A DNA stretch of 64,000 bases from Streptomyces sp. NBC_01460 (GTDB lineage: Bacteria > Actinomycetota > Actinomycetes > Streptomycetales > Streptomycetaceae), in assembly GCF_036227405.1 (NCBI RefSeq), contig NZ_CP109473.1, forward strand, positions 1,736,001-1,800,000. Direction: 5' to 3'. The stretch's first letter is position 1. The number at the start of each line of letters is the position of its first letter. The position numbers were made by a program, and so were the translations under genes. Positions 1-64,000 of this stretch are shown here, in pieces. The notes under the pieces were generated by a model. The model did not search any database. It was not told the origin of the DNA and saw only the letters and a program-made list of their open reading frames with translations.

Positions 1-864
1 CGGCGCGCCGCGCTTCCGTACATGGTGACGACTCAGGAGCAGGTCCTGAGCGACCTCGCCGACGCCCATCCCGACCGGCGGTACCGGCTGCTGGTCGCCG
101 AGGAGGACGGCGAGGTCATCGGGACCGCGCAGGTGGGCATCTCCCACGAGAGCCCGGAGCCGGGGCAGGGGTTCTGCAATCCGTACGTGCATCCGGACCG
201 GAGGGGCCGGGGCGCGGGGTCGCTGCTGCTGCGGTCCGGCGAGGAGCACCTGGCCGGGGCCGGGGCGACCGCCGTGTACGCATGGGTGCTCGACGAACCC
301 GCACACCGCGCGTTCGCGGCGAAGCGCGGTTACGCGGCGCGGAGACCGGCGCACTTCCTCCGTCTCGACCTGGCGAACGGCCCGCTGCCGCCGCTCCTGG
401 AGCTCCCCGCCGGGGTCGCGCTGCTCACCGCCGCGGACTTCGCGGACGACCCCCGCCCCCTGTTCGAGGCCGACGCGGAGACGACCGCGGATGAGCCGAG
501 CGACACCCCGGTGGAGTTCTCCGACTACGAGAACTGGCTGGCCACGACCTGGCGGCGGCCCGGCTTCGACCACGCGCTCACCACGGTGGTGACGGTGGAC
601 GGGCGGATCGCCGCGTTCAGCGCGGCGGAGACCGACGGCCTGACCCGGTACCGGACGGCCATGACCGGCACCCTGCGCGCCTTCCGGGGCAGGGGGCTGG
701 CGAAGCTCGCCAAGAACGACTCGCTCCACCGGGCGCGTGCCGCGGGATACACCGACGCCTACACCGGCAACGACGCCGGCAACGGTCCGATGCTGGCGGT
801 CAACCGCTGGTTCGGCTACGAGATCTGCGCCACGGAGGTACGCCATGTCCGCACCATCGGCTGA
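1..864 (+). CDS. Tandem GNAT-family N-acetyltransferase (5' partial)
   Basis: Cytosolic acyl-CoA-dependent N-acetyltransferase with two GNAT modules, an arrangement also found in mycothiol-synthase-like proteins. The N-terminal module has motif A around residues 54-72 of the ATG-initiated frame ([14 protein letters not shown], the acetyl-CoA pyrophosphate loop). The C-terminal module has a weaker copy (AFRGRGLAKLAK). The frame is open to base 1 with no stop, and the residues before the internal ATG at 22 (RRAALPY) read like coding sequence, so the gene probably begins upstream of the window. Its stop overlaps the start of the DUF402 gene, which suggests translational coupling. The substrate cannot be deduced. 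Confidence 0.85.
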   Translation, partial: RRAALPYMVTTQEQVLSDLADAHPDRRYRLLVAEEDGEVIGTAQVGISHESPEPGQGFCNPYVHPDRRGRGAGSLLLRSGEEHLAGAGATAVYAWVLDEPAHRAFAAKRGYAARRPAHFLRLDLANGPLPPLLELPAGVALLTAADFADDPRPLFEADAETTADEPSDTPVEFSDYENWLATTWRRPGFDHALTTVVTVDGRIAAFSAAETDGLTRYRTAMTGTLRAFRGRGLAKLAKNDSLHRARAAGYTDAYTGNDAGNGPMLAVNRWFGYEICATEVRHVRTIG

Positions 865-1345
865 GCCCGGTTCCACTCTGACGGTCGCCCTGGTCAAGGG
901 AGGCCGCACCAAGATCCGCTACCCGGCCGAGCCGGTCGGCGACGACGGGACCCGGATCACGGTCCGGGCCCCGTGGGCGGCCCCGGGGGTCCGGGACTTC
1001 GGCTTCGTGCGCTTCGAGCCGGGCGACGTCTTCACCGAGCACTACTGGCGCGACCGGTGGTACGCGGTGAAGGAGGTCCGTACCGGCGGCGGGGAGCTCA
1101 AGGGCTGGTACTGCGACATCACCCGGCCCGCCGTGCTGCGCGGCACCGAGCTCCTGGTGGAGGACCTCGACCTGGATCTGTGGGTGTCCGCGGACGGCCG
1201 GTCCGTACTGCGCCTGGACGAGGACGAGTTCGAGGAGAGCGGCCTCGCCGGCCGTGACCCCCTGGCCGCCCGGGCCGCCGTACGCGCCCTGGACGATCTG
1301 GAGCACCTCGCCCGCACCGAGGGACTCACGGGTCTCCTGCGCTGA
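845..1345 (+). CDS. DUF402 domain protein
   Basis: 166-aa soluble protein matching the DUF402 fold, the family of FomD-like and nucleoside di/triphosphate hydrolases. Characteristic stretches are GDVFTEHYWRDRWYAVKEV, GWYCDITRP and the acidic tract ELLVEDLDLDLWV, which in the family supplies the divalent-metal carboxylates. The ATG at 845 lies inside the GNAT gene, overlapping it by 20 bp in another frame. A longer in-frame extension to 737 exists but would sit wholly inside the GNAT coding sequence, so 845 is preferred. The likely activity is hydrolysis of a nucleotide phosphate or phosphonate; the substrate is unknown. Confidence 0.85.
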   Translation: MSAPSAEPGSTLTVALVKGGRTKIRYPAEPVGDDGTRITVRAPWAAPGVRDFGFVRFEPGDVFTEHYWRDRWYAVKEVRTGGGELKGWYCDITRPAVLRGTELLVEDLDLDLWVSADGRSVLRLDEDEFEESGLAGRDPLAARAAVRALDDLEHLARTEGLTGLLR

Positions 1346-1446
1346 CCCCCCGAGCCCCGGCCCGACGATCCGCAACGCACGCCTGCCCGCCGGCCGGTCA
1401 CCGTACGATGGCGGGCACTTGTAGGCTCCACCGGCTCGGGGGAATC

Positions 1447-1851
1447 GTGGGCAATACCGGAACCGCGGGTACCGCCGGACGGCAGGACGACCGGGTCGCG
1501 TCGGTCCTGCGCTTCTCCTGCGAGCTCGTCGCCTGGGTGGCCACCCCGTGGGCGCTGTCGGCGCACTCGTGGCTGCTCGCGATCGTGTCCGTGGTCGTCC
1601 TGATCGGCCTCCCCACGGTCTTCTCGACACCCGGGGACAAGGCACAGGTGATCGTCCCGGTGCCGGGGGCGGTCACCGTCCTGCTGGTCCTGCTCCAGCT
1701 CACCGCGGCCGTGGCCTCCTCCTGGGCGGCCTGGCCCGTGTGGGCGGCGGTCCCGGTGACGGTGCTGGCCGCCGCCTCGCTCGTCGCCGAACAGCCCCGG
1801 TGGCGGTGGCTCGTGGCGAAGCACGGCGTGCCCGTGGGCGACGAGGCATGA
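1447..1851 (+). CDS. Small integral membrane protein, DUF2568/YrdB-like
   Basis: 134-aa protein with about four hydrophobic helices. The N-terminal block (VLRFSCELVAWVATPWALS) and the following helix with GLPTVFSTPGDK resemble the YrdB/DUF2568 family of unknown function. The GTG at 1447 is preferred because a G-rich Shine-Dalgarno sequence lies just before it; an in-frame ATG at 1408 would add 13 residues. The family assignment is by recognition of pattern only. Confidence 0.65.
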   Translation: MGNTGTAGTAGRQDDRVASVLRFSCELVAWVATPWALSAHSWLLAIVSVVVLIGLPTVFSTPGDKAQVIVPVPGAVTVLLVLLQLTAAVASSWAAWPVWAAVPVTVLAAASLVAEQPRWRWLVAKHGVPVGDEA

Positions 1852-1961
1852 CCCCTTCGCGGCGCAGGGGCCGAGGGCTCCGGGCATCCTGCCGCGGCCC
1901 GGTTGAGGTCAAGCCGATGAGCCCCGGATGGCGGGCGGCGCACACGGATCCGGACGAGGCC

Positions 1962-3440
1962 CTACGGCGCCACCAGCTCCACCTCGTGTCCCGCCGTGTT
2001 CGCCAGACGTACGACGCGGGGCCCGGCATTCTCGGCGTACACATGGCAGTCCGGCGCCCGGAGCCGCCAGCCGTGGTCCGGGGCCTGGACCACCAGGGCG
2101 TCCAGCTGGGCGCGGTCCCCTACGTGGAAAGCCAGGCGGCCGGCGCCGGGGGGCGGGCCGTCGTGCGGGCCGGTGGTCGGGCCGGGTGACTCCTCGACGA
2201 CCACGTAGCCGTCGCCGCGCCGCCAGCTCCGGCCCTGCGCCCAGCGCTGGTACGGGACATGACCGAGCCGGCCGAGCAGCCACCCCCACTCCGCCTCGGC
2301 CTCCACCAGGTCGGGCACCCTCAGCTCGACGTGGTGCAGCCGGCCCGTGGGGGCCGCCGCCACCGGCAGCGGAACGGCGCGCCGCACCTCCCGCGGTGCG
2401 TAGGCGACGGAGTCGGCGTCCTCGTGCCAGTGGATCAGGAAGCGCTGCTCGGCGCGGTATCCGTCGAGGCCCGCGCGGCAGTAGGCGACCATGTCGTCGG
2501 GCAGCGCGTCCAGGGGGAACCAGTCCAGCTCGGAGCACTTGTCCGGCTCCGCGTTGCGGGGCGGCCGGGCGGGGTCGTAGGACGCCTCGAAGAACCAGCC
2601 GATCCGGGGGTTGCCGCCCGGCCCCCGGTGCTGCATGACCAGCGCCACCCGGAGCTCGTCCGGATCCAGCTCGACGCCGATCTCCTCGGCGGCCTCCCGG
2701 ATCATCGCCGCCCGGACGTCCTCGCCGTCCTCCGTGTGACCGGAGGGGGCGTGGAGCAGCCCGTCCGCGTACCCCGTGCCGGACCGCCGGGCGAGCAGCA
2801 CGTCGGGGCCCCTGCGCAGGATCAGGTGGACGTCGACGACCTCGCGGTGCCGCAGGGGCGGCTCGGCGCGGGCCACCAGGGCGTACCTCTCGTCGTCGAC
2901 CTCCTTGCCCCAGAGCAGCGGGTCGCCGGAGAGCGGCTCGTGGTGGACGCGCTCCGTGTGCTCGGCGAGGAGTGCGGTGAGGCGGGCGGCGGAGAGTCCG
3001 GTGCCGTTCCACACGCCTTCGATCAGGATCAGCCGTCCGCCCGGCCGCAGCAGCGAGAACCAGTGCCGGAGGGCGGCCTCCGGGTCGGGCAGCAGCCACA
3101 CCATGTGCCGCGCGAGGATGACGTCGAACCGCTGCCTGCCGACGGGAGGGTGCCCCGCGTCACCGACGAGCACCTCGGTGCCGGTCCCCGCCAGCTTGGC
3201 CCGCGCCTGCTCCACCATGCGCGGGGACCGGTCGACGGCGGTGACCCGGTGCCCCTGTCCGGCGACGAGCAGGGAGAGGCTGCCCGTACCGCATCCCAGG
3301 TCGAGGACCGCGGAGCGGGCGGCGGGCAGCCAGGCCTCCATCCTCCGCGCCCAGGCGCTGCGGACGACCGGATCGAGGAGCCCGTGGTCGGGCTCCTCGT
3401 CGAAGGAGTCGGCGGCGGCGTCCCAGTCGATCGTGGTCAT
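1962..3440 (-). CDS. SAM methyltransferase - NUDIX hydrolase - VOC three-domain fusion
   Basis: 492-aa protein with three modules. Residues ~1-200 are a class I SAM methyltransferase with motif I VLDLGCGTGSLSLL and an AVDRS acidic loop. Residues ~205-350 are a NUDIX hydrolase with a full NUDIX box (G-x5-E-x7-RE-x2-EE-x-G: SGHTEDGEDVRAAMIREAAE, then EIGV). Residues ~360-492 are a VOC/glyoxalase-like domain (LHHVELRVPDL to HEVELVAP). GAGAGG precedes the ATG at 3440 by about 9 nt but abuts the upstream ATG at 3449, so the shorter start is chosen. It lies 34 bp downstream of tctA on the same strand. Joint methylation, NUDIX clean-up and VOC substrate binding in one chain is unusual. Its role is unknown. 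Confidence 0.85.
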   Translation of the reverse strand: MTTIDWDAAADSFDEEPDHGLLDPVVRSAWARRMEAWLPAARSAVLDLGCGTGSLSLLVAGQGHRVTAVDRSPRMVEQARAKLAGTGTEVLVGDAGHPPVGRQRFDVILARHMVWLLPDPEAALRHWFSLLRPGGRLILIEGVWNGTGLSAARLTALLAEHTERVHHEPLSGDPLLWGKEVDDERYALVARAEPPLRHREVVDVHLILRRGPDVLLARRSGTGYADGLLHAPSGHTEDGEDVRAAMIREAAEEIGVELDPDELRVALVMQHRGPGGNPRIGWFFEASYDPARPPRNAEPDKCSELDWFPLDALPDDMVAYCRAGLDGYRAEQRFLIHWHEDADSVAYAPREVRRAVPLPVAAAPTGRLHHVELRVPDLVEAEAEWGWLLGRLGHVPYQRWAQGRSWRRGDGYVVVEESPGPTTGPHDGPPPGAGRLAFHVGDRAQLDALVVQAPDHGWRLRAPDCHVYAENAGPRVVRLANTAGHEVELVAP

Positions 3441-3474
3441 ACCCGCCATCCTCTCAGCAGCCGCCGACAGTCCC

Positions 3475-4962
3475 TCATGCCCGATTGCGCCCCAGCACCT
3501 TCCGCACCAGGGGCCACGCGAGGATCAGCGCGACGACGACGTACACGGTCACGGAGAACGGGGTGTTCACCAGTCCCGTCGCACTGCCGTCGCTGATCTG
3601 CAGGGCGCGCCGCAACTGCTGTTCGGCGGACGGGCCGAGGATGACGGCGATGATCGCGGGCAGCACCGGCAGCCCGTAGCGCCGCATTCCGAAGCCGATC
3701 AGCCCGATCACCAGCAGGATCACCAGGTCGGCGGTTTCCCCGCCGACGGCGTACGCACCGACCGCGGCGAAGAACAGGATGCCGGCGTAGAGGTAGGGGC
3801 GCGGGATCCGCAGGAGCTTCGCCCACAGGGGTGCGAGCGGCAAGTTCAGTGCGAGGAGCAGCACCATGCCGACGAAGAGCGAGGCGATCAGGCCCCAGAC
3901 CAGCTCGGGTTCACGCGCGAACAGGAGCGGGCCGGGCTGGATCCCGTACTGCTGGAAGGCGGCCAGCATGACGGCGGCGACGGCCGTGGTGGGCAGTCCG
4001 AGCGTGAGCATGGAGACCAGGGTTCCGGCGGCGGAGGCGGAGGCCGCGGCCTCCGGTCCGGCGACGCCCTCGATGGCGCCCTTGCCGAACTCGTCCCGGT
4101 GCCTGGAGAGCCGCTTCTCGGTCACGTACGAGAGGAAGGTGGGGATCTCCGCGCCGCCCGCCGGGATCGCGCCGAACGGGAAGCCGATGAGGGGCCCGCG
4201 CAGCCAGGGCTTCCAGGTGCGCCGGACGTCGTCCCCGCCCAGCCAGGGGCGGCCGACGGGGATCGGCTTCCCGGAGGTGCGGCGCAGGTGTGCGGCGACC
4301 CAGAGGGCCTCCCCGATGGCGAAGAGCCCGACCGCCACGATCACCACGTCGATGCCGTCGGCCAGTTGGAGCGAGCCGAAGGTGAGCCGCTGCTGGCCCG
4401 TCATCTGGTCGAGGCCGACGAGGCCGATGGTGAGGCCGATGAGGAGCGAGGCGAGGCCGCGGATCCGGGAGGAGCCGAGGACGGAGGTGACGGCGATGAA
4501 GGCCAGCACCATGACGGCGAAGTAGTCGGGTGCGCCGATGTCGACGGCGAGCGAGGCGACGGTCGGGGCGAGGACGACCAGCAGGAGCGTGCCGATCATC
4601 CCGCCGGCGAAGTGGCCGATGGCGGCGGCGGCGAGCGCCTGTGCACCTCGTCCGGCCTTCGCCATCGGGTTGCCCTCGATCGCGGCGACGACGGCCGCGC
4701 TCTCCCCCGGGGTGTTGAGGAGGATCGAGGTGGTGGAGCCGCCGAACATCGCGCCGTAGTAGATCCCGGCGAACATGATGAAGGCACCGGTCGGTTCGAG
4801 TCCGTACGTCACCGGCAGCAGCAGTGCCACGGCCATGGCGGGGCCGATGCCGGGGAGCACGCCGATCGCGGTGCCGAGCAGGACTCCGAGGGCGGCCCAG
4901 AGCAGGTTGACCGGTGTGAGCGCCGTGCCGAAGCCGTCGATGAGGGAGTTGAGGGAGTCCAT
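3475..4962 (-). CDS. tctA: Tripartite tricarboxylate transporter large permease TctA
   Basis: 495-aa polytopic inner-membrane protein, the large 12-helix subunit of a TTT transporter that imports citrate-like tri- and dicarboxylates with a cation gradient and a periplasmic-type binding protein. Family motifs are visible: [17 protein letters not shown] near residue 38 and [20 protein letters not shown] near residue 68. A related repeat appears in the second half ([15 protein letters not shown]). Length is typical. It starts 3 bp after tctB stops, so tctC-tctB-tctA form one transcription unit. Confidence 0.93.
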
Positions 4963-4965
4963 CGG

Positions 4966-5496
4966 TCAGAGCACCCCCATCAGCGGGCCGCCCGGGAGGG
5001 GCACCCCGAGCAGGTTGTCGAAGACGAAGTAGGTCACCAGGGACAGTCCCGCCGCGATGAGCGGATCGCGGTCGAGGTGGCGGCTCCCCAGCGCGTAGGC
5101 CGACCCCCAGAAGAGGAGGGCACCCGAGACGGGGAAGCCGAGCGGCCCTATGAGGACGGCGAAGGCGAGGAAGACGCCGGTGAGCAGGGCGACGGTGCGC
5201 CGGTCGGCGGGTTCGTCGAGGTCGACGTCCTCGCCGGCCTCCGCCTCGCCTCGGCCGCCCCGCAGGACGTCGACGGCCAGCAGCACGGCGACGGCGAGCA
5301 GTCCGATACCGACGGCGACGGGGACGGTCCTGGGGCCGACGGGTCCGCGCTGGGTGAGGTCGACGCTCATCGTGAGCGCGTCGGTCAGGACGAGGACGCC
5401 CAGCACGAGCAGGAGGACGCAGACGCCGAGTTCGGAGTGCTCGCGCAGCCAGGAGCGCGCGCCGGCGGGCCGGGTGGAGGCGGTCTCGTCGCTCAC
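4966..5496 (-). CDS. tctB: Tripartite tricarboxylate transporter small permease TctB
   Basis: 176-aa membrane protein with about four transmembrane helices, the small subunit that pairs with TctA. The GTG start shares a GTGA overlap with the tctC stop, which supports this start rather than the long in-frame extension inside tctC. The hydrophobic segments LGVCVLLLVLGVLVLTDAL and TVPVAVGIGLLAVAVLLAVD match the DUF1468/TctB layout. An acidic cytoplasmic linker (EDVDLDEPADRR) separates the helix pairs. Confidence 0.88.
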   Translation of the reverse strand: MSDETASTRPAGARSWLREHSELGVCVLLLVLGVLVLTDALTMSVDLTQRGPVGPRTVPVAVGIGLLAVAVLLAVDVLRGGRGEAEAGEDVDLDEPADRRTVALLTGVFLAFAVLIGPLGFPVSGALLFWGSAYALGSRHLDRDPLIAAGLSLVTYFVFDNLLGVPLPGGPLMGVL

Positions 5497-6476
5497 AGTC
5501 CCAGCTCCTTCAGGACGGTGGCGACGCGGCGGTCCTGGCCGTCCAGGAAGGCGCCGAAGTCGTCGCCGGTGAGGAAGGCGTCGTCCCAGCCGTTCTTCTC
5601 CATGGAGTCGCGCCACTCCTTCGAGTCGTGCAGTTCGCTCACCAGCCCGACGAGCTTGTCGCGTTCGGCGTCGGAGAGACCGGGCGGGGCGACGATGCCG
5701 CGCCAGTTAGTGAAGTCGGTGTCGAGTCCGGCCTCGCGGAGCGTGGGCGCGTCGAGGCCCGGGACCCGCTTCGGGCCGGTGACGGCGAGCAGCCGCAGCT
5801 CACCGGCCTCGATCTGGTCGAGGTACTCACCGACACCGGAGACGCCGAAGCCGACCTTGTTCCCGAGGATCGAGGCGAGCAGCTCGCCACCACCGTCGAA
5901 GGGGATGTAGTTGACCTGCCTCGGGGCGATCCCCGCGGCCTTCGCCATCAGCATCGGTGCCAGGTGGTCGGGGCCCCCGGGCGAGGACCCGCCGCCGACC
6001 GGGATCTTCCCCGGGTCCTTCTTCCAGGCGGTGAGCAGCTCGCCGATGGTCCGGTACGGGGAGTCCTCGGCGACGACGACGATGTCCTGCTCCTCGGTGA
6101 GCCGGGCGATCGGAGTGGTGTCGGCCAGGGTCCTGGGCGACTTGTTGGTGCGCACGGCGCCGACGACGCCGAGGCCCATGGACATGGCCAGCTTGCCGTT
6201 CCCGTGCTCGGCGACGAGCCGGGTCACCCCGACGGTGCCGCCGGCACCGGGCAGGTTGAACACCTCGATGCCGTGGGTCAGTCCCGCGTCCTCGGCGTTC
6301 TTCGCCGCGGTGCGCGCCGTGATGTCGTAACCGCCGCCTGGTGTGTTGGGAACCATGAAACGCAGTCCGGGGATCTGCGTGCCGGTGTCGGTGCCGCTGC
6401 CGGAGGAGAGCAGGGGCGGCCCGACGACCACCAGCAGCGCTGCCCCGAACAGGGCGAGTGGAGTGCGCAGTCGCAC
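5493..6476 (-). CDS. tctC: Tripartite tricarboxylate transporter binding protein TctC
   Basis: 327-aa secreted solute receptor of the TTT (Bug/TctC) family. The N-terminus has a basic start and hydrophobic core (VRLRTPLALFGAALLVVVG) that acts as signal or anchor. The mature part carries the family's GLRFMVPNTPGGGYDITAR ligand loop and the later PAPPGLSD-like segment. The GTG at 6476 has an AAAGG ribosome-binding site 9 nt upstream. A longer open frame runs upstream through the promoter region but is not credible. First gene of tctCBA, divergent from a CitB-type response regulator that is its probable regulator. Confidence 0.9.
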   Translation of the reverse strand: MRLRTPLALFGAALLVVVGPPLLSSGSGTDTGTQIPGLRFMVPNTPGGGYDITARTAAKNAEDAGLTHGIEVFNLPGAGGTVGVTRLVAEHGNGKLAMSMGLGVVGAVRTNKSPRTLADTTPIARLTEEQDIVVVAEDSPYRTIGELLTAWKKDPGKIPVGGGSSPGGPDHLAPMLMAKAAGIAPRQVNYIPFDGGGELLASILGNKVGFGVSGVGEYLDQIEAGELRLLAVTGPKRVPGLDAPTLREAGLDTDFTNWRGIVAPPGLSDAERDKLVGLVSELHDSKEWRDSMEKNGWDDAFLTGDDFGAFLDGQDRRVATVLKELGL

Positions 6477-6517
6477 CGGGAGCCGCCTTTCGAGCCGTAG
6501 GGGGGCGGGTGTGAGGT

Positions 6518-6602
6518 GGACCACATGGTGCCCGCGCGCCGACGCGCTGTCGCCGTTCCGGAACCAATGGACGTTGTGGTCCTTGTGGTCGCGCCCTACC
6601 GT
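6518..6602. promoter_or_regulatory. Divergent tctC / response-regulator control region with GACCACA-type repeats
   Basis: Two tandem 9-bp direct repeats, TTGTGGTCC (6574-6582) and TTGTGGTCG (6583-6591), lie beside an inverted copy GGACCACA at 6518-6525. The repeats overlap a plausible rightward promoter, TTGTGG (6574-6579), 17 bp, TACCGT (6597-6602). Its start point would fall at about 6609, the first base of the regulator's GTG, with no Shine-Dalgarno sequence. This suggests a leaderless, autoregulated transcript, with the repeats as candidate binding sites for the encoded regulator. Confidence 0.5.
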
Positions 6603-6608
6603 GTCGGC

Positions 6609-7307
6609 GTGACGAAAGTGCTGGTGGTGGACGACGACTTCATGGTCGCGAAGCTGCACTGCCGGTATGTGTCCGCCTTGGACGGTTTCACGGTCGTCGG
6701 CGTGGCCCACACGGGCGCCGACGCCCTGCGGGCGGCCCGCAGGCTCCGTCCCGACCTGGTCCTGCTCGACGTCTACCTCCCCGACATGGACGGCATCCAG
6801 GTGCTGCGGGAGCTGCGCGCGGCGGAGGAGCGCGACGGCGGCACCCACAGCGCGGACGCGCTCTTCATCACGGCCGCCCGCGACGCCGGGGTGGTCAGGG
6901 CGGCTCTGCGGGCGGGCGCCCTGCACTACCTGATCAAGCCCTTCCACCGCTCGGCGCTGCAGGAACAGCTGCAGCATGTGGCCTCGTTGCGCAACCGCCT
7001 GGACGCCCTGGACGAGTCCCGCCAGGAGGCCCGCCAGGAGGACGTGGACCGCATCTTCGGCACGCGTCCGCCCGGCTCCCGTGAACTCCCCAAGGGCCTC
7101 GCGGCCCACACCGCGGACCTGGTCGAACGCGTCCTGCGCGCACACCCGGCAGGCCTCTCGGCCTCCGAATGCGCCGAGGCCGGCGCCCTGTCCCGGGTGA
7201 GCGCGCGCCGCTACCTGGAGTACTTCGCGGTGACGGGACGGGCCGAGGTGTCCCTGCGGTACGGCGGCACGGGCCGTCCGGAGCGGCGCTACCGCGCGGT
7301 GTCCTGA
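6609..7307 (+). CDS. CitB/DcuR-type response regulator (orphan)
   Basis: 232-aa two-component response regulator. The receiver domain (residues 1-120) has acidic DDD at 8-10, the phosphoacceptor Asp in LVLLDVYLPDMDG (D54) and the conserved Lys in YLIKPF. The C-terminal part (residues ~165-232) is a winged-helix-like output domain of the CitB family (LSASECAEAGALSRVSARRY). The divergent tctCBA genes make it a likely tricarboxylate-uptake regulator. The usual partner, a CitA/DcuS-like histidine kinase, is not adjacent: phoD follows and tct precedes. The GTG start coincides with the predicted transcription start. Confidence 0.88.
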   Translation: MTKVLVVDDDFMVAKLHCRYVSALDGFTVVGVAHTGADALRAARRLRPDLVLLDVYLPDMDGIQVLRELRAAEERDGGTHSADALFITAARDAGVVRAALRAGALHYLIKPFHRSALQEQLQHVASLRNRLDALDESRQEARQEDVDRIFGTRPPGSRELPKGLAAHTADLVERVLRAHPAGLSASECAEAGALSRVSARRYLEYFAVTGRAEVSLRYGGTGRPERRYRAVS

Positions 7308-7433
7308 GCCCCTCCCGGCGTACAGCTGTCCTGTTCATGTATCGCTCGGCCCCCGGCCATGCGTTGCGTGTGAGCATGACATCAACCCCCGGCACCGTGG
7401 TCCAGGTTGGCGCAGATCAACCGAGGAGGACCC

Positions 7434-9008
7434 GTGGTCGCGCATTCCGTGTCCCGCAGGCAGATGTTCGGATTCGGCGGGGCGGCAGCCGCAGCGCTGA
7501 TGCTCGGGACGGGAGCGTGGGAGGCACAGTCCGCGTTCGCCGCGCCCACGCTGAAGGGTGACCCGTTCACCCTGGGTGTCGCCTCGGGCGACCCGACGTC
7601 GGACGGCGTCGTGCTCTGGACGCGCCTGGCTCCCGATCCCTTCGCCCAGGACGGCCTCGGCGGTATGCCGGCGAAGCCCGTCCGCGTCGCGTACGAGGTG
7701 GCGCTCGACGAACGGTTCCGCCGCGTCGTGCGCCGGGGCAGCGTCGTCGCCACCCCCGAACTGGCGCACTCCGTCCACCCCGAGGTGCACGGGCTCGCGC
7801 CGGACCGCACGTACTGGTTCCGCTTCAAGGCCGGCTCCTCGATCTCCCCCGTGGGACGCACGCGCACCACGCCCGCACCGTGGCACTCCCCGCGCGAGCT
7901 GAAGTTCGCCTTCGCCTCCTGCCAGGCCTGGCAGGACGGCTACTTCACGGCCTACCACCACATGGCGCAGGAGGACCTGGACCTGGTGGTCCACCTCGGC
8001 GACTACCTGTACGAGTCCGGCGTCAGGACGAACAAGCGGGGCGTGACCACCGATCCGAAGTTCCACACGGAGACCCTCGACCTCGCGCGCTACCGCCTGC
8101 AGTACGGCCTCTACAAGTCCGAGGCGCCGCTGCGCGAGGCACACGCCAACTTCCCGTGGATCATGACCTTCGACGACCACGAGGTGGAGAACAACTGGGC
8201 GGACGAGACCTCCGAGAACAACGAGGACCCGAAGACCTTCCTGCTGCGCCGGGCCGCCGCCTTCCAAGCCCTGTACGAGCACGCGCCGCTGCGTCACACC
8301 CAGCTGCCGAAGGGTCCCGACGTGCAGATGTACCGCCGGCTCCCCTACGGCCGGCTCGCCGACTTCACGATGCTCGACACCCGCCAGTACCGCGACGACC
8401 AGGCGTGCGGCGACGGCACCACGGCCGACTGCGCCGACCGCTTCGACGAGAACCGCACCCTGCTCGGGTCCCGGCAGCGGGACTGGGTCCTCAACGGCTT
8501 CAGCCGCTCGCAGGCACGCTGGCAGATCCTCGGCAACCAGGCGCCGATGGGCCAGACCGACCAGGACCCGGGCACCGGTACGACGGTCTGGACCGACCCG
8601 TGGGACGGCTACGTCGCCGAGCGGAACCGGCTGCTGGCGGAGGCGGACACCCGTGGCGTGCGCAACCTGGTCGTCATCACGGGCGACCGCCACCAGAACT
8701 ACGCCTGGGACCTGAAGCGCGACTACGCCGACCCGGGATCGGCGACCGTGGGTTCGGAGTTCGTGGGCACCTCGGTCACGAGCGGCGGCGACGGCGCCGA
8801 CATGACGGCCCAGGGCCAGACGTTCCTCGCTGCGAACCCGCACATGAAGTTCTTCAACAGCCAGCGGGGCTACGCGCGCGTGACGGTGAACCGGGAGCGG
8901 TGGACGACCGACTTCCGCGTCCTGCCCTTCGTGACGAAGCCGGACGCCACGATCAGCACGCGCGCGAGCGTGGTCGTGGAGGACGGAACCCCGGGCGTCC
9001 AGGTCTGA
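7434..9008 (+). CDS. phoD: PhoD-family alkaline phosphatase/phosphodiesterase, Tat-secreted
   Basis: 524-aa secreted metallophosphoesterase releasing phosphate from phosphodiesters and monoesters. It begins with a Tat signal (SRRQMFGFGG followed by an Ala-rich core and cleavage near SAFA). The N-terminal PhoD beta domain (DPFTLGVASGDPTSDGVVLW) precedes the metallophosphatase core. The core carries metal-ligand motifs FASCQAW, LGDYLYE, FDDHEVENNW and VITGDRHQNY. The GTG at 7434 follows a strong GAGGAGGA ribosome-binding site, so the alternative TTG at 7407 is unlikely. No convincing PhoP box was found upstream. Confidence 0.93.
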   Translation: MVAHSVSRRQMFGFGGAAAAALMLGTGAWEAQSAFAAPTLKGDPFTLGVASGDPTSDGVVLWTRLAPDPFAQDGLGGMPAKPVRVAYEVALDERFRRVVRRGSVVATPELAHSVHPEVHGLAPDRTYWFRFKAGSSISPVGRTRTTPAPWHSPRELKFAFASCQAWQDGYFTAYHHMAQEDLDLVVHLGDYLYESGVRTNKRGVTTDPKFHTETLDLARYRLQYGLYKSEAPLREAHANFPWIMTFDDHEVENNWADETSENNEDPKTFLLRRAAAFQALYEHAPLRHTQLPKGPDVQMYRRLPYGRLADFTMLDTRQYRDDQACGDGTTADCADRFDENRTLLGSRQRDWVLNGFSRSQARWQILGNQAPMGQTDQDPGTGTTVWTDPWDGYVAERNRLLAEADTRGVRNLVVITGDRHQNYAWDLKRDYADPGSATVGSEFVGTSVTSGGDGADMTAQGQTFLAANPHMKFFNSQRGYARVTVNRERWTTDFRVLPFVTKPDATISTRASVVVEDGTPGVQV

Positions 9009-9051
9009 CCGCCGCCGGTTCCGCCCTCCAGCCGTCGTGCGCGGCGGTCAG
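9005..9051. terminator. Bidirectional hairpin between phoD and the broken lipoprotein gene
   Basis: Perfect 11-bp arms CTGACCGCCGC (9005-9015) and GCGGCGGTCAG (9041-9051) flank a 25-nt loop. The arms contain the stop codons of both convergent genes. It is a plausible shared terminator without a U-tract. Confidence 0.45.
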
Positions 9052-9776
9052 AGCTGGTTGACCGGGCGCATCGCCAGACCTTCGGTACCGGCCCAGCCGT
9101 TCACCCGGGCCGCGTCGTCGTAGGAGACGGAGTCGAGGCCGCCGGGCAGGTCGAAGACGAGCGTGCCGGCGAGTTCGGTGCCCTCACCGGCGACCAGGGT
9201 GGCGGTGAACCGGTCCGACCGGTCGTACTCCGCCTCGCCGCCCTCGTCGTTGCCGAAGACGTACAGGCCGGCATAGGCCTCGCCACCTCCTTCGACGACG
9301 ACGGGCTCGGTGTCCGGCTCCTCGAGCGACTCGACGATCGAGGCGTCGTCACCGGCCCCGAGCCGTACCTGCGGAGCCTCGTTGAGGACGCACGGCGTCC
9401 TCTTGCCGTTGGTGACGGTCAGCAGGAAGTGGCGGGGCGTCTCTCCGGACGGGTCCTGGAGCTCGACCGCGGTGCTGAGGTCGGTGACCTCTCAGTCCCG
9501 GTGGCCGGTGCCGTTGCCGCCGCCGGTCTCACCACCGTCCCCGCTCGCCTCGTCGGCCGGGGACGCGCCGCCGGTCCCGGAGTCGCCGGAAGGCACGGTG
9601 CTCTCCGAGGTGCCCGCGCCGGCCGACGCCGGGCCCGAAGGACCCGAGGCCCCGCCGTCGTCACCGGAGTCCTGGCAGCCGGTGGCCGTCAGCAGGGCCA
9701 CCACCACGGCCGCCCCCATGAGGGTGCCTCGCAGGCCCCGCCGTACCGAACCGACTCTGTCGTTCCTCGCGTTCAT
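9048..9776 (-). pseudogene. DUF4232-type secreted lipoprotein interrupted by an in-frame TGA
   Basis: The first 94 codons (ATG at 9776) encode a lipoprotein: signal peptide, lipobox ATGC, then a Gly/Ser/Asp-rich linker ending GNGTGHRD. A TGA at 9494-9492 follows. The same frame then stays open for 147 codons with a DUF4232-like domain (LSTAVELQDPSGETPRHFLL, then TPCVL and AYAGLYVF). DUF4232 domains normally begin with a Cys that pairs with the later Cys, and the TGA stands exactly where that Cys codon would be, so a TGC/TGT to TGA change is the simplest reading. A GAGGTC-ACC-GACCTC hairpin follows the TGA at once. Alternatives are a sequencing error or, much less likely, recoding. Confidence 0.7.
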
Positions 9777-10075
9777 GCCCTGTACCCACTCCCCCGTGAC
9801 CGGCCTCCAGGCCGGTCGGCCTGCAAGCGACACAGGTATTCTGAGCGCGTCCGCAGGCCGGTATCCCTGAAGTCCGGGGTTGTTACAGCCCCCGGATGAA
9901 GCGGCAGCAGGGGTGTGACGACAACCGGAACCCGAGGCCCCCACCCGGCCGCGATCCCTTGATCATCGCTGGTCGGGCGTGGTCCGGTCGCAGTGCGGCC
10001 ACGGGTGTCCCGGCCGGGTGACTGACGCCCCGTAATCCGGTTTCCCCGCGGCGTGGGCGGTGCGACCATCTGTGC

Positions 10076-10795
10076 ATGACCGACGACGAGCCGTACCTCT
10101 CCGACCTGCTCGGCAAGCGACTGCTGGGCGCGACCGTCTCGCAGGACGGTCCGGCCGGCAGCTCGTCGTCCTTGGTACTGCACACGGAGGAGCAGGGCCC
10201 GGTCCGCCTCCGGCCTCAGGGCTCCACCCTGTCGCTGACGGCCGCCCCGCCCGCCGACGGCACCCCGGCGGCGGAGGCCGGGCAGGACCACGCGATGGCC
10301 CGCTTCACCGGTGCGCCGATCCGCTCGGTCCGGGAGATCCGCCACCGGCACGACGGCGTCGACCTGGTGGCCGGGCTCACGTTCCAGTTCCCCGACGGGA
10401 ACGTCCGCGTACTCGTCCTCGACGGCGAGCTCGTCATCGCCCACGACCGGCACCTGGGAGAGGTCGAGGCCCACCTGCACGAGGACGTGACCCTGGCACG
10501 GGTCGTCCGGACCTGCCTGGCCTGCCCCTCGCAGTGGGACGCCTGGACGACGGAGGGCCAGTACCTCTACTTCCGGTACAGGCACGGCGAGGGCACCGTC
10601 GAGCAGCACCCGAGCGAGGACAGCGACACCTGGGATCTCGGCGATTCCCGGCTCTGGACCCTGTGGGACGACGGAACCGACGGCGGGGAGATCGCACTTC
10701 CCGACTTCCTCGCCCTGGCCGGTCTGCGGCTGGCCCCGGACGCGGAGGTCTCCGTCCTGTCGACCTGGAAGGGCAGGGAGGTGAAGCTCCGGTGA
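10076..10795 (+). CDS. Hypothetical protein, unrecognised
   Basis: 239-aa acidic soluble protein with no signal peptide or membrane segment. It has a CLAC motif near residue 142 and an aromatic, acidic C-terminal half (GQYLYFRYRHGEGTVEQH, TWDLGDSRLWTLWDDGTDGG). No family was recognised. Codon bias is typical of the neighbourhood. It stands alone, divergent from the broken lipoprotein gene and 243 bp before the LPMO gene. Confidence 0.75.
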   Translation: MTDDEPYLSDLLGKRLLGATVSQDGPAGSSSSLVLHTEEQGPVRLRPQGSTLSLTAAPPADGTPAAEAGQDHAMARFTGAPIRSVREIRHRHDGVDLVAGLTFQFPDGNVRVLVLDGELVIAHDRHLGEVEAHLHEDVTLARVVRTCLACPSQWDAWTTEGQYLYFRYRHGEGTVEQHPSEDSDTWDLGDSRLWTLWDDGTDGGEIALPDFLALAGLRLAPDAEVSVLSTWKGREVKLR

Positions 10796-11038
10796 CCCGG
10801 GCGCACCGCCTCACGACGTACGGCCCCGCCGATCTCCAACAGCCCTTGGACCACGCCGGCGGTGAGCACGGCGACCGGGCTCCACGGCCGCCTTCCTGAG
10901 CCCTCCCCTAACCGTCCCTTAAGCGCACCATAACGATCCTCACCTGCGCCTTTTCACACCCGGATCCCCTCTCCGCGGCGGCTAGTTTGCTGATCACCAC
11001 CTGCTCAACAGCCGTGCCGCCGAAGGAGAACCACCACC

Positions 11039-12097
11039 ATGGCCGTCATCACCACCGCCCGTCGCAGGGTCGCCGGAAGCATCGTCGCGCTCGGCGTCGC
11101 GCCGCTCGCGCTGACCGGGCTCGCCGCCGCTCCGGCCGCTGCCCACGGTTCGCTGAGCGACCCGGTCAGCCGGGTCTCGGCCTGTTTCGCGGAGGGGCCG
11201 GAGAACCCGCGGTCGGCGGCCTGCAAGGCGGCGGTGGCGGCCGGCGGGACCCAGGCGCTGTACGACTGGAACGGCGTGAACATCGCCAACGCGGCGGGCA
11301 ACCACCGGCAGCTCATCCCGGACGGCAAGCTGTGCAGCGCCGGCAACGACAAGTTCAAGGGTCTCGATCTGCCGCGCGCCGACTGGCCGTCCACGCCCAT
11401 GAAGGCGGGCAGCCACACCTTCAGGTTCCGGGCCACCGCTCCTCACAAGGGCGCGTTCGAGCTGTACCTGACCAAGGCGGGCTACGACCCGTCGCAGCCC
11501 CTGAAGTGGTCGGACCTCCAGGAGAAGCCGTTCGCCACGGCCACCGACCCGACGCTGGTGGACGGCTCGTACGTCTTCGACGGCACCGTGCCGCAGGCGT
11601 CCGGACGGCAGTTGATCTACACGGTCTGGCAGCGGTCGGACTCCCCCGAGGCCTTCTACGCCTGCTCCGACGTGGTCTTCGGCGGCGGGAGCACCGCAGG
11701 TGGCGGGAGCACCGGTGACACCGCCGGGACGGCCCCCGCGCCCGCCGCGTCGGCCCCGTCCGAGGAGGAGATCGACGAGGGCGCGGAGAAGTCGTCCGTC
11801 GAGCACAACGGTCACGGCGACGACGACGCGGCGACCCACGCGGAGGTGACCGAGGCGGCCGCTCCGGCCGAGGACGCCGGGAACGCCGAGGGCACCGGGG
11901 CCAACGCGCCGGAGCCGAACAACGTCGCCGCCTCCCCGGCGAGCGCCGTGCCCGGCGACGACGCACTGGCCGAGACGGGTGGGAGCAGCAGCACCTCGTA
12001 CCTCGCGATGGGCGGAGCCGCCGCGCTGGCCCTCGGTGCGAGCGCCCTGTTCGTCTCGGTCCGGCGCCGGTCCTCGGGCGGCGCGCACCGCGCCTGA
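11039..12097 (+). CDS. AA10 lytic polysaccharide monooxygenase with sortase anchor (LpmP-like)
   Basis: 352-aa secreted copper enzyme that oxidatively cleaves chitin or cellulose-type glucans. The signal peptide ends APAAA, leaving His36 as the mature N-terminus. His36 with His126 (KAGSHTFRF) forms the histidine brace; the AA10 domain covers residues ~36-223. A long acidic, Ala/Glu-rich linker (~225-310) follows. Then come a class E sortase signal (LAETG), a hydrophobic helix and a basic tail (RRRSSGG), so the enzyme should be wall-anchored. A strong AAGGAGAA ribosome-binding site precedes the ATG. The architecture resembles LpmP of S. coelicolor, implicated in hyphal surface glycan remodelling; that identity is inference. 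Confidence 0.9.
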   Translation: MAVITTARRRVAGSIVALGVAPLALTGLAAAPAAAHGSLSDPVSRVSACFAEGPENPRSAACKAAVAAGGTQALYDWNGVNIANAAGNHRQLIPDGKLCSAGNDKFKGLDLPRADWPSTPMKAGSHTFRFRATAPHKGAFELYLTKAGYDPSQPLKWSDLQEKPFATATDPTLVDGSYVFDGTVPQASGRQLIYTVWQRSDSPEAFYACSDVVFGGGSTAGGGSTGDTAGTAPAPAASAPSEEEIDEGAEKSSVEHNGHGDDDAATHAEVTEAAAPAEDAGNAEGTGANAPEPNNVAASPASAVPGDDALAETGGSSSTSYLAMGGAAALALGASALFVSVRRRSSGGAHRA

Positions 12098-12104
12098 TCA
12101 CGCG

Positions 12105-12138
12105 GCTGCCGGGTCCCCGTCCCCGGGGGCCCGGCAGC
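12105..12138. terminator. Terminator between convergent LPMO and lipase genes
   Basis: Stem GCTGCCGGG / CCCGGCAGC around a GC-rich 16-nt loop, extended by CGCG/GCG and followed by GTTTCTC on the plus strand. It lies in the 48-bp gap between the two stops. Confidence 0.6.
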
Positions 12139-12145
12139 GCGTTTC

Positions 12146-13036
12146 TCAGCTCACGACCGAGGCGCAGGTGGTCGGGGTGGCGCGTGCCGGATCGAGGGCG
12201 TTCGCCACCTCGTGGAAGGCGATCCTGTCGATGGTCCCGATCGCGACGTGTTCGGACAGGTCGACCGGGCACAGGTCCTGGAGCAGGACGTTGCGTACGT
12301 TCGGTCCGTCCAGGTACTGCGTGCGGTACGGGGTGACGACCTCGTCGTACCGGGTCGCGATGACGGTGTAGCGGACCCCGGGCACGGTGTCGGCGCCCGC
12401 GTTCAGTTTGGTGATGAAGGCCGAGCCGGCGACCTGGTCGGCGAGGCCCGGGGTTTTCATGGTGAGGAGGTCCTCGACACCGGGGAAGTAGGGCAGCAGC
12501 TTCGTGAGGCCCAGGAGTGTGGTGCCGTGGTTGTCGGGTGCGATCCCGACGAGGGCGTTCACCTTCTCGGCGCCGCCGAGGAACTTCAGGTAGTAGTTGG
12601 GCATCATCCCGCCCTGGGAGTGGCCGACGAGGTCGGCCTTCGGGGCACCGGTGGCACCGAGCACCTTGTCGACGAAGACGTCGAGCTGCCCGGCCGACTT
12701 GTCGATCGGGCCGAGGCCGTTGAAGATCGGCACGCCCGGGAGCTGGCCGTAGTCGAGCGAGAAGACGCAGTAGCCCCGGCTGACGAGGTACGGCGCGAGG
12801 ACCAGCCAGTTGTCGATCGAGTTCCCGAAGGTCCCGTGGACGAGGACGACCGGGCGGGGATGGGCTGCGGAGGGCTTGCAGGAGTAGTCGTTCCATCCGC
12901 GGGAGGAAGCGGCGGCCTGCGCGGGGGCGGCGGTCGCGGTCGCCGTGGGGGCGACGAGCGCGGCGAGGGTGAGGAGCAGTACGGCGAGCGTGCGGCGAGC
13001 GCGTGGGGTGCGCGGGGCACGGGTCCAGGGCAGCAT
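12146..13036 (-). CDS. Secreted lipase / alpha-beta hydrolase
   Basis: 296-aa secreted triacylglycerol lipase-like hydrolase. The signal peptide is Arg-rich with an Ala/Leu core, cleaved near AQAAA. Catalytic elements are the oxyanion HGTFGN near residue 67, nucleophile Ser140 in GHSQGG, and probable Asp (RYDEVV) and His (SEHVAIGT). The Cys pair in the C-terminal half (DLCPVD, PTTCASVVS) suggests an extracellular disulfide. AAGGAGAA precedes the ATG. The upstream region carries a tandem 20-bp duplication and two palindromic operators, so expression is probably repressor-controlled, perhaps by an acyl-CoA- or lipid-responsive TetR protein (inference). Confidence 0.88.
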   Translation of the reverse strand: MLPWTRAPRTPRARRTLAVLLLTLAALVAPTATATAAPAQAAASSRGWNDYSCKPSAAHPRPVVLVHGTFGNSIDNWLVLAPYLVSRGYCVFSLDYGQLPGVPIFNGLGPIDKSAGQLDVFVDKVLGATGAPKADLVGHSQGGMMPNYYLKFLGGAEKVNALVGIAPDNHGTTLLGLTKLLPYFPGVEDLLTMKTPGLADQVAGSAFITKLNAGADTVPGVRYTVIATRYDEVVTPYRTQYLDGPNVRNVLLQDLCPVDLSEHVAIGTIDRIAFHEVANALDPARATPTTCASVVS

Positions 13037-13110
13037 CGGGTGTTCTCCTTGCGGCTCAAGGGAGTTGCGATGTCGGTGCGCCCTGCGGTCCGGACCACAG
13101 CGGATCTCAC

Positions 13111-13150
13111 TTTTTCAACGTGCTCATGCCTTTTTCAACGTGCTCATGCC
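13111..13150. repeat. Exact 20-bp tandem duplication upstream of the lipase gene
   Basis: The 20-bp unit beginning TTTTTCAACGTGC occupies 13111-13130 and is repeated without change at 13131-13150. On the lipase strand each copy contains TTGAAAAA, so a possible -35-like element is duplicated. Confidence 0.85.
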
Positions 13151-13153
13151 AAG

Positions 13154-13195
13154 TTACGCACCGGTAAGGCCGCTGGGGAAGTTACGCGTCGGTAA
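13154..13195. promoter_or_regulatory. Two TetR-like operator palindromes upstream of the lipase gene
   Basis: TTACGCACCGGTAA (13154-13167) and TTACGCGTCGGTAA (13182-13195) are 14-bp imperfect palindromes with TTAC/GTAA ends and a 28-bp start-to-start distance. The form is typical of actinobacterial TetR-family operators. They could serve the lipase gene or read toward the imuB 3' end. No TetR gene is adjacent. Confidence 0.5.
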
Positions 13196-13218
13196 AAACA
13201 TCCCGGTGTCCCCGGGGG

Positions 13219-14217
13219 TCAAGCCGCGAGCCGCCCCGGCTTCACGGCCCCCGGACCGAACCTGGCCCGCAGCCTGTCGGAGACCGCCTCGATCCGCCGC
13301 GCCCGTTCGTCCACCGGGTCGAAGGTGAGCTGGTGGGCGGCGCGTTCCGCGTCGTGGAGCCCTTCAGCCCGCAGCCCGATCCCCCGCACCCGCGCCCGCT
13401 GCAGGGCGAACGAGTCCTGGATCCGGTACGCGAGCGAGGTGAGCGCCACCGAGTGGGCGGTGGGCTCCGCGAGCGTACGGCTGCGGGTCAGCGTCGCGTA
13501 GCCTGTCCGGTCGGCGTAGCGCACGGAGACCGCGAGCGAACGGCACACCTGCCCGTCGACGCGCAGCCTGGCACCCAGCTCCTCGGTGAGCGAGAGCAGC
13601 GCGCGGCGGTGCTGCTCCGGGTCCAGCTCGTCGCGGGGGAAGGAGCGTTCGGCCGCGATCGACCGGGCGGCGGCGTTGGGCACGACCCGCGTACGGTCGA
13701 TGCCGTTGGCCCGCTCCCACAGCTCGCGCCCGGTCCGCACCCCGGTGATCCGCTGCAGGGTGGCGAGGGGCGCGGCGGCTATCCGGCCGATGGAGTCGAG
13801 CCCGTATCCGCACAGGGTGCGCGCGGTCGCCGCCCCGACGCCGTCCAGGGCCGCGGCGGGCTTGGACGCGAGGAACCCGGCGTGCTCACCCGGGGGCACC
13901 ACGAAGGTGGTTCCGCCCGCCGCCTGCCGCGCGGCCATCCTGGCCAGCATGGGGTTGGCGGCCGCCCCGATCGCGCAGTCCACACCGTGCAGGGCGAGGG
14001 CCCGCACCCGGATCACGGAGGCCAGACCGGGGGCGTCCTGCCCGAAGTAGCGCAGCGCGCCGCCGACATCGGCGAGCGCGGCGCCGGGCGGGGCCGCCTC
14101 GACGACCGGGGTGAACGCCCCGAGGAGGGCGAGCAGCCCCTCGTACCCCGCACTGTCCGGCAGTCCGCCGCCGATCCGGCGGAACCGCAGGCACAGGACG
14201 GCCGGCTGGTCGCTCAT
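13219..14217 (-). CDS. imuB: ImuB-like Y-family polymerase homologue lacking catalytic acids
   Basis: 332-aa DinB/UmuC-related protein. It has the helix-hairpin-helix region (ALDGVGAATARTLCGYGLDSIGRI) and the little-finger part (RSFPRDELDPEQHRRALLSL). The N-terminal palm lacks the DxD seen in active Y-family enzymes, and the SxDE motif is replaced by ALADVGG. This is the ImuB pattern: a non-catalytic adaptor linking DnaE2 to the clamp in error-prone SOS repair. The ATG overlaps the dnaE2 stop by 4 bp (ATGA) and follows AGGGGAG, so the two are co-translated. No imuA' gene is adjacent. Confidence 0.85.
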   Translation of the reverse strand: MSDQPAVLCLRFRRIGGGLPDSAGYEGLLALLGAFTPVVEAAPPGAALADVGGALRYFGQDAPGLASVIRVRALALHGVDCAIGAAANPMLARMAARQAAGGTTFVVPPGEHAGFLASKPAAALDGVGAATARTLCGYGLDSIGRIAAAPLATLQRITGVRTGRELWERANGIDRTRVVPNAAARSIAAERSFPRDELDPEQHRRALLSLTEELGARLRVDGQVCRSLAVSVRYADRTGYATLTRSRTLAEPTAHSVALTSLAYRIQDSFALQRARVRGIGLRAEGLHDAERAAHQLTFDPVDERARRIEAVSDRLRARFGPGAVKPGRLAA

Positions 14218-17200
14218 CCCGCGCTCCCCTGGCTCTGGTGCCACAGCTTCCTTCCGGTGGGCGTCCCCTCACCGGCCGGCTGGAGGTCGGACCAGGGGTT
14301 CATCTCGTAGCCGGTCGGCAGCTGGATGCGGCGGCCGTCGTCCGGCGCCTCCTCCTCGCCGGAGGCGGGCTCCTCCGCCAGTCGTGCCGCGACCGCGTCG
14401 AGGCCGCCGGTGCGCCGGAGTTCGGCCAGCTCCGCCAGATTCCAGGCCGCCGAGCCGACCACGCTCATGCTGCGCGCGCCGCGCCGCTGGACCACTCCGC
14501 GCACCAGCAGCAGCCAGGAGTGGAAGACGGTGTGCGCGCAGGCGGCGTGGCTGTCGTCGAAGAAGGCGAGGTCGACCAGGCCCGTCCCGTCGTCCAGGGT
14601 GGTGAAGATGACCCGGCGGCCGGAGCGGACCGGCGGGGTCTGGGTGGCCACCTTGGCGCCCGCGACCAGCACGGTCTCCCCGTGCCCGGCCTCCCGCAGC
14701 CGCTTGGCGGAGACCGCGCCCAGCTCCTCCAGGAAGGCGTGGTGGTCGCCCATCAGATGGCGGGACACGTCCATGCTGAGGACGCCGAGCTCGGCGCTGA
14801 GGCGTTCGGCGTCGTTGAGGTCGGGCAGCCCGACGGTGCCGGTCCGGTGCCCGCCGCCGAGCGGGAGCTGGGCGCCCGCCGCGCCGGATCCGGAGCTCCG
14901 CTGGGCGCGGTGGAGTTCGGACAGGTGCAGCAGCAGGTCCCTGCGGTTGGCGCCGAAGGCGTCCAGCGCGCCGACCTGGGCCAGCCGCTCGGCGGCCGGC
15001 TTCCCGGGCCTGGCCCGCTGCCAGAAGTCCAGCAGCGAGGTGTAGGGCTGCCCGGCCTCGATCCGGGCGACCTCGGCCTCGCTGATGCCGTGGACGTCCG
15101 AGAGCGCCAGCCGCAATCCCCATGTATCACCTTTTTCACCAGACACCAGTTCGATCCGATGAGCGGCGGCCGACTGGTTCACGTCCAGCGGCAGCACCGG
15201 CACCCCGCGCCGCCGCGCGTCCGCGAGCAGCAGCCGCTTCGGGTACATCCCGGGGTCGTGCGTGAGCAGCCCGGCGTAGAAGGCCGCCGGGTGGTGCGCC
15301 TTGAGCCAGGCCGACTGGTACGTCGGCACGGCGAAGGCGACCGCGTGCGCCTTGCAGAAGCCGTAGCTACCGAACGCCTCGATGATCTCCCAGGCGCGGG
15401 CGATCACCTCGGCGCCGTACTTCCTCCGCTCCGCACTCCGGGCGAACCAGACCTTGATCCGGGCCTGCGACTCGGGGTCGGAGAGCCCGCGCCGCACACG
15501 GTCGGCCTCGCCGCGTCCGCAGCCGGTCATGATGTTCACCATCTCGATGATCTGCTCGTGGAAGACGACCACCCCGTAGGTGCCGCGCAGCGCGTCCTCC
15601 AGGTCGGGGTGCGGGTAGCGCACGGGCGCGCGGCCGTGCCTGGCCTCGATGAACGGCCGCACCATGTCGGCGGCGACGGGCCCCGGCCGGAACAGCGAGA
15701 TGTCGACCACCAGGTCGTGGAAGGTGGCGGGCTGGAGCCGGCCGACCAGGTCACGCTGGCCCGGCGACTCGATCTGGAAGCAGCCCAGCGTCTCGGCGCT
15801 CCTGATCAGCCGGTACGTCTCCGGGTCGCCCTCCGGTACGGCGTCCAGGTCGAGCTCCTGCCCGGAGGCCCGCTTCACCTCGGTCACCGCGTGCGCCATG
15901 GCCGACTGCATCCGCACGCCCAGCACGTCGAGCTTGAGCAGCCCGAGGTGCTCCACGTCGTCCTTGTCGAACTGCGCCATCGGGAAGCCCTCGCCGCTGG
16001 TGGGCATGACCGGCGTACGCCGCAGCAGCGAGTCGTCCGAGAGGAGCACCCCGCACGGGTGCATGGCGATGCCGCGCGGCAGCGCGTCCAGCGACTCCAC
16101 CAGGTCCCAGAGCCGCCCGTACCTCTCCTTCTGTCCGGCCACGGCCCGCAGCTCGGGCAGTTCCTCCATCGCGGCGCGGGCGTCCCTGGCCCGGATGTGC
16201 GGGAAGGCCTTGGCGAGCCGGTCGGTCTCGGCCGGGTCCATGGAGAGCGCGGCGCCGACGTCGCGGATGGCGTGGCGCACCCGGTAGGTCTCCGGCATGG
16301 AGACGGTCGCGACCCGCTCGGCGCCGAAGCGGCCGATGATCGCCCGGTAGACGTCGAGGCGGCGGGCCGACTCGACGTCGATGTCGATGTCGGGCAGCAC
16401 GAAGCGCCGCTCGGACAGGAAGCGCTCCATCAGCAGTCCGTGTGCGACCGGGTCGGCGTGGGCGATCCCGAGCAGGTGGTTGACCAGGGAACCGGCCCCG
16501 GAACCGCGCGCCGCGACCCGTACGCCCATCCCCTTCACGTCGTCGACGACCTGGGAGACCGTCAGGAAGTACGTGGCGAAGCCGTGGTGCGCGATGATGT
16601 CCAGCTCGTGGTGCATCCGCTCCCAGTAGTCGCGCCTGCGGTCGTAGCCGTGCCGCACCATGCCCGCGGCGGCGCGTGAGGCCAGCACCCGCTGGGCGGT
16701 GCGCAGCCCGGCTCCGACGAGACGCGGCTCGGGGAAGTGGACGCTGCCCAGCCCGAGGTCATCCGCCGGATCGACGACGCAGGCGTCGGCGGTGCGCCGG
16801 GTCTCCGCGAACAGCCGCTCCCCCGCGCCCCGCCCGAGCCCGGCGGCGGAGGTGATCCGCTCGGCGGCCTCCCGCATCGCGCGGGCGTCCTTGAGCCAGC
16901 GCTCCCCGCTGTCGAGGGGGGAACGGCGCGGGTCGACGGGGACGAGCCTGCGGGCCGAGTCGAGCACGTCGGCCACGGGCCCCTGCCCGGGGTCGGCGTA
17001 CCGGACGGCGTTCGTCAGCACGGCCCGCACCCCCTGCTCGGCGGCGAGGCCGACCGTACGGGCGGCGAGCCGCAGCGAGCCGGGACCGGCGCCCTCACGG
17101 CCGTGGTGGACGACTTCGAGGCGCAGGGCGTCGCCGTAGATCTCCCGCCAGGGGGCGAGCAGCGCGGCGGCCCGGTCCGGTCTGCCCGCGGCCAGCGCGG

Positions 17201-17672
17201 CGCCCACCTCGGACGCGGGGCCGAGCAGCACGGTGAGCCCTTCGGCGGGCAGCGCGTCCCGGGCGACCAGGGGCTGCCCGGTGTCCGGGCCGCCGGCGTC
17301 GGGGGCGTGGGCGGCGGTGACCAGCCGGCACAGCTCGGCCCAGCCCCGGGCGCCGTCCCGGGCGAGAAAGGTGACCCGGGGTGCGGATTCATCGACAAAG
17401 GCACCCCCGCGGGCCGGCGTACGCGGCCTGCGCGCGAGCCCCTCTCCCCCCGGCTGCGGTGCCACCGCGAGCTCCGCCCCGAAGAGCGGCCGCACCCCGG
17501 CCTTCTCGCAGGCCCTGGCGAAGCGGACCGTGCCGGCGAGGCTGTCGCGGTCGGTCAGCGCGAGGGCGCCCATCCCCCGCTCGGCGGCACGCTCGGCCAG
17601 CCGCTCGGGGTGCGACGCCCCGTACCGCAGGGAGAACCCGGAAACGGTATGCAGATGCGTGAACCCGGACAT
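14214..17672 (-). CDS. dnaE2: Error-prone DNA polymerase III alpha subunit DnaE2 (ImuC)
   Basis: 1152-aa C-family DNA polymerase for damage-induced mutagenic repair. It has an N-terminal PHP domain (FTHLHTVSGFSLRYGASHPE), a polymerase core with catalytic aspartates in VLPDIDIDVESARR, and a C-terminal OB-fold region. It lacks the long tail of replicative DnaE, as expected for DnaE2. The ATG at 17672 has AGGAGG six bases upstream. A LexA-type box lies about 60 bp upstream. The stop overlaps imuB, forming the mutasome operon. Confidence 0.94.
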   Translation of the reverse strand: MSGFTHLHTVSGFSLRYGASHPERLAERAAERGMGALALTDRDSLAGTVRFARACEKAGVRPLFGAELAVAPQPGGEGLARRPRTPARGGAFVDESAPRVTFLARDGARGWAELCRLVTAAHAPDAGGPDTGQPLVARDALPAEGLTVLLGPASEVGAALAAGRPDRAAALLAPWREIYGDALRLEVVHHGREGAGPGSLRLAARTVGLAAEQGVRAVLTNAVRYADPGQGPVADVLDSARRLVPVDPRRSPLDSGERWLKDARAMREAAERITSAAGLGRGAGERLFAETRRTADACVVDPADDLGLGSVHFPEPRLVGAGLRTAQRVLASRAAAGMVRHGYDRRRDYWERMHHELDIIAHHGFATYFLTVSQVVDDVKGMGVRVAARGSGAGSLVNHLLGIAHADPVAHGLLMERFLSERRFVLPDIDIDVESARRLDVYRAIIGRFGAERVATVSMPETYRVRHAIRDVGAALSMDPAETDRLAKAFPHIRARDARAAMEELPELRAVAGQKERYGRLWDLVESLDALPRGIAMHPCGVLLSDDSLLRRTPVMPTSGEGFPMAQFDKDDVEHLGLLKLDVLGVRMQSAMAHAVTEVKRASGQELDLDAVPEGDPETYRLIRSAETLGCFQIESPGQRDLVGRLQPATFHDLVVDISLFRPGPVAADMVRPFIEARHGRAPVRYPHPDLEDALRGTYGVVVFHEQIIEMVNIMTGCGRGEADRVRRGLSDPESQARIKVWFARSAERRKYGAEVIARAWEIIEAFGSYGFCKAHAVAFAVPTYQSAWLKAHHPAAFYAGLLTHDPGMYPKRLLLADARRRGVPVLPLDVNQSAAAHRIELVSGEKGDTWGLRLALSDVHGISEAEVARIEAGQPYTSLLDFWQRARPGKPAAERLAQVGALDAFGANRRDLLLHLSELHRAQRSSGSGAAGAQLPLGGGHRTGTVGLPDLNDAERLSAELGVLSMDVSRHLMGDHHAFLEELGAVSAKRLREAGHGETVLVAGAKVATQTPPVRSGRRVIFTTLDDGTGLVDLAFFDDSHAACAHTVFHSWLLLVRGVVQRRGARSMSVVGSAAWNLAELAELRRTGGLDAVAARLAEEPASGEEEAPDDGRRIQLPTGYEMNPWSDLQPAGEGTPTGRKLWHQSQGSAG

Positions 17673-17732
17673 CCGCACCTCCTGGACCGATCCGTACTCG
17701 CCACCCCCTCGCTCTCCACCATAGACCAAGTT

Positions 17733-17748
17733 TCGAACGTTCGTACGA
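17733..17748. promoter_or_regulatory. LexA (SOS) box of the dnaE2-imuB operon
   Basis: TCGAAC-GTTC-GTACGA matches the actinobacterial LexA consensus TCGAAC-N4-GTTCGA with one mismatch. It lies in the 155-bp divergent gap, 61 bp from the dnaE2 start, beside a TATGGT -10-like hexamer on the minus strand (17724-17719). Confidence 0.8.
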
Positions 17749-17827
17749 TAACCGGGCGCGCGGCCACTCCTCCGCCATTCGGCCCGTCCCGCCTGCGCGG
17801 ACACCGCCCTCCCGCGACTGTGGGGGC

Positions 17828-18874
17828 ATGACTTTCGCTGACGAGGTGAAGAACGCCGTCACCGCACGGGCCGCCCTGCTGGTCGTCGGCGTACTGGCGC
17901 TGCAGCTGCTCTTCATCGCCTCCTACGTCGGCGCGCTGCACCGCCCCGACCCGACGGACGTCCCCTTCGGGGTCGTCGCCCCGCAGCAGGTGTCCGGGCG
18001 GCTCGTCACGCAGCTGGACAGCCTGCCGGGCGGCCCCCTGGACCCGCGCGCGGTCTCCGACGCGGCCGAGGCCCGCCGGCAGATCGAGAACCGGGAGCTC
18101 GACGGCGCCCTGGTCGTCAGCCCCACCGGAGCCACCGACACCGTGCTCGTCGCCTCCGGCGGCGGCACCGTGCTGGCCACCTCGCTGGCCACGATCATCA
18201 AGGAGGCGGAGGGGCCCCGGCAGCGCACGGTACGGACCGTGGACGTGGCCCCCGCCTCCCCGGACGACTTCGACGGCCTCTCCTCGTTCTACCTGGTCGT
18301 GGGCTGGTGCGTCGGCGGCTACCTCTGCGCCTCGATCCTGGCGATCAGCGCGGGCACCAAACCCGCCAACCGGCAGCGCGCGGTGATCCGCACCGCGGTG
18401 ATGGCGCTGTACTCGCTCGCGGGCGGGATCGGCGGCGCGGTCATCATCGGACCGGTACTCGGAGCACTGCCGGGCAGCGTGTGGGCCCTGTCCGGCCTGG
18501 GCGCCCTGGTCGTCTTCGCGGTCGGCATGATCACGCTCGCCCTGGAGGCCCTCACCGGCATCGTCGGCATCGGCCTGGCCGTCCTGCTGATCGTGATCGC
18601 GGGCAACCCGAGCGCGGGCGGCGCCTTCCCGCTGCCGATGCTGCCGGACTTCTGGCGGGCGATCGGCCCGGCCCTGCCGCCCGGCGCGGGCACATGGGTC
18701 GCGCGCTCGATCGCGTACTTCCACGGCAACGCGGTCACCGGCCCCCTGCTGGTGCTCTCCGCCTGGGCGGTCGTCGGCACGGCCCTCACCCTGCTGCTGT
18801 CGATGCGCCGCCGGGGCACGGAGGAGACCCCGCGGGCGGCGACCGCCTCCGACGGAGGCTCGCACCCCGGCTGA
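17828..18874 (+). CDS. Multi-pass membrane protein, ABC-2/YhgE-like
   Basis: 348-aa protein. One N-terminal helix (residues ~17-36) is followed by an extracytoplasmic domain of ~130 residues and then about five helices (residues ~175-330), including VVGWCVGGYLCASILAISAG and ALSGLGALVVFAVGMITLAL. This layout is that of ABC-2-type permease/YhgE-Pip-like proteins. No ATPase gene is adjacent. It is divergent from dnaE2, so the LexA site could affect it too. A GGGGG ribosome-binding site lies 4 nt before the ATG. Confidence 0.8.
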   Translation: MTFADEVKNAVTARAALLVVGVLALQLLFIASYVGALHRPDPTDVPFGVVAPQQVSGRLVTQLDSLPGGPLDPRAVSDAAEARRQIENRELDGALVVSPTGATDTVLVASGGGTVLATSLATIIKEAEGPRQRTVRTVDVAPASPDDFDGLSSFYLVVGWCVGGYLCASILAISAGTKPANRQRAVIRTAVMALYSLAGGIGGAVIIGPVLGALPGSVWALSGLGALVVFAVGMITLALEALTGIVGIGLAVLLIVIAGNPSAGGAFPLPMLPDFWRAIGPALPPGAGTWVARSIAYFHGNAVTGPLLVLSAWAVVGTALTLLLSMRRRGTEETPRAATASDGGSHPG

Positions 18875-18918
18875 GCCCGGCGCCGGTCGGACACGGGGCC
18901 GGGGTACGGCCCCGGCAC

Positions 18919-18985
18919 CACGACGCCTGGAAGCGTGGCGTCGTGAGCGCGACATCCCGGCCCCGGCCCTCCTCACGGGCCGGGG
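18919..18985. terminator. Double hairpin terminator
   Basis: Two perfect 9-bp stems stand in series: CACGACGCC/GGCGTCGTG (18919-18945, 9-nt loop) and CCCCGGCCC/GGGCCGGGG (18961-18985, 7-nt loop, followed by CTTCC). They end transcription of the preceding membrane-protein gene. Confidence 0.75.
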
Positions 18986-19144
18986 CTTCCGGCTGCCCGC
19001 CACCTGAGCTGCGGCGAACTTCTGACGACCGATCGGCAAACCCTCTAGGCATGACAGGTGCATGACGCCATTCTTGGAGCTGCCTCGCGTGACCCGCGAG
19101 GAGCACGGTCGGCACAACCCCCTTTCATCCGCCGGAGGTTGCTC

Positions 19145-19642
19145 ATGCGTCGCAGATTCACCATCCCGTTCGCCGCGGTCGCGCTGTCGCTCCCGCTCGC
19201 CCTCGTACCGGCCGCCTCCGCTTCGGCCGCCCCGTCGGACAAGCCGCAGGTCCTCAGCTCCTGGACCCAGACGAGCGCCTCCAGCTACAACGCGTGGAAC
19301 TCCGCCCGCAACAACCAGGGCGCGTGGTCCGCGTACGCCTTCGACTGGTCGACGGACTACTGCAGCACCTCCCCCGACAACCCGTTCGGCTTCCCGTTCC
19401 AGACGGCCTGCGCCCGCCACGACTTCGGCTACCGCAACTACAAGGCCGCGGGCACGTTCTCCGCGAACAAGTCCCGCATCGACTCCGCGTTCTACTCGGA
19501 CCTCAAGCGGGTGTGCGCCGCCTACTCCGGCGCCAAGCTGACCTCGTGCAACAGCACGGCGTGGACGTACTACCACGCGGTGGACATCTTCGGGGTGGCA
19601 CCGGCCAAGGGCGCCTTCACCGGACAGCCCCAGGCCGCCTGA
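19145..19642 (+). CDS. Secreted prokaryotic phospholipase A2
   Basis: 165-aa secreted group XIV-type phospholipase A2 that hydrolyses the sn-2 acyl chain of phospholipids. The signal peptide (MRRRF plus hydrophobic core, cleaved near ASASA) precedes a mature domain with the catalytic His92-Asp93 dyad in CARHDFGYRNY. Four Cys (73, 89 and two in the C-terminal half) are positioned for two disulfides, and an acidic/aromatic DWSTDYCS segment supplies the likely Ca2+ ligand. GGAGG precedes the ATG. Confidence 0.92.
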   Translation: MRRRFTIPFAAVALSLPLALVPAASASAAPSDKPQVLSSWTQTSASSYNAWNSARNNQGAWSAYAFDWSTDYCSTSPDNPFGFPFQTACARHDFGYRNYKAAGTFSANKSRIDSAFYSDLKRVCAAYSGAKLTSCNSTAWTYYHAVDIFGVAPAKGAFTGQPQAA

Positions 19643-19836
19643 CCCGACCGCCGCCTCCCGGACCGGCCGGTCTCGCCGTGCTCCGGCCGTCCGGGGCTTC
19701 TCGGCGCCATGGGTGCGGCCTCGCCGTCGAACCACCGTCCCGGCCAGGGCGGCGGGCCGTACCGTGGCGCCCGGCAGGACGCTCGCACGGGAGGTACCGC
19801 CGTACGCGGTACGGCCTTGCCGTCTCAGGGGGAGCA

Positions 19837-20385
19837 ATGAGCACTGGGGTCATCGCGTTACTCGTCGCCGTGGTGGGTGTAGCGGGGACCCTGCTGGCAC
19901 CGATCACCACGGCCTGGGTGAGCTCACGCTCACGCCGGCAGGAGTTCGAGCTCCAGGAGCGCTCCGACCGGACCGAGCGGCACATCGACGCGGCCGAGTC
20001 ATACCTGGAACGCCGACGTGAGATCTACGTCGCCCTCAACAGCGGTGCACGACGGTATCGGTTCCGGATCCTGGAGGACCTCTACGCGCTGCGCTCCGGA
20101 ACAGGCCCGGACCCTGCGACGGAGGTGGTCCGCATCGAGTTCCAGGACACCTACGCACAGGCCCAGATGCTCGTCCCGGACGACGTCCTACGCGCTTGCC
20201 AGACAGTCCGTGTGGCACTCGCGGAAGCAAGGAAGCTCCTGGAAACGCTGGACGGGGACAGCGCGCACGACCAGCAGAAATGGCAGGAGGCCCACACCTT
20301 CATGCTTCGGATGTGGGATGCACTGGGAGAGATGCAGCTCGCCATGCGCCGGGACCTCGGCATCACGGCGCCGCCCGACTCATGA
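19837..20385 (+). CDS. Small membrane-anchored protein, unrecognised, with TTA codon
   Basis: 182 aa. One N-terminal transmembrane helix (VIALLVAVVGVAGTLLAPIT) is followed by a long charged, probably helical cytoplasmic domain (RSRRQEFELQERSDRTERH onward). A GGGGGAG ribosome-binding site precedes the ATG. Codon 8 is TTA (19858-19860), so translation should depend on the bldA tRNA. No family was recognised. Adjacency to the Fxs/SLATT region makes an accessory role possible. Confidence 0.75.
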   Translation: MSTGVIALLVAVVGVAGTLLAPITTAWVSSRSRRQEFELQERSDRTERHIDAAESYLERRREIYVALNSGARRYRFRILEDLYALRSGTGPDPATEVVRIEFQDTYAQAQMLVPDDVLRACQTVRVALAEARKLLETLDGDSAHDQQKWQEAHTFMLRMWDALGEMQLAMRRDLGITAPPDS

Positions 20386-20423
20386 GGCGGGAGCACCTAC
20401 CGCCCCGCCCGAGCGGACCGGAC

Positions 20424-20467
20424 GCCGACGAGCCCGCCCCCTCCTGCGAGGGCACGGGCTCATCGGC
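20424..20467. terminator. Hairpin between convergent genes
   Basis: Arms GCCGACGAGCCCG and CGGGCTCATCGGC pair with one mismatch around an 18-nt loop, in the gap between the small membrane protein gene and the protease gene. Confidence 0.45.
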
Positions 20468-20485
20468 GTATCTGATGACCGGAGG

Positions 20486-21571
20486 TCAGCCGATCTCGGC
20501 GCCGAACGCCGCCAGTGCCTCGGGCACCGGCTGGAAGAACGTCTCGCCACCGGCGGAGCAGTCGCCGCTGCCGCCCGAGGTCAGGCCGAGCGCGGTGTCG
20601 CCCGCGAAGAGCGCGCCGCCGCTGTCGCCGGGCTCGGCGCAGACCGTGGTCTGGATGAGGCCGTTGACGATGTCGCCGTTGCCGTAGTTGACCGTGGCGT
20701 CCAGGGCGGTGACCTCGCCGTCGTGGACCTGGGTGGTGGAGCCGCTGCGGGTCACCGTCTGGCCGACGGTCGCGTCGCCCGCCTTGGCGATGGCCTGGGT
20801 GGAGCCGTTGTAGAGGTCCACCTCGCTGGGGTGCGCCACGTCGGACGTGTACTTGACAAGGCCGTAGTCGTTGTCCGGGAAGCTCGAGCCCTCGTTGGCA
20901 CCGATCTCGGCGCCGCCCTGCGCGTCCGACCAGCTGGTGATCGACTCGGTGCAGTGCCCGGCGGTCAGGAAGTACGGCTCGCCGCCCTTGACGACGTTGA
21001 AGCCCAGCGAGCAGCGCCCGCCGTTGCCCCAGATCGCGTCGCCGCCCGCGATCAGCGGCTTGAACTCACCCTTCGACCTGTTGAGCTCGGCCTTGGAGCC
21101 GAGCCCGTCGACCACCTTGCTGAGCTTGTCCCAGGCCGCGCCGTCGACCGTGCGGTCGGCCGTGACGACCACCTTGTTGGTGACCGGGTCGACGGCCCAG
21201 GAGGTCCCGGGGATGGTGGCCTTGTCCGAGAGGGTCTGCCGGGCGTTCGTCAGCTCGGCGAGCGTGTGCTGGACCAGTCTGGCCTTGCCGCCCGCCTGGC
21301 GGACCTGCTCGGCGGCGGCGTCGTCGACGACGTTGACGACAAGGTGGTCCGAGTCGGCGTCGTAGTACGTGCCGGCGGTGTCGCCGCCCAGAGCCTTGTC
21401 GAGCGTGGCGGCGAGATTTCCGGCCGCGTGCGCGTTGAGGGTCCGGGGGGCGAACTGGGGTACGTCGTCACTGGCGTTCGCGGTCTGGAACGTGACTCCA
21501 GCCGCGACCAGGGCGAGGACGGCCGATCCGGCCATGGTCACGCGCTTCCTGGATATGCGTCGGTGCTTCAA
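20486..21571 (-). CDS. Secreted alpha-lytic/streptogrisin-type serine protease (S1E)
   Basis: 361-aa preproenzyme: signal peptide, a pro-domain with the alpha-lytic-protease prodomain pattern (residues ~40-175), then a chymotrypsin-like mature protease. Catalytic triad motifs are FLTAGHC (His), FPDNDYGLV (Asp) and [11 protein letters not shown] (Ser), and Cys pairs are conserved. The TTG at 21571 is chosen because AGGAGG lies six bases upstream and it yields the typical MKHRRISRKR start; an ATG exists 12 codons later. Paralogue of the protease ending at 33883, with a larger pro-region. Confidence 0.9.
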   Translation of the reverse strand: MKHRRISRKRVTMAGSAVLALVAAGVTFQTANASDDVPQFAPRTLNAHAAGNLAATLDKALGGDTAGTYYDADSDHLVVNVVDDAAAEQVRQAGGKARLVQHTLAELTNARQTLSDKATIPGTSWAVDPVTNKVVVTADRTVDGAAWDKLSKVVDGLGSKAELNRSKGEFKPLIAGGDAIWGNGGRCSLGFNVVKGGEPYFLTAGHCTESITSWSDAQGGAEIGANEGSSFPDNDYGLVKYTSDVAHPSEVDLYNGSTQAIAKAGDATVGQTVTRSGSTTQVHDGEVTALDATVNYGNGDIVNGLIQTTVCAEPGDSGGALFAGDTALGLTSGGSGDCSAGGETFFQPVPEALAAFGAEIG

Positions 21572-22006
21572 CTTCGACCTCCTGTGGGGCCGTGCGGCGG
21601 GCACGTGGGGTACCCGGAACACGGAGGATGGGGCGCCCACTATTCCGATGCGGCCGATAGCACACAAGGTCGACTTCCGGACGCACACATGACGACACCG
21701 GTTCACCCGCGACGTGTTCACAACCGGGGTGTCCCACCACGTCGGTTCCGATTGCGAACACCCGCAGCAATCGCGCGTCGGCAGCGGGTGAGGACTAGTC
21801 CTGTCCTGAAACAGCGCTCGGAGTCCGGATGCCGCGCAGAGCACTCCTGAAGCCGAACACCACCGAATGCCTCCGAACGTTCCGAACACCACCGGCGCGT
21901 TCCGACAGGGAGTGCCGCTATCGCGCCGGATAGGTCATCATCGAACAGGCAGTACATACCGGGTAGTTGATGCCCGGCCGAGCGGTGCGACCGAGCGGAG
22001 GAGCGG
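21572..22006. other. Intergenic region with CCGAAC-type repeats
   Basis: 435 bp between divergent protease and hydrolase genes. It holds an exact 13-bp direct repeat CCGAACACCACCG (21853-21865 and 21882-21894, 29-bp period) with an extra CCGAACG between the copies at 21873, and a TGTGTTC-rich, AT-richer stretch near the protease start. No gene was seen. Confidence 0.5.
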
Positions 22007-22891
22007 GTGCGGAACCGGGTGCGCGTGGCGGACGGGCGGCATCTGATGGTCGAGCGTCAGGGGGACCCGCGGGGCAGACCGGTGTTCCTCCTGCACGGAA
22101 TGCCGGGCAGCCGCCTGGGCCCCGCTCCACGCGGGATGGTCCTCTACCAGCGGAACATGCAGCTGATCTCCTACGACCGGCCGGGGTACGGCGGCTCCGA
22201 CCGGCTGCCCGGACGGCAGGTGAGGGACGTCGCCGAGGACGTACGGGCGATCGCCGACTCGCTGGGCCTGGAGCGCTTCGCCGTGGTCGGCCGCTCGGGC
22301 GGCGCACCGCACGCCCTGGCGTGCGCCGCGCTGATGCCGGACCGGGTCACCCGTGCGGCCGCCCTGGTCAGCCTGGCTCCCCGGGACGCCGAGGGGCTCG
22401 ACTGGTTCGACGGCATGGCGGCGTCCAACGTGCTCGCGTACTCCAGGGCGGTGACCGATCCGGACGGACTGGCGGAGTCCTTCATCAGCCGCTCGGCGAT
22501 GATCCGCCAGGACCCGGCACGGCTCCTGGACGACCTGCGCAGGGAGCTCACCGACTCCGACCGTGTCGTGGTCAACGACGCCGGGATCCGCATGATGCTG
22601 CTCGCCAACTTCCGCGAGGGGCTGCGCACGTCGGCGTACGGCTGGATCGACGACGCGCTGGCCTTCTGCCGGCCGTGGGGTTTCGACCCGGCGGACATCA
22701 AGGGGCCCGTGATGCTGTGGCACGGCGTGAAGGACGTCTTCTCGCCCGTGGGTCACTCCCGCTGGCTGGCCGGGCAGATCCCGGGGGCCACCGCCGTCCT
22801 GGAACCCGCGGCGGCACACTTCGACGCGCTGTCCGTGCTTCCCACCGTGCTCAACTGGCTGCTGGACGAGAGGGAGACAGCGGCCTGCTGA
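22007..22891 (+). CDS. Alpha/beta hydrolase
   Basis: 294-aa cytosolic alpha/beta-hydrolase. It has the oxyanion turn LLHGMPGSR, nucleophile Ser97 in VGRSGGAPH, catalytic Asp in HGVKDVFSP and His in AAAHFDAL. The fold and spacing resemble epoxide-hydrolase/haloperoxidase-like enzymes; the substrate is unknown. GGAGGAG precedes the GTG at a good distance. Convergent with fxsT across a strong terminator, so not obviously part of the Fxs locus. Confidence 0.88.
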   Translation: MRNRVRVADGRHLMVERQGDPRGRPVFLLHGMPGSRLGPAPRGMVLYQRNMQLISYDRPGYGGSDRLPGRQVRDVAEDVRAIADSLGLERFAVVGRSGGAPHALACAALMPDRVTRAAALVSLAPRDAEGLDWFDGMAASNVLAYSRAVTDPDGLAESFISRSAMIRQDPARLLDDLRRELTDSDRVVVNDAGIRMMLLANFREGLRTSAYGWIDDALAFCRPWGFDPADIKGPVMLWHGVKDVFSPVGHSRWLAGQIPGATAVLEPAAAHFDALSVLPTVLNWLLDERETAAC

Positions 22892-22901
22892 TCGCCGCGG
22901 A

Positions 22902-22936
22902 GGCTCCGGGGCCCGGCGCGGCTGGGCCCCGGAGCC
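22902..22936. terminator. Strong bidirectional terminator, hydrolase / fxsT
   Basis: Perfect 13-bp arms GGCTCCGGGGCCC and GGGCCCCGGAGCC enclose a 9-nt loop in the 51-bp gap between the two stop codons. Confidence 0.75.
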
Positions 22937-22942
22937 GTCGGC

Positions 22943-25900
22943 TCACACCGACATCGGTTCCAGCTCGCGCTGGAACCTCTCCTCGGTCCTCGCTATCCGC
23001 GTCAGCGGGTGATCGTCACCGAGCTGCCGGGCCAGCTCGTCCCCCGTCTCCATCCGTAGCCTCAGCGCCTCGTCGCCGCGTCCCATCGCGTCGAGCGTGA
23101 CCGCGATGTTCGAGGTCATGGCCAGGGTCTCCGGGTGGTGCGCCCCGAGGACCTCCCTGAGCTGCCCGGCCACCTTGCGCTCCGTCTCCAGCACGATGTC
23201 GAGCTCGCCCCGGTCGGCCGTCGCGTTGGCCAGGTTCATCACGCAGAGCAGGGTGTTCGGGTGCTCGCGCCCGAACACCTCACGCATCGAGGCGACCACC
23301 CGTGTCAGCAGCTTCTCCGCCTCCTGGGACGCGCCCGCCCCGGAGAGGTAGACGCCGAGGTTGTTCTGAGCGGCCAGGGTGTACGGGTGCTGTTCGCCCG
23401 GCACCTTCATGTACTGGTCGACGACCTCCTGCGCGGCGTCCCTGGCCGCGCCGTCCTCCCCCGCGGCGAACAGGTCGGCCGCCATGTTGAGGTCGCAGGC
23501 CAGCGACTCGGGGTTGGCCGAGGTGTACTTGGCCCGGTACCTGGCCCGGGTGGCCACCGTCAGCCTGCGCGCGTCCTCCAGCTGACCCGCCCTGCGCAGC
23601 GAGACCGCCAGGCTCTTGGCGGCGCTGAGCGTGGTGGGGTAGGTGCGGCCGAGGGTCGCCTTGAGGCTGTCGTAGGTGCGGCTGAGCAGCGCGACGGAGT
23701 CCTCGTACCGCCCGACCTCACGCAGGTCACGTGCCAGGTTCAGGGCGGAGGACAGACTGTGCGGGTGCTCCTGCCCCAGCACCTCGGACCGCAGGTCGTA
23801 GCAGTCCTGGTCGATCTCCCGGGCCTTGGCGTACTGCCCGATGCTGCGCAGGTTCAGCGCCAGGTTGTTGGCCGCCGCCAGCGTCCGGGCGTGCCGCTCG
23901 TGGAAGATCTGGTTGAAGCCGTCATGGGCCTGGGTCGCCAGCTCGATCGCCCGCCCGTACTCCCCGAGCAGCCCGAGGTCGATGGCCAGGCCGCTGGTGG
24001 TCATGTACGTGTGCGGGTGCTCCGGGCCCAGCACCTCCCGCTGCAGCCGCAGGGTGAACTCGTCGAGTTCCTTCGCCTCCACGTACCGCCCGCGGGTGCG
24101 CAGGATGTTGGACAGGTGGAAGCAGAGGTACAGGTACTGGATGTCGCGCTCGCCCAGCATCTCCAGCCAGGTCGCCCGGAGTTCCTCCCCGAGCGTGCCC
24201 GCGGTCCTCACGTCCCCGCGCTTCCAGAGGTAGCGCACCCGGTCGATCAGCAGCCTGCGGGTCTCGTGGTCCCGGCAGTTGCGCGCGTCGGAGGGGCCGA
24301 GGTGGGGCCAGATCGTGGCGAAGCGCGGCCAGTTCTCCGGATTGTCGATCGGCTCGGTGTCATCGGGCCGGGCACCCGCCAGGATGAGGTGGACGACGTG
24401 CCTGGCCTCCGCCTGCTCCTCCTCGCTGAGCTGCGCCCTGATCACCGCCTGCACGAGCCGGTGCACCTGGATGGAGTTCGACACCTGGTCGACCTTGGCG
24501 AGGGCGAAGCGGCCGATCTCCCTGATGACCCGGCCGAGCACCAGCTTCTCCTGGAGCGAGGAGTCGTAGGGCTTCAGCGCTTCGATCATCTCCTTGCTGT
24601 AGAGGAGATTCGCGGAGATGGGCTCGGGGGCGAAGAAGGCGCAGAGCTGAAGCAGCCGTACAGCCGCCGGTGAACGCTCCTTGAGCCGCTCGATGGAGAT
24701 GTTCCAGGTCGCGGCCACGGGCTGCGGGTAGCCGGCGGGCTGGTTCAGCGCGAGGACCTGCGGCGCCTGCTGGGCGAGCTGTTCCAGATAGGCGTCGATG
24801 GGCGTCGCGGTCTCCGCGATCCAGGCCGCCGCCTGTTCGACGGCGAGCGGCAGGTCACCGACGGCCGTGGCCACCTGGGCGGCGTCCTCGACGCTGAGCC
24901 CCGGGGCGCGGCGCTGCAGGTGCTCGATCGACTCCTCCCGCAGGAAGACGTCGACCGGCAGTGCGTCGCCGTGCTGGGACCATGCCTGGTTCCGGGAGGT
25001 GACCAGGATGTGGCCGGAGCCGCCCTGCGGGAAATAGCGCCTGAGGCGTTCGGGGTCGTCGGCGTTGTCGAAGACGAGCAGCCACCGGTCCGACGGCACA
25101 CCGCGCCTCAGCAGGTCGACCGCCTCCTGGGAGGCCGCCGCCATGTCGTCACCGCCCTGAGCGCCGAGCCGTACGGCCAGCTCGGCGAGCCCGGCGATCA
25201 CGTCGTCCGTCTGTTCGGACGATATCCACCACACCAGGTCGTAGTCGGCCATGAAGCGGTGCACGTACTCCAGCGCCACCTGGGTCTTGCCGACGCCGCC
25301 GAGGCCGTACAGGGTCTGCGGCTGGGGCAGTACGACGGCCATGCCGCCACCGAGCTGGTCGCGCATCCGCTCCAGGACCAGGGACCGGCCGGTGAAGCCG
25401 GGGTTCCTCGGAGGCGCGTTCCAGATCCTGGGCACGGTGCCGGGGAAGCGGGGGCCGGGCGACGCGCCGTCGCCGAGCTGGACCGGCCGGTCCAGGGCAC
25501 GCATGAGTGCCGTCGTCGCATGGACCTCGTCCAGCCGGAACAGGTCGACCGGGTTACGGTCGATATAGGGCGCCGAGAGGCGGACATCGCTGATCCGCAG
25601 AGGGAGCAGCTGACGCCGTCCGCCGCCCGGGTCCTCGGCGACCGCCCTCTCCCACAGGTCCACGGCCCGCTGCGACTTGAGGTAGGCGCTCGAGAGCAGC
25701 ACGACGGTGCGGGCCGCGCTCTCGGCCGCTGTATGCGCGGGATCCGCCGGACCGGTGTCGGCGGAGACGTCCCGCGGGACCACCCTGAACCCGGCCCGGA
25801 CCAGGACCGACTCGATCCAGTCGGCCCACATGCGGTTCTCCGCCACGTAGCTGAGGAAGAGATCGGCGGGCAGTGCGGGCCTGCGCCGGGTGAAGGCGTC

Positions 25901-26878
25901 ACGGATGCGCAGCCGCACCTCCTCGCCCACCGGGGGCATCGAGGTGACCTCCTGTTGGGTGACGACCGCGGTGAGACGTTCGAAGGCGGACAGGAGCGAG
26001 TTGCTGAGCCCGGCCTCGTCCCCGAAGGTCGCGAGGGTCTCCTCGTAGGCGTAGTAGGGGCGGTAGGGGATCTCCACCGCGCCCCAGTAGGCGGTGAGTT
26101 CGTCACCGGAGAGGTCCCGGGGCAGCCGGTCGAACTTCAGCCGGGCCAGCGCCCGGCCTGCGTCGGCCTTCTCCTTCTCGCCCTCGTCGATCCGCATCGG
26201 GACGGGGAAGATGGAGATGGGCCGGCCGGTGTAGCGCTCGGCGATCTGCCGCGCGACGGAGGCCGCACCGTCGATGGACTGGTCGCTGAGGGTGAAGCAG
26301 TCGACGAGCACGTCCGGGAGGTGGACGGTGCAGATGTCGGCGATGTCGCTGAGGCCCGTACGGCTGTCGATGAGGATGTAGTCGTAGTTGGCCTTCATGT
26401 CGTCCCGCAGGGCGTCGAAGAAGTGGCCGCCGCCGAGCCGGTCGTAGAAGTTGTCCCAGTCGAAGGTGGAGACGGTCGCGGAGTACTCGCGGTTCTGCCG
26501 CCCGGCGGAGACGAAGTCGAGGGTGCCGCCCCTGGGGAACTCCCAGCCGAGGGCCTCGGGGTTGAGCGAGACCGCGTGGGGCTGGATACGGGCGTAGTCG
26601 CGGTGCCAGTCGTCGGCGCGCTGCGCGGGGTTGGTCGCGGCCCAGGCGAATTCGGTGATCAGGTCGATCACCCCGGTGGTGGCCCCGAGGGTCGACGGGT
26701 CGAGGAAGGGGTGGAAGAAGCGGTGGAGTCCCGGGGCCTCCAGGTCCCAGTCGACGGCCAGCACCCGCTTGCCGTTGGCGGCCAGGATCCAGGCGGTGTT
26801 GGCCAGGGCCATGGTGCGCCCCGTGCCGCCCTTGTACGAGTAGAAAGTGACGATGCGCCCGTCACGACCGGCTGTCAT
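22943..26878 (-). CDS. fxsT: FxSxx-COOH system NLR-like TPR protein FxsT
   Basis: 1311-aa protein matching the tetratricopeptide-repeat component of FxSxx-COOH RiPP loci. Domains in order: an N-terminal SIMIBI/ParA-MinD-type P-loop (FYSYKGGTGRT, residues 12-22; DYILIDSRTG later); a TIR domain starting near 338 (LFLSYVAENRMWADW); an NB-ARC ATPase with Walker A LGGVGKTQ near 526, Walker B WLLVFDNADD, an ILVTSRN sensor and a GDLPLAVEQAAAW motif; then ~400 residues of kinesin-light-chain-like TPRs (LG.EHP.T repeats). This STAND/NLR layout suggests a switch that oligomerises on sensing a ligand. The ATG overlaps the fxsC stop by 4 bp. Its biochemical role in Fxs systems is not established. Confidence 0.9.
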   Translation of the reverse strand: MTAGRDGRIVTFYSYKGGTGRTMALANTAWILAANGKRVLAVDWDLEAPGLHRFFHPFLDPSTLGATTGVIDLITEFAWAATNPAQRADDWHRDYARIQPHAVSLNPEALGWEFPRGGTLDFVSAGRQNREYSATVSTFDWDNFYDRLGGGHFFDALRDDMKANYDYILIDSRTGLSDIADICTVHLPDVLVDCFTLSDQSIDGAASVARQIAERYTGRPISIFPVPMRIDEGEKEKADAGRALARLKFDRLPRDLSGDELTAYWGAVEIPYRPYYAYEETLATFGDEAGLSNSLLSAFERLTAVVTQQEVTSMPPVGEEVRLRIRDAFTRRRPALPADLFLSYVAENRMWADWIESVLVRAGFRVVPRDVSADTGPADPAHTAAESAARTVVLLSSAYLKSQRAVDLWERAVAEDPGGGRRQLLPLRISDVRLSAPYIDRNPVDLFRLDEVHATTALMRALDRPVQLGDGASPGPRFPGTVPRIWNAPPRNPGFTGRSLVLERMRDQLGGGMAVVLPQPQTLYGLGGVGKTQVALEYVHRFMADYDLVWWISSEQTDDVIAGLAELAVRLGAQGGDDMAAASQEAVDLLRRGVPSDRWLLVFDNADDPERLRRYFPQGGSGHILVTSRNQAWSQHGDALPVDVFLREESIEHLQRRAPGLSVEDAAQVATAVGDLPLAVEQAAAWIAETATPIDAYLEQLAQQAPQVLALNQPAGYPQPVAATWNISIERLKERSPAAVRLLQLCAFFAPEPISANLLYSKEMIEALKPYDSSLQEKLVLGRVIREIGRFALAKVDQVSNSIQVHRLVQAVIRAQLSEEEQAEARHVVHLILAGARPDDTEPIDNPENWPRFATIWPHLGPSDARNCRDHETRRLLIDRVRYLWKRGDVRTAGTLGEELRATWLEMLGERDIQYLYLCFHLSNILRTRGRYVEAKELDEFTLRLQREVLGPEHPHTYMTTSGLAIDLGLLGEYGRAIELATQAHDGFNQIFHERHARTLAAANNLALNLRSIGQYAKAREIDQDCYDLRSEVLGQEHPHSLSSALNLARDLREVGRYEDSVALLSRTYDSLKATLGRTYPTTLSAAKSLAVSLRRAGQLEDARRLTVATRARYRAKYTSANPESLACDLNMAADLFAAGEDGAARDAAQEVVDQYMKVPGEQHPYTLAAQNNLGVYLSGAGASQEAEKLLTRVVASMREVFGREHPNTLLCVMNLANATADRGELDIVLETERKVAGQLREVLGAHHPETLAMTSNIAVTLDAMGRGDEALRLRMETGDELARQLGDDHPLTRIARTEERFQRELEPMSV

Positions 26879-28179
26879 ACGTCCTCCGCATCCGTCGCAG
26901 GGTCGTGCATGTCGGGTATGAACTGGGTGTTGCCCATGGGCCCCATCAGCCGCGTCCGTTCGCTGTGCCGTCCGCCGGCCGGTGGATAGACCGTGGCGTG
27001 CCTCAGATACTGCTGGGCGGCCACCTCGACCACTTGGGGAAGGATCTGGCCGAACGCCTCCATGCTGGGTACCCCCTTGGCCGCGACACGGCAGAAGGCC
27101 CGCCCCTGCCGCATCTTGACCGGCATCGTCTGTTCGAGTTTCTCGGTCAGTTCGGCTTCGGCCGCCCTGCTCTGGTGGTCGTCCCGGCACCAGGGAACGA
27201 CCATGGTCACCCAGGGACGGTTCTCGGCGTCGAAGGCGGCGAGACGTCGTCTCAGGTCCTCGTCCTGCAGCGCCCAGCGGTCGACCAGCAGGATCTCCGG
27301 AGTGCTCGGCGACTGCTTGCCCTCACGTTGCCCGATGTCCTCGTCGAACGGGGTCACGACGGCCTGGTAGTTGAGGGAGCGCACCAGTTCTTCGGCCATG
27401 TAGGCCAGGGGTCTGGCGGCGGCCGGGTGGTAGGGGTTCCACTCCTGCGGATTGTCGCCGTAGTACTCCGGGTTGCGGCCTTCGGGCAGGTCGTGCCGGG
27501 TGGGCGCGGCGATAGTGATCCGCATGGGCCTCGGGGCGCCCGCTCCGCTGCCCGGTGCGCCGAAGGCACTCGGGACGAGGCGGAAGTCGAGCGGTCTGCC
27601 CGAGCCGATCTCCACGGTGTCGGCCACACTGACGATCCGCTTCGCCAGGTGGTAGACGGCCTGCTCGTAGTCCTGGGCGAACAGGGTGAGCTTGATGAGT
27701 CCGTAGAGCCCGTCGCTGACGTAGCGGTCCCCGAAGTCGCGGTGGTTGAACTGTAACCGCTCGGCCGGTCCCGGAAGTTGGTTCGCGGGCACCGGTACCC
27801 AGAGGGCGGGCACGATCGCCTCGGCCGGCTGGTTCGACCGGGCCCGGTGATGGATGGCGCGCTGTTCGAAGGCGTACCACTCCTTGCCGCACATCTCGCT
27901 GGCGAAATAGCGTGGTGAGAACAGCGGCACGAAGACCCGGCAGTTGGCCAGGACATTCCCCAGCCGCTCGGACCAGCCCTCGCCCGAACGTATCTCCCGG
28001 TCCATGAAACCCGCCGACGCCCCCGCCGGCAGGTTGGTCATGGCCATCACATGTCCGCAGAGATCTTGGAAAAGCCGTTCGACCCACATATCGGGGTCCG
28101 AACCACCGCCGTACCCCGGTGTGTGCGCGTAACTCAGAAAGAAGTACGGTCGATGGTCCGCCGCTCGCTGATGCGTCAT
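26875..28179 (-). CDS. fxsC: TIR-like protein FxsC
   Basis: 434-aa protein of the FxsC family linked to FxSxx-COOH peptide loci. Residues ~10-150 are a TIR-like domain (YFFLSYAHT; SGEGWSERLGNVLANCRVFV; FSPRYFASEMCGKEW), with the WCxxE-like segment where TIR NADases place the catalytic Glu. Residues ~235-434 form a second alpha/beta domain of unknown function (TIAAPTRHDLPEG, TPEILLVDRWAL, PWVTMVVPW). Codon 142 is TTA (27756-27754), predicting bldA dependence. The start is weakly supported: only a distant G-rich tract, and an in-frame extension to 28284 is open. Translationally coupled to fxsT. Confidence 0.88.
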   Translation of the reverse strand: MTHQRAADHRPYFFLSYAHTPGYGGGSDPDMWVERLFQDLCGHVMAMTNLPAGASAGFMDREIRSGEGWSERLGNVLANCRVFVPLFSPRYFASEMCGKEWYAFEQRAIHHRARSNQPAEAIVPALWVPVPANQLPGPAERLQFNHRDFGDRYVSDGLYGLIKLTLFAQDYEQAVYHLAKRIVSVADTVEIGSGRPLDFRLVPSAFGAPGSGAGAPRPMRITIAAPTRHDLPEGRNPEYYGDNPQEWNPYHPAAARPLAYMAEELVRSLNYQAVVTPFDEDIGQREGKQSPSTPEILLVDRWALQDEDLRRRLAAFDAENRPWVTMVVPWCRDDHQSRAAEAELTEKLEQTMPVKMRQGRAFCRVAAKGVPSMEAFGQILPQVVEVAAQQYLRHATVYPPAGGRHSERTRLMGPMGNTQFIPDMHDPATDAEDV

Positions 28180-28331
28180 GCGTGCACACGACCCCCGTCC
28201 TGTGTGAGCACCCGCATCCCAGGTCTGTGGTGCGAGGGTGCGAGCGAATTCATCATTCCGGAGCGGACCGTGCTCCACCCCCATGGCGTTCGGTCAATCA
28301 ACGCCGCTTTCCAGTCATCCCTACCCAGGAT

Positions 28332-30611
28332 TCATCGAACAGGTTCTTGATCCGCGGCATTCATGGGGATGTTCATCCCACTTGTCCCATGTACACCTCT
28401 CGCTTCCTCCCGGAGCGACTTCAGAAGCCGCATTCCTCCGACAGTGGGCTCGGCCGCCCCTTCCATCATGTCGAGTGCCTCGGGGACACCGTCCAGGAAT
28501 CCGGGCGCGAGGAAGGAAAGTCCCACGCGTTCATATGTGTCGGCAAGTAGCCCGGAAAAGGGGACCTTGGTATTCCGCTCCCACGGAGGCCGGTACTCCC
28601 AGGCCCCGTCCAGTGCGTAGAGATCGGTGAGGTCCAGGAGGGCCCGCAGCCTGGTCCGTCGCAGACCGCGCAGCAGCGCGAGCGCGAGCGCTGCCGCGTC
28701 CTCCGTCATCGGGAGACCCACGGCGCCGTAGCCGTGGGGCCGTTCCGCGTTCCGTCCTGCGACGGTCGGGGTCAGTGTGGTGAGGCTCCTCGCGGCCTCC
28801 GCCGCCTGCTCGGGCGCGGCCTTCTCCAGCAGCCGCCACGCTCCGCCGACGGCTTCGGTCCAGGCCTTCGCCTCCGTCCCGCCGAGGCGGGGCGCCACCG
28901 GAGCCTCGAAGCAGTCCCGGTAAGGATCCAGATCGTCGAGGGTGAACCCGGGTACGCCCTCCACGACGACGTCCCGCACCGGGAGCCAGTCAGGACCGTC
29001 CGCCCCTCTCGGGACGGTCCGGCGGCCGCCCCCGCCCTCGCGTTCCACCGAGAAGCCGTCGCCGTCGGCCCGCACCCGGATCCGGCCTGTCTCGCCGGGA
29101 CCCGCGATCCGCAGCTCGCCGAGCGTGGGGAGGAAGAGCCTGCCGTCCCGGTAGTCCACCGGCACCGGGAGGTCGAGACCGGACCGCACGACGGCAGCCG
29201 CCACGTACGAGGAGAGTCGCAGCGCCCGGCCGACCGCGCCGGGCCGTTCGGCGTGCAGCCCCTCCAGGGCGTCCAGCAGCCAGGTGCGTGTGTACGGGTG
29301 GGCGAGGACGTGCTCGAGTCCGTCGGCGCCGTCGCCGGAGGACTCCAGTACGCCCGCGAGCCCCCACGCCTCGTCCCACCGGTCGCCGCCGCGGCCGCCC
29401 AGGGCGTCGTGGAGGCCGGCGAGGAGCGTGCGGTTCAAGTCGTGCTGCTCGGCGCTCAGGTCACCCAGGCCGGTCAGAACCGGGGACACCGTGGCCGGAC
29501 CGGTGCGCGCTTCGATCCCTCGCACCAGCGCCGCCAGGTCGTGGCAGTACACGGACGGGTTGTCGAAGCCGTTGGAGGAGCGGTAGCGGTGCGTGTAGAG
29601 ACCGCCCCCGCACGAACGTACGACGGGGCATGAGCGGCAGGTCTCGCTGACGCCGGCCAGTCCGAGCTGCCGCGTCCTGACTCCTGGGTGAGCCGCCACC
29701 TCGTCGAACGCGTGCCGGAAGACGTCGAATCCGGTGGCCGCCGCGCCCTCGTAGGCGCTCTTGAGGGAGTCCACCTGCTCGATCTGACCGTCCGTCTCGA
29801 TGACGACGAGGTCCGTGGGAGCGAGTCCGAGGGATTCGGTGAGGCTGGGGCCGCCGCTCAAGGTGGAACGGACCGACTCGAAGAGCCGCACCGGCATCGG
29901 CCGCCCGCGTTCCGTCCAGCGGTCGAAGACGGCCAGGAGCCAGTCGGCATAGGCGGTGGGCGAACCGTCGGGCCGGAGGGGAGGCTCGTCCCACGTGGCG
30001 TGCGGCAGGAGGAAGTCCACGCGCGGGGGTTCGAGCTCCGCGAGGGCGTCGAACACCGCGACCGGGTCGTTCCGGATGTCGATGGTGCACAGCAGCCCGA
30101 GATCCAGGTGCCGGTAGCGGTCCTGGCGCAGGAGCTCGACGGCTCGGAGGACCAGTGGATGGCTGCTGCGGCCGTTGGCGAAGACGCGGTGCCGGTCGTT
30201 CGCCGCGCGGTCACCGTCGAGGGAGATGCCGACCTTGACCCCGAACTCGTCGAAGAGGTCGAGATACCGGGGGCTGAGCTGGACACCGTTCGTGTGGATC
30301 CTGAGGTCCAGCTCAGCGATTCCGTCCAACGCCGCCGTGAGCTCCTCGCAGACTCGGCGCAGTCGCGCAGGGCCGGCCAGGAGCGGCTCGCCTCCATGCA
30401 GGATCACTGACATCGAATCGAGTGCATGCTCCGAGGCATGCTCGGCCAATCGTCGAGCTGTCCATGAAATCGCTTCGTCAGAGATGGACTTAGGACGGGT
30501 ACGCCAGCTCTGATCTGCATGTTCATAGATGTAGCAATGGTCACACGCGAGATCGCACCTGCTGTGCACCTTGAGCACAATCTCGCGAAAGGGGACCAGG
30601 GGTCCTGTCAT
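28332..30611 (-). CDS. fxsB: FxsB: radical SAM/SPASM cyclophane-forming RiPP maturase with degenerate HExxH-type C-terminal domain
   Basis: 759-aa enzyme. The N-terminal radical SAM domain has the CxxxCxxC cluster motif at C19, C23 and C26 (SRCDLACDHCYIYE) and the GGEPLL SAM loop. A SPASM segment carries auxiliary-cluster cysteines at ~322-345 (ETCRSCPVVRSCGGGLY, then VYCHD). Enzymes of this family form a C-C three-residue cyclophane between Phe and Ser in an F-x-S motif. The C-terminal half (~400-759) aligns by eye with HExxH-type RiPP modification proteins (RALLDLTDLY, then W, then FSGLLADTYERVG), but the HExxH position reads RGLRR (648-652). It begins 30 bp after fxsA, its probable substrate gene. 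Confidence 0.92.
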   Translation of the reverse strand: MTGPLVPFREIVLKVHSRCDLACDHCYIYEHADQSWRTRPKSISDEAISWTARRLAEHASEHALDSMSVILHGGEPLLAGPARLRRVCEELTAALDGIAELDLRIHTNGVQLSPRYLDLFDEFGVKVGISLDGDRAANDRHRVFANGRSSHPLVLRAVELLRQDRYRHLDLGLLCTIDIRNDPVAVFDALAELEPPRVDFLLPHATWDEPPLRPDGSPTAYADWLLAVFDRWTERGRPMPVRLFESVRSTLSGGPSLTESLGLAPTDLVVIETDGQIEQVDSLKSAYEGAAATGFDVFRHAFDEVAAHPGVRTRQLGLAGVSETCRSCPVVRSCGGGLYTHRYRSSNGFDNPSVYCHDLAALVRGIEARTGPATVSPVLTGLGDLSAEQHDLNRTLLAGLHDALGGRGGDRWDEAWGLAGVLESSGDGADGLEHVLAHPYTRTWLLDALEGLHAERPGAVGRALRLSSYVAAAVVRSGLDLPVPVDYRDGRLFLPTLGELRIAGPGETGRIRVRADGDGFSVEREGGGGRRTVPRGADGPDWLPVRDVVVEGVPGFTLDDLDPYRDCFEAPVAPRLGGTEAKAWTEAVGGAWRLLEKAAPEQAAEAARSLTTLTPTVAGRNAERPHGYGAVGLPMTEDAAALALALLRGLRRTRLRALLDLTDLYALDGAWEYRPPWERNTKVPFSGLLADTYERVGLSFLAPGFLDGVPEALDMMEGAAEPTVGGMRLLKSLREEARGVHGTSGMNIPMNAADQEPVR

Positions 30612-30641
30612 TCCCCCAGTCTAGCCACCTCGGTCTTCGAC

Positions 30642-30809
30642 TCAGAGTGACGAGCTGAAGGTCGAAGTCCCCGCGGGCCGAACCGTGGAGGTACCGATTA
30701 CCCGCCCGATCTTCCTGGACGCTTCGACGCCACGGGCGTCGATCTTGGCGAGTGGCACGCGACTCTTCTTCGCAATGGCGAAGGAGGGAGAGGTTTCGTA
30801 GGTCTTCAC
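30642..30809 (-). CDS. fxsA: FxsA: FxSxx-COOH cyclophane RiPP precursor peptide (55 aa)
   Basis: Small gene below usual ORF cutoffs. GTG start with AAGGA five bases upstream; translation begins MKTYETSPSFAIAKKSRVPL and ends at a TGA. The last five residues are F51-S-S-S-L55, satisfying F-x-S-x-x-COOH, so Phe51 and Ser53 are the predicted cyclophane pair. The leader is basic (VPLAKIDARGVEASRKIGRV), with a VPL motif as in other FxsA leaders. An upstream in-frame TGA (30866-30864) rules out a much longer version. Its position immediately before fxsB is the standard precursor location. A competing longer frame over the same bases is discussed under rejected items. Confidence 0.85.
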   Translation of the reverse strand: MKTYETSPSFAIAKKSRVPLAKIDARGVEASRKIGRVIGTSTVRPAGTSTFSSSL

Positions 30810-30883
30810 GGCCGTCCTTGATGATTGTTTCTGGACACTGGATCGCAGCCGGCTCCTGCTTATTCACAGTGTCCGGCGGCATG

Positions 30884-30911
30884 ACTTTACTCTTCCGACA
30901 GGCCCCGGCAA
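30884..30911 (-). promoter_or_regulatory. Predicted fxsA-fxsB promoter
   Basis: TTGCCG (30911-30906), a 16-bp spacer and TAAAGT (30889-30884) on the minus strand match the principal-sigma consensus. They would give a leader of about 65 nt before the fxsA GTG. Confidence 0.5.
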
Positions 30912-31260
30912 GCGCCACCGCGGGACGACATCGCGCGTTTACGCCGAATTGCGCAGCCCGAAACCCTGGGCCGATTGGCCCACTCGGGTGAGAATCGGGG
31001 ACAGGCCCTCCGGGCCGGCGGCCGGGAGCGTTCCCCGGAGCGGTCACCCCGCCTCATGACGTGCCTGATCGCCCCCGCACGCCCCCGGTCGCCGCACCAC
31101 CTGAGCGACACCGCCCACGGCCCCCGGACAGGGCGCGTCGCCCGCTGCGGCCTCACGGCGTCCCGGTCCACGGACAGGTGACTTTCACTCATTCGGCGCT
31201 CATTTCGCGTCGGTCCGCACCGGAACGCTCCGCGGTGCGCGGTGACGGCGGTCGGCATCG
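30912..31260. other. Intergenic, nothing convincing
   Basis: About 350 bp between the fxsA promoter and the 3' end of the next minus-strand gene. Short open frames here have no ribosome-binding site or recognisable product. No repeat or strong hairpin was found. Confidence 0.4.
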
Positions 31261-31938
31261 TCAGTCGAGCGGGGCCCACGCGGCCACCTTCGCCCCTCTC
31301 AGGCAGTCACCGATGCGCTCGTGGGTGTCCCCCACGACATCGGTCACCCGCACCCGCACGTAGAGCGCGTCGACACGTTCGACGAACGCCGGCGAGAAGA
31401 CACCCACCAGGACGGTCTCGTACGTCCCGGTGCCCACCAGGGGGAACCCCTGTCCGAACTCGACGAACTGGAAGTCCTCGGCGACCGCCATTCCCGCCCC
31501 GCCCAGTTCGGCCACCACCGCGGAGAGGTCGCCCCAGCGGGGCCGCGAGGGACTGCCGCAGCCCGCCAGGACCACCGCGTAGTCGCAGGACTCCACGGCC
31601 GCGATGTGCTGGCCGCCGTTGAGTATCCCCATCCTCCACGCCTCGGTGTTCCCCCTCAGCGGGCCCTTCACCCACGTTCCCCGCCACCCCAGGTACGGCC
31701 GCACCGTCCGGGCGTACTGGGCACGCGCCAGGACCCCTCCGGCCGCGACGGCCAGCAGGCTGCCGAGCACCTCCGTGTCGAGCAGCTGCAGGCGCCAGGG
31801 CCAGTCCCCCTGCGCCCCGGCCCCCAGGTTGGCGCGGACCGACTCCCAGATCAGGACGAGGACCAGCAGGAGAAGCAGCACCAGAGGAGCCGTGAACAGC
31901 AACGGGCTGCGCCTGACCCTGCGTTGGGCGTAGGACAT
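31261..31938 (-). CDS. Membrane-anchored protein, unrecognised
   Basis: 225 aa. A basic N-terminus and a strong helix (SPLLFTAPLVLLLLLVLVLI) are followed by a second hydrophobic stretch (LGSLLAVAAGGVLAR) and a soluble C-terminal domain (residues ~85-225) ending HERIGDCLRGAKVAAWAPLD. No family was recognised. The ATG at 31938 is used; an in-frame GTG two codons upstream sits closer to the GGGGAG sequence and is a real alternative. It diverges from the SLATT gene and lies 451 bp beyond fxsA, so it may belong to either accessory system. Confidence 0.7.
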   Translation of the reverse strand: MSYAQRRVRRSPLLFTAPLVLLLLLVLVLIWESVRANLGAGAQGDWPWRLQLLDTEVLGSLLAVAAGGVLARAQYARTVRPYLGWRGTWVKGPLRGNTEAWRMGILNGGQHIAAVESCDYAVVLAGCGSPSRPRWGDLSAVVAELGGAGMAVAEDFQFVEFGQGFPLVGTGTYETVLVGVFSPAFVERVDALYVRVRVTDVVGDTHERIGDCLRGAKVAAWAPLD

Positions 31939-32275
31939 CGGCACAGCACTCCCCGGACCTGCGTCGACCACGCGCGCTCCCCCTGACCGGAAGAGGGATG
32001 CGTCCCGCCAGGGACAGCAACTCCCCTCTACAGCAACGATGTTGCGCGATCCTTGCACAGGAGCACACATCGCACGAGGGCACCTTCCCGCCATGGGAGG
32101 CACCGGCCTCGGAGGCGCCATTGCCGTACAGGCAGGCGCGACCTACTCTCATGGCCCCGGCAGGCCTGCGCGCTCCTCCCGAGCCCCCGGGCAGCACCTC
32201 GCGGGTCGCGGTCGCCCACGGCAGGCCCGGACGTACTCCCTACCGGACACACCACAACCGCAGACGGGGGCGAAC
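31939..32275. promoter_or_regulatory. Divergent control region with SLATT-gene promoter
   Basis: 337 bp between divergent genes. On the plus strand TTGCCG (32121-32126), 17 bp, TACTCT (32144-32149) is a good principal-sigma promoter for the SLATT gene. Toward the other gene are two ACAGCAAC copies (32014-32021 and 32030-32037). The second is joined to an inverted GTTGC, giving the palindrome GCAAC-GAT-GTTGC (32033-32045), a candidate operator. Confidence 0.5.
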
Positions 32276-33205
32276 ATGACGGCGATTCCAGGACCGCTGC
32301 AGAGCATGGTCTTCAGGAGTGCTGATCTGCCCGCACTCTTCCATCACACCGACGCCGTCGCCGTCGCCCGCCAGCGTGAGGCGGTCAACACCACCCGCGG
32401 CCAGCTCGTCCTGCTCGTCCTCGGAACGGTGCCCGCCGCACTCCCGTGGCAGGCAGAGATCGGCTCCGGTGTGCAACTGCTCGACGCGGCAGCGGTGTTG
32501 GCCTATCTCGGTGTCCTGATCACGACCTACCTGGCCTCCCGGCGCAAAGCAAAGTCGCATTGGCAACTCAACCGTTCCGCAGCCGAGTTCATCAAGTCGA
32601 ACTGCTGGCGCTACGCGGTCCACGGCTCCCCGTTCGACTCGTCCGTCCAGCACCCCGAAGCGGTGTTCGCCAGCCGGCTGGAGGAAGGGCTCCAGGAGCT
32701 GCGGAAGGTGGGCTGGGACGACCCCAGGGAGGAGCTGGCCGATGCCGGGGGCGGTCTCATCACCCCGTCCATGCGGGAGTTACGGGACAAGGCGTTCACC
32801 GTGCGCAAGGAGACGTACGTCCGGGACAGACTGATCGAGCAGCGGCGCTGGTACCGGAGGCGCCGGCTGGTGTCACGGCGTGGTGCGCTCGTCTGGTCGA
32901 GCACCATCGCCGCGCTGACGCTCCCGGCGCTGGTCCTCGCCGTGCTGCAGACCTTCGGCGGTGCGGGGTCGTTCGCGCTGACGGGGACGTTCTCCGCCGC
33001 TGCCGCCGCCTGTCTCGCCTGGAACGAGATGCGCCGTCACCATCCCCTGGTGTCCGCGCACTCGCTGGTCGAGGACGACCTGGAGAACATGCAGGCCGCG
33101 ATGGAGACCACCCTCACCGAGCGGCAGTGGTCGGCCGCCGTCTTCGAGACCGAGCGGATCGTCTCCCCCGAGCACACCGACTGGCTCGTCAGGCACCGGA
33201 TGTGA
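32276..33205 (+). CDS. SLATT-type (DUF4231) membrane effector candidate
   Basis: 309-aa protein with two SLATT/DUF4231-like units. Unit one has two helices (residues ~40-85) then the RKAKSHWQLNRSAAEFIKSN and CWRYAVHGSPF motif. Unit two has a basic ERKETYV-like and RLIEQRRWYRRRRLVSRRG motif followed by two helices (WSSTIAALTLPALVLAVL and the next). SLATT proteins are predicted pore-forming effectors of nucleotide-sensing conflict systems, usually beside SMODS or SLOG genes, and a SLOG-like gene ends 12 bp away, convergent. Codon 169 is TTA (32780-32782), predicting bldA control. Confidence 0.82.
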   Translation: MTAIPGPLQSMVFRSADLPALFHHTDAVAVARQREAVNTTRGQLVLLVLGTVPAALPWQAEIGSGVQLLDAAAVLAYLGVLITTYLASRRKAKSHWQLNRSAAEFIKSNCWRYAVHGSPFDSSVQHPEAVFASRLEEGLQELRKVGWDDPREELADAGGGLITPSMRELRDKAFTVRKETYVRDRLIEQRRWYRRRRLVSRRGALVWSSTIAALTLPALVLAVLQTFGGAGSFALTGTFSAAAAACLAWNEMRRHHPLVSAHSLVEDDLENMQAAMETTLTERQWSAAVFETERIVSPEHTDWLVRHRM

Positions 33206-33217
33206 GCGTGCGCGGAG

Positions 33218-33697
33218 TCAGCCGCGCTCCACTCCGTCGCGCCAGATGACGGTGACCGGCCGCCCGAGGCTGCGGGCGTACGTCACGATGTCGCCGGTGC
33301 CCCCGAGTCCGCGCGCGGGCAGGCCGTCCCAGACCGCGATCAGGCGGTCGCAGTGGTCGGCGATGTAGGCCCCCGCCGCGTAGTAGGCCTCGTCGGTGGA
33401 GTGCGGGAAGTCGAGCCGGATCTCTCGTGCGGCCTTGGCCTTGAGCGCCCGGTAGCGTGCGAGCTCCGTGTGGTCGGCGAACCCGGACTCGTAGTCCCCG
33501 CTGGGGATGACCACGGTCAGCTCGGCCCCGTGGGCCAGGGCGAGGTCGGCGAAGAGCTGGTCGGCCCCGACCGCCAGGCTGGAGAGCGCCTCCAGGGAGC
33601 CGTCGTGTCCGCGGAGTGCCGCTCGGAGGCCTTCCCGCACGTGCGCGTGGAGCTCCTGGGGGATGGAGCGGTGACCGGTCACACCGATGCGTTTCAC
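33218..33697 (-). CDS. SLOG-superfamily Rossmann protein
   Basis: 159-aa soluble protein with an N-terminal MKRIGVTGHRSIP strand-turn typical of the SLOG/DprA-LOG fold. It also has SSLAVGADQLFADLAL (nucleotide-binding helix region), LTVVIPSGDYESGF and CDRLIAVWDGLPARGLGGTG. SLOG domains bind or process nucleotide-derived ligands, and in predicted conflict systems they partner SLATT effectors. It starts at GTG. Convergent with the SLATT gene with 12 bp between stops, so the pair is physically linked but separately transcribed. Confidence 0.82.
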   Translation of the reverse strand: MKRIGVTGHRSIPQELHAHVREGLRAALRGHDGSLEALSSLAVGADQLFADLALAHGAELTVVIPSGDYESGFADHTELARYRALKAKAAREIRLDFPHSTDEAYYAAGAYIADHCDRLIAVWDGLPARGLGGTGDIVTYARSLGRPVTVIWRDGVERG

Positions 33698-33826
33698 GGA
33701 CCTGGAACCCCCTGGTGTCTGCGGGGGCTCCGGAGGGCACGCCTCCGGGAGGACACGGCGTCCGCCCCCCGTGGTGCCGCTGCGACCGACCGTCCCGACA
33801 TCCTCTCAAGGCGCCGGGCCGAAGGG

Positions 33827-33855
33827 GAGCCCCCGCCGTGGACCGACGGGGGCTC
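33827..33855. terminator. Terminator downstream of the 33.9-kb protease gene
   Basis: Perfect 9-bp arms GAGCCCCCG and CGGGGGCTC with an 11-nt loop, 28 bp beyond the protease stop. Confidence 0.6.
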
Positions 33856-33882
33856 ACAGGAGTGCGACGGTGGCCGTCCGGG

Positions 33883-34785
33883 TCAGAACACGCTGACGCC
33901 GTACGCGCTCAGCGCTTCGGTGACCGGCTGGAAGAACGTCGTCCCGCCCGAGGAGCAGTTGCCGCTGCCGCCCGAGGTGAGTCCGATCGCCCGGGTGCCC
34001 GAGTAGAGGGGGCCGCCGGAGTCGCCGGGTTCGGCGCACACGTTGGTGCGGATCATGCCGTAGACGATGTCCCCGCCGCCGTAGTTGACCGTGGCGTTGA
34101 GGCCGGTGACGGTGCCGCTGTGGATGCCGGTGGTGGAACCCCTGCGGGTGACGGCCAGGCCGACGGTGGCGTTGGCCGCGCTGGTGATGTCCTGGCTGCC
34201 GACGGTGCCGGACTTGGTGACCGAGGTGTTGGTGTACCGCACGATGCCGTAGTCGTTGGTCGGGAAGCTGGAGCCGGTCGTGGTGCCGAGGACGGTGGTG
34301 CGGGCGGAGTCGGACCACCAGGTCCCGGCGCCGTCGGTGCAGTGACCGGCGGTCAGGAAGTAGTAGGTGCTGCCGCTGCGGACGTTGAAGCCGAGGGAGC
34401 AGCGCCAGCTCGTCGCGTAGATGGCGTCACCCCCCGAGATCAGCTTGCTGAACTTTCCGGGGGTGCGTTCGATGCGCAGGGCGCCCGCGTTGGCTCCCGC
34501 GGACTCCTTGATCTCGTTGATCTCCGTCTGCGAGACGGTGCTGTCGACGGTGACGAGGAGCCGTCCGCTCGCCGGGTCGACGTTCCAGGCGGTGCCCGCG
34601 ACGTCGGCGTCGAGCACGGCCTCTCCCGCCGCGCCGAGCTGCTGGGCGCTGAAGGTTGCGGACTGGTCGGCGTTGGCGGCGGGAACCGCGAGAGCGGCGA
34701 CGGCGACGAGGCCCGCGGAGACCGCGGTGATCCGCCTGCGTCTGCCCGTGCTGCCGGTGCGGGGGGTGGTGCGCTTGATCCTCAC
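33883..34785 (-). CDS. Streptogrisin-type secreted serine protease (S1E)
   Basis: 300-aa preproprotease close to streptogrisins A/B. It has an Arg-rich signal peptide (cleaved near PAANA), a short pro-region (~residues 40-115), and a mature chymotrypsin-like domain with [16 protein letters not shown] and [11 protein letters not shown] triad motifs and two disulfide pairs. The GTG at 34785 follows GGGAGGAA. The start is typical (MRIKRTTPR). It shares most mature-domain motifs with the protease at 20.5-21.6 kb but has a much shorter pro-region. Confidence 0.92.
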
Positions 34786-34990
34786 TTTACGTTCCTCCCG
34801 AGGGGAATCGGGGGCCCGCCTGTGGGGTGGCCGGACCCGTGAGGCGCGGTCAAGGGGCGCTGCCGCGGTCCGGAAGATGTTCGAATTCCGGATGCGTCGT
34901 GCTCCTGACGAGCGCTGATCGGGAGTATTGAGGGCCGCGACGAGGCCGCGCAAGGAGGCGTTTTCGGCCGTTTCCGCGCAGGCCGGTACC

Positions 34991-35020
34991 GGCCCCGACA
35001 GCCCTGGGGCTGCTGGGGCC
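34991..35020. terminator. Hairpin at the end of the 35-43.7 kb operon
   Basis: Arms GGCCCCGACAGCCC and GGGCTGCTGGGGCC pair with a 2x2 internal mismatch around a 2-nt loop, 36 bp beyond the DUF1684 stop. Confidence 0.45.
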
Positions 35021-35055
35021 GGTGTGCTCGGCTCTCGTCTCCGGAGTGGGACGGG

Positions 35056-35862
35056 TCAGCCGTCGATACGGTTCCGCTCCCCCGCCGGCACGGCCACCGT
35101 GAGGGTGTTGCCGGGTGGCGGGAAGGGGCAGATGAAGTGGTCGGCGAAGGCGCACGGAGGGAGCAGGGTGCGGTTGAAGTCGACCCGCACCCGTCCCTCG
35201 TCGTCGGGTGCGGCGGGCCGCAGGAAGCGGAAGCGGTAGCTGCTGTTGCCGCTGGTGGTGTCGGCGAAGACGGCCCAGAGCGAACCGTCGGGCTCGACCG
35301 CCACCTGGAGCGTGTGCTCGGCACCGTCCACGGTGAAGGCGATCTCGCCCGCGAGCCCCAGCCCCCGCTCGCGCCCGTCGGCGTTCTCGACGCGGACGGT
35401 CCGGTCGGAGCCGTACGGACGGAAGGTGCCCTCCAGTGCCCATGCCGGGTCGTACGGGGTGGCGTCGATGGTCCGGAAGGAGTGCCGGGCCGGTGACTGC
35501 GGGTCGAAGTCCCGTACCGCCCAGAGGCCTTCGCGGCTCAGCACGACGAGCCGGCGCTCGCCCTGCACCACCCGGGAGGCGTCGATGGGGCCGCGGTCGG
35601 CGCCCAGGCGGATCTCTCCTGCGAGCGGCTTCCCGTCGACCGTGAGCCCGTCCTCGGGCGTGGCGGCGAGCACCACCTCGTCGCCCTCCTCGCGCCACAG
35701 CCCGGGTACGGCCGGAATTCGACCCTCCGGATGGTCGGCGAGCCAGTGCGTGCCGGTGAGGGAGAGCGGGCCGTGCGGAGCGGCCACGGCGACGATGCGC
35801 CCCTCGTGCCAGCGCTGCCAGGCGTGGAACTCCTCGCTGTCCTGCTGTGCGTCCGTGCTCAT
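35056..35862 (-). CDS. DUF1684 domain protein
   Basis: 268-aa cytosolic protein of the DUF1684 family. The family's core is visible: PHGPLSLTGTHWLADHPEG near residues 30-48, RGLGLAGEIAFTVDG, TSGNSSYRFRFLRP, and the conserved C-terminal DFNRTLLPPCAFADHFICPF. The family has no established biochemical role. It starts 4 bp after the last LLM monooxygenase gene and is therefore the final gene of the operon, which hints at a part in the same substrate pathway. Confidence 0.88.
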   Translation of the reverse strand: MSTDAQQDSEEFHAWQRWHEGRIVAVAAPHGPLSLTGTHWLADHPEGRIPAVPGLWREEGDEVVLAATPEDGLTVDGKPLAGEIRLGADRGPIDASRVVQGERRLVVLSREGLWAVRDFDPQSPARHSFRTIDATPYDPAWALEGTFRPYGSDRTVRVENADGRERGLGLAGEIAFTVDGAEHTLQVAVEPDGSLWAVFADTTSGNSSYRFRFLRPAAPDDEGRVRVDFNRTLLPPCAFADHFICPFPPPGNTLTVAVPAGERNRIDG

Positions 35863-35866
35863 GCGG

Positions 35867-37195
35867 TCAACCTTTCCACACCGGCTCCGCCAGGCCGAGG
35901 TGCGACCTCAGTGTGGATCCGGTGTATTCGGAGCGGAAGGCTCCGCGTTCCTGGAGGAGCGGGACGACCCGGTCGACGAAGTCGTCGAGGCCTCCCGGAG
36001 TGAGATGCGGGACGAGGATGAAGCCGTCGGCCGCGTCGGTGGCGACGAACTTCTCCAGATCCGCGGCGACCGTCTCCGGGGAGCCGATGAAGGACTGCCG
36101 GGCCGTCGACTCGATGACGGTCCGGCGGATGGACAACCCCTTGGCCTCGGAGAGCGCCCGCCACTTCGCGGCCACGGCCAGGGGGTCCGCGACCCGCACC
36201 CTCCCCTGGACCAGATCCGATCCGAGGTCCGGGTCGATGTCGGGGAGGGGTCCGTCGGGATCGTACGAGGAGAGGTCGCGGCCCCAGACCTGTTCGAGGG
36301 CGAGGATCGCGTTCTGCGGGGAGACCTGGAGCCGGCGGATCTCCGCGGCGTTCTCCTGGGCCTCCGCGTCCGTGTCGCCGAGGACGACGGTGACCCCGGG
36401 CATGATCTTCAGGTCGTCCGGCTGCCTGCCGTACGCCGCGAGGCGCGCCTTCACGTCGGCGTAGAAGGCCCGGCCGGCCTCCAGGGTGCCGTGCCGGGTG
36501 AAGATGACGTCGGCGGTGGACGCCGCGAACTCCCGGCCCTCCCCGGAGTCCCCGGCCTGGATGACGACGGGGTGCCCCTGCGGCGAGCGGGGGACGGTGA
36601 ACTCCCCGGAGATCTCGAAGTGCTGCCCGGTGTGCGTGAACGGGCGCGAGGTGCCGTCAGGGGTCCAGGAGTCCCACAACTCGCGTGCGGTGGCGACGAA
36701 CTCGGCGGCCCGGGTGTAGGGGGTCCCCCCTGTTCGAGCGGAGCCGAGAACTTGGGGGAGGTCGGCCCGGTCGAGGTAGCCGCCGCGGCGGAAGTTCTCG
36801 CCGGTGAAGGCGTCCGACGAGGTCACCACGTTCCATGCGGCGCGGCCCGCGCTGAGGTGGTCGAGCGTGGCGAGCCGGCGGGCGAGTTCGTAGGGCTCGT
36901 TGAAGGTGGCGTTGACCGTGGCTGCCAGCCCGAGGCGTTCGGTGACGGCGGCCAGGGCGTTGAGGACGGTGAGGGACTCGGGGCGGCCCACCACGTCCAG
37001 GTCGTGGATCCGACCGTTGTGCTCGCGCAGCCGGAGCCCTTCCGCGAGGAAGAAGAAGTCGAACCGTCCGCGTTCGGCGGTCCTCGCGAGGTGCTCGAAG
37101 GAGCTGAAGTCGATCTGGCTCCGGGAGCGGGGATCGGTCCACACGGTGGTGCTGTTGACGCCCGGGAAGTGGGCGGCGAGATGCATCTGCTTCAT
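35867..37195 (-). CDS. LLM flavin-dependent monooxygenase (NtaA/SnaA/DszA-like)
   Basis: 442-aa FMNH2-dependent class C monooxygenase of the bacterial luciferase-like family. The group hydroxylates or desulfurises compounds such as nitrilotriacetate, dibenzothiophene sulfone or sulfonates. Recognisable elements are RFDFFFLAEGLRLREHNG, AATVNATFNEPYELARR, the WNVVTSSDAFTGENFRRGGY motif and PVVIQAGDSGEGREFAA. A 14-residue stretch LPQVLGSARTGGTP between YLDRAD and YTRAAEF is encoded by a palindromic repeat-like insert absent from typical family members. ATGA overlap with the upstream LLM gene. Confidence 0.9.
   Translation of the reverse strand: MKQMHLAAHFPGVNSTTVWTDPRSRSQIDFSSFEHLARTAERGRFDFFFLAEGLRLREHNGRIHDLDVVGRPESLTVLNALAAVTERLGLAATVNATFNEPYELARRLATLDHLSAGRAAWNVVTSSDAFTGENFRRGGYLDRADLPQVLGSARTGGTPYTRAAEFVATARELWDSWTPDGTSRPFTHTGQHFEISGEFTVPRSPQGHPVVIQAGDSGEGREFAASTADVIFTRHGTLEAGRAFYADVKARLAAYGRQPDDLKIMPGVTVVLGDTDAEAQENAAEIRRLQVSPQNAILALEQVWGRDLSSYDPDGPLPDIDPDLGSDLVQGRVRVADPLAVAAKWRALSEAKGLSIRRTVIESTARQSFIGSPETVAADLEKFVATDAADGFILVPHLTPGGLDDFVDRVVPLLQERGAFRSEYTGSTLRSHLGLAEPVWKG
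36719..36760. repeat. 42-bp palindromic repeat-like insert inside the LLM gene
   Basis: Within the coding strand the unit runs CTCCCCC, AAGTTCTCGGCTCC, GCTCGAACA, GGGGGGACCCCC. It can fold by pairing CTCCCCC with GGGGGG and GTTC with GAAC. It resembles a short palindromic sequence dispersed in many Streptomyces genomes (from memory). Exactly 14 codons long, it keeps the host gene in frame. Confidence 0.55.
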
Positions 37196-38268
37196 GAGGT
37201 CCCCCCTGCTGTCCTCGCGGGCGCGTGACGGTTGGCCGGCCGGCTCAGGCCCAGGTGCTCGCGGAGGGTGCCGCCCGGGTAGAAGGTGCGGAAGAGGCTG
37301 CGGTGCTGGAGCAGGGCCACGGTGCCGTTGACGATCCGTTCGAGGTCGCGCTCCGGTGTGATGGGCGTGAGGTGGAAGCCGTCGACGGCTCCGCCCCGGT
37401 GCCATTGGGTGATGAGCTCGGCGAGGTCGACCGGGCCGCCGCGGAAGTAGGTTCCCCGCCCGGCGAGCTGCGGACCGCTCTCCAGCCCCGGTTCGGGCGT
37501 CGTCTCGGCGTCCCCCAGGTCGACGGTGAGGGCGACCAGGACCCGCAGGCTGTCGGGGTCCCGGCCGTGTGCGGCGGCACCGCGGCGCAGCTCGTCCGCG
37601 AGCGCGGCCGCCTGTTCGGGCGAGGTGGCCCGTACGAGGACGACGTCGGCGTGGCGTGCGGCGGCCTCCCTGGCCGGCCCGCTCGTACCGTCGATGACGG
37701 TGACGGGCCGGCCCTGCGGGGGCCGGGGCACGATGGCCGGGCCCCGGACGGAGAAGGTGCTGCCCTCGAAGTCGACGTAGTGGAGTTTGTCGCGGTCGAC
37801 GAAGCGGCCGGTGGCGACGTCCCGGATCTCGGCGTCGTCCTCCCAGCTGTCCCACAGCCGTGCCCCCACGTCGGCCACCTCCCCCGCCTCCTGCCACAGG
37901 GCGGCGGGGGGTGCGGCGGCTCGGCGGCCGAACAGCCGGGCCTCGGCCTCGGTCGTCGACACGTCGGTCTGCCAGCCGGCCCTGCCCTTGCTGACCCAGT
38001 CGAGGGTGGCGACGGCGGACGAGACGTGGAAGGGCTCGGTGTGGGTGGTGGTGACGGTCGGCACGAGGCCGATCCGGGTCGTGGCCGGGGCGACGCGGGC
38101 CAGCACGGCGAGCGCGTCGGGGCCGGGGCGGGCGAAGGAGTCGTTCAGGGTGACGAAGTCGAGCGCGCCTCCCTCGGCGAGCCGGGCGAGCGCGACGTGG
38201 GAGGCGGCGTCGTAGCGCGGCGGGCCGCCGATCTCGGCGGCGAGGTGGAGTGGCCTGATGGCGGACAT
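37192..38268 (-). CDS. LLM flavin-dependent monooxygenase
   Basis: 358-aa luciferase-like monooxygenase, shorter than and divergent from its downstream neighbour. It has LDFVTLNDSFARPG, RIGLVPTVTTTHTEPFHVSS, TLDWVSKGRAGWQTDVS and VTVIDGTSGPAREAA. It ends with LGLSRPANRHAP and the typical late YPGGTLREHLGL segment. It starts 15 bp after the solute-binding protein gene ends and overlaps the next LLM gene by 4 bp. Together with the ABC genes it suggests intracellular oxidative breakdown of an imported compound, probably to release sulfur. Confidence 0.88.
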   Translation of the reverse strand: MSAIRPLHLAAEIGGPPRYDAASHVALARLAEGGALDFVTLNDSFARPGPDALAVLARVAPATTRIGLVPTVTTTHTEPFHVSSAVATLDWVSKGRAGWQTDVSTTEAEARLFGRRAAAPPAALWQEAGEVADVGARLWDSWEDDAEIRDVATGRFVDRDKLHYVDFEGSTFSVRGPAIVPRPPQGRPVTVIDGTSGPAREAAARHADVVLVRATSPEQAAALADELRRGAAAHGRDPDSLRVLVALTVDLGDAETTPEPGLESGPQLAGRGTYFRGGPVDLAELITQWHRGGAVDGFHLTPITPERDLERIVNGTVALLQHRSLFRTFYPGGTLREHLGLSRPANRHAPARTAGGTS

Positions 38269-38283
38269 GCGGACCTCTCGGGG

Positions 38284-39258
38284 TCAGTTCTCGGTCTTGG
38301 GGAGGCCGGGCGGGTTGATCTCCGACTTCTCGACGGCCTCGTTGGACAGACCCCAGCGCTTCAGCACCTTGGCGTACGAACCGTCCTGGATGAGGTGGTC
38401 GATCGCGGCGCCGTACGCCTCGACCAGGCCGCTGTCCTTCTTCGTGGTGGCGGCGATCTTCCCCTGGAGGGAGTCGCCCGCGCCGGAGAGCGTGCCGACG
38501 ACCTCGGACTGGCCGGCCGACGCGACGTGGTAGTTGGCCGAGGGGCTCGGGCCGAAGTAGGCGTCGATGCGGCCCGACTGGAGGGCGATGTAGTAGTCGG
38601 TGATGTTCTGGAAGTACTTGATGTCCACCGGCTTCCGGCCCGCCTTGACGTTCTCCTCGCTCCAGTCGACGAGGATCTTCTCCTGGTTGGTGCCGGAGGA
38701 GACGGCGATGGTCTTCCCCGCCACGTCGGCGGGGCCGTCGACCTTCCAGCCGGAGCCCTTCTTCGCCTCGAAGGCGATGTTGTCGAGGCGGTAGGTGGCG
38801 AAGTCGTACTTCTCCTTCCGCTCCTCGGTCACGGTGACGTTGGAGAGGACCGCGTCGAACTTGGAGCTGTCGAGACCGACGAAGAGGTTCTCCCAGGAGA
38901 CCTGCTCGAACACCGGCTCCAGTCCGAGCGTGTCGGCGAGCAGCGTCGCCAGGTCGATGTCGGCGCCGATCCGGGTCTTGTCGTCGGTCGCGAAGAAGCC
39001 GAGCGGAGGCGAGCTGTCGGCGCTCCCGCCGATCCGCAGGGTGCCGCGCTCGCGGATGGCGGCCGGCACCTTGGCGGCGACGGCCTCCACTTCCTTCCCT
39101 CTGATCCGCTTCTGGTCGGGTCCGATGTTGATACCGGTGTCCTTCTGCCCCTTGGCGCTGATCACGTCCTCGGTGGCGTCGCTGGCGCCGCACGCGGTGA
39201 GCAGTCCGGCTGCGGTGAGTGTGGCGAGGGCGGCGGTGAGGGTGCGGCGGACGGACAT
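38284..39258 (-). CDS. ABC transporter solute-binding lipoprotein (family 3)
   Basis: 324-aa extracytoplasmic binding protein of the polar amino-acid type (SBP family 3). The lipoprotein signal ends LLTACGAS. The mature domain has TLRIGGSADSSPPLGFFA, ADIDLATLLADTLGLEP, FDAVLSNVTVTEERKEKYDF and IDAYFGPSPSANYHVA. AGGAGC lies before the ATG at 39258. It works with the ATPase and permease just upstream. Confidence 0.9.
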   Translation of the reverse strand: MSVRRTLTAALATLTAAGLLTACGASDATEDVISAKGQKDTGINIGPDQKRIRGKEVEAVAAKVPAAIRERGTLRIGGSADSSPPLGFFATDDKTRIGADIDLATLLADTLGLEPVFEQVSWENLFVGLDSSKFDAVLSNVTVTEERKEKYDFATYRLDNIAFEAKKGSGWKVDGPADVAGKTIAVSSGTNQEKILVDWSEENVKAGRKPVDIKYFQNITDYYIALQSGRIDAYFGPSPSANYHVASAGQSEVVGTLSGAGDSLQGKIAATTKKDSGLVEAYGAAIDHLIQDGSYAKVLKRWGLSNEAVEKSEINPPGLPKTEN

Positions 39259-39288
39259 GTGACTGCTCCTTGATTGCGGGGACATGGT

Positions 39289-40080
39289 TCAGAGGACCTT
39301 GGAGAGGAAGGCGCGGGTGCGCTCCTGGACGGGGCGGTCGAGTACGTCGGCGGGCGTGCCCTGCTCGACGATCCGCCCCTCGTCCATGAAGACGACGGTG
39401 TCGGCGACCTCGCGGGCGAAGCCGATCTCGTGCGTGACGACGATCATGGTGGTGCCCCCGTGGGCGAGGTCCTTGATGACGTCGAGGACCTCGCCGACGA
39501 GTTCGGGGTCGAGCGCGGAGGTGGGCTCGTCGAAGAGCAGCAGCCGCGGTTCCAGGGCGAGGGCGCGGGCGATCGCGACGCGCTGCTGCTGGCCGCCGGA
39601 GAGCTGCTTGGGGTAGGCGCCGGCCTTCTCGGCCAGTCCGACCCGCGCCAGGAGCTTCTCGGCCGCCGCGACGGCGTCCTTGCGTGGGCGGCCGAGCGCC
39701 GCGATCGGCGCCTCGATGACGTTCTCGAGAACGGTGAGGTGCGGGAAGAGGTTGAAGTTCTGGAAGACGAAACCGATCCGGGTGCGCTGGCGCAGGACCT
39801 CGCGCTCGCGCAGCTCGTACAGCTTGTTCCCGGACCTGCGGTAGCCGACGAGGGTGCCGTCGACGCTGATCCAGCCCCGGTCGACCTTCTCCAGGTGGTT
39901 GATGGTGCGCAGCAGGGTGGACTTCCCCGACCCCGAGGGGCCCAGGACCACGGTCACCTCGCCCGTACGGACGGACAGGTCGATGCCGCGGAGCACCTCG
40001 AGCGAACCGAAGCTCTTGTGGACGGACCGGATCTCGACCATCGGGTCGGATCCGGCGACTTCTTCCGTGGGTGCGCTCAT
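39289..40080 (-). CDS. Amino-acid-type ABC transporter ATPase
   Basis: 263-aa ATPase with Walker [11 protein letters not shown]-loop [16 protein letters not shown], signature [15 protein letters not shown], Walker [15 protein letters not shown] and switch His in [14 protein letters not shown]. It is the GlnQ/TcyC type that energises amino-acid import. The only ATPase gene in the operon, so it probably serves both permeases. The ATG overlaps the upstream permease stop by 4 bp. Confidence 0.93.
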
Positions 40081-40979
40081 CGCACGGCCCCCTTGGCGTA
40101 GTGACGTTCGACGTAGTACTGGAGGACGGAGAGCACGGTGGTGAGGAGGATGTACCAGGCCGTCGCGACCATGAGCAGGGGAACCACCCGGCCGTTGCGC
40201 CCGTAGACGACCTGGACCTGGTAGAAGAGTTCGCCGATCGCCATCACGGAGACGATCGAGGTGCCCTTGAAGAGGGAGACGATCTCGTTGGCGGCGTTCG
40301 GCAGGATGGAGCGCATCGCCTGCGGGAGCACGATGCGCCGCAGTTGCCGCAGACGGGGGATCCCGAGCGCGGCGGCGGCCTCCAGCTGGCCGCTGTCCAC
40401 GGCCAGTACGCCGCCGCGGACGATCTCCGCCGCGTACGCCGCCTGGTGCAGGGCGAGCCCGAGGACGGCGGCGCTCATGGCGCCGACGAGGTTCATCGTG
40501 TCGAAGGAGAAGAACCCGGGCCCGAACGGGATCCCGAACGCGAGCTCCTTGTAGAGGTAGGCGAGGTTGAACCAGAACAGCAGCTGGACGATGAGCGGGA
40601 TCGAGCGGAACGCCCAGACGTACGCGTACGAGACCCCCCTGAGGAAGGGGCTGTCGGAGAGCCGCATGAAGGCCAGGACGATGCCGAGCGCGAAGCCGAT
40701 CACCGTGCCGTAGAAGGTCAGCTGGATGGTGACCCAGACGGCGTTCAGGATGGCCTCGGCGGTGATGAACCGGGCGAAGACGTCCCATTCCCAGCCGGGG
40801 TTGGTGACCAGCCCGTTCAGGAACTGGGCGAGCAGCACGGCCGTGGCGACGACCGCCACCCAGCGCCAGGGGTGACGCAGGGGGACGACTTTCAGGTCCG
40901 TGTGGTCGGGGACGGCCGCCCGTTCTCCTGGGTCCGTCCCGGCCTGTGGGTCGATGGGTGGATCGCTGGTCAGCGCCAT
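40077..40979 (-). CDS. Amino-acid-type ABC transporter permease (second)
   Basis: 300-aa HisM/GlnP-type permease with ~6 helices. It carries the EAA loop ([29 protein letters not shown]) and the [19 protein letters not shown] continuation. The N-terminal ~50 residues are a hydrophilic extension. The C-terminus ends [13 protein letters not shown], almost identical to that of the first permease of the operon, which points to an old duplication. Confidence 0.92.
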
Positions 40980-41024
40980 GGTGTGGTTCCTTCTGCGACA
41001 GGATGAGGAAGAGGGGTGCCGGGC

Positions 41025-42866
41025 TCACGCGGTGAGGCGGTCCCGACAGGAGAGGTCGCGCAGGAACGCGAGGGCCGTGCGGGCGGTGGCGTCGTTCTGC
41101 CGGAAGGCCGGACCGCCGGTGCGCGGCCGGGTGAAGGCGCCGCTGGACCGGGCGGTGGTGTAGGGGCCGAGGGCGAAGCGGCGCGGGTGCGGGCTGCCGT
41201 CGAGCTCCAGGATCCTGCTGTCGGCCGGGTCGACGGAGAGCAGACCCGTGTCGGTGCCGGCCGCCCCGTCCTCGTACAGCGCGCTCAGCAGCGGGCTGCG
41301 GGTCCTGCGCAGGGAGGGGTCCGGCAGCCGGGCCTCGACCAGGGCGCGGGCCTCCGTGTACGCGCCGGGCACGGTGGCGCTGCGGGCGCGGAAGACCCCT
41401 TGGTCCTCGTCGGACTCGACGGTCATGCCCGCACCGAGGAAGCGGACGACTCCGGCCCGTGAGAGGGCGAGGAGCTGGCGCAGCCGGGGTCCGGGGGGTC
41501 CGGAGGCGAGGTAGTTGAAGAAGCCGTGCCACCGCGTCCCGATGTCGCCGATGTCGACCAGCTGGCCGTAGACGGAGAGCAGTCCGAGGAACACGGCGAG
41601 GTCGGGGCTGTGCGCGGGGTCGTGGCGCCGTTCGAGGTCGGCGGCGATGTAGGCGCGCAGCCCGTCCTGCAGTGAGCCGTAGGAGTCGTGGCGCACCCCG
41701 TCGAGCGGGTGGTCGAGGGCGTCGAGGTCGAGCCGGTCGGCCGGGTCGGGGACGGCCGACGCGACGAGGGCGGCGAGTTCGGGACTGCCGGGCCCGGCGA
41801 CGGCGTACTTCTCCTCGAAGTCACCCAGGTCCACGGCGGTGCGCTCCGGGTGCGCGGTGAAGAGCCGGTGGTAGTGGGCGTGGCCCAGCTCCTTGGCGAT
41901 CAGTGGCCACAGATCGCGCCGGTAGTCCACGGGGCCGGGCCCGCTCATGATCTCGGCCACCCGTCCGGCGCCGAAGTGGCGTGGCAGGGGCGGCCGTTCG
42001 CCCTGCCAGGAGTAGCCGAGCTTGGAGTGGTACGGGACGCCGCGCCGGGACCCGACGTACAGGACGGGCTCCTTGCCGGAGGGGATGTACTCCCCGTCCT
42101 CGTGCCGTCCGCCGCGCCCCTCGGTGAGCAGCACCATCAGGTCGATGAAGGCCAGGCCGAAGCCGCGTACGAGGACGGCCTCGCCCGCCGGCACGGCGGA
42201 CAGGTCGGCGTCCGCGGTGAAGTCGGGCGGCAGGTGGACCAGTCCGTGACGTGCCGCGAAGGCTGCCAGCTCCCGCTGTTCCGCGTCCGGTTCGGCGTCG
42301 AGGTGCCCGACGGTGAGGACGACCAGGTCGGCGACGAGGGGCTCGGCGCGCCCCTCGATCCGGACGCGCTGCCGGCCGTCGCGGGGCCCCGAGACGCGCA
42401 GGGCGTGGCCGGTGTGTTCGTGGACGGTGGTGCCGGGCGGGAGCGCGGCGACGGCCTGCTCGTACACCCAGCGCAGATAGGCGCTCTGCAGCCTCCGGCT
42501 GGGGAAGCCCTGGCCGCCGAGACCGCTGATCTCCTCCAGGACCCCGGGGTCGGCGGAGATGACGGTCCGGCCGTCGCGGACGTCCGCGGCCCAGGTGTGC
42601 AGGGCGGGGCCGGGGCTCACCGGGCCGTCCAGCTCGACGGTGTCGTCGGTGAACATGGTGACGTCCTCGGCCATGGAGTTCATCCAGAGCAGCGGGGACT
42701 GGTCCTGCCGCCAGATCCGGCCGCCCCCGGGCGGGTACGGGTCGACGACGTGGATGTCCAGGGGCCGGTCGCCGTACAGCTCGGCGGCGTTGGCGGCGAT
42801 GCGTTCGATGACGCCGGTGCCACGCGGGCCGCCGCCTATGACGACGAGCGTGGGGGTGTCGCTCAC
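41025..42866 (-). CDS. FAD/NAD(P)-binding protein (NAD_binding_9-like)
   Basis: 613-aa cytosolic flavoprotein-like enzyme. It has an N-terminal dinucleotide-binding fold [18 protein letters not shown] and a linked [18 protein letters not shown] segment, then a conserved middle region (FLRWVYEQ-type, [32 protein letters not shown]). This is the FAD-NAD(P)-binding family seen beside amino-acid ABC transporters and LLM monooxygenases in actinomycetes. It may supply reduced flavin or oxidise the imported substrate (inference). GTG start overlapping the permease stop (GTGA). Confidence 0.85.
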
Positions 42867-43729
42867 CGGGCACCCGCCGTGCCGCGTGCGTAGTGGCGTT
42901 CGACGTAGTACTGGCCGATGGACAGCAGCGAGGTGACCACGGCGTACCAGAGCGTGGCGACCAGCAGCAGCGGGATGACCTCGTAGGTGCGGTGGTAGAC
43001 GAGCTGCACGGAGTACAGCAGGTCCTGGACGGCGATGATGCTGACGATCGAGGTGCCCTTCAACGTGCCGATCAGCATGTTCCCGGCGGGCGGCACGATG
43101 GAGCGCATGGCCTGCGGCAGCACGATCCGCCGCAGCCGGCGCCAGGGCCCGAGACCGAGCGACTGCGCCGCCTCCAGCTGCCCGCGCTCGACGGACAGGA
43201 TGCCGCCGCGGACCACTTCGGCGGCGTACGCGGCCTCGTGGAGCGTGAGGCCGATGACGGCGACGGCGATCGGGCTGAGGAGGTTGACCGTGTTGACGCC
43301 GAGGATCTGCGGGTAGAGGGCGCCGATGTTGAACCAGAAGAGCAGCTGGACCAGGATCGGTGTGGACCTGAACAGCCAGATGTAGCCCCAGCTCACCGCC
43401 TGGAGGACGGGGTTGCCGGAGAGCCTGAACACGGCGAGCAGGGTGCCGAGGGCGAAGCCGAGCACCATGACGAGGCCGGTGAGCCACAGGGTGAGGCCGA
43501 GGCCGCGCAGTACGGATTCGGTCGTGAGGTACCGGCCCACGACGTCCCACTGGAAGGCGTCGTTGCGGACGACGGAGACCAGGACTCCCGCGAGGAGGAG
43601 CAGGACGGCAACGGCCGCCGCCCACTGGCCGGTTCGGCGTACCGGGACGATGCGCGGGGCTTCGTCCCCGACGGGTCCGTCCGGCTGGGCCGCGGGTGAC
43701 GGGGCATGGATTTCTGTCTGCGCGGACAT
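42863..43729 (-). CDS. Amino-acid-type ABC transporter permease (first gene of operon)
   Basis: 288-aa HisM/GlnP-type permease with an EAA loop (HEAAYAAEVVRGGILSVERG, QLEAAQSLG) and [22 protein letters not shown] lies 7 nt before the ATG at 43729; the open frame continues to 43852, but that stretch covers the promoter. Promoter-proximal gene of the eight-gene leftward operon, divergent from the leader peptide and second binding-protein gene. Confidence 0.91.
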   Translation of the reverse strand: MSAQTEIHAPSPAAQPDGPVGDEAPRIVPVRRTGQWAAAVAVLLLLAGVLVSVVRNDAFQWDVVGRYLTTESVLRGLGLTLWLTGLVMVLGFALGTLLAVFRLSGNPVLQAVSWGYIWLFRSTPILVQLLFWFNIGALYPQILGVNTVNLLSPIAVAVIGLTLHEAAYAAEVVRGGILSVERGQLEAAQSLGLGPWRRLRRIVLPQAMRSIVPPAGNMLIGTLKGTSIVSIIAVQDLLYSVQLVYHRTYEVIPLLLVATLWYAVVTSLLSIGQYYVERHYARGTAGAR

Positions 43730-43823
43730 GCGAAGGCTCCGTGGATGCAGAGATCGAACACGGGGCGTGCCTTCAGCGCGAAACACAACGTGGACCGGGC
43801 CCCTCAGCGCCGGTCCGCCTCTG

Positions 43824-43852
43824 AGAAAAGCGCCACACCGTGCCGTTGTCAA
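43824..43852 (-). promoter_or_regulatory. Predicted promoter of the leftward transport/monooxygenase operon
   Basis: A perfect TTGACA -35 (43852-43847) is followed after 17 bp by TTTTCT (43829-43824), a weak -10. The predicted start lies about 90 nt before the first permease gene. Confidence 0.4.
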
Positions 43853-43888
43853 GCTTGTCCACAGTGTGAGCCGTACGTCTCAGTTCAG

Positions 43889-43917
43889 TTGACGCGCCAC
43901 CGGAAGCCTGTTCCACT
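43889..43917 (+). promoter_or_regulatory. Predicted leaderless promoter of the Cys-terminated leader peptide
   Basis: TTGACG (43889-43894), 17 bp, TCCACT (43912-43917). The start point would fall on or next to the ATG at 43924, consistent with the absence of a ribosome-binding site. Confidence 0.45.
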
Positions 43918-43923
43918 GTGGCC

Positions 43924-43995
43924 ATGTATTCGCAGCAGTGGCTGGTCACCCGCTCCCACATCGACTTCGGTCGCGTGTGGTCCTCTTCCTGTTGA
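43924..43995 (+). CDS. Cys-terminated regulatory leader peptide (23 aa)
   Basis: Tiny gene encoding MYSQQWLVTRSHIDFGRVWS then SSC and stop. It fits the Streptomyces leader-peptide pattern L-x-x-R-x-H-x-D-x-x-R-V-x-S-x-x-C-stop, found upstream of sulfur-metabolism operons. There, ribosome stalling at the terminal Cys is thought to sense cysteine supply. It lies 183 bp before the solute-binding protein gene and diverges from the ABC/monooxygenase operon, so it points to sulfur control of this locus. The attenuation mechanism itself is inferred. Confidence 0.75.
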   Translation: MYSQQWLVTRSHIDFGRVWSSSC

Positions 43996-44178
43996 GCTGA
44001 CCCCCTGCGTCTCCGGTTCTCCCGCTCGCGCCCTTGCCGGCGCTCGAGCGGACGCCCCTGCGTTCCTTCGTGTACACGACGTGGCTCGGCCCTCCCCTCG
44101 TACAGCTGATCTCCCGCCCCGACGCTCCGTGCTGCCCTGGCACCCGAGCGGGGTCGACGAATCCGGAGAAACTCCGTC

Positions 44179-45117
44179 ATGCCTCGAACCAGGCAGACCG
44201 CTGCCTTCGCACTGATCACCGTGGCAGCCCTCACGCTCAGCGCCTGCGGGTCGGGCGACCCCGCCACCGCACCGGCCGGCAAGGGATCCCCGGCCAAGGG
44301 GAAGATCCCGAAGACCGACGTGGTCTCGTCGGTACGGAAGAACGAGGAGGCGGCCGCGCTGCTGCCCGAGAAGGTGCGTGCCGCGGGCACCCTTTCCCTC
44401 GCGACCAGCACGGGTTCCCCTCCCGGCGCCTTCTACCTGGAGGACGGAAAGACGCTCGCCGGGGCGGACATCGACTTCGCGGACGCGGCGGCCAAGGCGC
44501 TCGGGCTGAAGCCGAAGCGGGAGGTCGCGGCGTTCGAGGCGATCCTGCCGGCTCTCGGCAGCGGCAAGTACGACCTGGGCACGGGCAACTTCGGGGTGAC
44601 GGACGAGCGCAGGAAGACGATCGACTTCGTCACCTACATCAACGACGGGCAGGGCTTCGCCGTCCGTGACGACAGCGACCTGAAGGAGGTCACCGACCTC
44701 ACGCAGCTCTGCGGCCTGACCGTCGGCACCGGCGCGGGCACCACCTTCGAGGCGACCCTGGAGGAGAACAAGCACCTGTGCGGCGACGCGGGCAGGAAGC
44801 CGTACGAGGTCAAGACGTACGCCGATCCGTCCGCGGTCTGGATCTCGCTCCAGCAGGGCCGCAGCGATGTCGTGATGAACACGATCAACGGACTGCGCTA
44901 CGGCGTGACCCAGCTGGACGGGCTGCGCTTCCTCAACGAGTTCAAGCGGCTCGACGTCGGCTTCGCCTTCAAGAAGGGCACCCCGCTCGCACCGGCCTTC
45001 CAGGCAGCGGTCAACGGCCTCAAGGAGGACGGGACCTACGACCGCATCCTGAAGAAGTGGGGAACCACGGGTTCGGCCATCAAGACCTCGCAGATCTCGC
45101 CGCCCGAGCTCAGGTGA
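44179..45117 (+). CDS. ABC transporter solute-binding lipoprotein (family 3), leader-peptide controlled
   Basis: 312-aa binding protein. The lipobox is LTLSACGSG, followed by a Lys/Gly/Pro linker and an SBP family 3 fold (FEAILPALGSGKYDLGTG, NFGVTDERRKTIDFVTYI; VWISLQQGRSDVVMN). It is the second binding protein of the locus, with no permease of its own in the same direction, so it probably feeds the divergent permeases. Two Cys (LTQLCGLT, HLCGDAG) may form a disulfide. The upstream 23-aa leader peptide suggests induction under cysteine or sulfate limitation. Confidence 0.9.
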   Translation: MPRTRQTAAFALITVAALTLSACGSGDPATAPAGKGSPAKGKIPKTDVVSSVRKNEEAAALLPEKVRAAGTLSLATSTGSPPGAFYLEDGKTLAGADIDFADAAAKALGLKPKREVAAFEAILPALGSGKYDLGTGNFGVTDERRKTIDFVTYINDGQGFAVRDDSDLKEVTDLTQLCGLTVGTGAGTTFEATLEENKHLCGDAGRKPYEVKTYADPSAVWISLQQGRSDVVMNTINGLRYGVTQLDGLRFLNEFKRLDVGFAFKKGTPLAPAFQAAVNGLKEDGTYDRILKKWGTTGSAIKTSQISPPELR

Positions 45118-45124
45118 GTCCGCC

Positions 45125-45162
45125 GGGTGCGACTGACTGACGTCCTGTCAGCAGTCGCACCC
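45125..45162. terminator. Terminator between the binding-protein gene and the DUF5685 gene
   Basis: Perfect 11-bp arms GGGTGCGACTG and CAGTCGCACCC enclose a second nested stem CTGAC/GTCAG with loop GTCCT. It overlaps the last codons of the convergent DUF5685 gene. Confidence 0.7.
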
Positions 45163-46338
45163 GCAGTCACAGCCCTCGCAGCAGCTGCAGCAGTTGCCGC
45201 AGGCGTCACATCCCTCGCAGCAGTCCCCGCAGTCGCACTTGTGGCAGAGCCCTTCGCGCTCCTGGCCGCTCCAGGGGTCGTGGAAGCTGCTGGCACAGCA
45301 CATCTGGCACGTGCAGGCGAGCCCGGCCCACACGAGGCAGCCGGCCAGGAGACCGCGCCGGTTACGGGGCGGTTCGGGCGGGAGCGGCGGGCCGGAGGGG
45401 CCGCCGGGTGTCGGCGCGTACGGGTTTCCGGGCGCCGGGCCGAAGGATCCCGACGGCTGCCCGCCCGGCTGGTGCGCGCAGGAGGCGGGCCCGAAGGCCC
45501 GGTCCACGGAGCGCCGCAGCTCGTGCACCAGGAGTACGTGCGCCAGCGTGCCGTCGGTGAACTCCGCGTCCCGCATCGCCAGGCGCACGCCGTGCAGCGC
45601 GTCGTCACACAGGCGGCGGGCCTCGGCGAGCGGCGTGCCGGTCGCGGTGAGCGGGTTCCAGGCACCTGACGCGGCGTCTGCTTCCTGGTCCTCCACGGCG
45701 TCCAGCAGATGGGCGAGCCGCCCGAAGAGCCTCCCCGCCTCGGCCAGCGGCTCGGCGTTCCGCGGTCTGCCCGCGAGGACGGCGGTGTGCGCGAAGGCCG
45801 CGGCGGTCGCCGTCTCGGTCGGCTCGGTGACCGTCAGCAGCGGGGTCCCCGGACCGGCGAGGGACTCGATGCCGGTCTGCCGGTCGACGGCGTCGACCAG
45901 GACCGCGGTGTCGAAGCCGAGCTCCGCCCCGGTGCGCGCTCCGGCCCTGTCCCAGCCGGCGGCGACCCGGCGTGCGGCGGCGGCCACCGGCCGCCGCTTC
46001 AACAGACCGTCGCGGTCCGCCACATGGTCGCGCACCTTCGCGGACGCCAGCACGAGCGAGACCGCGGCGGCGAGCCTGGCCCCCTCACCGCGGGCGACCG
46101 GCGCCGTACGCATCGAGCGCAGCGGGCAGGGGCCCGCGGTGCGCCGCTGTCCGGCCGAGCGCTCGGACTGAGCCTCCGTCAGAACCGAGACGACCAGGCC
46201 GTCGTAGTTCGTCACGACCCGGGCGAACTGCCCGTGGTCCGCGCGAAGAGCGAGGCAGAGCCCGCAGAGATGGGCCATCCACTCCGCCTTGAGCCCTTCG
46301 GACAGCCGATGGGTACAGGGCCTCACGATTCCGAACAC
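45148..46338 (-). CDS. DUF5685 family protein with Cys-saturated C-terminal tail
   Basis: 396-aa protein. The N-terminal DUF5685 region begins FGIVRPCTHRL and includes HLCGLCLALRADHGQFARVV and NYD. Next comes a helical middle region, then a Pro/Gly-rich linker (residues ~300-335). The tail has about 20 Cys in the last 64 residues, mostly C-x-C and CC pairs (CDCGDCCEGCDACGNCCSCC). The tail could bind metals or clusters. The GTG at 46338 is chosen because GGGGGATC precedes it and the family starts FGIVRPC; a GTG at 46362 is an alternative. Convergent with the sulfur-regulated binding-protein gene. Confidence 0.82.
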   Translation of the reverse strand: MFGIVRPCTHRLSEGLKAEWMAHLCGLCLALRADHGQFARVVTNYDGLVVSVLTEAQSERSAGQRRTAGPCPLRSMRTAPVARGEGARLAAAVSLVLASAKVRDHVADRDGLLKRRPVAAAARRVAAGWDRAGARTGAELGFDTAVLVDAVDRQTGIESLAGPGTPLLTVTEPTETATAAAFAHTAVLAGRPRNAEPLAEAGRLFGRLAHLLDAVEDQEADAASGAWNPLTATGTPLAEARRLCDDALHGVRLAMRDAEFTDGTLAHVLLVHELRRSVDRAFGPASCAHQPGGQPSGSFGPAPGNPYAPTPGGPSGPPLPPEPPRNRRGLLAGCLVWAGLACTCQMCCASSFHDPWSGQEREGLCHKCDCGDCCEGCDACGNCCSCCEGCDCGCDC

Positions 46339-46647
46339 GACGATCCCCCGGGAGTCGTTCACCTGACGAGCCGCGCCCGTGCGTCTGCGCGGCGTGCATC
46401 CTATCGAGGGATCCGTTCACCCGTACGCCCCCCAGGTCACCCATACGGACGGGAGGGTCATATTTTCGTTCCGCAAGCCCCCTGATGCGGTAGGTACCCT
46501 GACGAATCGCCACATGTTCTGCACCAGTAGCGTCACGAATCGCCTGCGCGGCGACTATCCCCTTGGCGCTGTATCCGCATCATGGACGACCATAGGGATA
46601 GGAAAGAGATGCGGAACACCAACGAACCGCGGTGAGAGGAGGCGTCC
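46339..46647. other. Intergenic region upstream of the SepF-like gene
   Basis: About 310 bp between divergent genes. It is relatively AT-richer near 46460-46500 and contains a CATAGGGAT -10-like element near 46590. No gene or strong repeat was seen. Confidence 0.35.
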
Positions 46648-47088
46648 ATGGGATCGGTGCGCAAGGCAAGTGCCTGGCTGGGCCTCGTGGAGGACAACGA
46701 CGAGCGGTACTACGACGACGAGTACTCCGAGGATGCTGAGACCGGCACGCATCAGCCATGGGTGACCGACCCGCGGGTCCAGGTCGCGTCCGAGAAGGCC
46801 GAGGACAAGGGCCGCCGGATCGCCACGGTCACCCCGGACAGCTTCCGGGACGCACGCGGCATCGGGGAGCTCTTCCGGGAGGGCGTGCCGGTGATCGTCA
46901 ACCTCACCGCCATGGACCCCACCGACGCCAAGCGCGTCGTGGACTTCGCCGCCGGACTGACCTTCGGGCTGCGGGGCTCCATCGAGCGCGTGGCCACCAG
47001 AGTGTTCCTGCTGACCCCCGCCCACACCCAGGTGGTGAACGGCGAAGCCGCCGGCCGGCCGGCCGACGGCTTCTTCAACCAGAGCTGA
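46648..47088 (+). CDS. sflA: SepF-like cell-division protein (SflA-type)
   Basis: 146-aa protein. It has a short amphipathic N-terminus ([16 protein letters not shown]), an acidic linker rich in Tyr/Asp/Glu, and a C-terminal SepF/DUF552 domain (residues ~55-140) with [40 protein letters not shown] and [12 protein letters not shown]. SepF tethers FtsZ to the membrane. Streptomyces carry paralogues SflA and SflB that modulate septum placement. Length and the surrounding gene order fit SflA; it is not in the ftsZ cluster. GAGAGGAGG lies before the ATG. Confidence 0.85.
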
Positions 47089-47110
47089 GCGGGGCGCTCG
47101 CCGGGACGTC

Positions 47111-48340
47111 CTACCGGAAGGCGTCCAGGCCGGTGAGCGCCTTGCCCAGCACCAGCTGGTGCATCTCCACGGTGCCCTCGTAGGTGAGCACCGACTCCAG
47201 ATTCGTGGCGTGCCGCATCACCGGGTACTCCAGCGAGACCCCGTTGGCCCCCAGGATCGTGCGCGAGGTGCGGCAGATCTCGATCGCCTCCCGCACGTTG
47301 TTGAGCTTTCCGAAACTGACCTGCTCCGGGCGGATCCTGCCCGCGTCCATGCGGCGGCCCAGGTGGTGGGCGAGCAGGATGCCCTTGTGGAGCTCGAGGG
47401 CCATGTCCGCGAGCTTGGCCTGGGTGAGCTGGAATCCGCCGATCGGCCTGCCGAACTGCTCGCGGGACTTCGCGTAGTCGAGTGCCGACTCGAAGCTCGC
47501 CCGTGCGGCGCCCATGGCCCCCCACACGATGCCGTAACGGGCATGGCTGAGGCAGCTGAGCGGGCCACGCAGCCCGGTGGCGCCGGGCAGGACCGCGTCG
47601 GCGGGCAGCCGGACGCCGTCCAGGACCAGCTCACTGGTGACCGAGGCGCGCAGCGACCACTTGTGCCTGATCTCGGGCGCGGAGAAGCCGGCGCTGTCCG
47701 TCGGTACGACGAAGCCGCGGATTCCCGAGCCTCCGGTCGAGTCGTCGGTCTGCGCCCAGACGACGGCGACCCCGGCGACCGATCCGTTGGTGATCCACAT
47801 CTTGCGGCCGGTGAGGACCCAGTCGTCCCCGTCCCGCCGGGCGTACGTCCGCATGCCGGCGGGGTCCGAGCCGTGGTCCGGCTCGGTGAGGCCGAAGCAG
47901 CCGATGATCTCGCCGGCCGCCATGCCGGGCAGCCAGCGCTGCTTCTGCTCCTCGGATCCGAAGCGGTGGATGGCGTACATGGCGAGGGAGCCCTGGACGG
48001 AGACCAGGGAGCGGATGCCGGAGTCGGCCGCCTCCAGCTCCAGGCACGCCAGGCCGTACTGGACGGCGCTCGCCCCGGCGCAGCCGTATCCCCGCAGGGA
48101 CATGCCCAGCGCCCCGAGCGAGCCGAGCTCGCGGGCCAGCTCGCGGATGCCGGGGAGCTCGCCGTTCTCGTACCACTCGGCGATGTGCGGGAGGACCCGG
48201 TCGGCGGCCCAGCTCCGCACGGTGTCACGGATCGCGAGGTCCTCCGGGTCGAGGAGGTCGTCGATGCCCAGGGGGTCACCCGGATCGAACGGAGGGATCC
48301 TCGACGGTTCGGACGGCTTCGCGGACTCGGTGGTGGACAT
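47111..48340 (-). CDS. Acyl-CoA dehydrogenase, glutaryl-CoA-dehydrogenase-like
   Basis: 409-aa FAD enzyme oxidising acyl-CoA to enoyl-CoA. Family signatures are CFGLTEPDHGSDPAGMRTYA (flavin site), KMWITNGSVAGVAVVWAQ, YGIVWGAMGAARASFESAL and the C-terminal MRHATNLESVLTYEGTVEMH, where the Glu of TYEGT is the catalytic base position. These are characteristic of the GcdH branch, which dehydrogenates and decarboxylates glutaryl-CoA in lysine/tryptophan breakdown. No other gene of that pathway is adjacent. Confidence 0.9.
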   Translation of the reverse strand: MSTTESAKPSEPSRIPPFDPGDPLGIDDLLDPEDLAIRDTVRSWAADRVLPHIAEWYENGELPGIRELARELGSLGALGMSLRGYGCAGASAVQYGLACLELEAADSGIRSLVSVQGSLAMYAIHRFGSEEQKQRWLPGMAAGEIIGCFGLTEPDHGSDPAGMRTYARRDGDDWVLTGRKMWITNGSVAGVAVVWAQTDDSTGGSGIRGFVVPTDSAGFSAPEIRHKWSLRASVTSELVLDGVRLPADAVLPGATGLRGPLSCLSHARYGIVWGAMGAARASFESALDYAKSREQFGRPIGGFQLTQAKLADMALELHKGILLAHHLGRRMDAGRIRPEQVSFGKLNNVREAIEICRTSRTILGANGVSLEYPVMRHATNLESVLTYEGTVEMHQLVLGKALTGLDAFR

Positions 48341-48429
48341 CGGTGCCTCCGGCGGCTCGCACGGTACAGAAACGCGCCACGGTACTAAAACTAGCAGTGG
48401 TAGTTACGGCGCCGTGCCGACGTTACGGC

Positions 48430-50154
48430 TCAGCGCGCGGCCCGTCCAGAGCCGGTGGCCTCGGCGGGTTCGCGCCGGGCGGGGAGAGGGACCCGGTGCC
48501 CGGGGGCCTCCGGCGGAGCGGACCGGCGGCGGGAGGAGGATCCGGCCGGGTCGGGCCCGGTGCCCTGCTCCGGCACGGCGGCCGGCTGGTCCGGGCAGGC
48601 GGCCTTGACCGGAGAACAGTCCATGACGCGCGGGAGGCGCAGTGCCGCCGCCGCCCCGAGCAGCAGCAGGCCCGCGCTGACCAGCAGGGTGATGTGCAGA
48701 CCGTCCACGAAGGCGTGCCGGGCGGTGTTCCGCAGCAGCTCGCCCATGGGGCCGCCCAGCCGGCCGGCCACCTGGTAGGCCTCGCCCAGGGAGTGCGACG
48801 CGGCCGACCCGGCGGCGGCGGGCACACCCTCCTCGTGGAGCCGGGAGAGACCGGGGGCGTAGGCCGCGTTCATGACACTGCCGAGCAGCGCGATGCCCAT
48901 GCCGGCGCCCAGCTGGTACGAGGTCTCCCCGATCGCCGCGGCGCCCCCGGCCCGCTCGGCGGGGACCTCGCTCAGCATCGACTCGTACGCCCCGAACAGC
49001 GTGGACTGCAGTCCGAAGCCGAGCAGCACGAACCCGGCGGTGAGGAGCACGGGCCGGTCGTGCTGGCCCATCAGCGTCAGCAGGAGGACCGAGGCCGCCG
49101 TGAGCACGAATCCCCAGGCGACCATCCGGCGGGGTCCGATACGGCTCAGGGTGGAGGAGCCGGTGGCGCCGGCGGCCATCGCGGCGAAGGTCAGCGGAAG
49201 CAGCCGCAGACCGGTCTCCAGCGGGCTCAGGTCCAGGACCAGCTGGAGGTACTGGACCGCGATCAGCTCCAGGCCGACCAGGGCCAGCATGGCCAGCACG
49301 ATGCACCCGACAGCGGTGGTGAAGGCAGGCCGCGAGAACATCGCGATGTCGATCAGCGGATGTGTGCGGCGCTTCTGCCTGCGCACGAAGAGGGCCAGCA
49401 GGACGGCCCCCACGAGCAGCGGCACCAGGGTCGCGGGGTTCAGCAGACCCTCTCCCCCGCCGATCCGCTTGATCCCGAGGACGACGCCGAGAACACCGGC
49501 CGCGGCCATCAGCGCGCCGAGCACGTCCCAGGGGCCGTCGGACTCGCCGCGGGACTCCGGCAGCAGCCAGCGCCCGACCGGGAGGATGAGCGCCATGAGG
49601 GGGATGTTGATCAGGAAGACCGAGCCCCACCAGTAGTGCTCGACGAGGAAACCGCCGATGACCGGCCCGGTCGCGGCGCCGACCGCGGCGACCGCCGTCC
49701 AGATGCCGACGGCCAGGGCCCGCTCGCGGCGGTCGGGGAAGACCTGGCGGAGTATCGACAGGGTGGCCGGCATGATCATCGCGCCGCCGACACCGAGCAG
49801 CGCGCGCGCCGCGATCAGCACCCCGGGCGAGCCGGCCGTCGCGGCGAGCGCGGAGGCGATCCCGAAGAGCGCGTAGCCGAAGAGGAGGACGCGCCGCCTG
49901 CCGATCCGGTCACCGAGCGTGCCGAAGAGGATCAGCAGCGAGGCACAGACCAGTGGATAGGCGTCCACGATCCAGAGCAGGCCGACGGCGCTGGGCCGCA
50001 GGTCCTCGGTGACGGCGGGGACGGCGACGTGGAGCACCGTCGCGTCGAGCGCGACGAGCAGCAGACTGAGGCAGAGGACGACCAGGACGACCCAGCGGTT
50101 GGCACCGTCGGCTGCCGCACGCAGCCTGCTCACGGCCGTGGACGTCCCAGTCAT
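48430..50154 (-). CDS. MFS multidrug exporter, DHA2 (EmrB/QacA) family
   Basis: 574-aa exporter with about 14 transmembrane helices. It has DHA2 motifs: ALDATVLHVAVPAVTEDL in helix 1, GTLGDRIGRRRVLLFG (loop 2-3 motif A) and GVGGAMIMPATLSIL. A long, Pro/Arg-rich cytoplasmic C-terminal tail of ~70 residues is unusual and probably disordered. GGGAGG is seven bases before the ATG at 50154. It stands alone with no regulator gene beside it. Confidence 0.9.
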   Translation of the reverse strand: MTGTSTAVSRLRAAADGANRWVVLVVLCLSLLLVALDATVLHVAVPAVTEDLRPSAVGLLWIVDAYPLVCASLLILFGTLGDRIGRRRVLLFGYALFGIASALAATAGSPGVLIAARALLGVGGAMIMPATLSILRQVFPDRRERALAVGIWTAVAAVGAATGPVIGGFLVEHYWWGSVFLINIPLMALILPVGRWLLPESRGESDGPWDVLGALMAAAGVLGVVLGIKRIGGGEGLLNPATLVPLLVGAVLLALFVRRQKRRTHPLIDIAMFSRPAFTTAVGCIVLAMLALVGLELIAVQYLQLVLDLSPLETGLRLLPLTFAAMAAGATGSSTLSRIGPRRMVAWGFVLTAASVLLLTLMGQHDRPVLLTAGFVLLGFGLQSTLFGAYESMLSEVPAERAGGAAAIGETSYQLGAGMGIALLGSVMNAAYAPGLSRLHEEGVPAAAGSAASHSLGEAYQVAGRLGGPMGELLRNTARHAFVDGLHITLLVSAGLLLLGAAAALRLPRVMDCSPVKAACPDQPAAVPEQGTGPDPAGSSSRRRSAPPEAPGHRVPLPARREPAEATGSGRAAR

Positions 50155-50169
50155 GTACGTACCTCCCAC

Positions 50170-50635
50170 AATGAGTCCCTCGCGCTCGGCAGACCTGCTG
50201 GGGAATCCGGCTCACGGCGTCCCCCGGGCCCGGCATCGACGGGCGAGTGAGCCGTCAGCGTACGCGAGTTCCAGGTGGTCACGCGTGGTGCAGCTCATAC
50301 GTTCACGAGCCACCAGGTGTGGCGTACACCACGTGACTCCCTGTACGCGGGGTGACACCCGGACCGCCACGCCGGGGTCGCGGCGCCCGCCTCCCCACCG
50401 GCCGGAGAGTCCCCCGAATGGCCCCGCGCTTACGCGGCGAGGTCACGCCGGGCCCATTTCATCGAGGTTCAAACATTTCTGCGAATAAGGGCCGGGGCGA
50501 ATAGGCGGAGGCCGGAAACCATTCCCCGGCGCTCCCCGAATGGATACCGGTCTGAGACAAAGTCCACATCACATCGTCATCACAAAGACGCGAGATCGGC
50601 CGGATCACACACTCACTCGCTGTAACGTCCATTGC
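50170..50635. other. Intergenic region between divergent MFS and PAP2 genes
   Basis: 466 bp without a recognisable gene. It contains an AT-richer segment at 50455-50640 and an extended -10-like TGTAACGT (50621-50628) just before the PAP2 GTG, implying a nearly leaderless transcript. GTGGTGTACGCCACAC-like dyads near 50320 may be an MFS operator. Confidence 0.4.
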
Positions 50636-51667
50636 GTGCGTACCGACATCTTTGCCCGTCTGGACCGGGAGCCGGAACCGCCGAAGATAGAGACCCCGCG
50701 GATGAGCCGTCACCGCATCGCTCTCTTCGGCGGGACTTTGGCGTTCTATCTCGCCATCGTCGTCGCCGTGCTGGTCTCGTCCTGGCTGGTGGCCCTCGAC
50801 TGGAAGGTCATGCTGTTCCGGCCCTACCAGCAGTGGCCCGGACTCCACGCCTTCCTCGACTACTACGTCGTGCTCGGCCAGCGTGGCCCCACGGCCGTGA
50901 TGGTCGCCTCCTGGCTCGGCTGGCGCTCCTGGCGCCAGCACACGCTGAGGCCCCTGCTCACGCTGGGCACCTCCCTACTGCTGCTCAACGTGACGGTGGG
51001 CGCGGTCAAGCTCGGCCTGGGGCGGCTCGGCCCGCACTACGCCACGCAGATCGGCTCGGCGGAGCTCTTCGCCGGCGGCGATATATTTCCTTCGGGACAC
51101 ACCGCCAACGCCGTGGTGACCTGGGGAATCCTCGCCTACCTGGCCACCACACCGCGCGCCAGGCGCTACCTGTCGGCCGTCTCGGCGTTCGTCTCCCTGG
51201 GCGTGGGACTCACCACCGTCTACATCGGCACCCACTGGCTCAGCGACGTCGTGCTGGGCTGGGCGGCCGGTCTGCTGATCCTGCTGGCCCTGCCCTGGTT
51301 CGAGCCGCTGATCACCCGGACCGAGGTCTGGGTGCTCTCGGTGCGCGAGCAGTGGCGGGCCCGACGCAGGGCCCGGGGCGCCGTCCCGGCCGCGCCCGCC
51401 GCGCAGGAGCCGGTCCTGCTCCCGCAGGCGCTGTGCGGCGGGGCGCCCGCCGGAGGCGTCCAGGGGGCGGCGAGCACGGCGCCCGCGCCCACCGCGGCTC
51501 ATCCGGGTGCGGCGGGCCGGGCCAGGGCGCACCCGGTCCACCCCGTGCGTTCGGAGCGGACGCCACCGGCCCCGGCCGGCTCACGCCGTCCGCCGCACGC
51601 GGACCGCGCCCCGCGGAACAGTGCGGGGCCGTCCCGCCCGGTGGCGGGCGGTCCGGTCGCTCCCTGA
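50636..51667 (+). CDS. PAP2-family membrane phosphatase
   Basis: 343-aa integral membrane phosphatidic-acid phosphatase-type protein with ~6 helices. The active-site motifs are KLGLGRLGP (motif 1), FPSGHTAN (motif 2, PSGH) and GLTTVYIGTHWLSDVVLGW (motif 3, His-x3-Asp). They act on lipid phosphates such as undecaprenyl or diacylglycerol pyrophosphates at the outer membrane face. The C-terminal ~100 residues are an Ala/Pro/Arg-rich disordered tail. The GTG at 50636 lacks a ribosome-binding site but follows a promoter-like element; an in-frame ATG at 50540 would add 32 residues. Confidence 0.85.
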   Translation: MRTDIFARLDREPEPPKIETPRMSRHRIALFGGTLAFYLAIVVAVLVSSWLVALDWKVMLFRPYQQWPGLHAFLDYYVVLGQRGPTAVMVASWLGWRSWRQHTLRPLLTLGTSLLLLNVTVGAVKLGLGRLGPHYATQIGSAELFAGGDIFPSGHTANAVVTWGILAYLATTPRARRYLSAVSAFVSLGVGLTTVYIGTHWLSDVVLGWAAGLLILLALPWFEPLITRTEVWVLSVREQWRARRRARGAVPAAPAAQEPVLLPQALCGGAPAGGVQGAASTAPAPTAAHPGAAGRARAHPVHPVRSERTPPAPAGSRRPPHADRAPRNSAGPSRPVAGGPVAP

Positions 51668-51716
51668 CCTGCTCCGACCTGCGGGGACGGCCCGCGTCCC
51701 CCGCACCCGCACACAG

Positions 51717-51746
51717 CGAGGGCCCCGACCCAGGTCGGGGCCCTCG
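51717..51746. terminator. Strong terminator, PAP2 / I78 convergent pair
   Basis: Perfect 14-bp arms CGAGGGCCCCGACC and GGTCGGGGCCCTCG with a 2-nt centre, between the two stops. Confidence 0.7.
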
Positions 51747-51762
51747 TCCGTCGGGAGCGGCG

Positions 51763-51978
51763 TCAGCCGACCCAGCAGCGGGTCACGGTCGAGGCGTCGA
51801 CCTCGAAGTTGATGCGTCCACCACGGAACTCCATGGTGATGACCGTGCCCGGCGGGAGGGCCCGGACCGTGCTCCAGCCGCGCGATCTGGCCTGCCGTTC
51901 GGCGGTGTCGGCGTCGAGGCCGATGTAGGAGTCGGTGGAGTCGTCCGGCTGGGCGGGAGGGGTCGGTACGGATGCCAT
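51763..51978 (-). CDS. I78-family protease-inhibitor-like small protein
   Basis: 71 aa. After a short Pro/Ser-rich N-terminus, the sequence DSYIGLDADTAERQARSRGW, then VRALPPG, TVITMEFRGGRINFEVD and TRCWVG, matches the I78 peptidase-inhibitor family (potato-inhibitor-I-like reactive-site loop). No signal peptide is visible, so it may act in the cytosol or be exported otherwise. It could protect against the serine proteases this organism secretes (inference). Confidence 0.75.
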   Translation of the reverse strand: MASVPTPPAQPDDSTDSYIGLDADTAERQARSRGWSTVRALPPGTVITMEFRGGRINFEVDASTVTRCWVG

Positions 51979-52382
51979 ACCTTCACCGTATGCCGCCTCG
52001 CGGCGCGGCGGAAGCGACCGTGGCCCGGGGTGCCGGCGGGCACCGCGTGCCTCACCTGTCACGGCTGTGTCACAGGATCACCCCGTGTGTCCACGTCGGC
52101 CCACTTCACCCGAACGGACAGTCGGGCGGGACGGAACGTAATGGAACCGGCCCCGCGAAATGCCTCCCCTGCCCCCGGCCCGAGGCGGAATTCCGGGAGG
52201 GACGGCCGACGGCGCCCCCCTTTCCCGATGTCCGCGAAAAAGGAAATACCCGGGCGCGCCACCTGGAATTCATCCGCGCTTATACCGGCCTTACTTTTCC
52301 CGCCGCCCCCGACGCCCGCACGGCATCGGCCGAAGGGCTTCCCCGGCCGCCGCACCATCCGGAATGAATCGGTCCGGCGCAG
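51979..52382. other. Intergenic region, no gene seen
   Basis: About 400 bp between the I78 gene start and the glycosyltransferase terminator. Several short AT-richer stretches (GAAAAAGGAAATA near 52230) are present, but there is no recognisable coding sequence, repeat or RNA. Confidence 0.35.
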
Positions 52383-52409
52383 GGCGCCCGGACGGAGGGT
52401 CCGGGCGCC
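52383..52409. terminator. Terminator of the glycosyltransferase gene
   Basis: Perfect 11-bp arms GGCGCCCGGAC and GTCCGGGCGCC with a 5-nt loop, five bases beyond the stop codon. Confidence 0.7.
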
Positions 52410-52414
52410 ACCGC

Positions 52415-53695
52415 TCAGGACCGTCCTCCGCGGATCACCCCCGCCGCCTTGTCACGCAGCGCGTACGCCCCGTCCAGCACGCTGCCCCGGGAGCGGTGGA
52501 CCGCACCGCGCAGCACGCTCCGCGCTCCCCCTCCTCCGCCCCGCGAGGCCAGCTCGGTGAAGAGCCTCTCGTGCCGCTCCGCGATCGGCGCCGGATCGAA
52601 CCTCGCGGCGGAGACCCTCGCGGCGCGGCCCATCCGGTGCCGCAGGTCGTCGTCGTCGATCAGGCCGAGCAGGGCCCTGGCGAAGGCGCCGGTGTCCCCG
52701 AGCGGCACCAGTCGCCCGTCCGTGCCGTCGTCGATGATTTCGGCGGGGCCGTGGGGGCAGTCCGTCGCCACGACCGGCACCCCGCAGCGCATGGCCTCCA
52801 CGATGGTCATGCCGAACGACTCCCGCTCGGAGGTGACGGCGGCGATGGAGCTCCGGGGCCACTCCGCCTCCATCGGGTCGACCGAACCCATGAGGACCAC
52901 CCGCTCCCGGAGGCCGAGCTCGTCGACGAGCGCGCGCAGGGGCTGCTGCTCGTTCCCGGACGCGTCGCCCGCGCCGTAGATCCGCAGCCGCCACTCCGGG
53001 CGCACCGCCGCGACCTCGGCGAAGGCCCGGACCAGGACGTCGTACCGCTTGACCCGGTGCAGCCGGCCGGCCGCCACGATCCACTTGGCGTCGCAGTCGG
53101 CGGGCGGGCCGGCCGGCTCGGGCACGCTGTTCGGGATGGCCTCGATCCGTACGCCGGGCAGCCGCAGCCTGCCGCGGTAGTCGCGGGCGTCGGCCCCGGT
53201 CACGGTCGTGACGGCGTCGAGCAGTCTGTAGCGGTGGCTGATCTCCCTGCGCAGCCGGTAGCCGTGGCTCTCGAGGGTGAGGTGCTCCTGGCCGACGCGC
53301 ACCGGACCCCGCCGCGCCTCCCGGCTGATGTGGACGTTGAGACCGGGCCGTGTGCCGACGACGACATCGGCCTCCAGCCCGCCCAGATGAGCCGCGATAC
53401 GCCTGTCGGTGAGCCTGCTGTACTGCCCGTGCCGGGTGTCTCCCCGCGGGAACACCGACGCCGGCGCCTTGTGTTCGGCGGTCTCCCCCTCGTACCCCGG
53501 GCTCGACCCGCGCAGGTCGACGAGGTGCTTCATCCGTACTCCGGCGGGCGCGCCGAGCTTCGGGGCGTCGCGGTGCCGGAAGACGGAGACGATCTCGACG
53601 TCGTGCTGCTCCGCCAAGGTCCTGGCGAGCGTGAAGGTGGTACGGATCGTTCCCCCGATGCCGTACGCGTTGTGGAGCAGGAATGAAATGTGCAT
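52415..53695 (-). CDS. GT4-family glycosyltransferase
   Basis: 426-aa GT-B fold retaining glycosyltransferase. The N-terminal acceptor domain begins HISFLLHNAYGIGGTIRTTF. The C-terminal donor domain has AAGRLHRVKRYDVLVRAFAEV and the ERESFGMTIVEAMRCGVPVV motif (E-x7-E) that binds the nucleotide sugar. The C-terminal ~40 residues are basic (SRGSVLDGAYALRDKAAGV). No other glycan gene is adjacent, so the acceptor is unknown. Confidence 0.9.
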   Translation of the reverse strand: MHISFLLHNAYGIGGTIRTTFTLARTLAEQHDVEIVSVFRHRDAPKLGAPAGVRMKHLVDLRGSSPGYEGETAEHKAPASVFPRGDTRHGQYSRLTDRRIAAHLGGLEADVVVGTRPGLNVHISREARRGPVRVGQEHLTLESHGYRLRREISHRYRLLDAVTTVTGADARDYRGRLRLPGVRIEAIPNSVPEPAGPPADCDAKWIVAAGRLHRVKRYDVLVRAFAEVAAVRPEWRLRIYGAGDASGNEQQPLRALVDELGLRERVVLMGSVDPMEAEWPRSSIAAVTSERESFGMTIVEAMRCGVPVVATDCPHGPAEIIDDGTDGRLVPLGDTGAFARALLGLIDDDDLRHRMGRAARVSAARFDPAPIAERHERLFTELASRGGGGGARSVLRGAVHRSRGSVLDGAYALRDKAAGVIRGGRS

Positions 53696-53740
53696 TACGT
53701 AGTCGTTTCCCCTGGTCGACTGGTCTGCGACGGACCTTAC

Positions 53741-53760
53741 GTGCCGTCAGATGACGGCAC
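53741..53760. promoter_or_regulatory. 20-bp palindrome upstream of the glycosyltransferase gene
   Basis: GTGCCGTCA-GA-TGACGGCAC is a perfect inverted repeat 45 bp before the start codon. A second dyad ATTCG-AA-CGAAT lies at 53794-53805. Both are candidate operator sites or leader hairpins. Confidence 0.5.
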
Positions 53761-53995
53761 GGAGTTCGCACAGGAGTCGCACAGACCTGTGACATTCGAA
53801 CGAATACACGCACGTCAGAGGCCCGTGTTCGGAATATGTGACTCCGGATCACGTGTGCGATCTTCCGGCTCAACCGGTCCGCCGGCTCCGGCACTTAATC
53901 TCCGGATTCACGCGTGACCCCGGCCCCGGGTCTTCCGTTGTCTCTTCATGAGCCGGGAACCGCCCGGCCCACGCACCGAGTTCGAGGAGCCACCC

Positions 53996-54778
53996 GTGCC
54001 GCGCATGCTCGACGTCAGCGAGGACGTACGCGCCGAGATCGGCGATGCCGAAGCCGAACGGCTGCTCGTCGGCGACAGTGCCCCAGGCAGTTACGACTGC
54101 ACCTCGTGCCGCACTCCCGGCGACTCCGACCAGGAGCGCACCAGCACGGTGCTCTTCGTGGGCGAGGAGACCGCCGTTCTCGCGTTCGCCCACGCGACCT
54201 GCATCCCCTCGCAGGTGGTCCAGGTCGCGGAGGACCAGCTCCAGGGCGCCGTGCGGTCCATCACCGGCAGCGAGCCACAGAACCCGGAGGGTCTCATGCC
54301 CGAACAGGCCGTCCTCGGCATCACCAGCGGTCTCGTCCTGATCGAGGACGACCTCCGCCCGGCCCTGGTCGTCGAACCGACGGGGCCGATCGCCCGGCCG
54401 GGCACGGACGGCAGCGGCGGGGACCAGTTCCTCCAGCTGCTGCTGGAACAGGGCTTCCTCCCCACACCCCATCTGAACCGGCTGCCGGGCGTCCTCCCCG
54501 GCTGGTCCGTGCTCCTCGCCATGGGACAGCTGCACGCCGTGCTGCAGCCCGGCGCGGGCGGCGGCAACCCGGTCGCCTGGTGGCAGGCCCACCAGCCGCT
54601 CCAGGTCACCGACGGCTGGCGGGCCGCCGCGAACAAGTCGCAGAGCGTGCTGGTCTTCGCCGCGCCCGCGGGTTCCATCGGCCAGCAGCCGCGCGAGGAC
54701 CTGCTCCGCGACGCGCTGGACAAGGCCGCCGTCAACGGCCTGCTGGTCGCCGCGACGATGCCGCTGGCCGGGACCTGA
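53996..54778 (+). CDS. Conserved hypothetical protein with Cys motifs
   Basis: 260-aa cytosolic protein, not recognised as a named family. It has YDCTSCRTPGD near the N-terminus and FAHATC later, which could form a zinc site (CxxC plus HxxC). Two hydrophobic-strand-rich lobes follow (AVLGITSGLVLIEDDLRPAL and WSVLLAMGQLHAVLQPG). The GTG at 53996 is preferred because GAGGAG lies eight bases upstream; an in-frame ATG at 53948 would add 16 Pro/Glu-rich residues. Confidence 0.72.
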   Translation: MPRMLDVSEDVRAEIGDAEAERLLVGDSAPGSYDCTSCRTPGDSDQERTSTVLFVGEETAVLAFAHATCIPSQVVQVAEDQLQGAVRSITGSEPQNPEGLMPEQAVLGITSGLVLIEDDLRPALVVEPTGPIARPGTDGSGGDQFLQLLLEQGFLPTPHLNRLPGVLPGWSVLLAMGQLHAVLQPGAGGGNPVAWWQAHQPLQVTDGWRAAANKSQSVLVFAAPAGSIGQQPREDLLRDALDKAAVNGLLVAATMPLAGT

Positions 54779-54915
54779 GCGTGTCCGGGCAGCCCTCCCC
54801 TGCCCGCCGAACAGCGTTTTCTCCGTCCGGCCCGCATCCGACGGGCGGTGAGGTCGTTGGCACCTACGTGCACTCATATGACCCTTCTCGCCATCAGCAG
54901 ACCCCGATTCCGGCC

Positions 54916-55221
54916 ATGCGCCCGTCGCAGGAGCCCTCGGGCGGCAAGTCCCCCACCCCGATCTACGACGCCCTGTACTCCGAGTACAGGCGATCGTTCC
55001 GGGCGCTTCCCGGGGACCGCACGGGTGAGGAGAATCTCGGCTTCAGAACGTTCGGCATCGGGATGTTCGGCAGCCGTGCACCACTGAGCGGCCGTACGGC
55101 GGCGAACGCCCAGGGAAGCCACAGCGCGGGCGGGAGCAACCCGGGTTCCTGGCAGCGGGTCGGACGCCACGCCGGGCGCGCCCGGCCCGCGGCGCTGCCG
55201 CCCGGGTCCACGGACGCCTGA
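54916..55221 (+). CDS. Small conserved Streptomyces protein (PIYDALYSEYRRSF type)
   Basis: 101 aa. The conserved core PTPIYDALYSEYRRSFRALP, then GDRTGEENLGF, is followed by a Gly/Ala/Ser-rich low-complexity tail. This type of small protein recurs in Streptomyces genomes without known function. No ribosome-binding site supports the ATG used here, and an in-frame GTG at 54868 is possible. Confidence 0.55.
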   Translation: MRPSQEPSGGKSPTPIYDALYSEYRRSFRALPGDRTGEENLGFRTFGIGMFGSRAPLSGRTAANAQGSHSAGGSNPGSWQRVGRHAGRARPAALPPGSTDA

Positions 55222-55240
55222 CGCCACGGCCGTCCGACGG

Positions 55241-55297
55241 CACGACGAAGCCCCTGACCATCCGTTTCCGCGGCGGATGATCAGGGGCTTCGTCGTG
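55241..55297. terminator. Long terminator downstream of der
   Basis: 24-bp arms (55241-55264 and 55274-55297) pair with a single mismatch around a 9-nt loop; the outer part reads CACGACGAAGCCCC / GGGGCTTCGTCGTG. It serves the convergent der operon and the small gene. Confidence 0.75.
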
Positions 55298-55305
55298 GCG
55301 CTACC

Positions 55306-56775
55306 TCACTTCTTGCGGCCGCGCTTCTCGCGCACCCGCACCGAGATGTGCAGCGGCGTGCCCTCGAAGCCGAACTCCTCGCGCAGACGGCGTTCCACGA
55401 AGCGGCGGTAGCCGTGCTCCAGGAAGCCGGACGAGAAGAGCACGAACCGGGGCGGCTTGGTGCCCGCCTGGGTGCCGAAGAGGATGCGGGGCTGCTTGCC
55501 GCCGCGCACCGGGTGCGGGTGGGAGGCGACGATCTCACCGAGGAAGGCGTTCAGCCTGCCGGTGGGGACACGGGTCTCCCAGCCCTCGATCGCGGTCTCG
55601 ATCGCCGGGACCAGCTTCTCCATGTGGCGGCCCGTGACGGCCGAGACGTTGACGCGGGGCGCCCAGGCGACCTGCGCGAGCTCCGTCTCGATCTCGCGCT
55701 CCAGGTAGTAGCGGCGCTCCTCGTCGAGGGTGTCCCACTTGTTGAAGGCGAGCACGATCGCGCGGCCGGCCTCCACCGCCATGGTGACGATCCGCTGGTC
55801 CTGGACGCTGATGGACTCGCTCGAGTCGATCAGGATGACGGCGACCTCGGCCTTCTCCACGGCGGCCGCGGTGCGCAGCGAGGCGTAGTAGTCCGCGCCC
55901 TCCTGGAGGTGGACCTTGCGGCGGATGCCGGCCGTGTCGATGAACTTCCAGGTGATGCCGCCGAGCTCGATCAGCTCGTCGACCGGGTCGCGCGTGGTGC
56001 CGGCGAGCGAGTTGACGACGACGCGGTCCTCGTTGGCCACCTTGTTGAGGAGCGAGGACTTGCCGACGTTGGGACGGCCGATGAGCGCGATGCGGCGCGG
56101 GCCGCCGAGCGCGGCGCCGAAGGACTGGGCCGGGGCCTCGGGCAGGGCCTCCAGGACGGCGTCCAGCATGTCGCCGGTGCCTCGGCCGTGTAGGGAGGAG
56201 ACCGGGTGCGGCTCGCCGAGGCCCAGCGACCAGAGCGCGGTGGCGTCGGCCTCGCCGCTCTGTCCGTCGACCTTGTTGGCGCAGAGGACCACGGGCTTGC
56301 CGGCGCGGCGCAGCAGCTTCACGACGGCCTCGTCGGTGTCGGTGGCGCCGACGGTGGCGTCGACCACGAAGACGACCGCGTCGGCCGTCTCGATGGCGTA
56401 CTCGGCCTGGGCGGCGACGGAGGCGTCGAGGCCCAGTACGTCCTGCTCCCAGCCACCGGTGTCGACGACCTTGAAGCGGCGGCCGGCCCACTCGGCCTCG
56501 TAGCTGACGCGGTCACGGGTGACACCGGGCTTGTCCTGGACGACGGCCTCGCGGCGGCCGATGATCCGGTTCACCAGGGTCGACTTGCCGACGTTCGGGC
56601 GGCCGACGACGGCGAGCGCGGGAAGCGGCCCGTGACCGGCCTCACCGATCGCGCCCTCGACGTCCTCGGGGTCGAACCCCTCCTGCGCGGCGAGCTCCAT
56701 GAACTCCGCGTACTCGGCATCGCCAAGTGCTCCGTGCTCGTGGTCCGAGCCGCCGGAGTGAATCTGGTCGTTCAT
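55306..56775 (-). CDS. der: Ribosome biogenesis GTPase Der (EngA)
   Basis: 489-aa double GTPase needed for 50S subunit maturation. The first G domain has [29 protein letters not shown] and NKVD. The second has [35 protein letters not shown] and FNKWD. The KH-like C-terminal domain ends in a basic REKRGRKK. An acidic ~50-residue N-terminal extension ([20 protein letters not shown]) is usual for actinobacterial Der. Last gene of the aroH-tyrA-cmk-plsC-der block. Confidence 0.96.
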
Positions 56776-56831
56776 GAAGTCCGTTCCTCTTTGCATCATC
56801 ATCGATGGGCCACGATCGCGCGGCCCACTAC

Positions 56832-57500
56832 TCAAGTCTTAACAGGGCGCCCGGTGAGGCGCCTGGCGTTTTCCAGGTGTGCGGTCAGCTCGGCCTGGAT
56901 CCGCAGTGTCGCCTCGTCCAGCGCCTTCCTGGTGCGCCGCCCGCTGCCGTCACCGGCCTGGAAGGCGTCACCGAAGACGACGTCGACCCGGCTGCGCAGC
57001 GGAGGCAGCGCCCGTACCAACCGTCCACGGCGCTCCGTGCTTCCCAGGACCGCGACGGGGACGATGGGCGCCCCGCCGCGCACCGCGAAGTACGCGAGCC
57101 CCGCACGCAGGGAGGCGAAGTCGCCTTCGCCCCTGGTGCCCTCGGGGAAGATCCCGAGGACGCCGCCGTCGTCCAGCACGCCGAGTGCCTGCGTGATGGC
57201 GGTGCGGTCGACGGTCGTGCGGTCCACCTTCAGCTGACCGATTCCGCGCAGGAACGGGTCGAGGGGGCCGACGAACGCCTCCTTCTTGATCAGGAAGTGG
57301 ACGGGCCGGGGCGCGGTGCCCATCAGCATCGGTCCGTCGAGATTGTGCGCGTGGTTCACCGCGAGTATGACGGGTCCCGTGGTGGGGACCCGCCACGCGC
57401 CGAGCACGCGGGGCCTGAAGAGCCCGTACATGAGCCCGATGCCGATCCCGCGCCCGACGGCCGCACCGCGCAACGTCGGCGCGGCAGTGGCTTCGGTCAC
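56832..57500 (-). CDS. 1-acyl-sn-glycerol-3-phosphate acyltransferase-like protein
   Basis: 222-aa PlsC-family acyltransferase. It has the catalytic H-x4-D motif in [12 protein letters not shown] and the substrate motif [14 protein letters not shown] hydrophobic N-terminal stretch gives membrane association. It transfers an acyl chain to lysophosphatidate in phospholipid synthesis, or a related acceptor. The GTG start overlaps the cmk stop by 4 bp. Conserved between cmk and der in actinomycetes. Confidence 0.9.
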
Positions 57501-58213
57501 TTCGCGGCCTGCTTCTCCCCGACGAGGGTGACGACGCACTCGATGACCTGCGTGAGGGTCAGGTCGGTGGTGTCCACCTCGACGGCGTCGCCGGCCTTGG
57601 CCAGCGGCGAGGTCTTGCGGCCGGAGTCGGCGGCGTCCCGCTTGACCAGCGCCTCCTGGGTGGCCGCCAGGTCGGAACCCTTGAGCTCACCGCTGCGGCG
57701 GGCGGCGCGCGCCTCGGGGGACGCGGTCAGGAAGATCTTGATGTCGGCGTCGGGCAGCACGGTCGTGCCGATGTCACGGCCCTCGACGACGATGCCCCGC
57801 TCGGCCTCGGCGGCGATGGTGCGCTGCAGCTCGGTGATCAGGGTGCGCACCTCGGGCACGGCGCTGACCGCGCTGACCTTGGAGGTGACCTCCTGGGTGC
57901 GGATCGGGCCCGAGGCGTCCTCGCCGTCGACGGTGATCGTCGGAGCGGACGGGTCCGTCCCGGAGACGATGACCGGCTTGGCGGCGGCCGTGGCGATCTC
58001 GGCCGCGTCCGTCACGTCGATGCCGTTGTTCAGCATCCACCACGTGATCGCCCGGTACTGGGCGCCCGTGTCCAGGTAGCTCAGGCCGAGCTGGGCGGCG
58101 ACGGCCTTGGAGGTGCTCGACTTGCCGGTGCCGGAGGGGCCGTCGATGGCGACGATCACTGCGGCCGGGGCGGTCCGGGCGGCGGCGCTTACGGTTTCCA
58201 CGGTGGTGGACAC
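57497..58213 (-). CDS. cmk: Cytidylate kinase
   Basis: 238-aa (d)CMP kinase. P-loop AIDGPSGTGKSSTSKAVA, the YLDTGAQYRAITWWMLNN CMP-binding region, GIVVEGRDIGTTVLPDAD and the KIFLTASPEARAARR lid region are all present. The GTG at 58213 is used; an upstream in-frame ATG at 58243 would add ten poorly conserved residues. Part of the conserved der block. Confidence 0.94.
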   Translation of the reverse strand: MSTTVETVSAAARTAPAAVIVAIDGPSGTGKSSTSKAVAAQLGLSYLDTGAQYRAITWWMLNNGIDVTDAAEIATAAAKPVIVSGTDPSAPTITVDGEDASGPIRTQEVTSKVSAVSAVPEVRTLITELQRTIAAEAERGIVVEGRDIGTTVLPDADIKIFLTASPEARAARRSGELKGSDLAATQEALVKRDAADSGRKTSPLAKAGDAVEVDTTDLTLTQVIECVVTLVGEKQAAK

Positions 58214-58324
58214 CTTCCTGGTACGCGGGGGTGGGTGGAGCATGGCAGGGCAGACTGGGGGCGGCCTCCCTCAAGGTTACCGAGTGCCGGAAGCGCGTTT
58301 GTACCCCTGTCTCCGGGACGGTCC

Positions 58325-59413
58325 TCAGTGCCGGATCGACCAGCCGCGCTCGCTGAGGGCGGTGCTCAGCGCGGGTGCGGCGCTCGGCTCGACCATCAGC
58401 TGGACGAGTCCGGCCTGCTGACCGGTGGCGTGCTCGATGCGGACGTCCTCGATGTTGACGCCGGCCTTCCCCGCGTCGGCGAAGATCGCGGCCAGTTCGC
58501 CCGGCCGGTCGCTGATGAGCACGGCGACGACCTCGTACGACGCCGGGGCGGCCCCGTGCTTGCCGGGGACCCTGACGCGGCCCGCGTTGCCCCGGCGCAG
58601 GACGTCCTCGATGCCCTCGGTGCCCGTGCGGCGCTCGTCCTCGTCGGCGGACTGGAGGCCGCGCAGCGCCCGGACCGTCTCGTCCAGGTCGGTGGCGACG
58701 CCCGCCAGCACGTCGGCCACCGGGCCGGGGTTGGCGGAGAGGATCTCCACCCACATCCGGGGGTCGGAGGCCGCGATGCGCGTGACGTCCCTGATCCCCT
58801 GGCCGCACAGGCGTACGGCGGTCTCGTCGGCCTCCTCCAGCCGGGCGGCGACCATCGAGGAGATCAGCTGCGGGGTGTGCGAGACCAGGGCCACGGCACG
58901 GTCGTGGGCGTCGGCGTCCATGACCACCGGGACGGCCCGGCAGAGCGCGACCAGTTCCAGGGCGAGGTTGAGGACCTCGGTGTCGGTCTCCCGGGTCGGG
59001 GTGAGGACCCAGGGGCGGCCCTCGAAGAGGTCGGCGGTGGCCGCGAGGGGCCCGGAGCGCTCCTTGCCGGCCATGGGGTGGGTGCCGATGTACGGCGTGA
59101 GGTCGACGCCGAGTGCCTCCAGCTCGCGGCGCGGGCCGCCCTTGACGCTGGCGACGTCGAGGTAGGCGCGGGCGATCCCGTCCCGCATGGCCGTGGCGAG
59201 CACGGAGGCGGTGTGGGCGGGCGGTACGGCGACGATCGCCAGGTCGACGGGGCCGTCGGGCGCCTCGTCCGTCGTACCGGCGCCGAGCGCGGCGGCGGTC
59301 TGCGCCGAGGACGCGTCACGGTCGGCCAGGTACACCTGGATGCCGCGCCCCGCGAGGGCGAGGGCCGCCGAGGTGCCGACCAGGCCCGTTCCGATGACGA
59401 GGGCTGTTCTCAC
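58325..59413 (-). CDS. tyrA: Prephenate dehydrogenase
   Basis: 362-aa NAD-dependent prephenate dehydrogenase for tyrosine synthesis. The N-terminal Rossmann motif is VIGTGLVGTSAALALAGRG. The catalytic/substrate segments are YIGTHPMAGKERSGP and VSHTPQLISSMVAARL. The C-terminal ~70 residues form an ACT-type regulatory domain (VVAVLISDRPGELAAIFADA). The GTG start overlaps the aroH stop (GTGA), coupling it to chorismate mutase. Confidence 0.95.
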   Translation of the reverse strand: MRTALVIGTGLVGTSAALALAGRGIQVYLADRDASSAQTAAALGAGTTDEAPDGPVDLAIVAVPPAHTASVLATAMRDGIARAYLDVASVKGGPRRELEALGVDLTPYIGTHPMAGKERSGPLAATADLFEGRPWVLTPTRETDTEVLNLALELVALCRAVPVVMDADAHDRAVALVSHTPQLISSMVAARLEEADETAVRLCGQGIRDVTRIAASDPRMWVEILSANPGPVADVLAGVATDLDETVRALRGLQSADEDERRTGTEGIEDVLRRGNAGRVRVPGKHGAAPASYEVVAVLISDRPGELAAIFADAGKAGVNIEDVRIEHATGQQAGLVQLMVEPSAAPALSTALSERGWSIRH

Positions 59414-59772
59414 TGGGCGATGTCCTTGCGGAGGGCGCCGGTGGCGCCGAGATAGACGTGGCCGATCTCGGCCTTGGAGAGATACGTCTCCACGTGGGCG
59501 AGTATGCGGACGACACGGGGCATGGCCCCGTCGATGTCCAGTTCCTGGGCGCAGATCAGCGGTACGTCGACGATGCCGAGCCCGCGGGCGGCGGCTGCCG
59601 GGAAATCGCTGTGCAGGTCGGGGGTGGCGGTGAACCAGACGCTGATCAGGTCGTCGGCGACGAGCTGGTTGCGCTCCAGCACAGCGGTGAGGAGCTCGCT
59701 CACCCGCTCGTCCATGTGAGCGGCTTCGTCCCGCTCCAGCTGGACGGCTCCACGGACTGCTCGTACCGCCAC
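59410..59772 (-). CDS. aroH: Chorismate mutase, AroH type
   Basis: 120-aa monofunctional chorismate mutase of the trimeric AroH class. It has the family's VRAVRGAVQLERDE N-terminus, LISVWFTATPDLHSDFPAAA and VPLICAQELDIDGAMPRVVR, with the active-site Arg residues and C-terminal HVYLGATGALRKDIA. GAGAGG lies six bases before the GTG. First gene of the aroH-tyrA-cmk-plsC-der block, making prephenate for TyrA. Confidence 0.94.
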   Translation of the reverse strand: MAVRAVRGAVQLERDEAAHMDERVSELLTAVLERNQLVADDLISVWFTATPDLHSDFPAAAARGLGIVDVPLICAQELDIDGAMPRVVRILAHVETYLSKAEIGHVYLGATGALRKDIAQ

Positions 59773-60019
59773 GTCGTACCTCTCGTCGCCTCGTTCTGTG
59801 TGCCCTTTCAGCCTAGAGGGGTGACGGGTGGGCCGGTCACCGGTGCCCTGTCCGTGAGACGCGGGCCGGGACGCCCGACCCGGGTGGGCCGCGCGACGGG
59901 ACGCCGCTCCGCGGCCCACCCGGTCGGGCGCATCCACCGCCGGGTTGCCGGGCCCGGACGCCGGGCGGGGTGACGATGCCTGTCATCGGTCCCTGCACGA
60001 CCACCCCGCGAGGAGAAGC

Positions 60020-60457
60020 ATGAACGCACGGCGAAGGACGGTCCTGACCGCGGGAGCGGCGGCGCTGGTGACCGGCTGCGGCTCGTCCGGCGACGGGGGC
60101 GGCGGCGAGGAGAGCTCCTCTGCCGCCTCCGGGGACGCCAGTCCCCCGTCCGCCTCCGGGGACGCGGAGCTGACGACGGCCTCCCAGATCCCGGCGGGGG
60201 GCGGGAAGATCTTCAAGGACCGCAAGGTCGTGGTGACCCAGCCGGTCGCCGGGGAGTTCAAGGCCTTCTCCGCGGTGTGCACCCATGCGGGCTGCATCGT
60301 CTCCTCGGTCACCGACGGCACCATCGACTGCGCCTGCCACGGCAGCCGGTTCAGCATCGAGGACGGGGCCGTCGAGCAGGGCCCGGCCACGCGCGCCCTG
60401 CCGGCCGAACGGATCACCGTCGAGGGCGACAGCATCCGGCTGGGGCAGGGCGCGTAG
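60020..60457 (+). CDS. Rieske [2Fe-2S] lipoprotein
   Basis: 145-aa exported Rieske protein. The N-terminus combines a twin-arginine-like RRRT start with lipobox VTGC, followed by a Gly/Ser linker. The Rieske domain has both ligand motifs: CTHAGC (Cys-x-His) and CACHGSRF (Cys-x2-His), binding a 2Fe-2S cluster outside the membrane. GAGGAGAA precedes the ATG. Such small lipoproteins are common in Streptomyces; the redox partner is unknown. The next gene begins 10 bp downstream. Confidence 0.92.
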   Translation: MNARRRTVLTAGAAALVTGCGSSGDGGGGEESSSAASGDASPPSASGDAELTTASQIPAGGGKIFKDRKVVVTQPVAGEFKAFSAVCTHAGCIVSSVTDGTIDCACHGSRFSIEDGAVEQGPATRALPAERITVEGDSIRLGQGA

Positions 60458-60467
60458 CCTCGCGCGC

Positions 60468-61160
60468 ATGATCACCCCTGATGGCGCGCGGCTCGTGCGG
60501 GAGCACACCGTCTACGCGTGTGTGATGGGCTCCCGCGCGTTCGGACTGGCCACCGAGGACAGCGACACCGACCGGCGCGGGGTGTTCCTCGCGCCGACCC
60601 CGCTGTTCTGGGGCTTCACGAAGCCGCCCTCCCATGTCGAGGGGCCGGCCGACGAGCAGTTCTCCTGGGAGCTGGAGCGCTTCTGCGAGCTGGCGCTGCG
60701 GGCCAACCCCAATGTGCTGGAGTGCCTGCACTCCCCGCTCGTGGAGCGGATCGACGCCACGGGCGAGGAGCTCCTCGGGCTCCGCGACGCCTTCCTGTCC
60801 CGGCAGGCCCACGGGACGTTCGCGCGCTACGCGCTGGGCCAGCGCCGGAAGCTGGAGGCCGATGTCCGCGTGCACGGCGCTCCACGCTGGAAGCACGCCA
60901 TGCATCTGTTGCGGCTGCTGGCGTCGAGCCGGGAGCTGCTGCGGACGGGTGAGCTGCGGATCGGGGTGGGGGACGCGCGCGAGGACCTGCTGGCGGTGAA
61001 GCGGGGCGAGGTCCCGTGGGCCGAGGTGGCGCGCCGGATGGCGCGCCTGGCCGACGAGAACGACGAGGCGGCCTCCCGTTCCCCGCTCCCGCCGGAGCCG
61101 GACCGGGAGCGGGTGGAGGCGTTCCTGGTCCGGGCCCGGCGGGCGTCGGCGGGCGGGTGA
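60468..61160 (+). CDS. Pol-beta-superfamily nucleotidyltransferase
   Basis: 230-aa protein. The N-terminal nucleotidyltransferase motif GSRAFGLATEDSDTDRRGVF has G-S and D-x-D metal ligands. It is followed by a helical region (FSWELERFCELALRANPNVL, KHAMHLLRLLASSRELLRTG). The type belongs to the NTases linked in comparative genomics to RNA repair. A second member (minus strand, 62.7-63.5 kb) and an ADP-ribosylglycohydrolase gene lie nearby. It follows the Rieske gene by 10 bp and is convergent with the methyltransferase gene, with one base between stops. Confidence 0.85.
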   Translation: MITPDGARLVREHTVYACVMGSRAFGLATEDSDTDRRGVFLAPTPLFWGFTKPPSHVEGPADEQFSWELERFCELALRANPNVLECLHSPLVERIDATGEELLGLRDAFLSRQAHGTFARYALGQRRKLEADVRVHGAPRWKHAMHLLRLLASSRELLRTGELRIGVGDAREDLLAVKRGEVPWAEVARRMARLADENDEAASRSPLPPEPDRERVEAFLVRARRASAGG

Positions 61161-61161
61161 C

Positions 61162-62100
61162 TCAGGGGGCGTCCGCGGGGCGGCGGGCCACCCAGAGCTG
61201 ACGGGTGGACCGTACGACCAGGTCCTCGCGGTGGCGCACGTCGCCCGGGCCGCCGTCGAGCAGGGTGGAGAGGGCGTCGAGGTCCGCGGGGTCGGCCCGG
61301 CCTTCGAGGGCGCCGCGGATGCGGCCGAGCACGAGGTGGGCGTACGTGCCGGCTTGGGCCGGCAGCGGGGCCCGCAGCTCCAGCGGCTCCGTGTGCTCCT
61401 GCTCGACGGTGAGTCCCGCCTCGGCCAGCAGGGTGCCCCAGTCGGCGCCCATGTGCGGCACCTGCTCGGCGTCGACCGCGCCGAGGGCCTCGCGGCAGCG
61501 CGCCTCCAGGCCGGGGCGGCCCACGACGGCGTCCTCCGGGAGGAAGCGCGGCATCCCGTCCATCTCCGCGACGGCGACGATTCCGCCGGGACGCAGTGCG
61601 GCGCGGACCCCGGCGAGGGCGGCGGCCGGGTCGTCGACGTGGTGCAGGGAGGCCGAGGCCCAGACGAGGTCGGCGTCCGTGATGCCGGCGAGCCCGGTGC
61701 CCGCGTCCGTCTCCAGGGTGCGCACCCGGTCGCCCAGGCCCTTCGCCCGGGCCCTCTCGGTGAGCAGGGCGAGCATCGCGGGAGAGCTGTCGACGGCGGT
61801 CACCCGCGCGTCGGGGAAACGTTCCAGCAGGGCGAACGTGCCGGTCCCGGTGCCCGCCCCGAGGTCGACGACGTGCGAGACCCGGTCGCGGGCGAGCTCG
61901 GCGATCCCGCTGGTCACCGCGGTGAGGTACGGGGCGAAGATCTCGGCGTCGAGGTCGAGCACGGCGACGAGGAGGGCGTCGTCCTGAGCGGTGTGCGCGT
62001 GGCCGTGCCCGTGACCGCCTCCGTGGCCGGGGTGGTCGCCGTGGCCGTGGTGGTGGGCGGGGCCGTGCGGCTCCGGGGCGTGGGATGTCGAACGTGTCAT
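61162..62100 (-). CDS. SAM-dependent methyltransferase with His-rich N-terminus
   Basis: 312 aa. The first 40 residues are a His/Gly/Pro-rich metal-binding-like tail with about 13 His (HHHGHGDHPGHGGG, then HGHGHAH). A class I methyltransferase follows with motif I VVDLGAGTGTGTFAL, TAVDSSPAML and the post-I ASASLHHVDDP. It starts 47 bp from the divergent XRE-cupin regulator gene; a TAGGCT -10-like hexamer (62113-62108) would make the transcript leaderless. Co-regulation by the XRE-cupin protein is likely. Substrate unknown. Confidence 0.85.
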   Translation of the reverse strand: MTRSTSHAPEPHGPAHHHGHGDHPGHGGGHGHGHAHTAQDDALLVAVLDLDAEIFAPYLTAVTSGIAELARDRVSHVVDLGAGTGTGTFALLERFPDARVTAVDSSPAMLALLTERARAKGLGDRVRTLETDAGTGLAGITDADLVWASASLHHVDDPAAALAGVRAALRPGGIVAVAEMDGMPRFLPEDAVVGRPGLEARCREALGAVDAEQVPHMGADWGTLLAEAGLTVEQEHTEPLELRAPLPAQAGTYAHLVLGRIRGALEGRADPADLDALSTLLDGGPGDVRHREDLVVRSTRQLWVARRPADAP

Positions 62101-62147
62101 GGGACCGAGCCTACGAGGATTTGCGCGCAGCGCATACGCTCTTGCCC

Positions 62148-62714
62148 ATGACGCAAGAAGGCAGTGATCTCGACGGCCTCGTACGCAAACGGGTCCGGGC
62201 TCTGCGGGCGGCGCACGGCTGGTCGCTCGACGACCTCGCCGCCCGCTGCCACCTCAGCCCCTCCACGCTCAGCCGGATCGAGACGGGGCACCGCAGGATC
62301 GCGCTCGACCAGCTCACCGCGCTCGCCCGGGCGCTGGGCACCTCGCTCGACCAGCTCGTCGAGACGGCCGCGGACGACGTCGTCATCAACCCCTCGCACA
62401 ATCCGGCGCGGGGGCTGACCCAGTGGCCGATGCGCGGTGATCCGGGCGTCACCGTCGCCCGGATGCGGCTGACCGATCCCCCGCCCGAGGGCCCTGCGGC
62501 GCTGAAGGCGCACCCCGGCCGCGAGTGGTTCACGGTGCTGTCCGGCACGGTCATGCTGGTCCTGGGCGACCGGAGGCTGCGCCTGGTGGAGGGGCAGGCC
62601 GCCGAGTTCAGCACGATGCTCCCGCACGCGCTGGGCGCCGTCGGCGGCCCGGCCGACGTCCTCGGCATCTTCGACCGGGACGGCCGCCGCTCCCATCTGC
62701 GCGAGGACTCCTGA
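62148..62714 (+). CDS. XRE-family regulator with cupin sensor domain
   Basis: 188-aa transcription factor. The N-terminal helix-turn-helix (residues ~10-65) reads LDDLAARCHLSPSTLSRIET. The C-terminal cupin domain (HPGREWFTVLSGTVMLVLGD, then VEGQAAEFSTMLPHALG) probably binds a small ligand. The ATG at 62148 has no ribosome-binding site but sits just after a TACGCT -10-like hexamer (62134-62139), suggesting a leaderless transcript. The 47-bp divergent gap includes TTGCGCGCA/TGCGC dyads as possible operators. It probably controls itself and the adjacent methyltransferase gene. Confidence 0.88.
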   Translation: MTQEGSDLDGLVRKRVRALRAAHGWSLDDLAARCHLSPSTLSRIETGHRRIALDQLTALARALGTSLDQLVETAADDVVINPSHNPARGLTQWPMRGDPGVTVARMRLTDPPPEGPAALKAHPGREWFTVLSGTVMLVLGDRRLRLVEGQAAEFSTMLPHALGAVGGPADVLGIFDRDGRRSHLREDS

Positions 62715-62749
62715 GAGAGCGGCCGCAGGATGCCGGAACCGTCCGGCCC

Positions 62750-63547
62750 TCAGGGAATCAGGACGGACTCCTCACCCAGCCGCACGCGTACGACCAGCTC
62801 GTGCAGCGCGTCGAAGCCCGAGGGTGACTCCGCGAGCCCCGACCGGGCCTGCGCGTCGTCGAGGACGGCGTGGAGCGCCTCGACGTCGCGCGCGGCCGAC
62901 GGCCGGTCCACCGTCGACGCGGGCCCGTGCTCGGCGCCGGCCTTCGCCTCGATCAGCGCGGGCAGGTAGGGCGGCCCGGTCACCTCGTCCAGCAGGGTCG
63001 GCAGGTGGGCCACCAGCCTGCCGGTCCGCATCAGGTGGATGCCGGTGAGCAGCGCGCGGAACGTGTAGAGGAGCGGCTTCAGCTCGCCGGACCTCTCGAA
63101 CAGACGCCACTGCGTGCCGGCGAACCCCCGGTAGTGGTGGGCGTGGTTGCGGGTCACCACCAGCGGGGCCAGGGAGGCGAGTTCCGCGTGGAGGGGCGTG
63201 GTGTGCACCACCAGCGGTGAGAGCAGCTGCTCCAGTACGTAGCCGTTGGGCTTCAGCATGAGCCGGACGAACTTACGGAGGTCGTGGGTGACGAGGTCCA
63301 TCTCGGTCCCGTCGTGGTCCCACATCCGCGAGCGCGTCTCCTCCGGCTCCCGGAGGCCGACGAGATCCTCCGCGGGCAGGACGTGGACCCCCCGCAGGTC
63401 CACGTCCGAGTCCCGTGAGGGGAAGCCGTACAGGTGGGCGCCCGAGACCGTGGCGAACAGGAGCGGGCAGGGCTCGTCGGCGAGTACCGGGGCCAGATCG
63501 GTGACCGGCAGCCCGGCCCGTCGCAGGAGCGTCGTGTCGCTGTGCAT
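62750..63547 (-). CDS. Pol-beta-superfamily nucleotidyltransferase (YcgL-like)
   Basis: 265-aa NTase with the motif VSGAHLYGFPSRDSDVDLRG (G-x9-D-x-D) and a conserved TEMDLVTHDLRKFVRLMLKP region with a third acidic position. The C-terminal half is helical (HHYRGFAGTQWRLFERSGEL; FRALLTGIHLMRTGRL). The type is recurrently found with RNA-repair genes. It begins 3 bp after the ADP-ribosylglycohydrolase gene on the same strand, so the two form an operon. Confidence 0.86.
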   Translation of the reverse strand: MHSDTTLLRRAGLPVTDLAPVLADEPCPLLFATVSGAHLYGFPSRDSDVDLRGVHVLPAEDLVGLREPEETRSRMWDHDGTEMDLVTHDLRKFVRLMLKPNGYVLEQLLSPLVVHTTPLHAELASLAPLVVTRNHAHHYRGFAGTQWRLFERSGELKPLLYTFRALLTGIHLMRTGRLVAHLPTLLDEVTGPPYLPALIEAKAGAEHGPASTVDRPSAARDVEALHAVLDDAQARSGLAESPSGFDALHELVVRVRLGEESVLIP

Positions 63548-63550
63548 GGG

Positions 63551-64000
63551 TCAAGCGTCCCAGAGCGCTGCCAGCGACAGCAGGTCGCTGCGGTACTCGA
63601 TGCGCTCCGACCACTCCTTGGGCCAGGCTCCCGCCCCCAGGTGCGCGCCGGCGAGCGCGCCCGTCAGGCAGCCCAGGGAGTCGGAGTCGCCGCGGGTGCA
63701 GGCGGCCCGGCGCAGCGCGGTGACCGGCTCCTCGGGGAAGAGGAGGAAGCAGTGCAGGGCCGTCGCGAGGGCCTCCTCGGCGACCCAGCCGTCGCCGGTG
63801 GCCTCGCAGGGGTCGGTCTCGGGGGACGGGTTCCGCAGGGCGTCCTGGACCCGGGCGAGGGCGGTGAGGCACTCGTCCCAGCCACGCCGGATGTACGCCT
63901 CGGGCGAGGCGTCGCCCGCGTGGCGCCAGAGGTCGCCGAGCCAGCGCATCGGGTACCGGCTGCCGTTCTCGTAGGCGTAGCTGCGCAACTGGCCGACCAG
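63551..64000 (-). CDS. ADP-ribosylglycohydrolase, C-terminal part (5' end beyond window)
   Basis: The last 150 residues are visible, and the frame is open to the window edge. The family's C-terminal metal/substrate motif CTRGDSDSLGCLTGALAGAH, followed by LGAGAWPKEWSERIE, is clear. The upstream part has YAYENGSRYPMRWLGDLW and EALATALHCFLLFPEEPV. Such enzymes remove ADP-ribose from proteins or nucleic acids. Linkage to the NTase gene 3 bp downstream fits a predicted RNA-repair pair. Confidence 0.8.
   Translation of the reverse strand: MVGQLRSYAYENGSRYPMRWLGDLWRHAGDASPEAYIRRGWDECLTALARVQDALRNPSPETDPCEATGDGWVAEEALATALHCFLLFPEEPVTALRRAACTRGDSDSLGCLTGALAGAHLGAGAWPKEWSERIEYRSDLLSLAALWDA

What the first reader, a model, noticed from the sequence alone, without database searches (positions are those of the whole stretch)
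22943..30911. Complete FxSxx-COOH cyclophane RiPP locus fxsA-fxsB-fxsC-fxsT
A predicted promoter, a 55-aa precursor, a radical SAM/SPASM maturase, a TIR-like protein and a ParA-TIR-NB-ARC-TPR protein are read in one direction. The gene set is that of FxSxx-COOH loci. Known for the family: FxsB-type enzymes make three-residue Phe-Ser cyclophanes. Not known: what the product does and why NLR-like and TIR proteins accompany it. The precursor could be the ligand or self-marker sensed by FxsT/FxsC; that is a hypothesis.
Basis: partly seen in the sequence, partly recalled or inferred. Interest (0 to 1): 0.8.

Follow-up and report, generated by a model that had tools for sequence, protein, structure and literature searches.

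The report
RiPP locus wired to TIR alarm
A Streptomyces gene cluster that makes a small cross-linked peptide also encodes a plant-immunity-like receptor and a TIR enzyme, and it travels with two further genes that look like the sensor and membrane effector of a cell alarm, which makes the puzzling purpose of this peptide family testable.

Summary
fxsA, fxsB, fxsC and fxsT lie head to tail on the minus strand (30809 down to 22943). FxsB, FxsC and FxsT pass their NCBIfam cut-offs; FxsA scores below its own (22 against 28 bits) but ends FSSSL-COOH, and 38 of 41 loci carry such a precursor. This is the known FxSxx-COOH system; FxsB is the FxsBH form with a dead hydroxylase extension.

An alpha/beta hydrolase (22007-22891 +) flanks the operon in 38 of 39 loci with fxsT. 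On the other side lie a SLATT two-TM protein (32039-33205 +) and a stand-alone SLOG protein (33218-33697 -). Across 199 same-genus genomes SLATT co-occurs with this FxsB class (odds ratio 142; a neighbouring control gene 2.1), and related sites show the parts missing together or left as relics. FxsC keeps the TIR catalytic glutamate (35 of 36); the TIR of FxsT does not.

Best explanation: an NLR-like sensor (FxsT) with the cyclophane peptide as ligand or guard switches on FxsC as NADase; the product is read by SLOG and opens SLATT. This is like Thoeris in logic but not a member. Chemistry and function are inferred; SLOG-SLATT was not seen outside the genus.

The parts
30642..30809 (-). fxsA, 55-aa RiPP precursor; core FSSSL-COOH (codons 30645-30659); no signal peptide apparent by eye (no tool run)
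   Evidence: TIGR04268 22 bits, below cut-off 28; FxSxx-type C-terminus in 38 of 41 loci; background 4 of 4433 ORFs
28332..30611 (-). fxsB, radical SAM/SPASM maturase with inactivated HExxH extension (FxsBH)
   Evidence: TIGR04269 603.8/370 and NF040587 475.6/225 bits; CxxxCxxC present; HExxH absent here and in 38 of 41 loci in all
26875..28284 (-). fxsC, TIR domain (residues about 45-223) plus FxsC C-terminal domain; putative catalytic Glu135
22943..26878 (-). fxsT, ParA-like (KGGTGR variant) - degenerate TIR - NB-ARC - TPR protein
   Evidence: NF040586 1023.3/300; Pfam TIR_2, NB-ARC, TPR_12; Walker A lysine 39 of 39, no conserved TIR Glu
22007..22891 (+). alpha/beta hydrolase (GRSGG nucleophile motif, later Asp and His conserved), convergent with fxsT
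   Evidence: Pfam Abhydrolase_1 65.7 bits; present in 38 of 39 loci with fxsT; residues; co-occurrence; also in other families
32039..33205 (+). SLATT_3 + SLATT_1 membrane protein; true start uncertain, probably near codon 80 (32276), since six relatives have a stop between the N-terminal extension and the domain
   Evidence: Pfam PF18184 126.3 bits, PF18181 117.5 bits; 50 of 57 genus hits within 15 kb of class-1 FxsB; start:
33218..33697 (-). stand-alone SLOG protein of the YpsA/DUF1273 type
30884..30891 (-). conserved upstream element AGTAAAGT, probable promoter or operator part
   Evidence: 14 of 14 close loci; 22 copies in 802 kb; no sigma-70 consensus

Best explanation
This is an FxSxx-COOH RiPP system of the FxsBH type, extended by a TIR-SLOG-SLATT output arm. 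FxsB cross-links Phe51 and Ser53 of FxsA into a three-residue cyclophane at the free C-terminus (family chemistry, not tested). The peptide stays in the cell and is the ligand or guarded self-molecule of FxsT, an NB-ARC/TPR sensor that assembles on a disturbance such as phage attack (inferred). FxsT's own TIR is degenerate and serves to recruit FxsC, whose intact TIR cleaves NAD+ and makes a cyclic ADP-ribose-like signal (inferred from fold and residue). The SLOG protein binds that signal and opens or licenses the SLATT two-TM protein, depolarising the membrane and stopping the hypha (inferred). The hydrolase may trim or destroy the peptide (weakest step). Shown: gene identity, co-inheritance, fold and residue conservation.
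For: Family models. SLATT in 56 of 199 same-genus genomes; 50 of 57 hits within 15 kb of class-1 FxsB (540 bits or more) and 2 beside class 2; genome co-occurrence 52 both, 12 FxsB only, 4 SLATT only, 131 neither, odds ratio 142; SLOG 52/12/3/132, odds ratio 191; control neighbour DUF1684 44/20/69/66, odds ratio 2.1. SLOG-SLATT-fxs linkage is kept in other chromosomal contexts (L042, L043, L051, L054) and with divergent FxsB (L089, L106; L088 SLATT only). SLOG fold; FxsC TIR fold; Glu aligned with Roq1 (E 0.0045), kept in 35 of 36 FxsC and not in FxsT. Rosetta stone: on the strain's second contig a TPR protein has a whole FxsC fused at its C-terminus (69.5% identity) beside an AAA ATPase and a VMAP-M2 protein, a predicted conflict system. 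Literature: SLATT predicted ADP-ribose-derivative-regulated, SLOG sensing cADPR, TIR-SLATT pairs in phages (PMC9503650, passages); FxSxx systems with AP-ATPase as conflict systems (PMC7159879 section 24).
Confidence: 0.42

Rival explanations
1. The modified FxsA fragment is exported or released as a peptide toxin or hypha-to-hypha signal, and FxsT/FxsC with SLOG-SLATT are its receptor or self-immunity side, as Kaur et al. suggest for related systems ('peptide toxin or signal').
For: PMC7159879 section 24 proposes this; the locus keeps a serine-hydrolase-like gene that could process the peptide.
Against: None of the gene clusters present in 25 or more of 41 loci is a transporter (rarer clusters were not all annotated), and no signal peptide is apparent by eye. 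L048 keeps fxsA, fxsB and hydrolase without fxsC and fxsT matches, so a self-toxic product would have no such immunity there.
Confidence: 0.2
2. The locus is a development or stress regulator: the cyclophane peptide and NLR-like protein tune sporulation or cell division through the ParA-like part of FxsT, not defence.
For: Conserved chromosomal site in many genomes, among ordinary genes; conserved upstream element AGTAAAGT; MinD/ParA-like domain.
Against: Patchy: class-1 FxsB in 64 of 199 genomes, with empty sites in relatives (L076-L079); ParA Walker A is the deviant KGGTGR in 39 of 39.
Confidence: 0.2
3. SLOG, SLATT and hydrolase are mere neighbours in a conserved chromosomal block; only fxsABCT is the system.
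For: Hydrolase alone remains at the site in L080-L083, SLOG-SLATT alone in L074; 16 of 80 hydrolase hits are away from class-1 FxsB.
Against: Odds ratios 142-229 against 2.1 for a control neighbour; linkage kept in other contexts and with divergent FxsB; joint absence at empty sites and joint debris in L073.
Confidence: 0.1
4. The modified peptide restrains FxsT/FxsC as an antidote-like self-marker; loss of peptide supply triggers the TIR arm.
For: Core F[SNDQ]S[AS][LIV] is nearly invariant while the leader drifts, as expected of a bound epitope.
Against: The invariance is equally explained by FxsB recognition; an orphan fxsT is tolerated, though fxsC is missing there too (L072).
Confidence: 0.15

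Closest known systems
FxSxx-COOH cyclophane RiPP system (NCBIfam TIGR04268/04269/04276, NF040586-040588)
   Same: All four genes in one operon; FxsB, FxsC and FxsT over curated cut-offs; FxSxx C-terminus
   Different: FxsA below cut-off; locus extended by hydrolase, SLATT and SLOG, for which the scans gave no FxSxx-system model
Standalone peptide-processing systems with AP-ATPase and inactive MinD/ParA (Kaur et al. 2020, PMC7159879)
   Same: Same kind: peptide, radical SAM/SPASM enzyme, AP-ATPase-TPR with ParA-like part (section 24 read)
   Different: The paper pairs SLATT with GAP1 systems, not with this one, in the passages seen; the metallopeptidase there corresponds here to a dead HExxH extension
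Thoeris (TIR cyclase + SLOG effector ThsA)
   Same: TIR with catalytic Glu plus a SLOG protein
   Different: SLOG is a separate 159-aa YpsA-like gene next to a SLATT protein, not fused to another effector domain; an NLR and a RiPP are added
VMAP ternary conflict systems
   Same: The FxsC module is fused to a TPR protein beside a VMAP-M2 protein on the same strain's contig C2
   Different: No vWA, MoxR or VMAP protein among the window genes scanned

Membership tests
FxSxx-COOH RiPP system | FxsB over TIGR04269 cut-off with radical SAM motif | tested here: met
   603.8 bits against 370; CxxxCxxC present
FxSxx-COOH RiPP system | FxsA over TIGR04268 cut-off | tested here: not met
   22 bits against 28; so FxsA itself is filed by its C-terminus and place, not by its model
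FxSxx-COOH RiPP system | precursor ends F-x-S-x-x-COOH directly upstream of fxsB | tested here: met
   FSSSL-stop, 30 nt before fxsB; FxSxx-type end in 38 of 41 loci
FxSxx-COOH RiPP system | FxsC and FxSxx TPR protein | tested here: met
   NF040588, TIGR04276, NF040586 over cut-off
FxSxx-COOH RiPP system | Phe-Ser cyclophane, -2 Da | not testable with these tools
   needs co-expression and mass spectrometry
FxsBH, inactivated beta-hydroxylase form | HExxH-type extension with motif lost | tested here: met
   NF040587 475.6/225; no HExxH in FxsB
SLATT effector | SLATT Pfam domain over gathering score, hydrophobic segments | tested here: met
   PF18184 126.3/26.3, PF18181 117.5/26.3; two hydrophobic segments by Kyte-Doolittle in the window copy; 2 or 3 in 25 of 32 rows, 1 in one, none in 6, which are short fragments cut at a stop
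SLOG superfamily | SLOG fold | tested here: met
Thoeris | TIR protein with catalytic Glu | tested here: met
   FxsC Glu135, 35 of 36; TIR fold
Thoeris | ThsA, with SLOG fused to a sirtuin or TM domain (recalled) | tested here: not met
   SLOG is a stand-alone 159-aa protein
Thoeris | cyclic ADP-ribose isomer as signal | not testable with these tools
   needs enzyme assay
VMAP ternary system | vWA, MoxR and VMAP genes beside the locus | tested here: inconclusive
   none among the window genes scanned, but not all window genes were scanned; present on contig C2 instead

The most novel reading that the evidence does not exclude
A ribosomal cyclophane peptide is the dedicated intracellular ligand or guardee of a bacterial NLR, and the NLR's output is a TIR-made ADP-ribose signal read by a separate SLOG sensor that opens a SLATT pore: a four-step immune circuit (RiPP, NLR, TIR, SLOG-SLATT) not described as one system in the listings and passages that my ten paper searches showed.
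Probability: 0.28. Interest if true: 0.87.

Novelty: new variant of a known kind. Interest (0 to 1): 0.6.

Why it matters
Why a radical SAM cyclophane peptide is encoded with NLR-like and TIR proteins is an open puzzle. Linking it to a TIR-SLOG-SLATT arm turns the puzzle into ordinary assays: does FxsC cleave NAD+, does the SLOG protein bind the product, does SLATT depolarise the membrane, and does the peptide switch FxsT. If true, it would be a RiPP acting as an immune ligand or guard inside the producer, and a bacterial parallel to plant TIR-NLR signalling through small molecules.

Tried and rejected
Sigma-70 promoter at fxsA: none found. RNA hairpin in the fxsA 5' region: a GGACACTG/CAGTGTCC inverted repeat is seen in the window by eye, but the shared structure of 14 sequences is weak (-8.1 kcal/mol) and single folds differ, so no claim. 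Sequence search of the SLOG alignment against PDB: 0 matches at E<=1; settled by fold instead. FxsC C-terminal domain: no fold match obtained; the match rows cover residues 41-224 only. Antibiotic_NAT (AAC(3)-like) gene between fxsB and fxsC: in 12 of the 41 loci (a 13th copy, L060, lies elsewhere) and by tblastn in L096, L099, L100 and L111; absent in the window, so not a part here (Pfam on the L043 copy only). SLATT coupling outside the genus: looked for with one query and not found. PADLOC assignment: no known system. Alignment was badly chosen and not used.

Dropped rows: of 70 class-1 FxsB loci, 40 of the 69 besides the window's own were fetched, chosen for score and contig length; class-2 FxsB hits under 449.8 bits were not entered, so '2 beside class 2' is a lower bound; loci without a FxsA-type ORF are L056, L063 and L064; alignment A2 used 32 of 38 available FxsC relatives, A1 30 of 35 SLOG relatives; of 24 FxsC-positive genomes outside the genus, 12 gave one fetched locus each. 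Three FxsC rows were gapped at the Glu and left out of the 36.
Full report
WHAT IS THERE. The window is part of an 8.8-Mb genome in two contigs; the named homologues listed for its SLOG protein are Streptomyces or Streptomycetaceae, so the genus is taken as Streptomyces by inference. On the minus strand run fxsA (30642-30809), fxsB (28332-30611), fxsC (26875-28284) and fxsT (22943-26878). NCBIfam confirms FxsB (603.8 bits, cut-off 370), its inactivated beta-hydroxylase extension (475.6/225), both halves of FxsC, and FxsT (1023.3/300); FxsA reaches 22 of the needed 28 bits. FxsT reads ParA-like, TIR_2, NB-ARC, DUF7779, TPR_12.

THE PRECURSOR. FxsA ends TFSSSL-stop. I fetched 40 further loci with the same class of FxsB, out of 70 class-1 loci (540 bits or more) in 64 of 199 genomes. 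In 35 of 41 loci (window included) an ORF ending FxSxx (33) or FxSx[IV]G (2) lies within 1.5 kb before fxsB, against 4 of 4433 other ORFs; with a wider rule on starts 38 of 41, two of them with the extra G. Mainly the last residues, F-[SNDQ]-S-[AS]-[LIV], and a leader motif like R-x-P-L-x-x-I-D are kept. No signal peptide is apparent by eye, and no transporter is among the clusters present in 25 or more of the 41 loci.

FXSB. The radical SAM cysteines are present, and HExxH is absent in the window and in 38 of 41 loci in all; L032, L060 and L065 keep it. The closest solved relatives by sequence are the ChlB radical SAM domain (9gm3, E 3.4e-74) and, for the extension, 22nu (E 1.8e-20).

Mapping window genes on the 40 loci and clustering all predicted genes showed three more companions. 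The alpha/beta hydrolase 22007-22891 is in 39 of 41 loci and in 38 of the 39 that have fxsT, mostly beside fxsT, in five inverted loci on the fxsA side; its motif GRSGG and a later Asp and His are conserved (roles assigned by eye). SLATT 32039-33205 (two SLATT domains) is in 31 of 41 by ORF clustering and 32 by tblastn, and the 159-aa gene 33218-33697 in 28 and 31. Other flanking genes vary with chromosomal context.

GENUS-WIDE TEST. Among 199 genomes SLATT gives 57 hits in 56 genomes, 50 within 15 kb of class-1 FxsB and at least 2 beside class 2; a further one (G028) is on a contig that ends inside fxsB (L085). Co-occurrence of SLATT with class-1 FxsB: 52 both, 12 FxsB only, 4 SLATT only, 131 neither, odds ratio 142, p 3e-31; hydrolase 61/3/11/124, odds ratio 229, p 9e-36; SLOG at 150 bits or more 52/12/3/132, odds ratio 191. 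A control neighbour, DUF1684, gives 44/20/69/66, odds ratio 2.1. Genomes are related, so p-values are not to be read literally; the contrast with the control is the point. Against: 20 of 70 class-1 loci have no SLATT within 15 kb, and 16 of 80 hydrolase hits are not near class-1 FxsB, one of these beside class 2.

SITE COMPARISON. At the same chromosomal site (DUF1684, trypsin-like genes, a Pip-like protein, dnaE2; not every marker in every region), L076, L077, L078 and L079 show none of the seven genes at the thresholds used; L075 likewise, but its contig ends early. L073 holds only a truncated hydrolase and a 59-residue SLOG piece. L074 keeps SLATT and SLOG only. L072, the closest relative by DUF1684 (93%), keeps fxsT alone, 1308 codons without a stop. 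L080-L083 keep the hydrolase alone. No ORF with the F[SNDQ]S[AS][LIV] end occurs in any of L072-L083. In L053, L058, L059, L061 and L062 the fxs operon is inverted between the same hydrolase and SLATT-SLOG flanks. Loci with divergent FxsB, L089 and L106, also carry SLOG and SLATT, and L088 SLATT. I read this as one module gained, rearranged and lost in parts.

ROSETTA STONE. Contig C2 (134,670 bases) of the same strain carries a 1566-aa protein with an SAV_2336-type N-terminus (with a DRSSS stretch that looks vWA-like by eye), TPRs and a whole FxsC at the C-terminus (69.5% identical, Glu kept), beside an AAA ATPase and a VMAP-M2 protein with a caspase-type match below cut-off. FxsC thus also serves as the end of a predicted conflict-system protein.

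BREADTH. In 296 genomes of the class FxsC occurs in 34, 10 in the genus and 24 outside; the SLATT protein, searched with one sequence at E<=1e-15, occurs in 14, of which the 9 in the genus are FxsC-positive and the 5 outside are not. Of 20 loci fetched, 12 come from outside the genus (L093-L101, L107-L109); 6 of these 12 have the hydrolase beside fxsT and none shows SLOG or SLATT at 55 bits. So the hydrolase looks like the older partner and SLOG-SLATT like a genus-level output arm.

LITERATURE. Ten searches. The term FxSxx occurs in three papers: Kaur et al. 2020 (PMC7159879; section 24 read whole, passages elsewhere) and two fungal studies seen only as listing. Kaur et al. describe standalone peptide-processing systems with an AP-ATPase and inactive MinD/ParA part, predict toxin or signal, and mention SLATT only with GAP1 systems in the passages seen. 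PMC9503650 (passages) gives the SLOG, SLATT and TIR predictions. Nothing in the listings and passages seen ties SLOG or SLATT to FxSxx loci; the library lacks most subscription papers. Haft and Basu 2011 (not held) and the cyclophane enzymology are recalled.

VERDICT. A true member of a known RiPP family whose gene set was read correctly, but whose borders hide the most telling part: a SLOG-SLATT pair that turns the NLR-TIR half into a likely small-molecule alarm. Mechanism confidence 0.42; identity as an fxs locus is near certain.

Noticed in passing
L092:11123-19132 (contig C2 of the window's own genome): Predicted VMAP-type conflict system whose TPR protein ends in a complete FxsC module (69.5% identical to the window's FxsC); a weak phage-integrase-like match (below cut-off) is nearby (9606-10886).
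   Followed up: partly
L037, L038, L040-L044, L054-L057, L064 between fxsB and fxsC; also L096, L099, L100, L111: An Antibiotic_NAT (AAC(3)-like) acyltransferase gene between fxsB and fxsC, possibly an extra peptide-tailoring enzyme; absent in the window.
   Followed up: partly
L097, L098, L101, L108, L109: In one other family FxsB is followed by a stretch matching the HExxH extension (a separate frame in L097; not checked in the others) and there is a second NB-ARC-TPR stretch without ParA and TIR matches.
   Followed up: partly
window 33883-34953 (-) and 20486-21892 (-): Two alpha-lytic-type secreted proteases flank the extended module on either side and help mark the site in relatives.
   Followed up: partly
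window 13219-17804 (-): dnaE2-like DNA polymerase III alpha next to a Y-family (ImuB-like) protein, a mutasome-like pair.
   Followed up: no
G000:C1:8108345-8108899 (L002): A second, distant radical SAM hit (67 bits to TIGR04269, below cut-off) near the other end of the chromosome.
   Followed up: no
L048 (G053): fxsA, fxsB and the hydrolase are present without fxsC and fxsT matches, so the peptide pathway can exist without the NLR-TIR half.
   Followed up: partly
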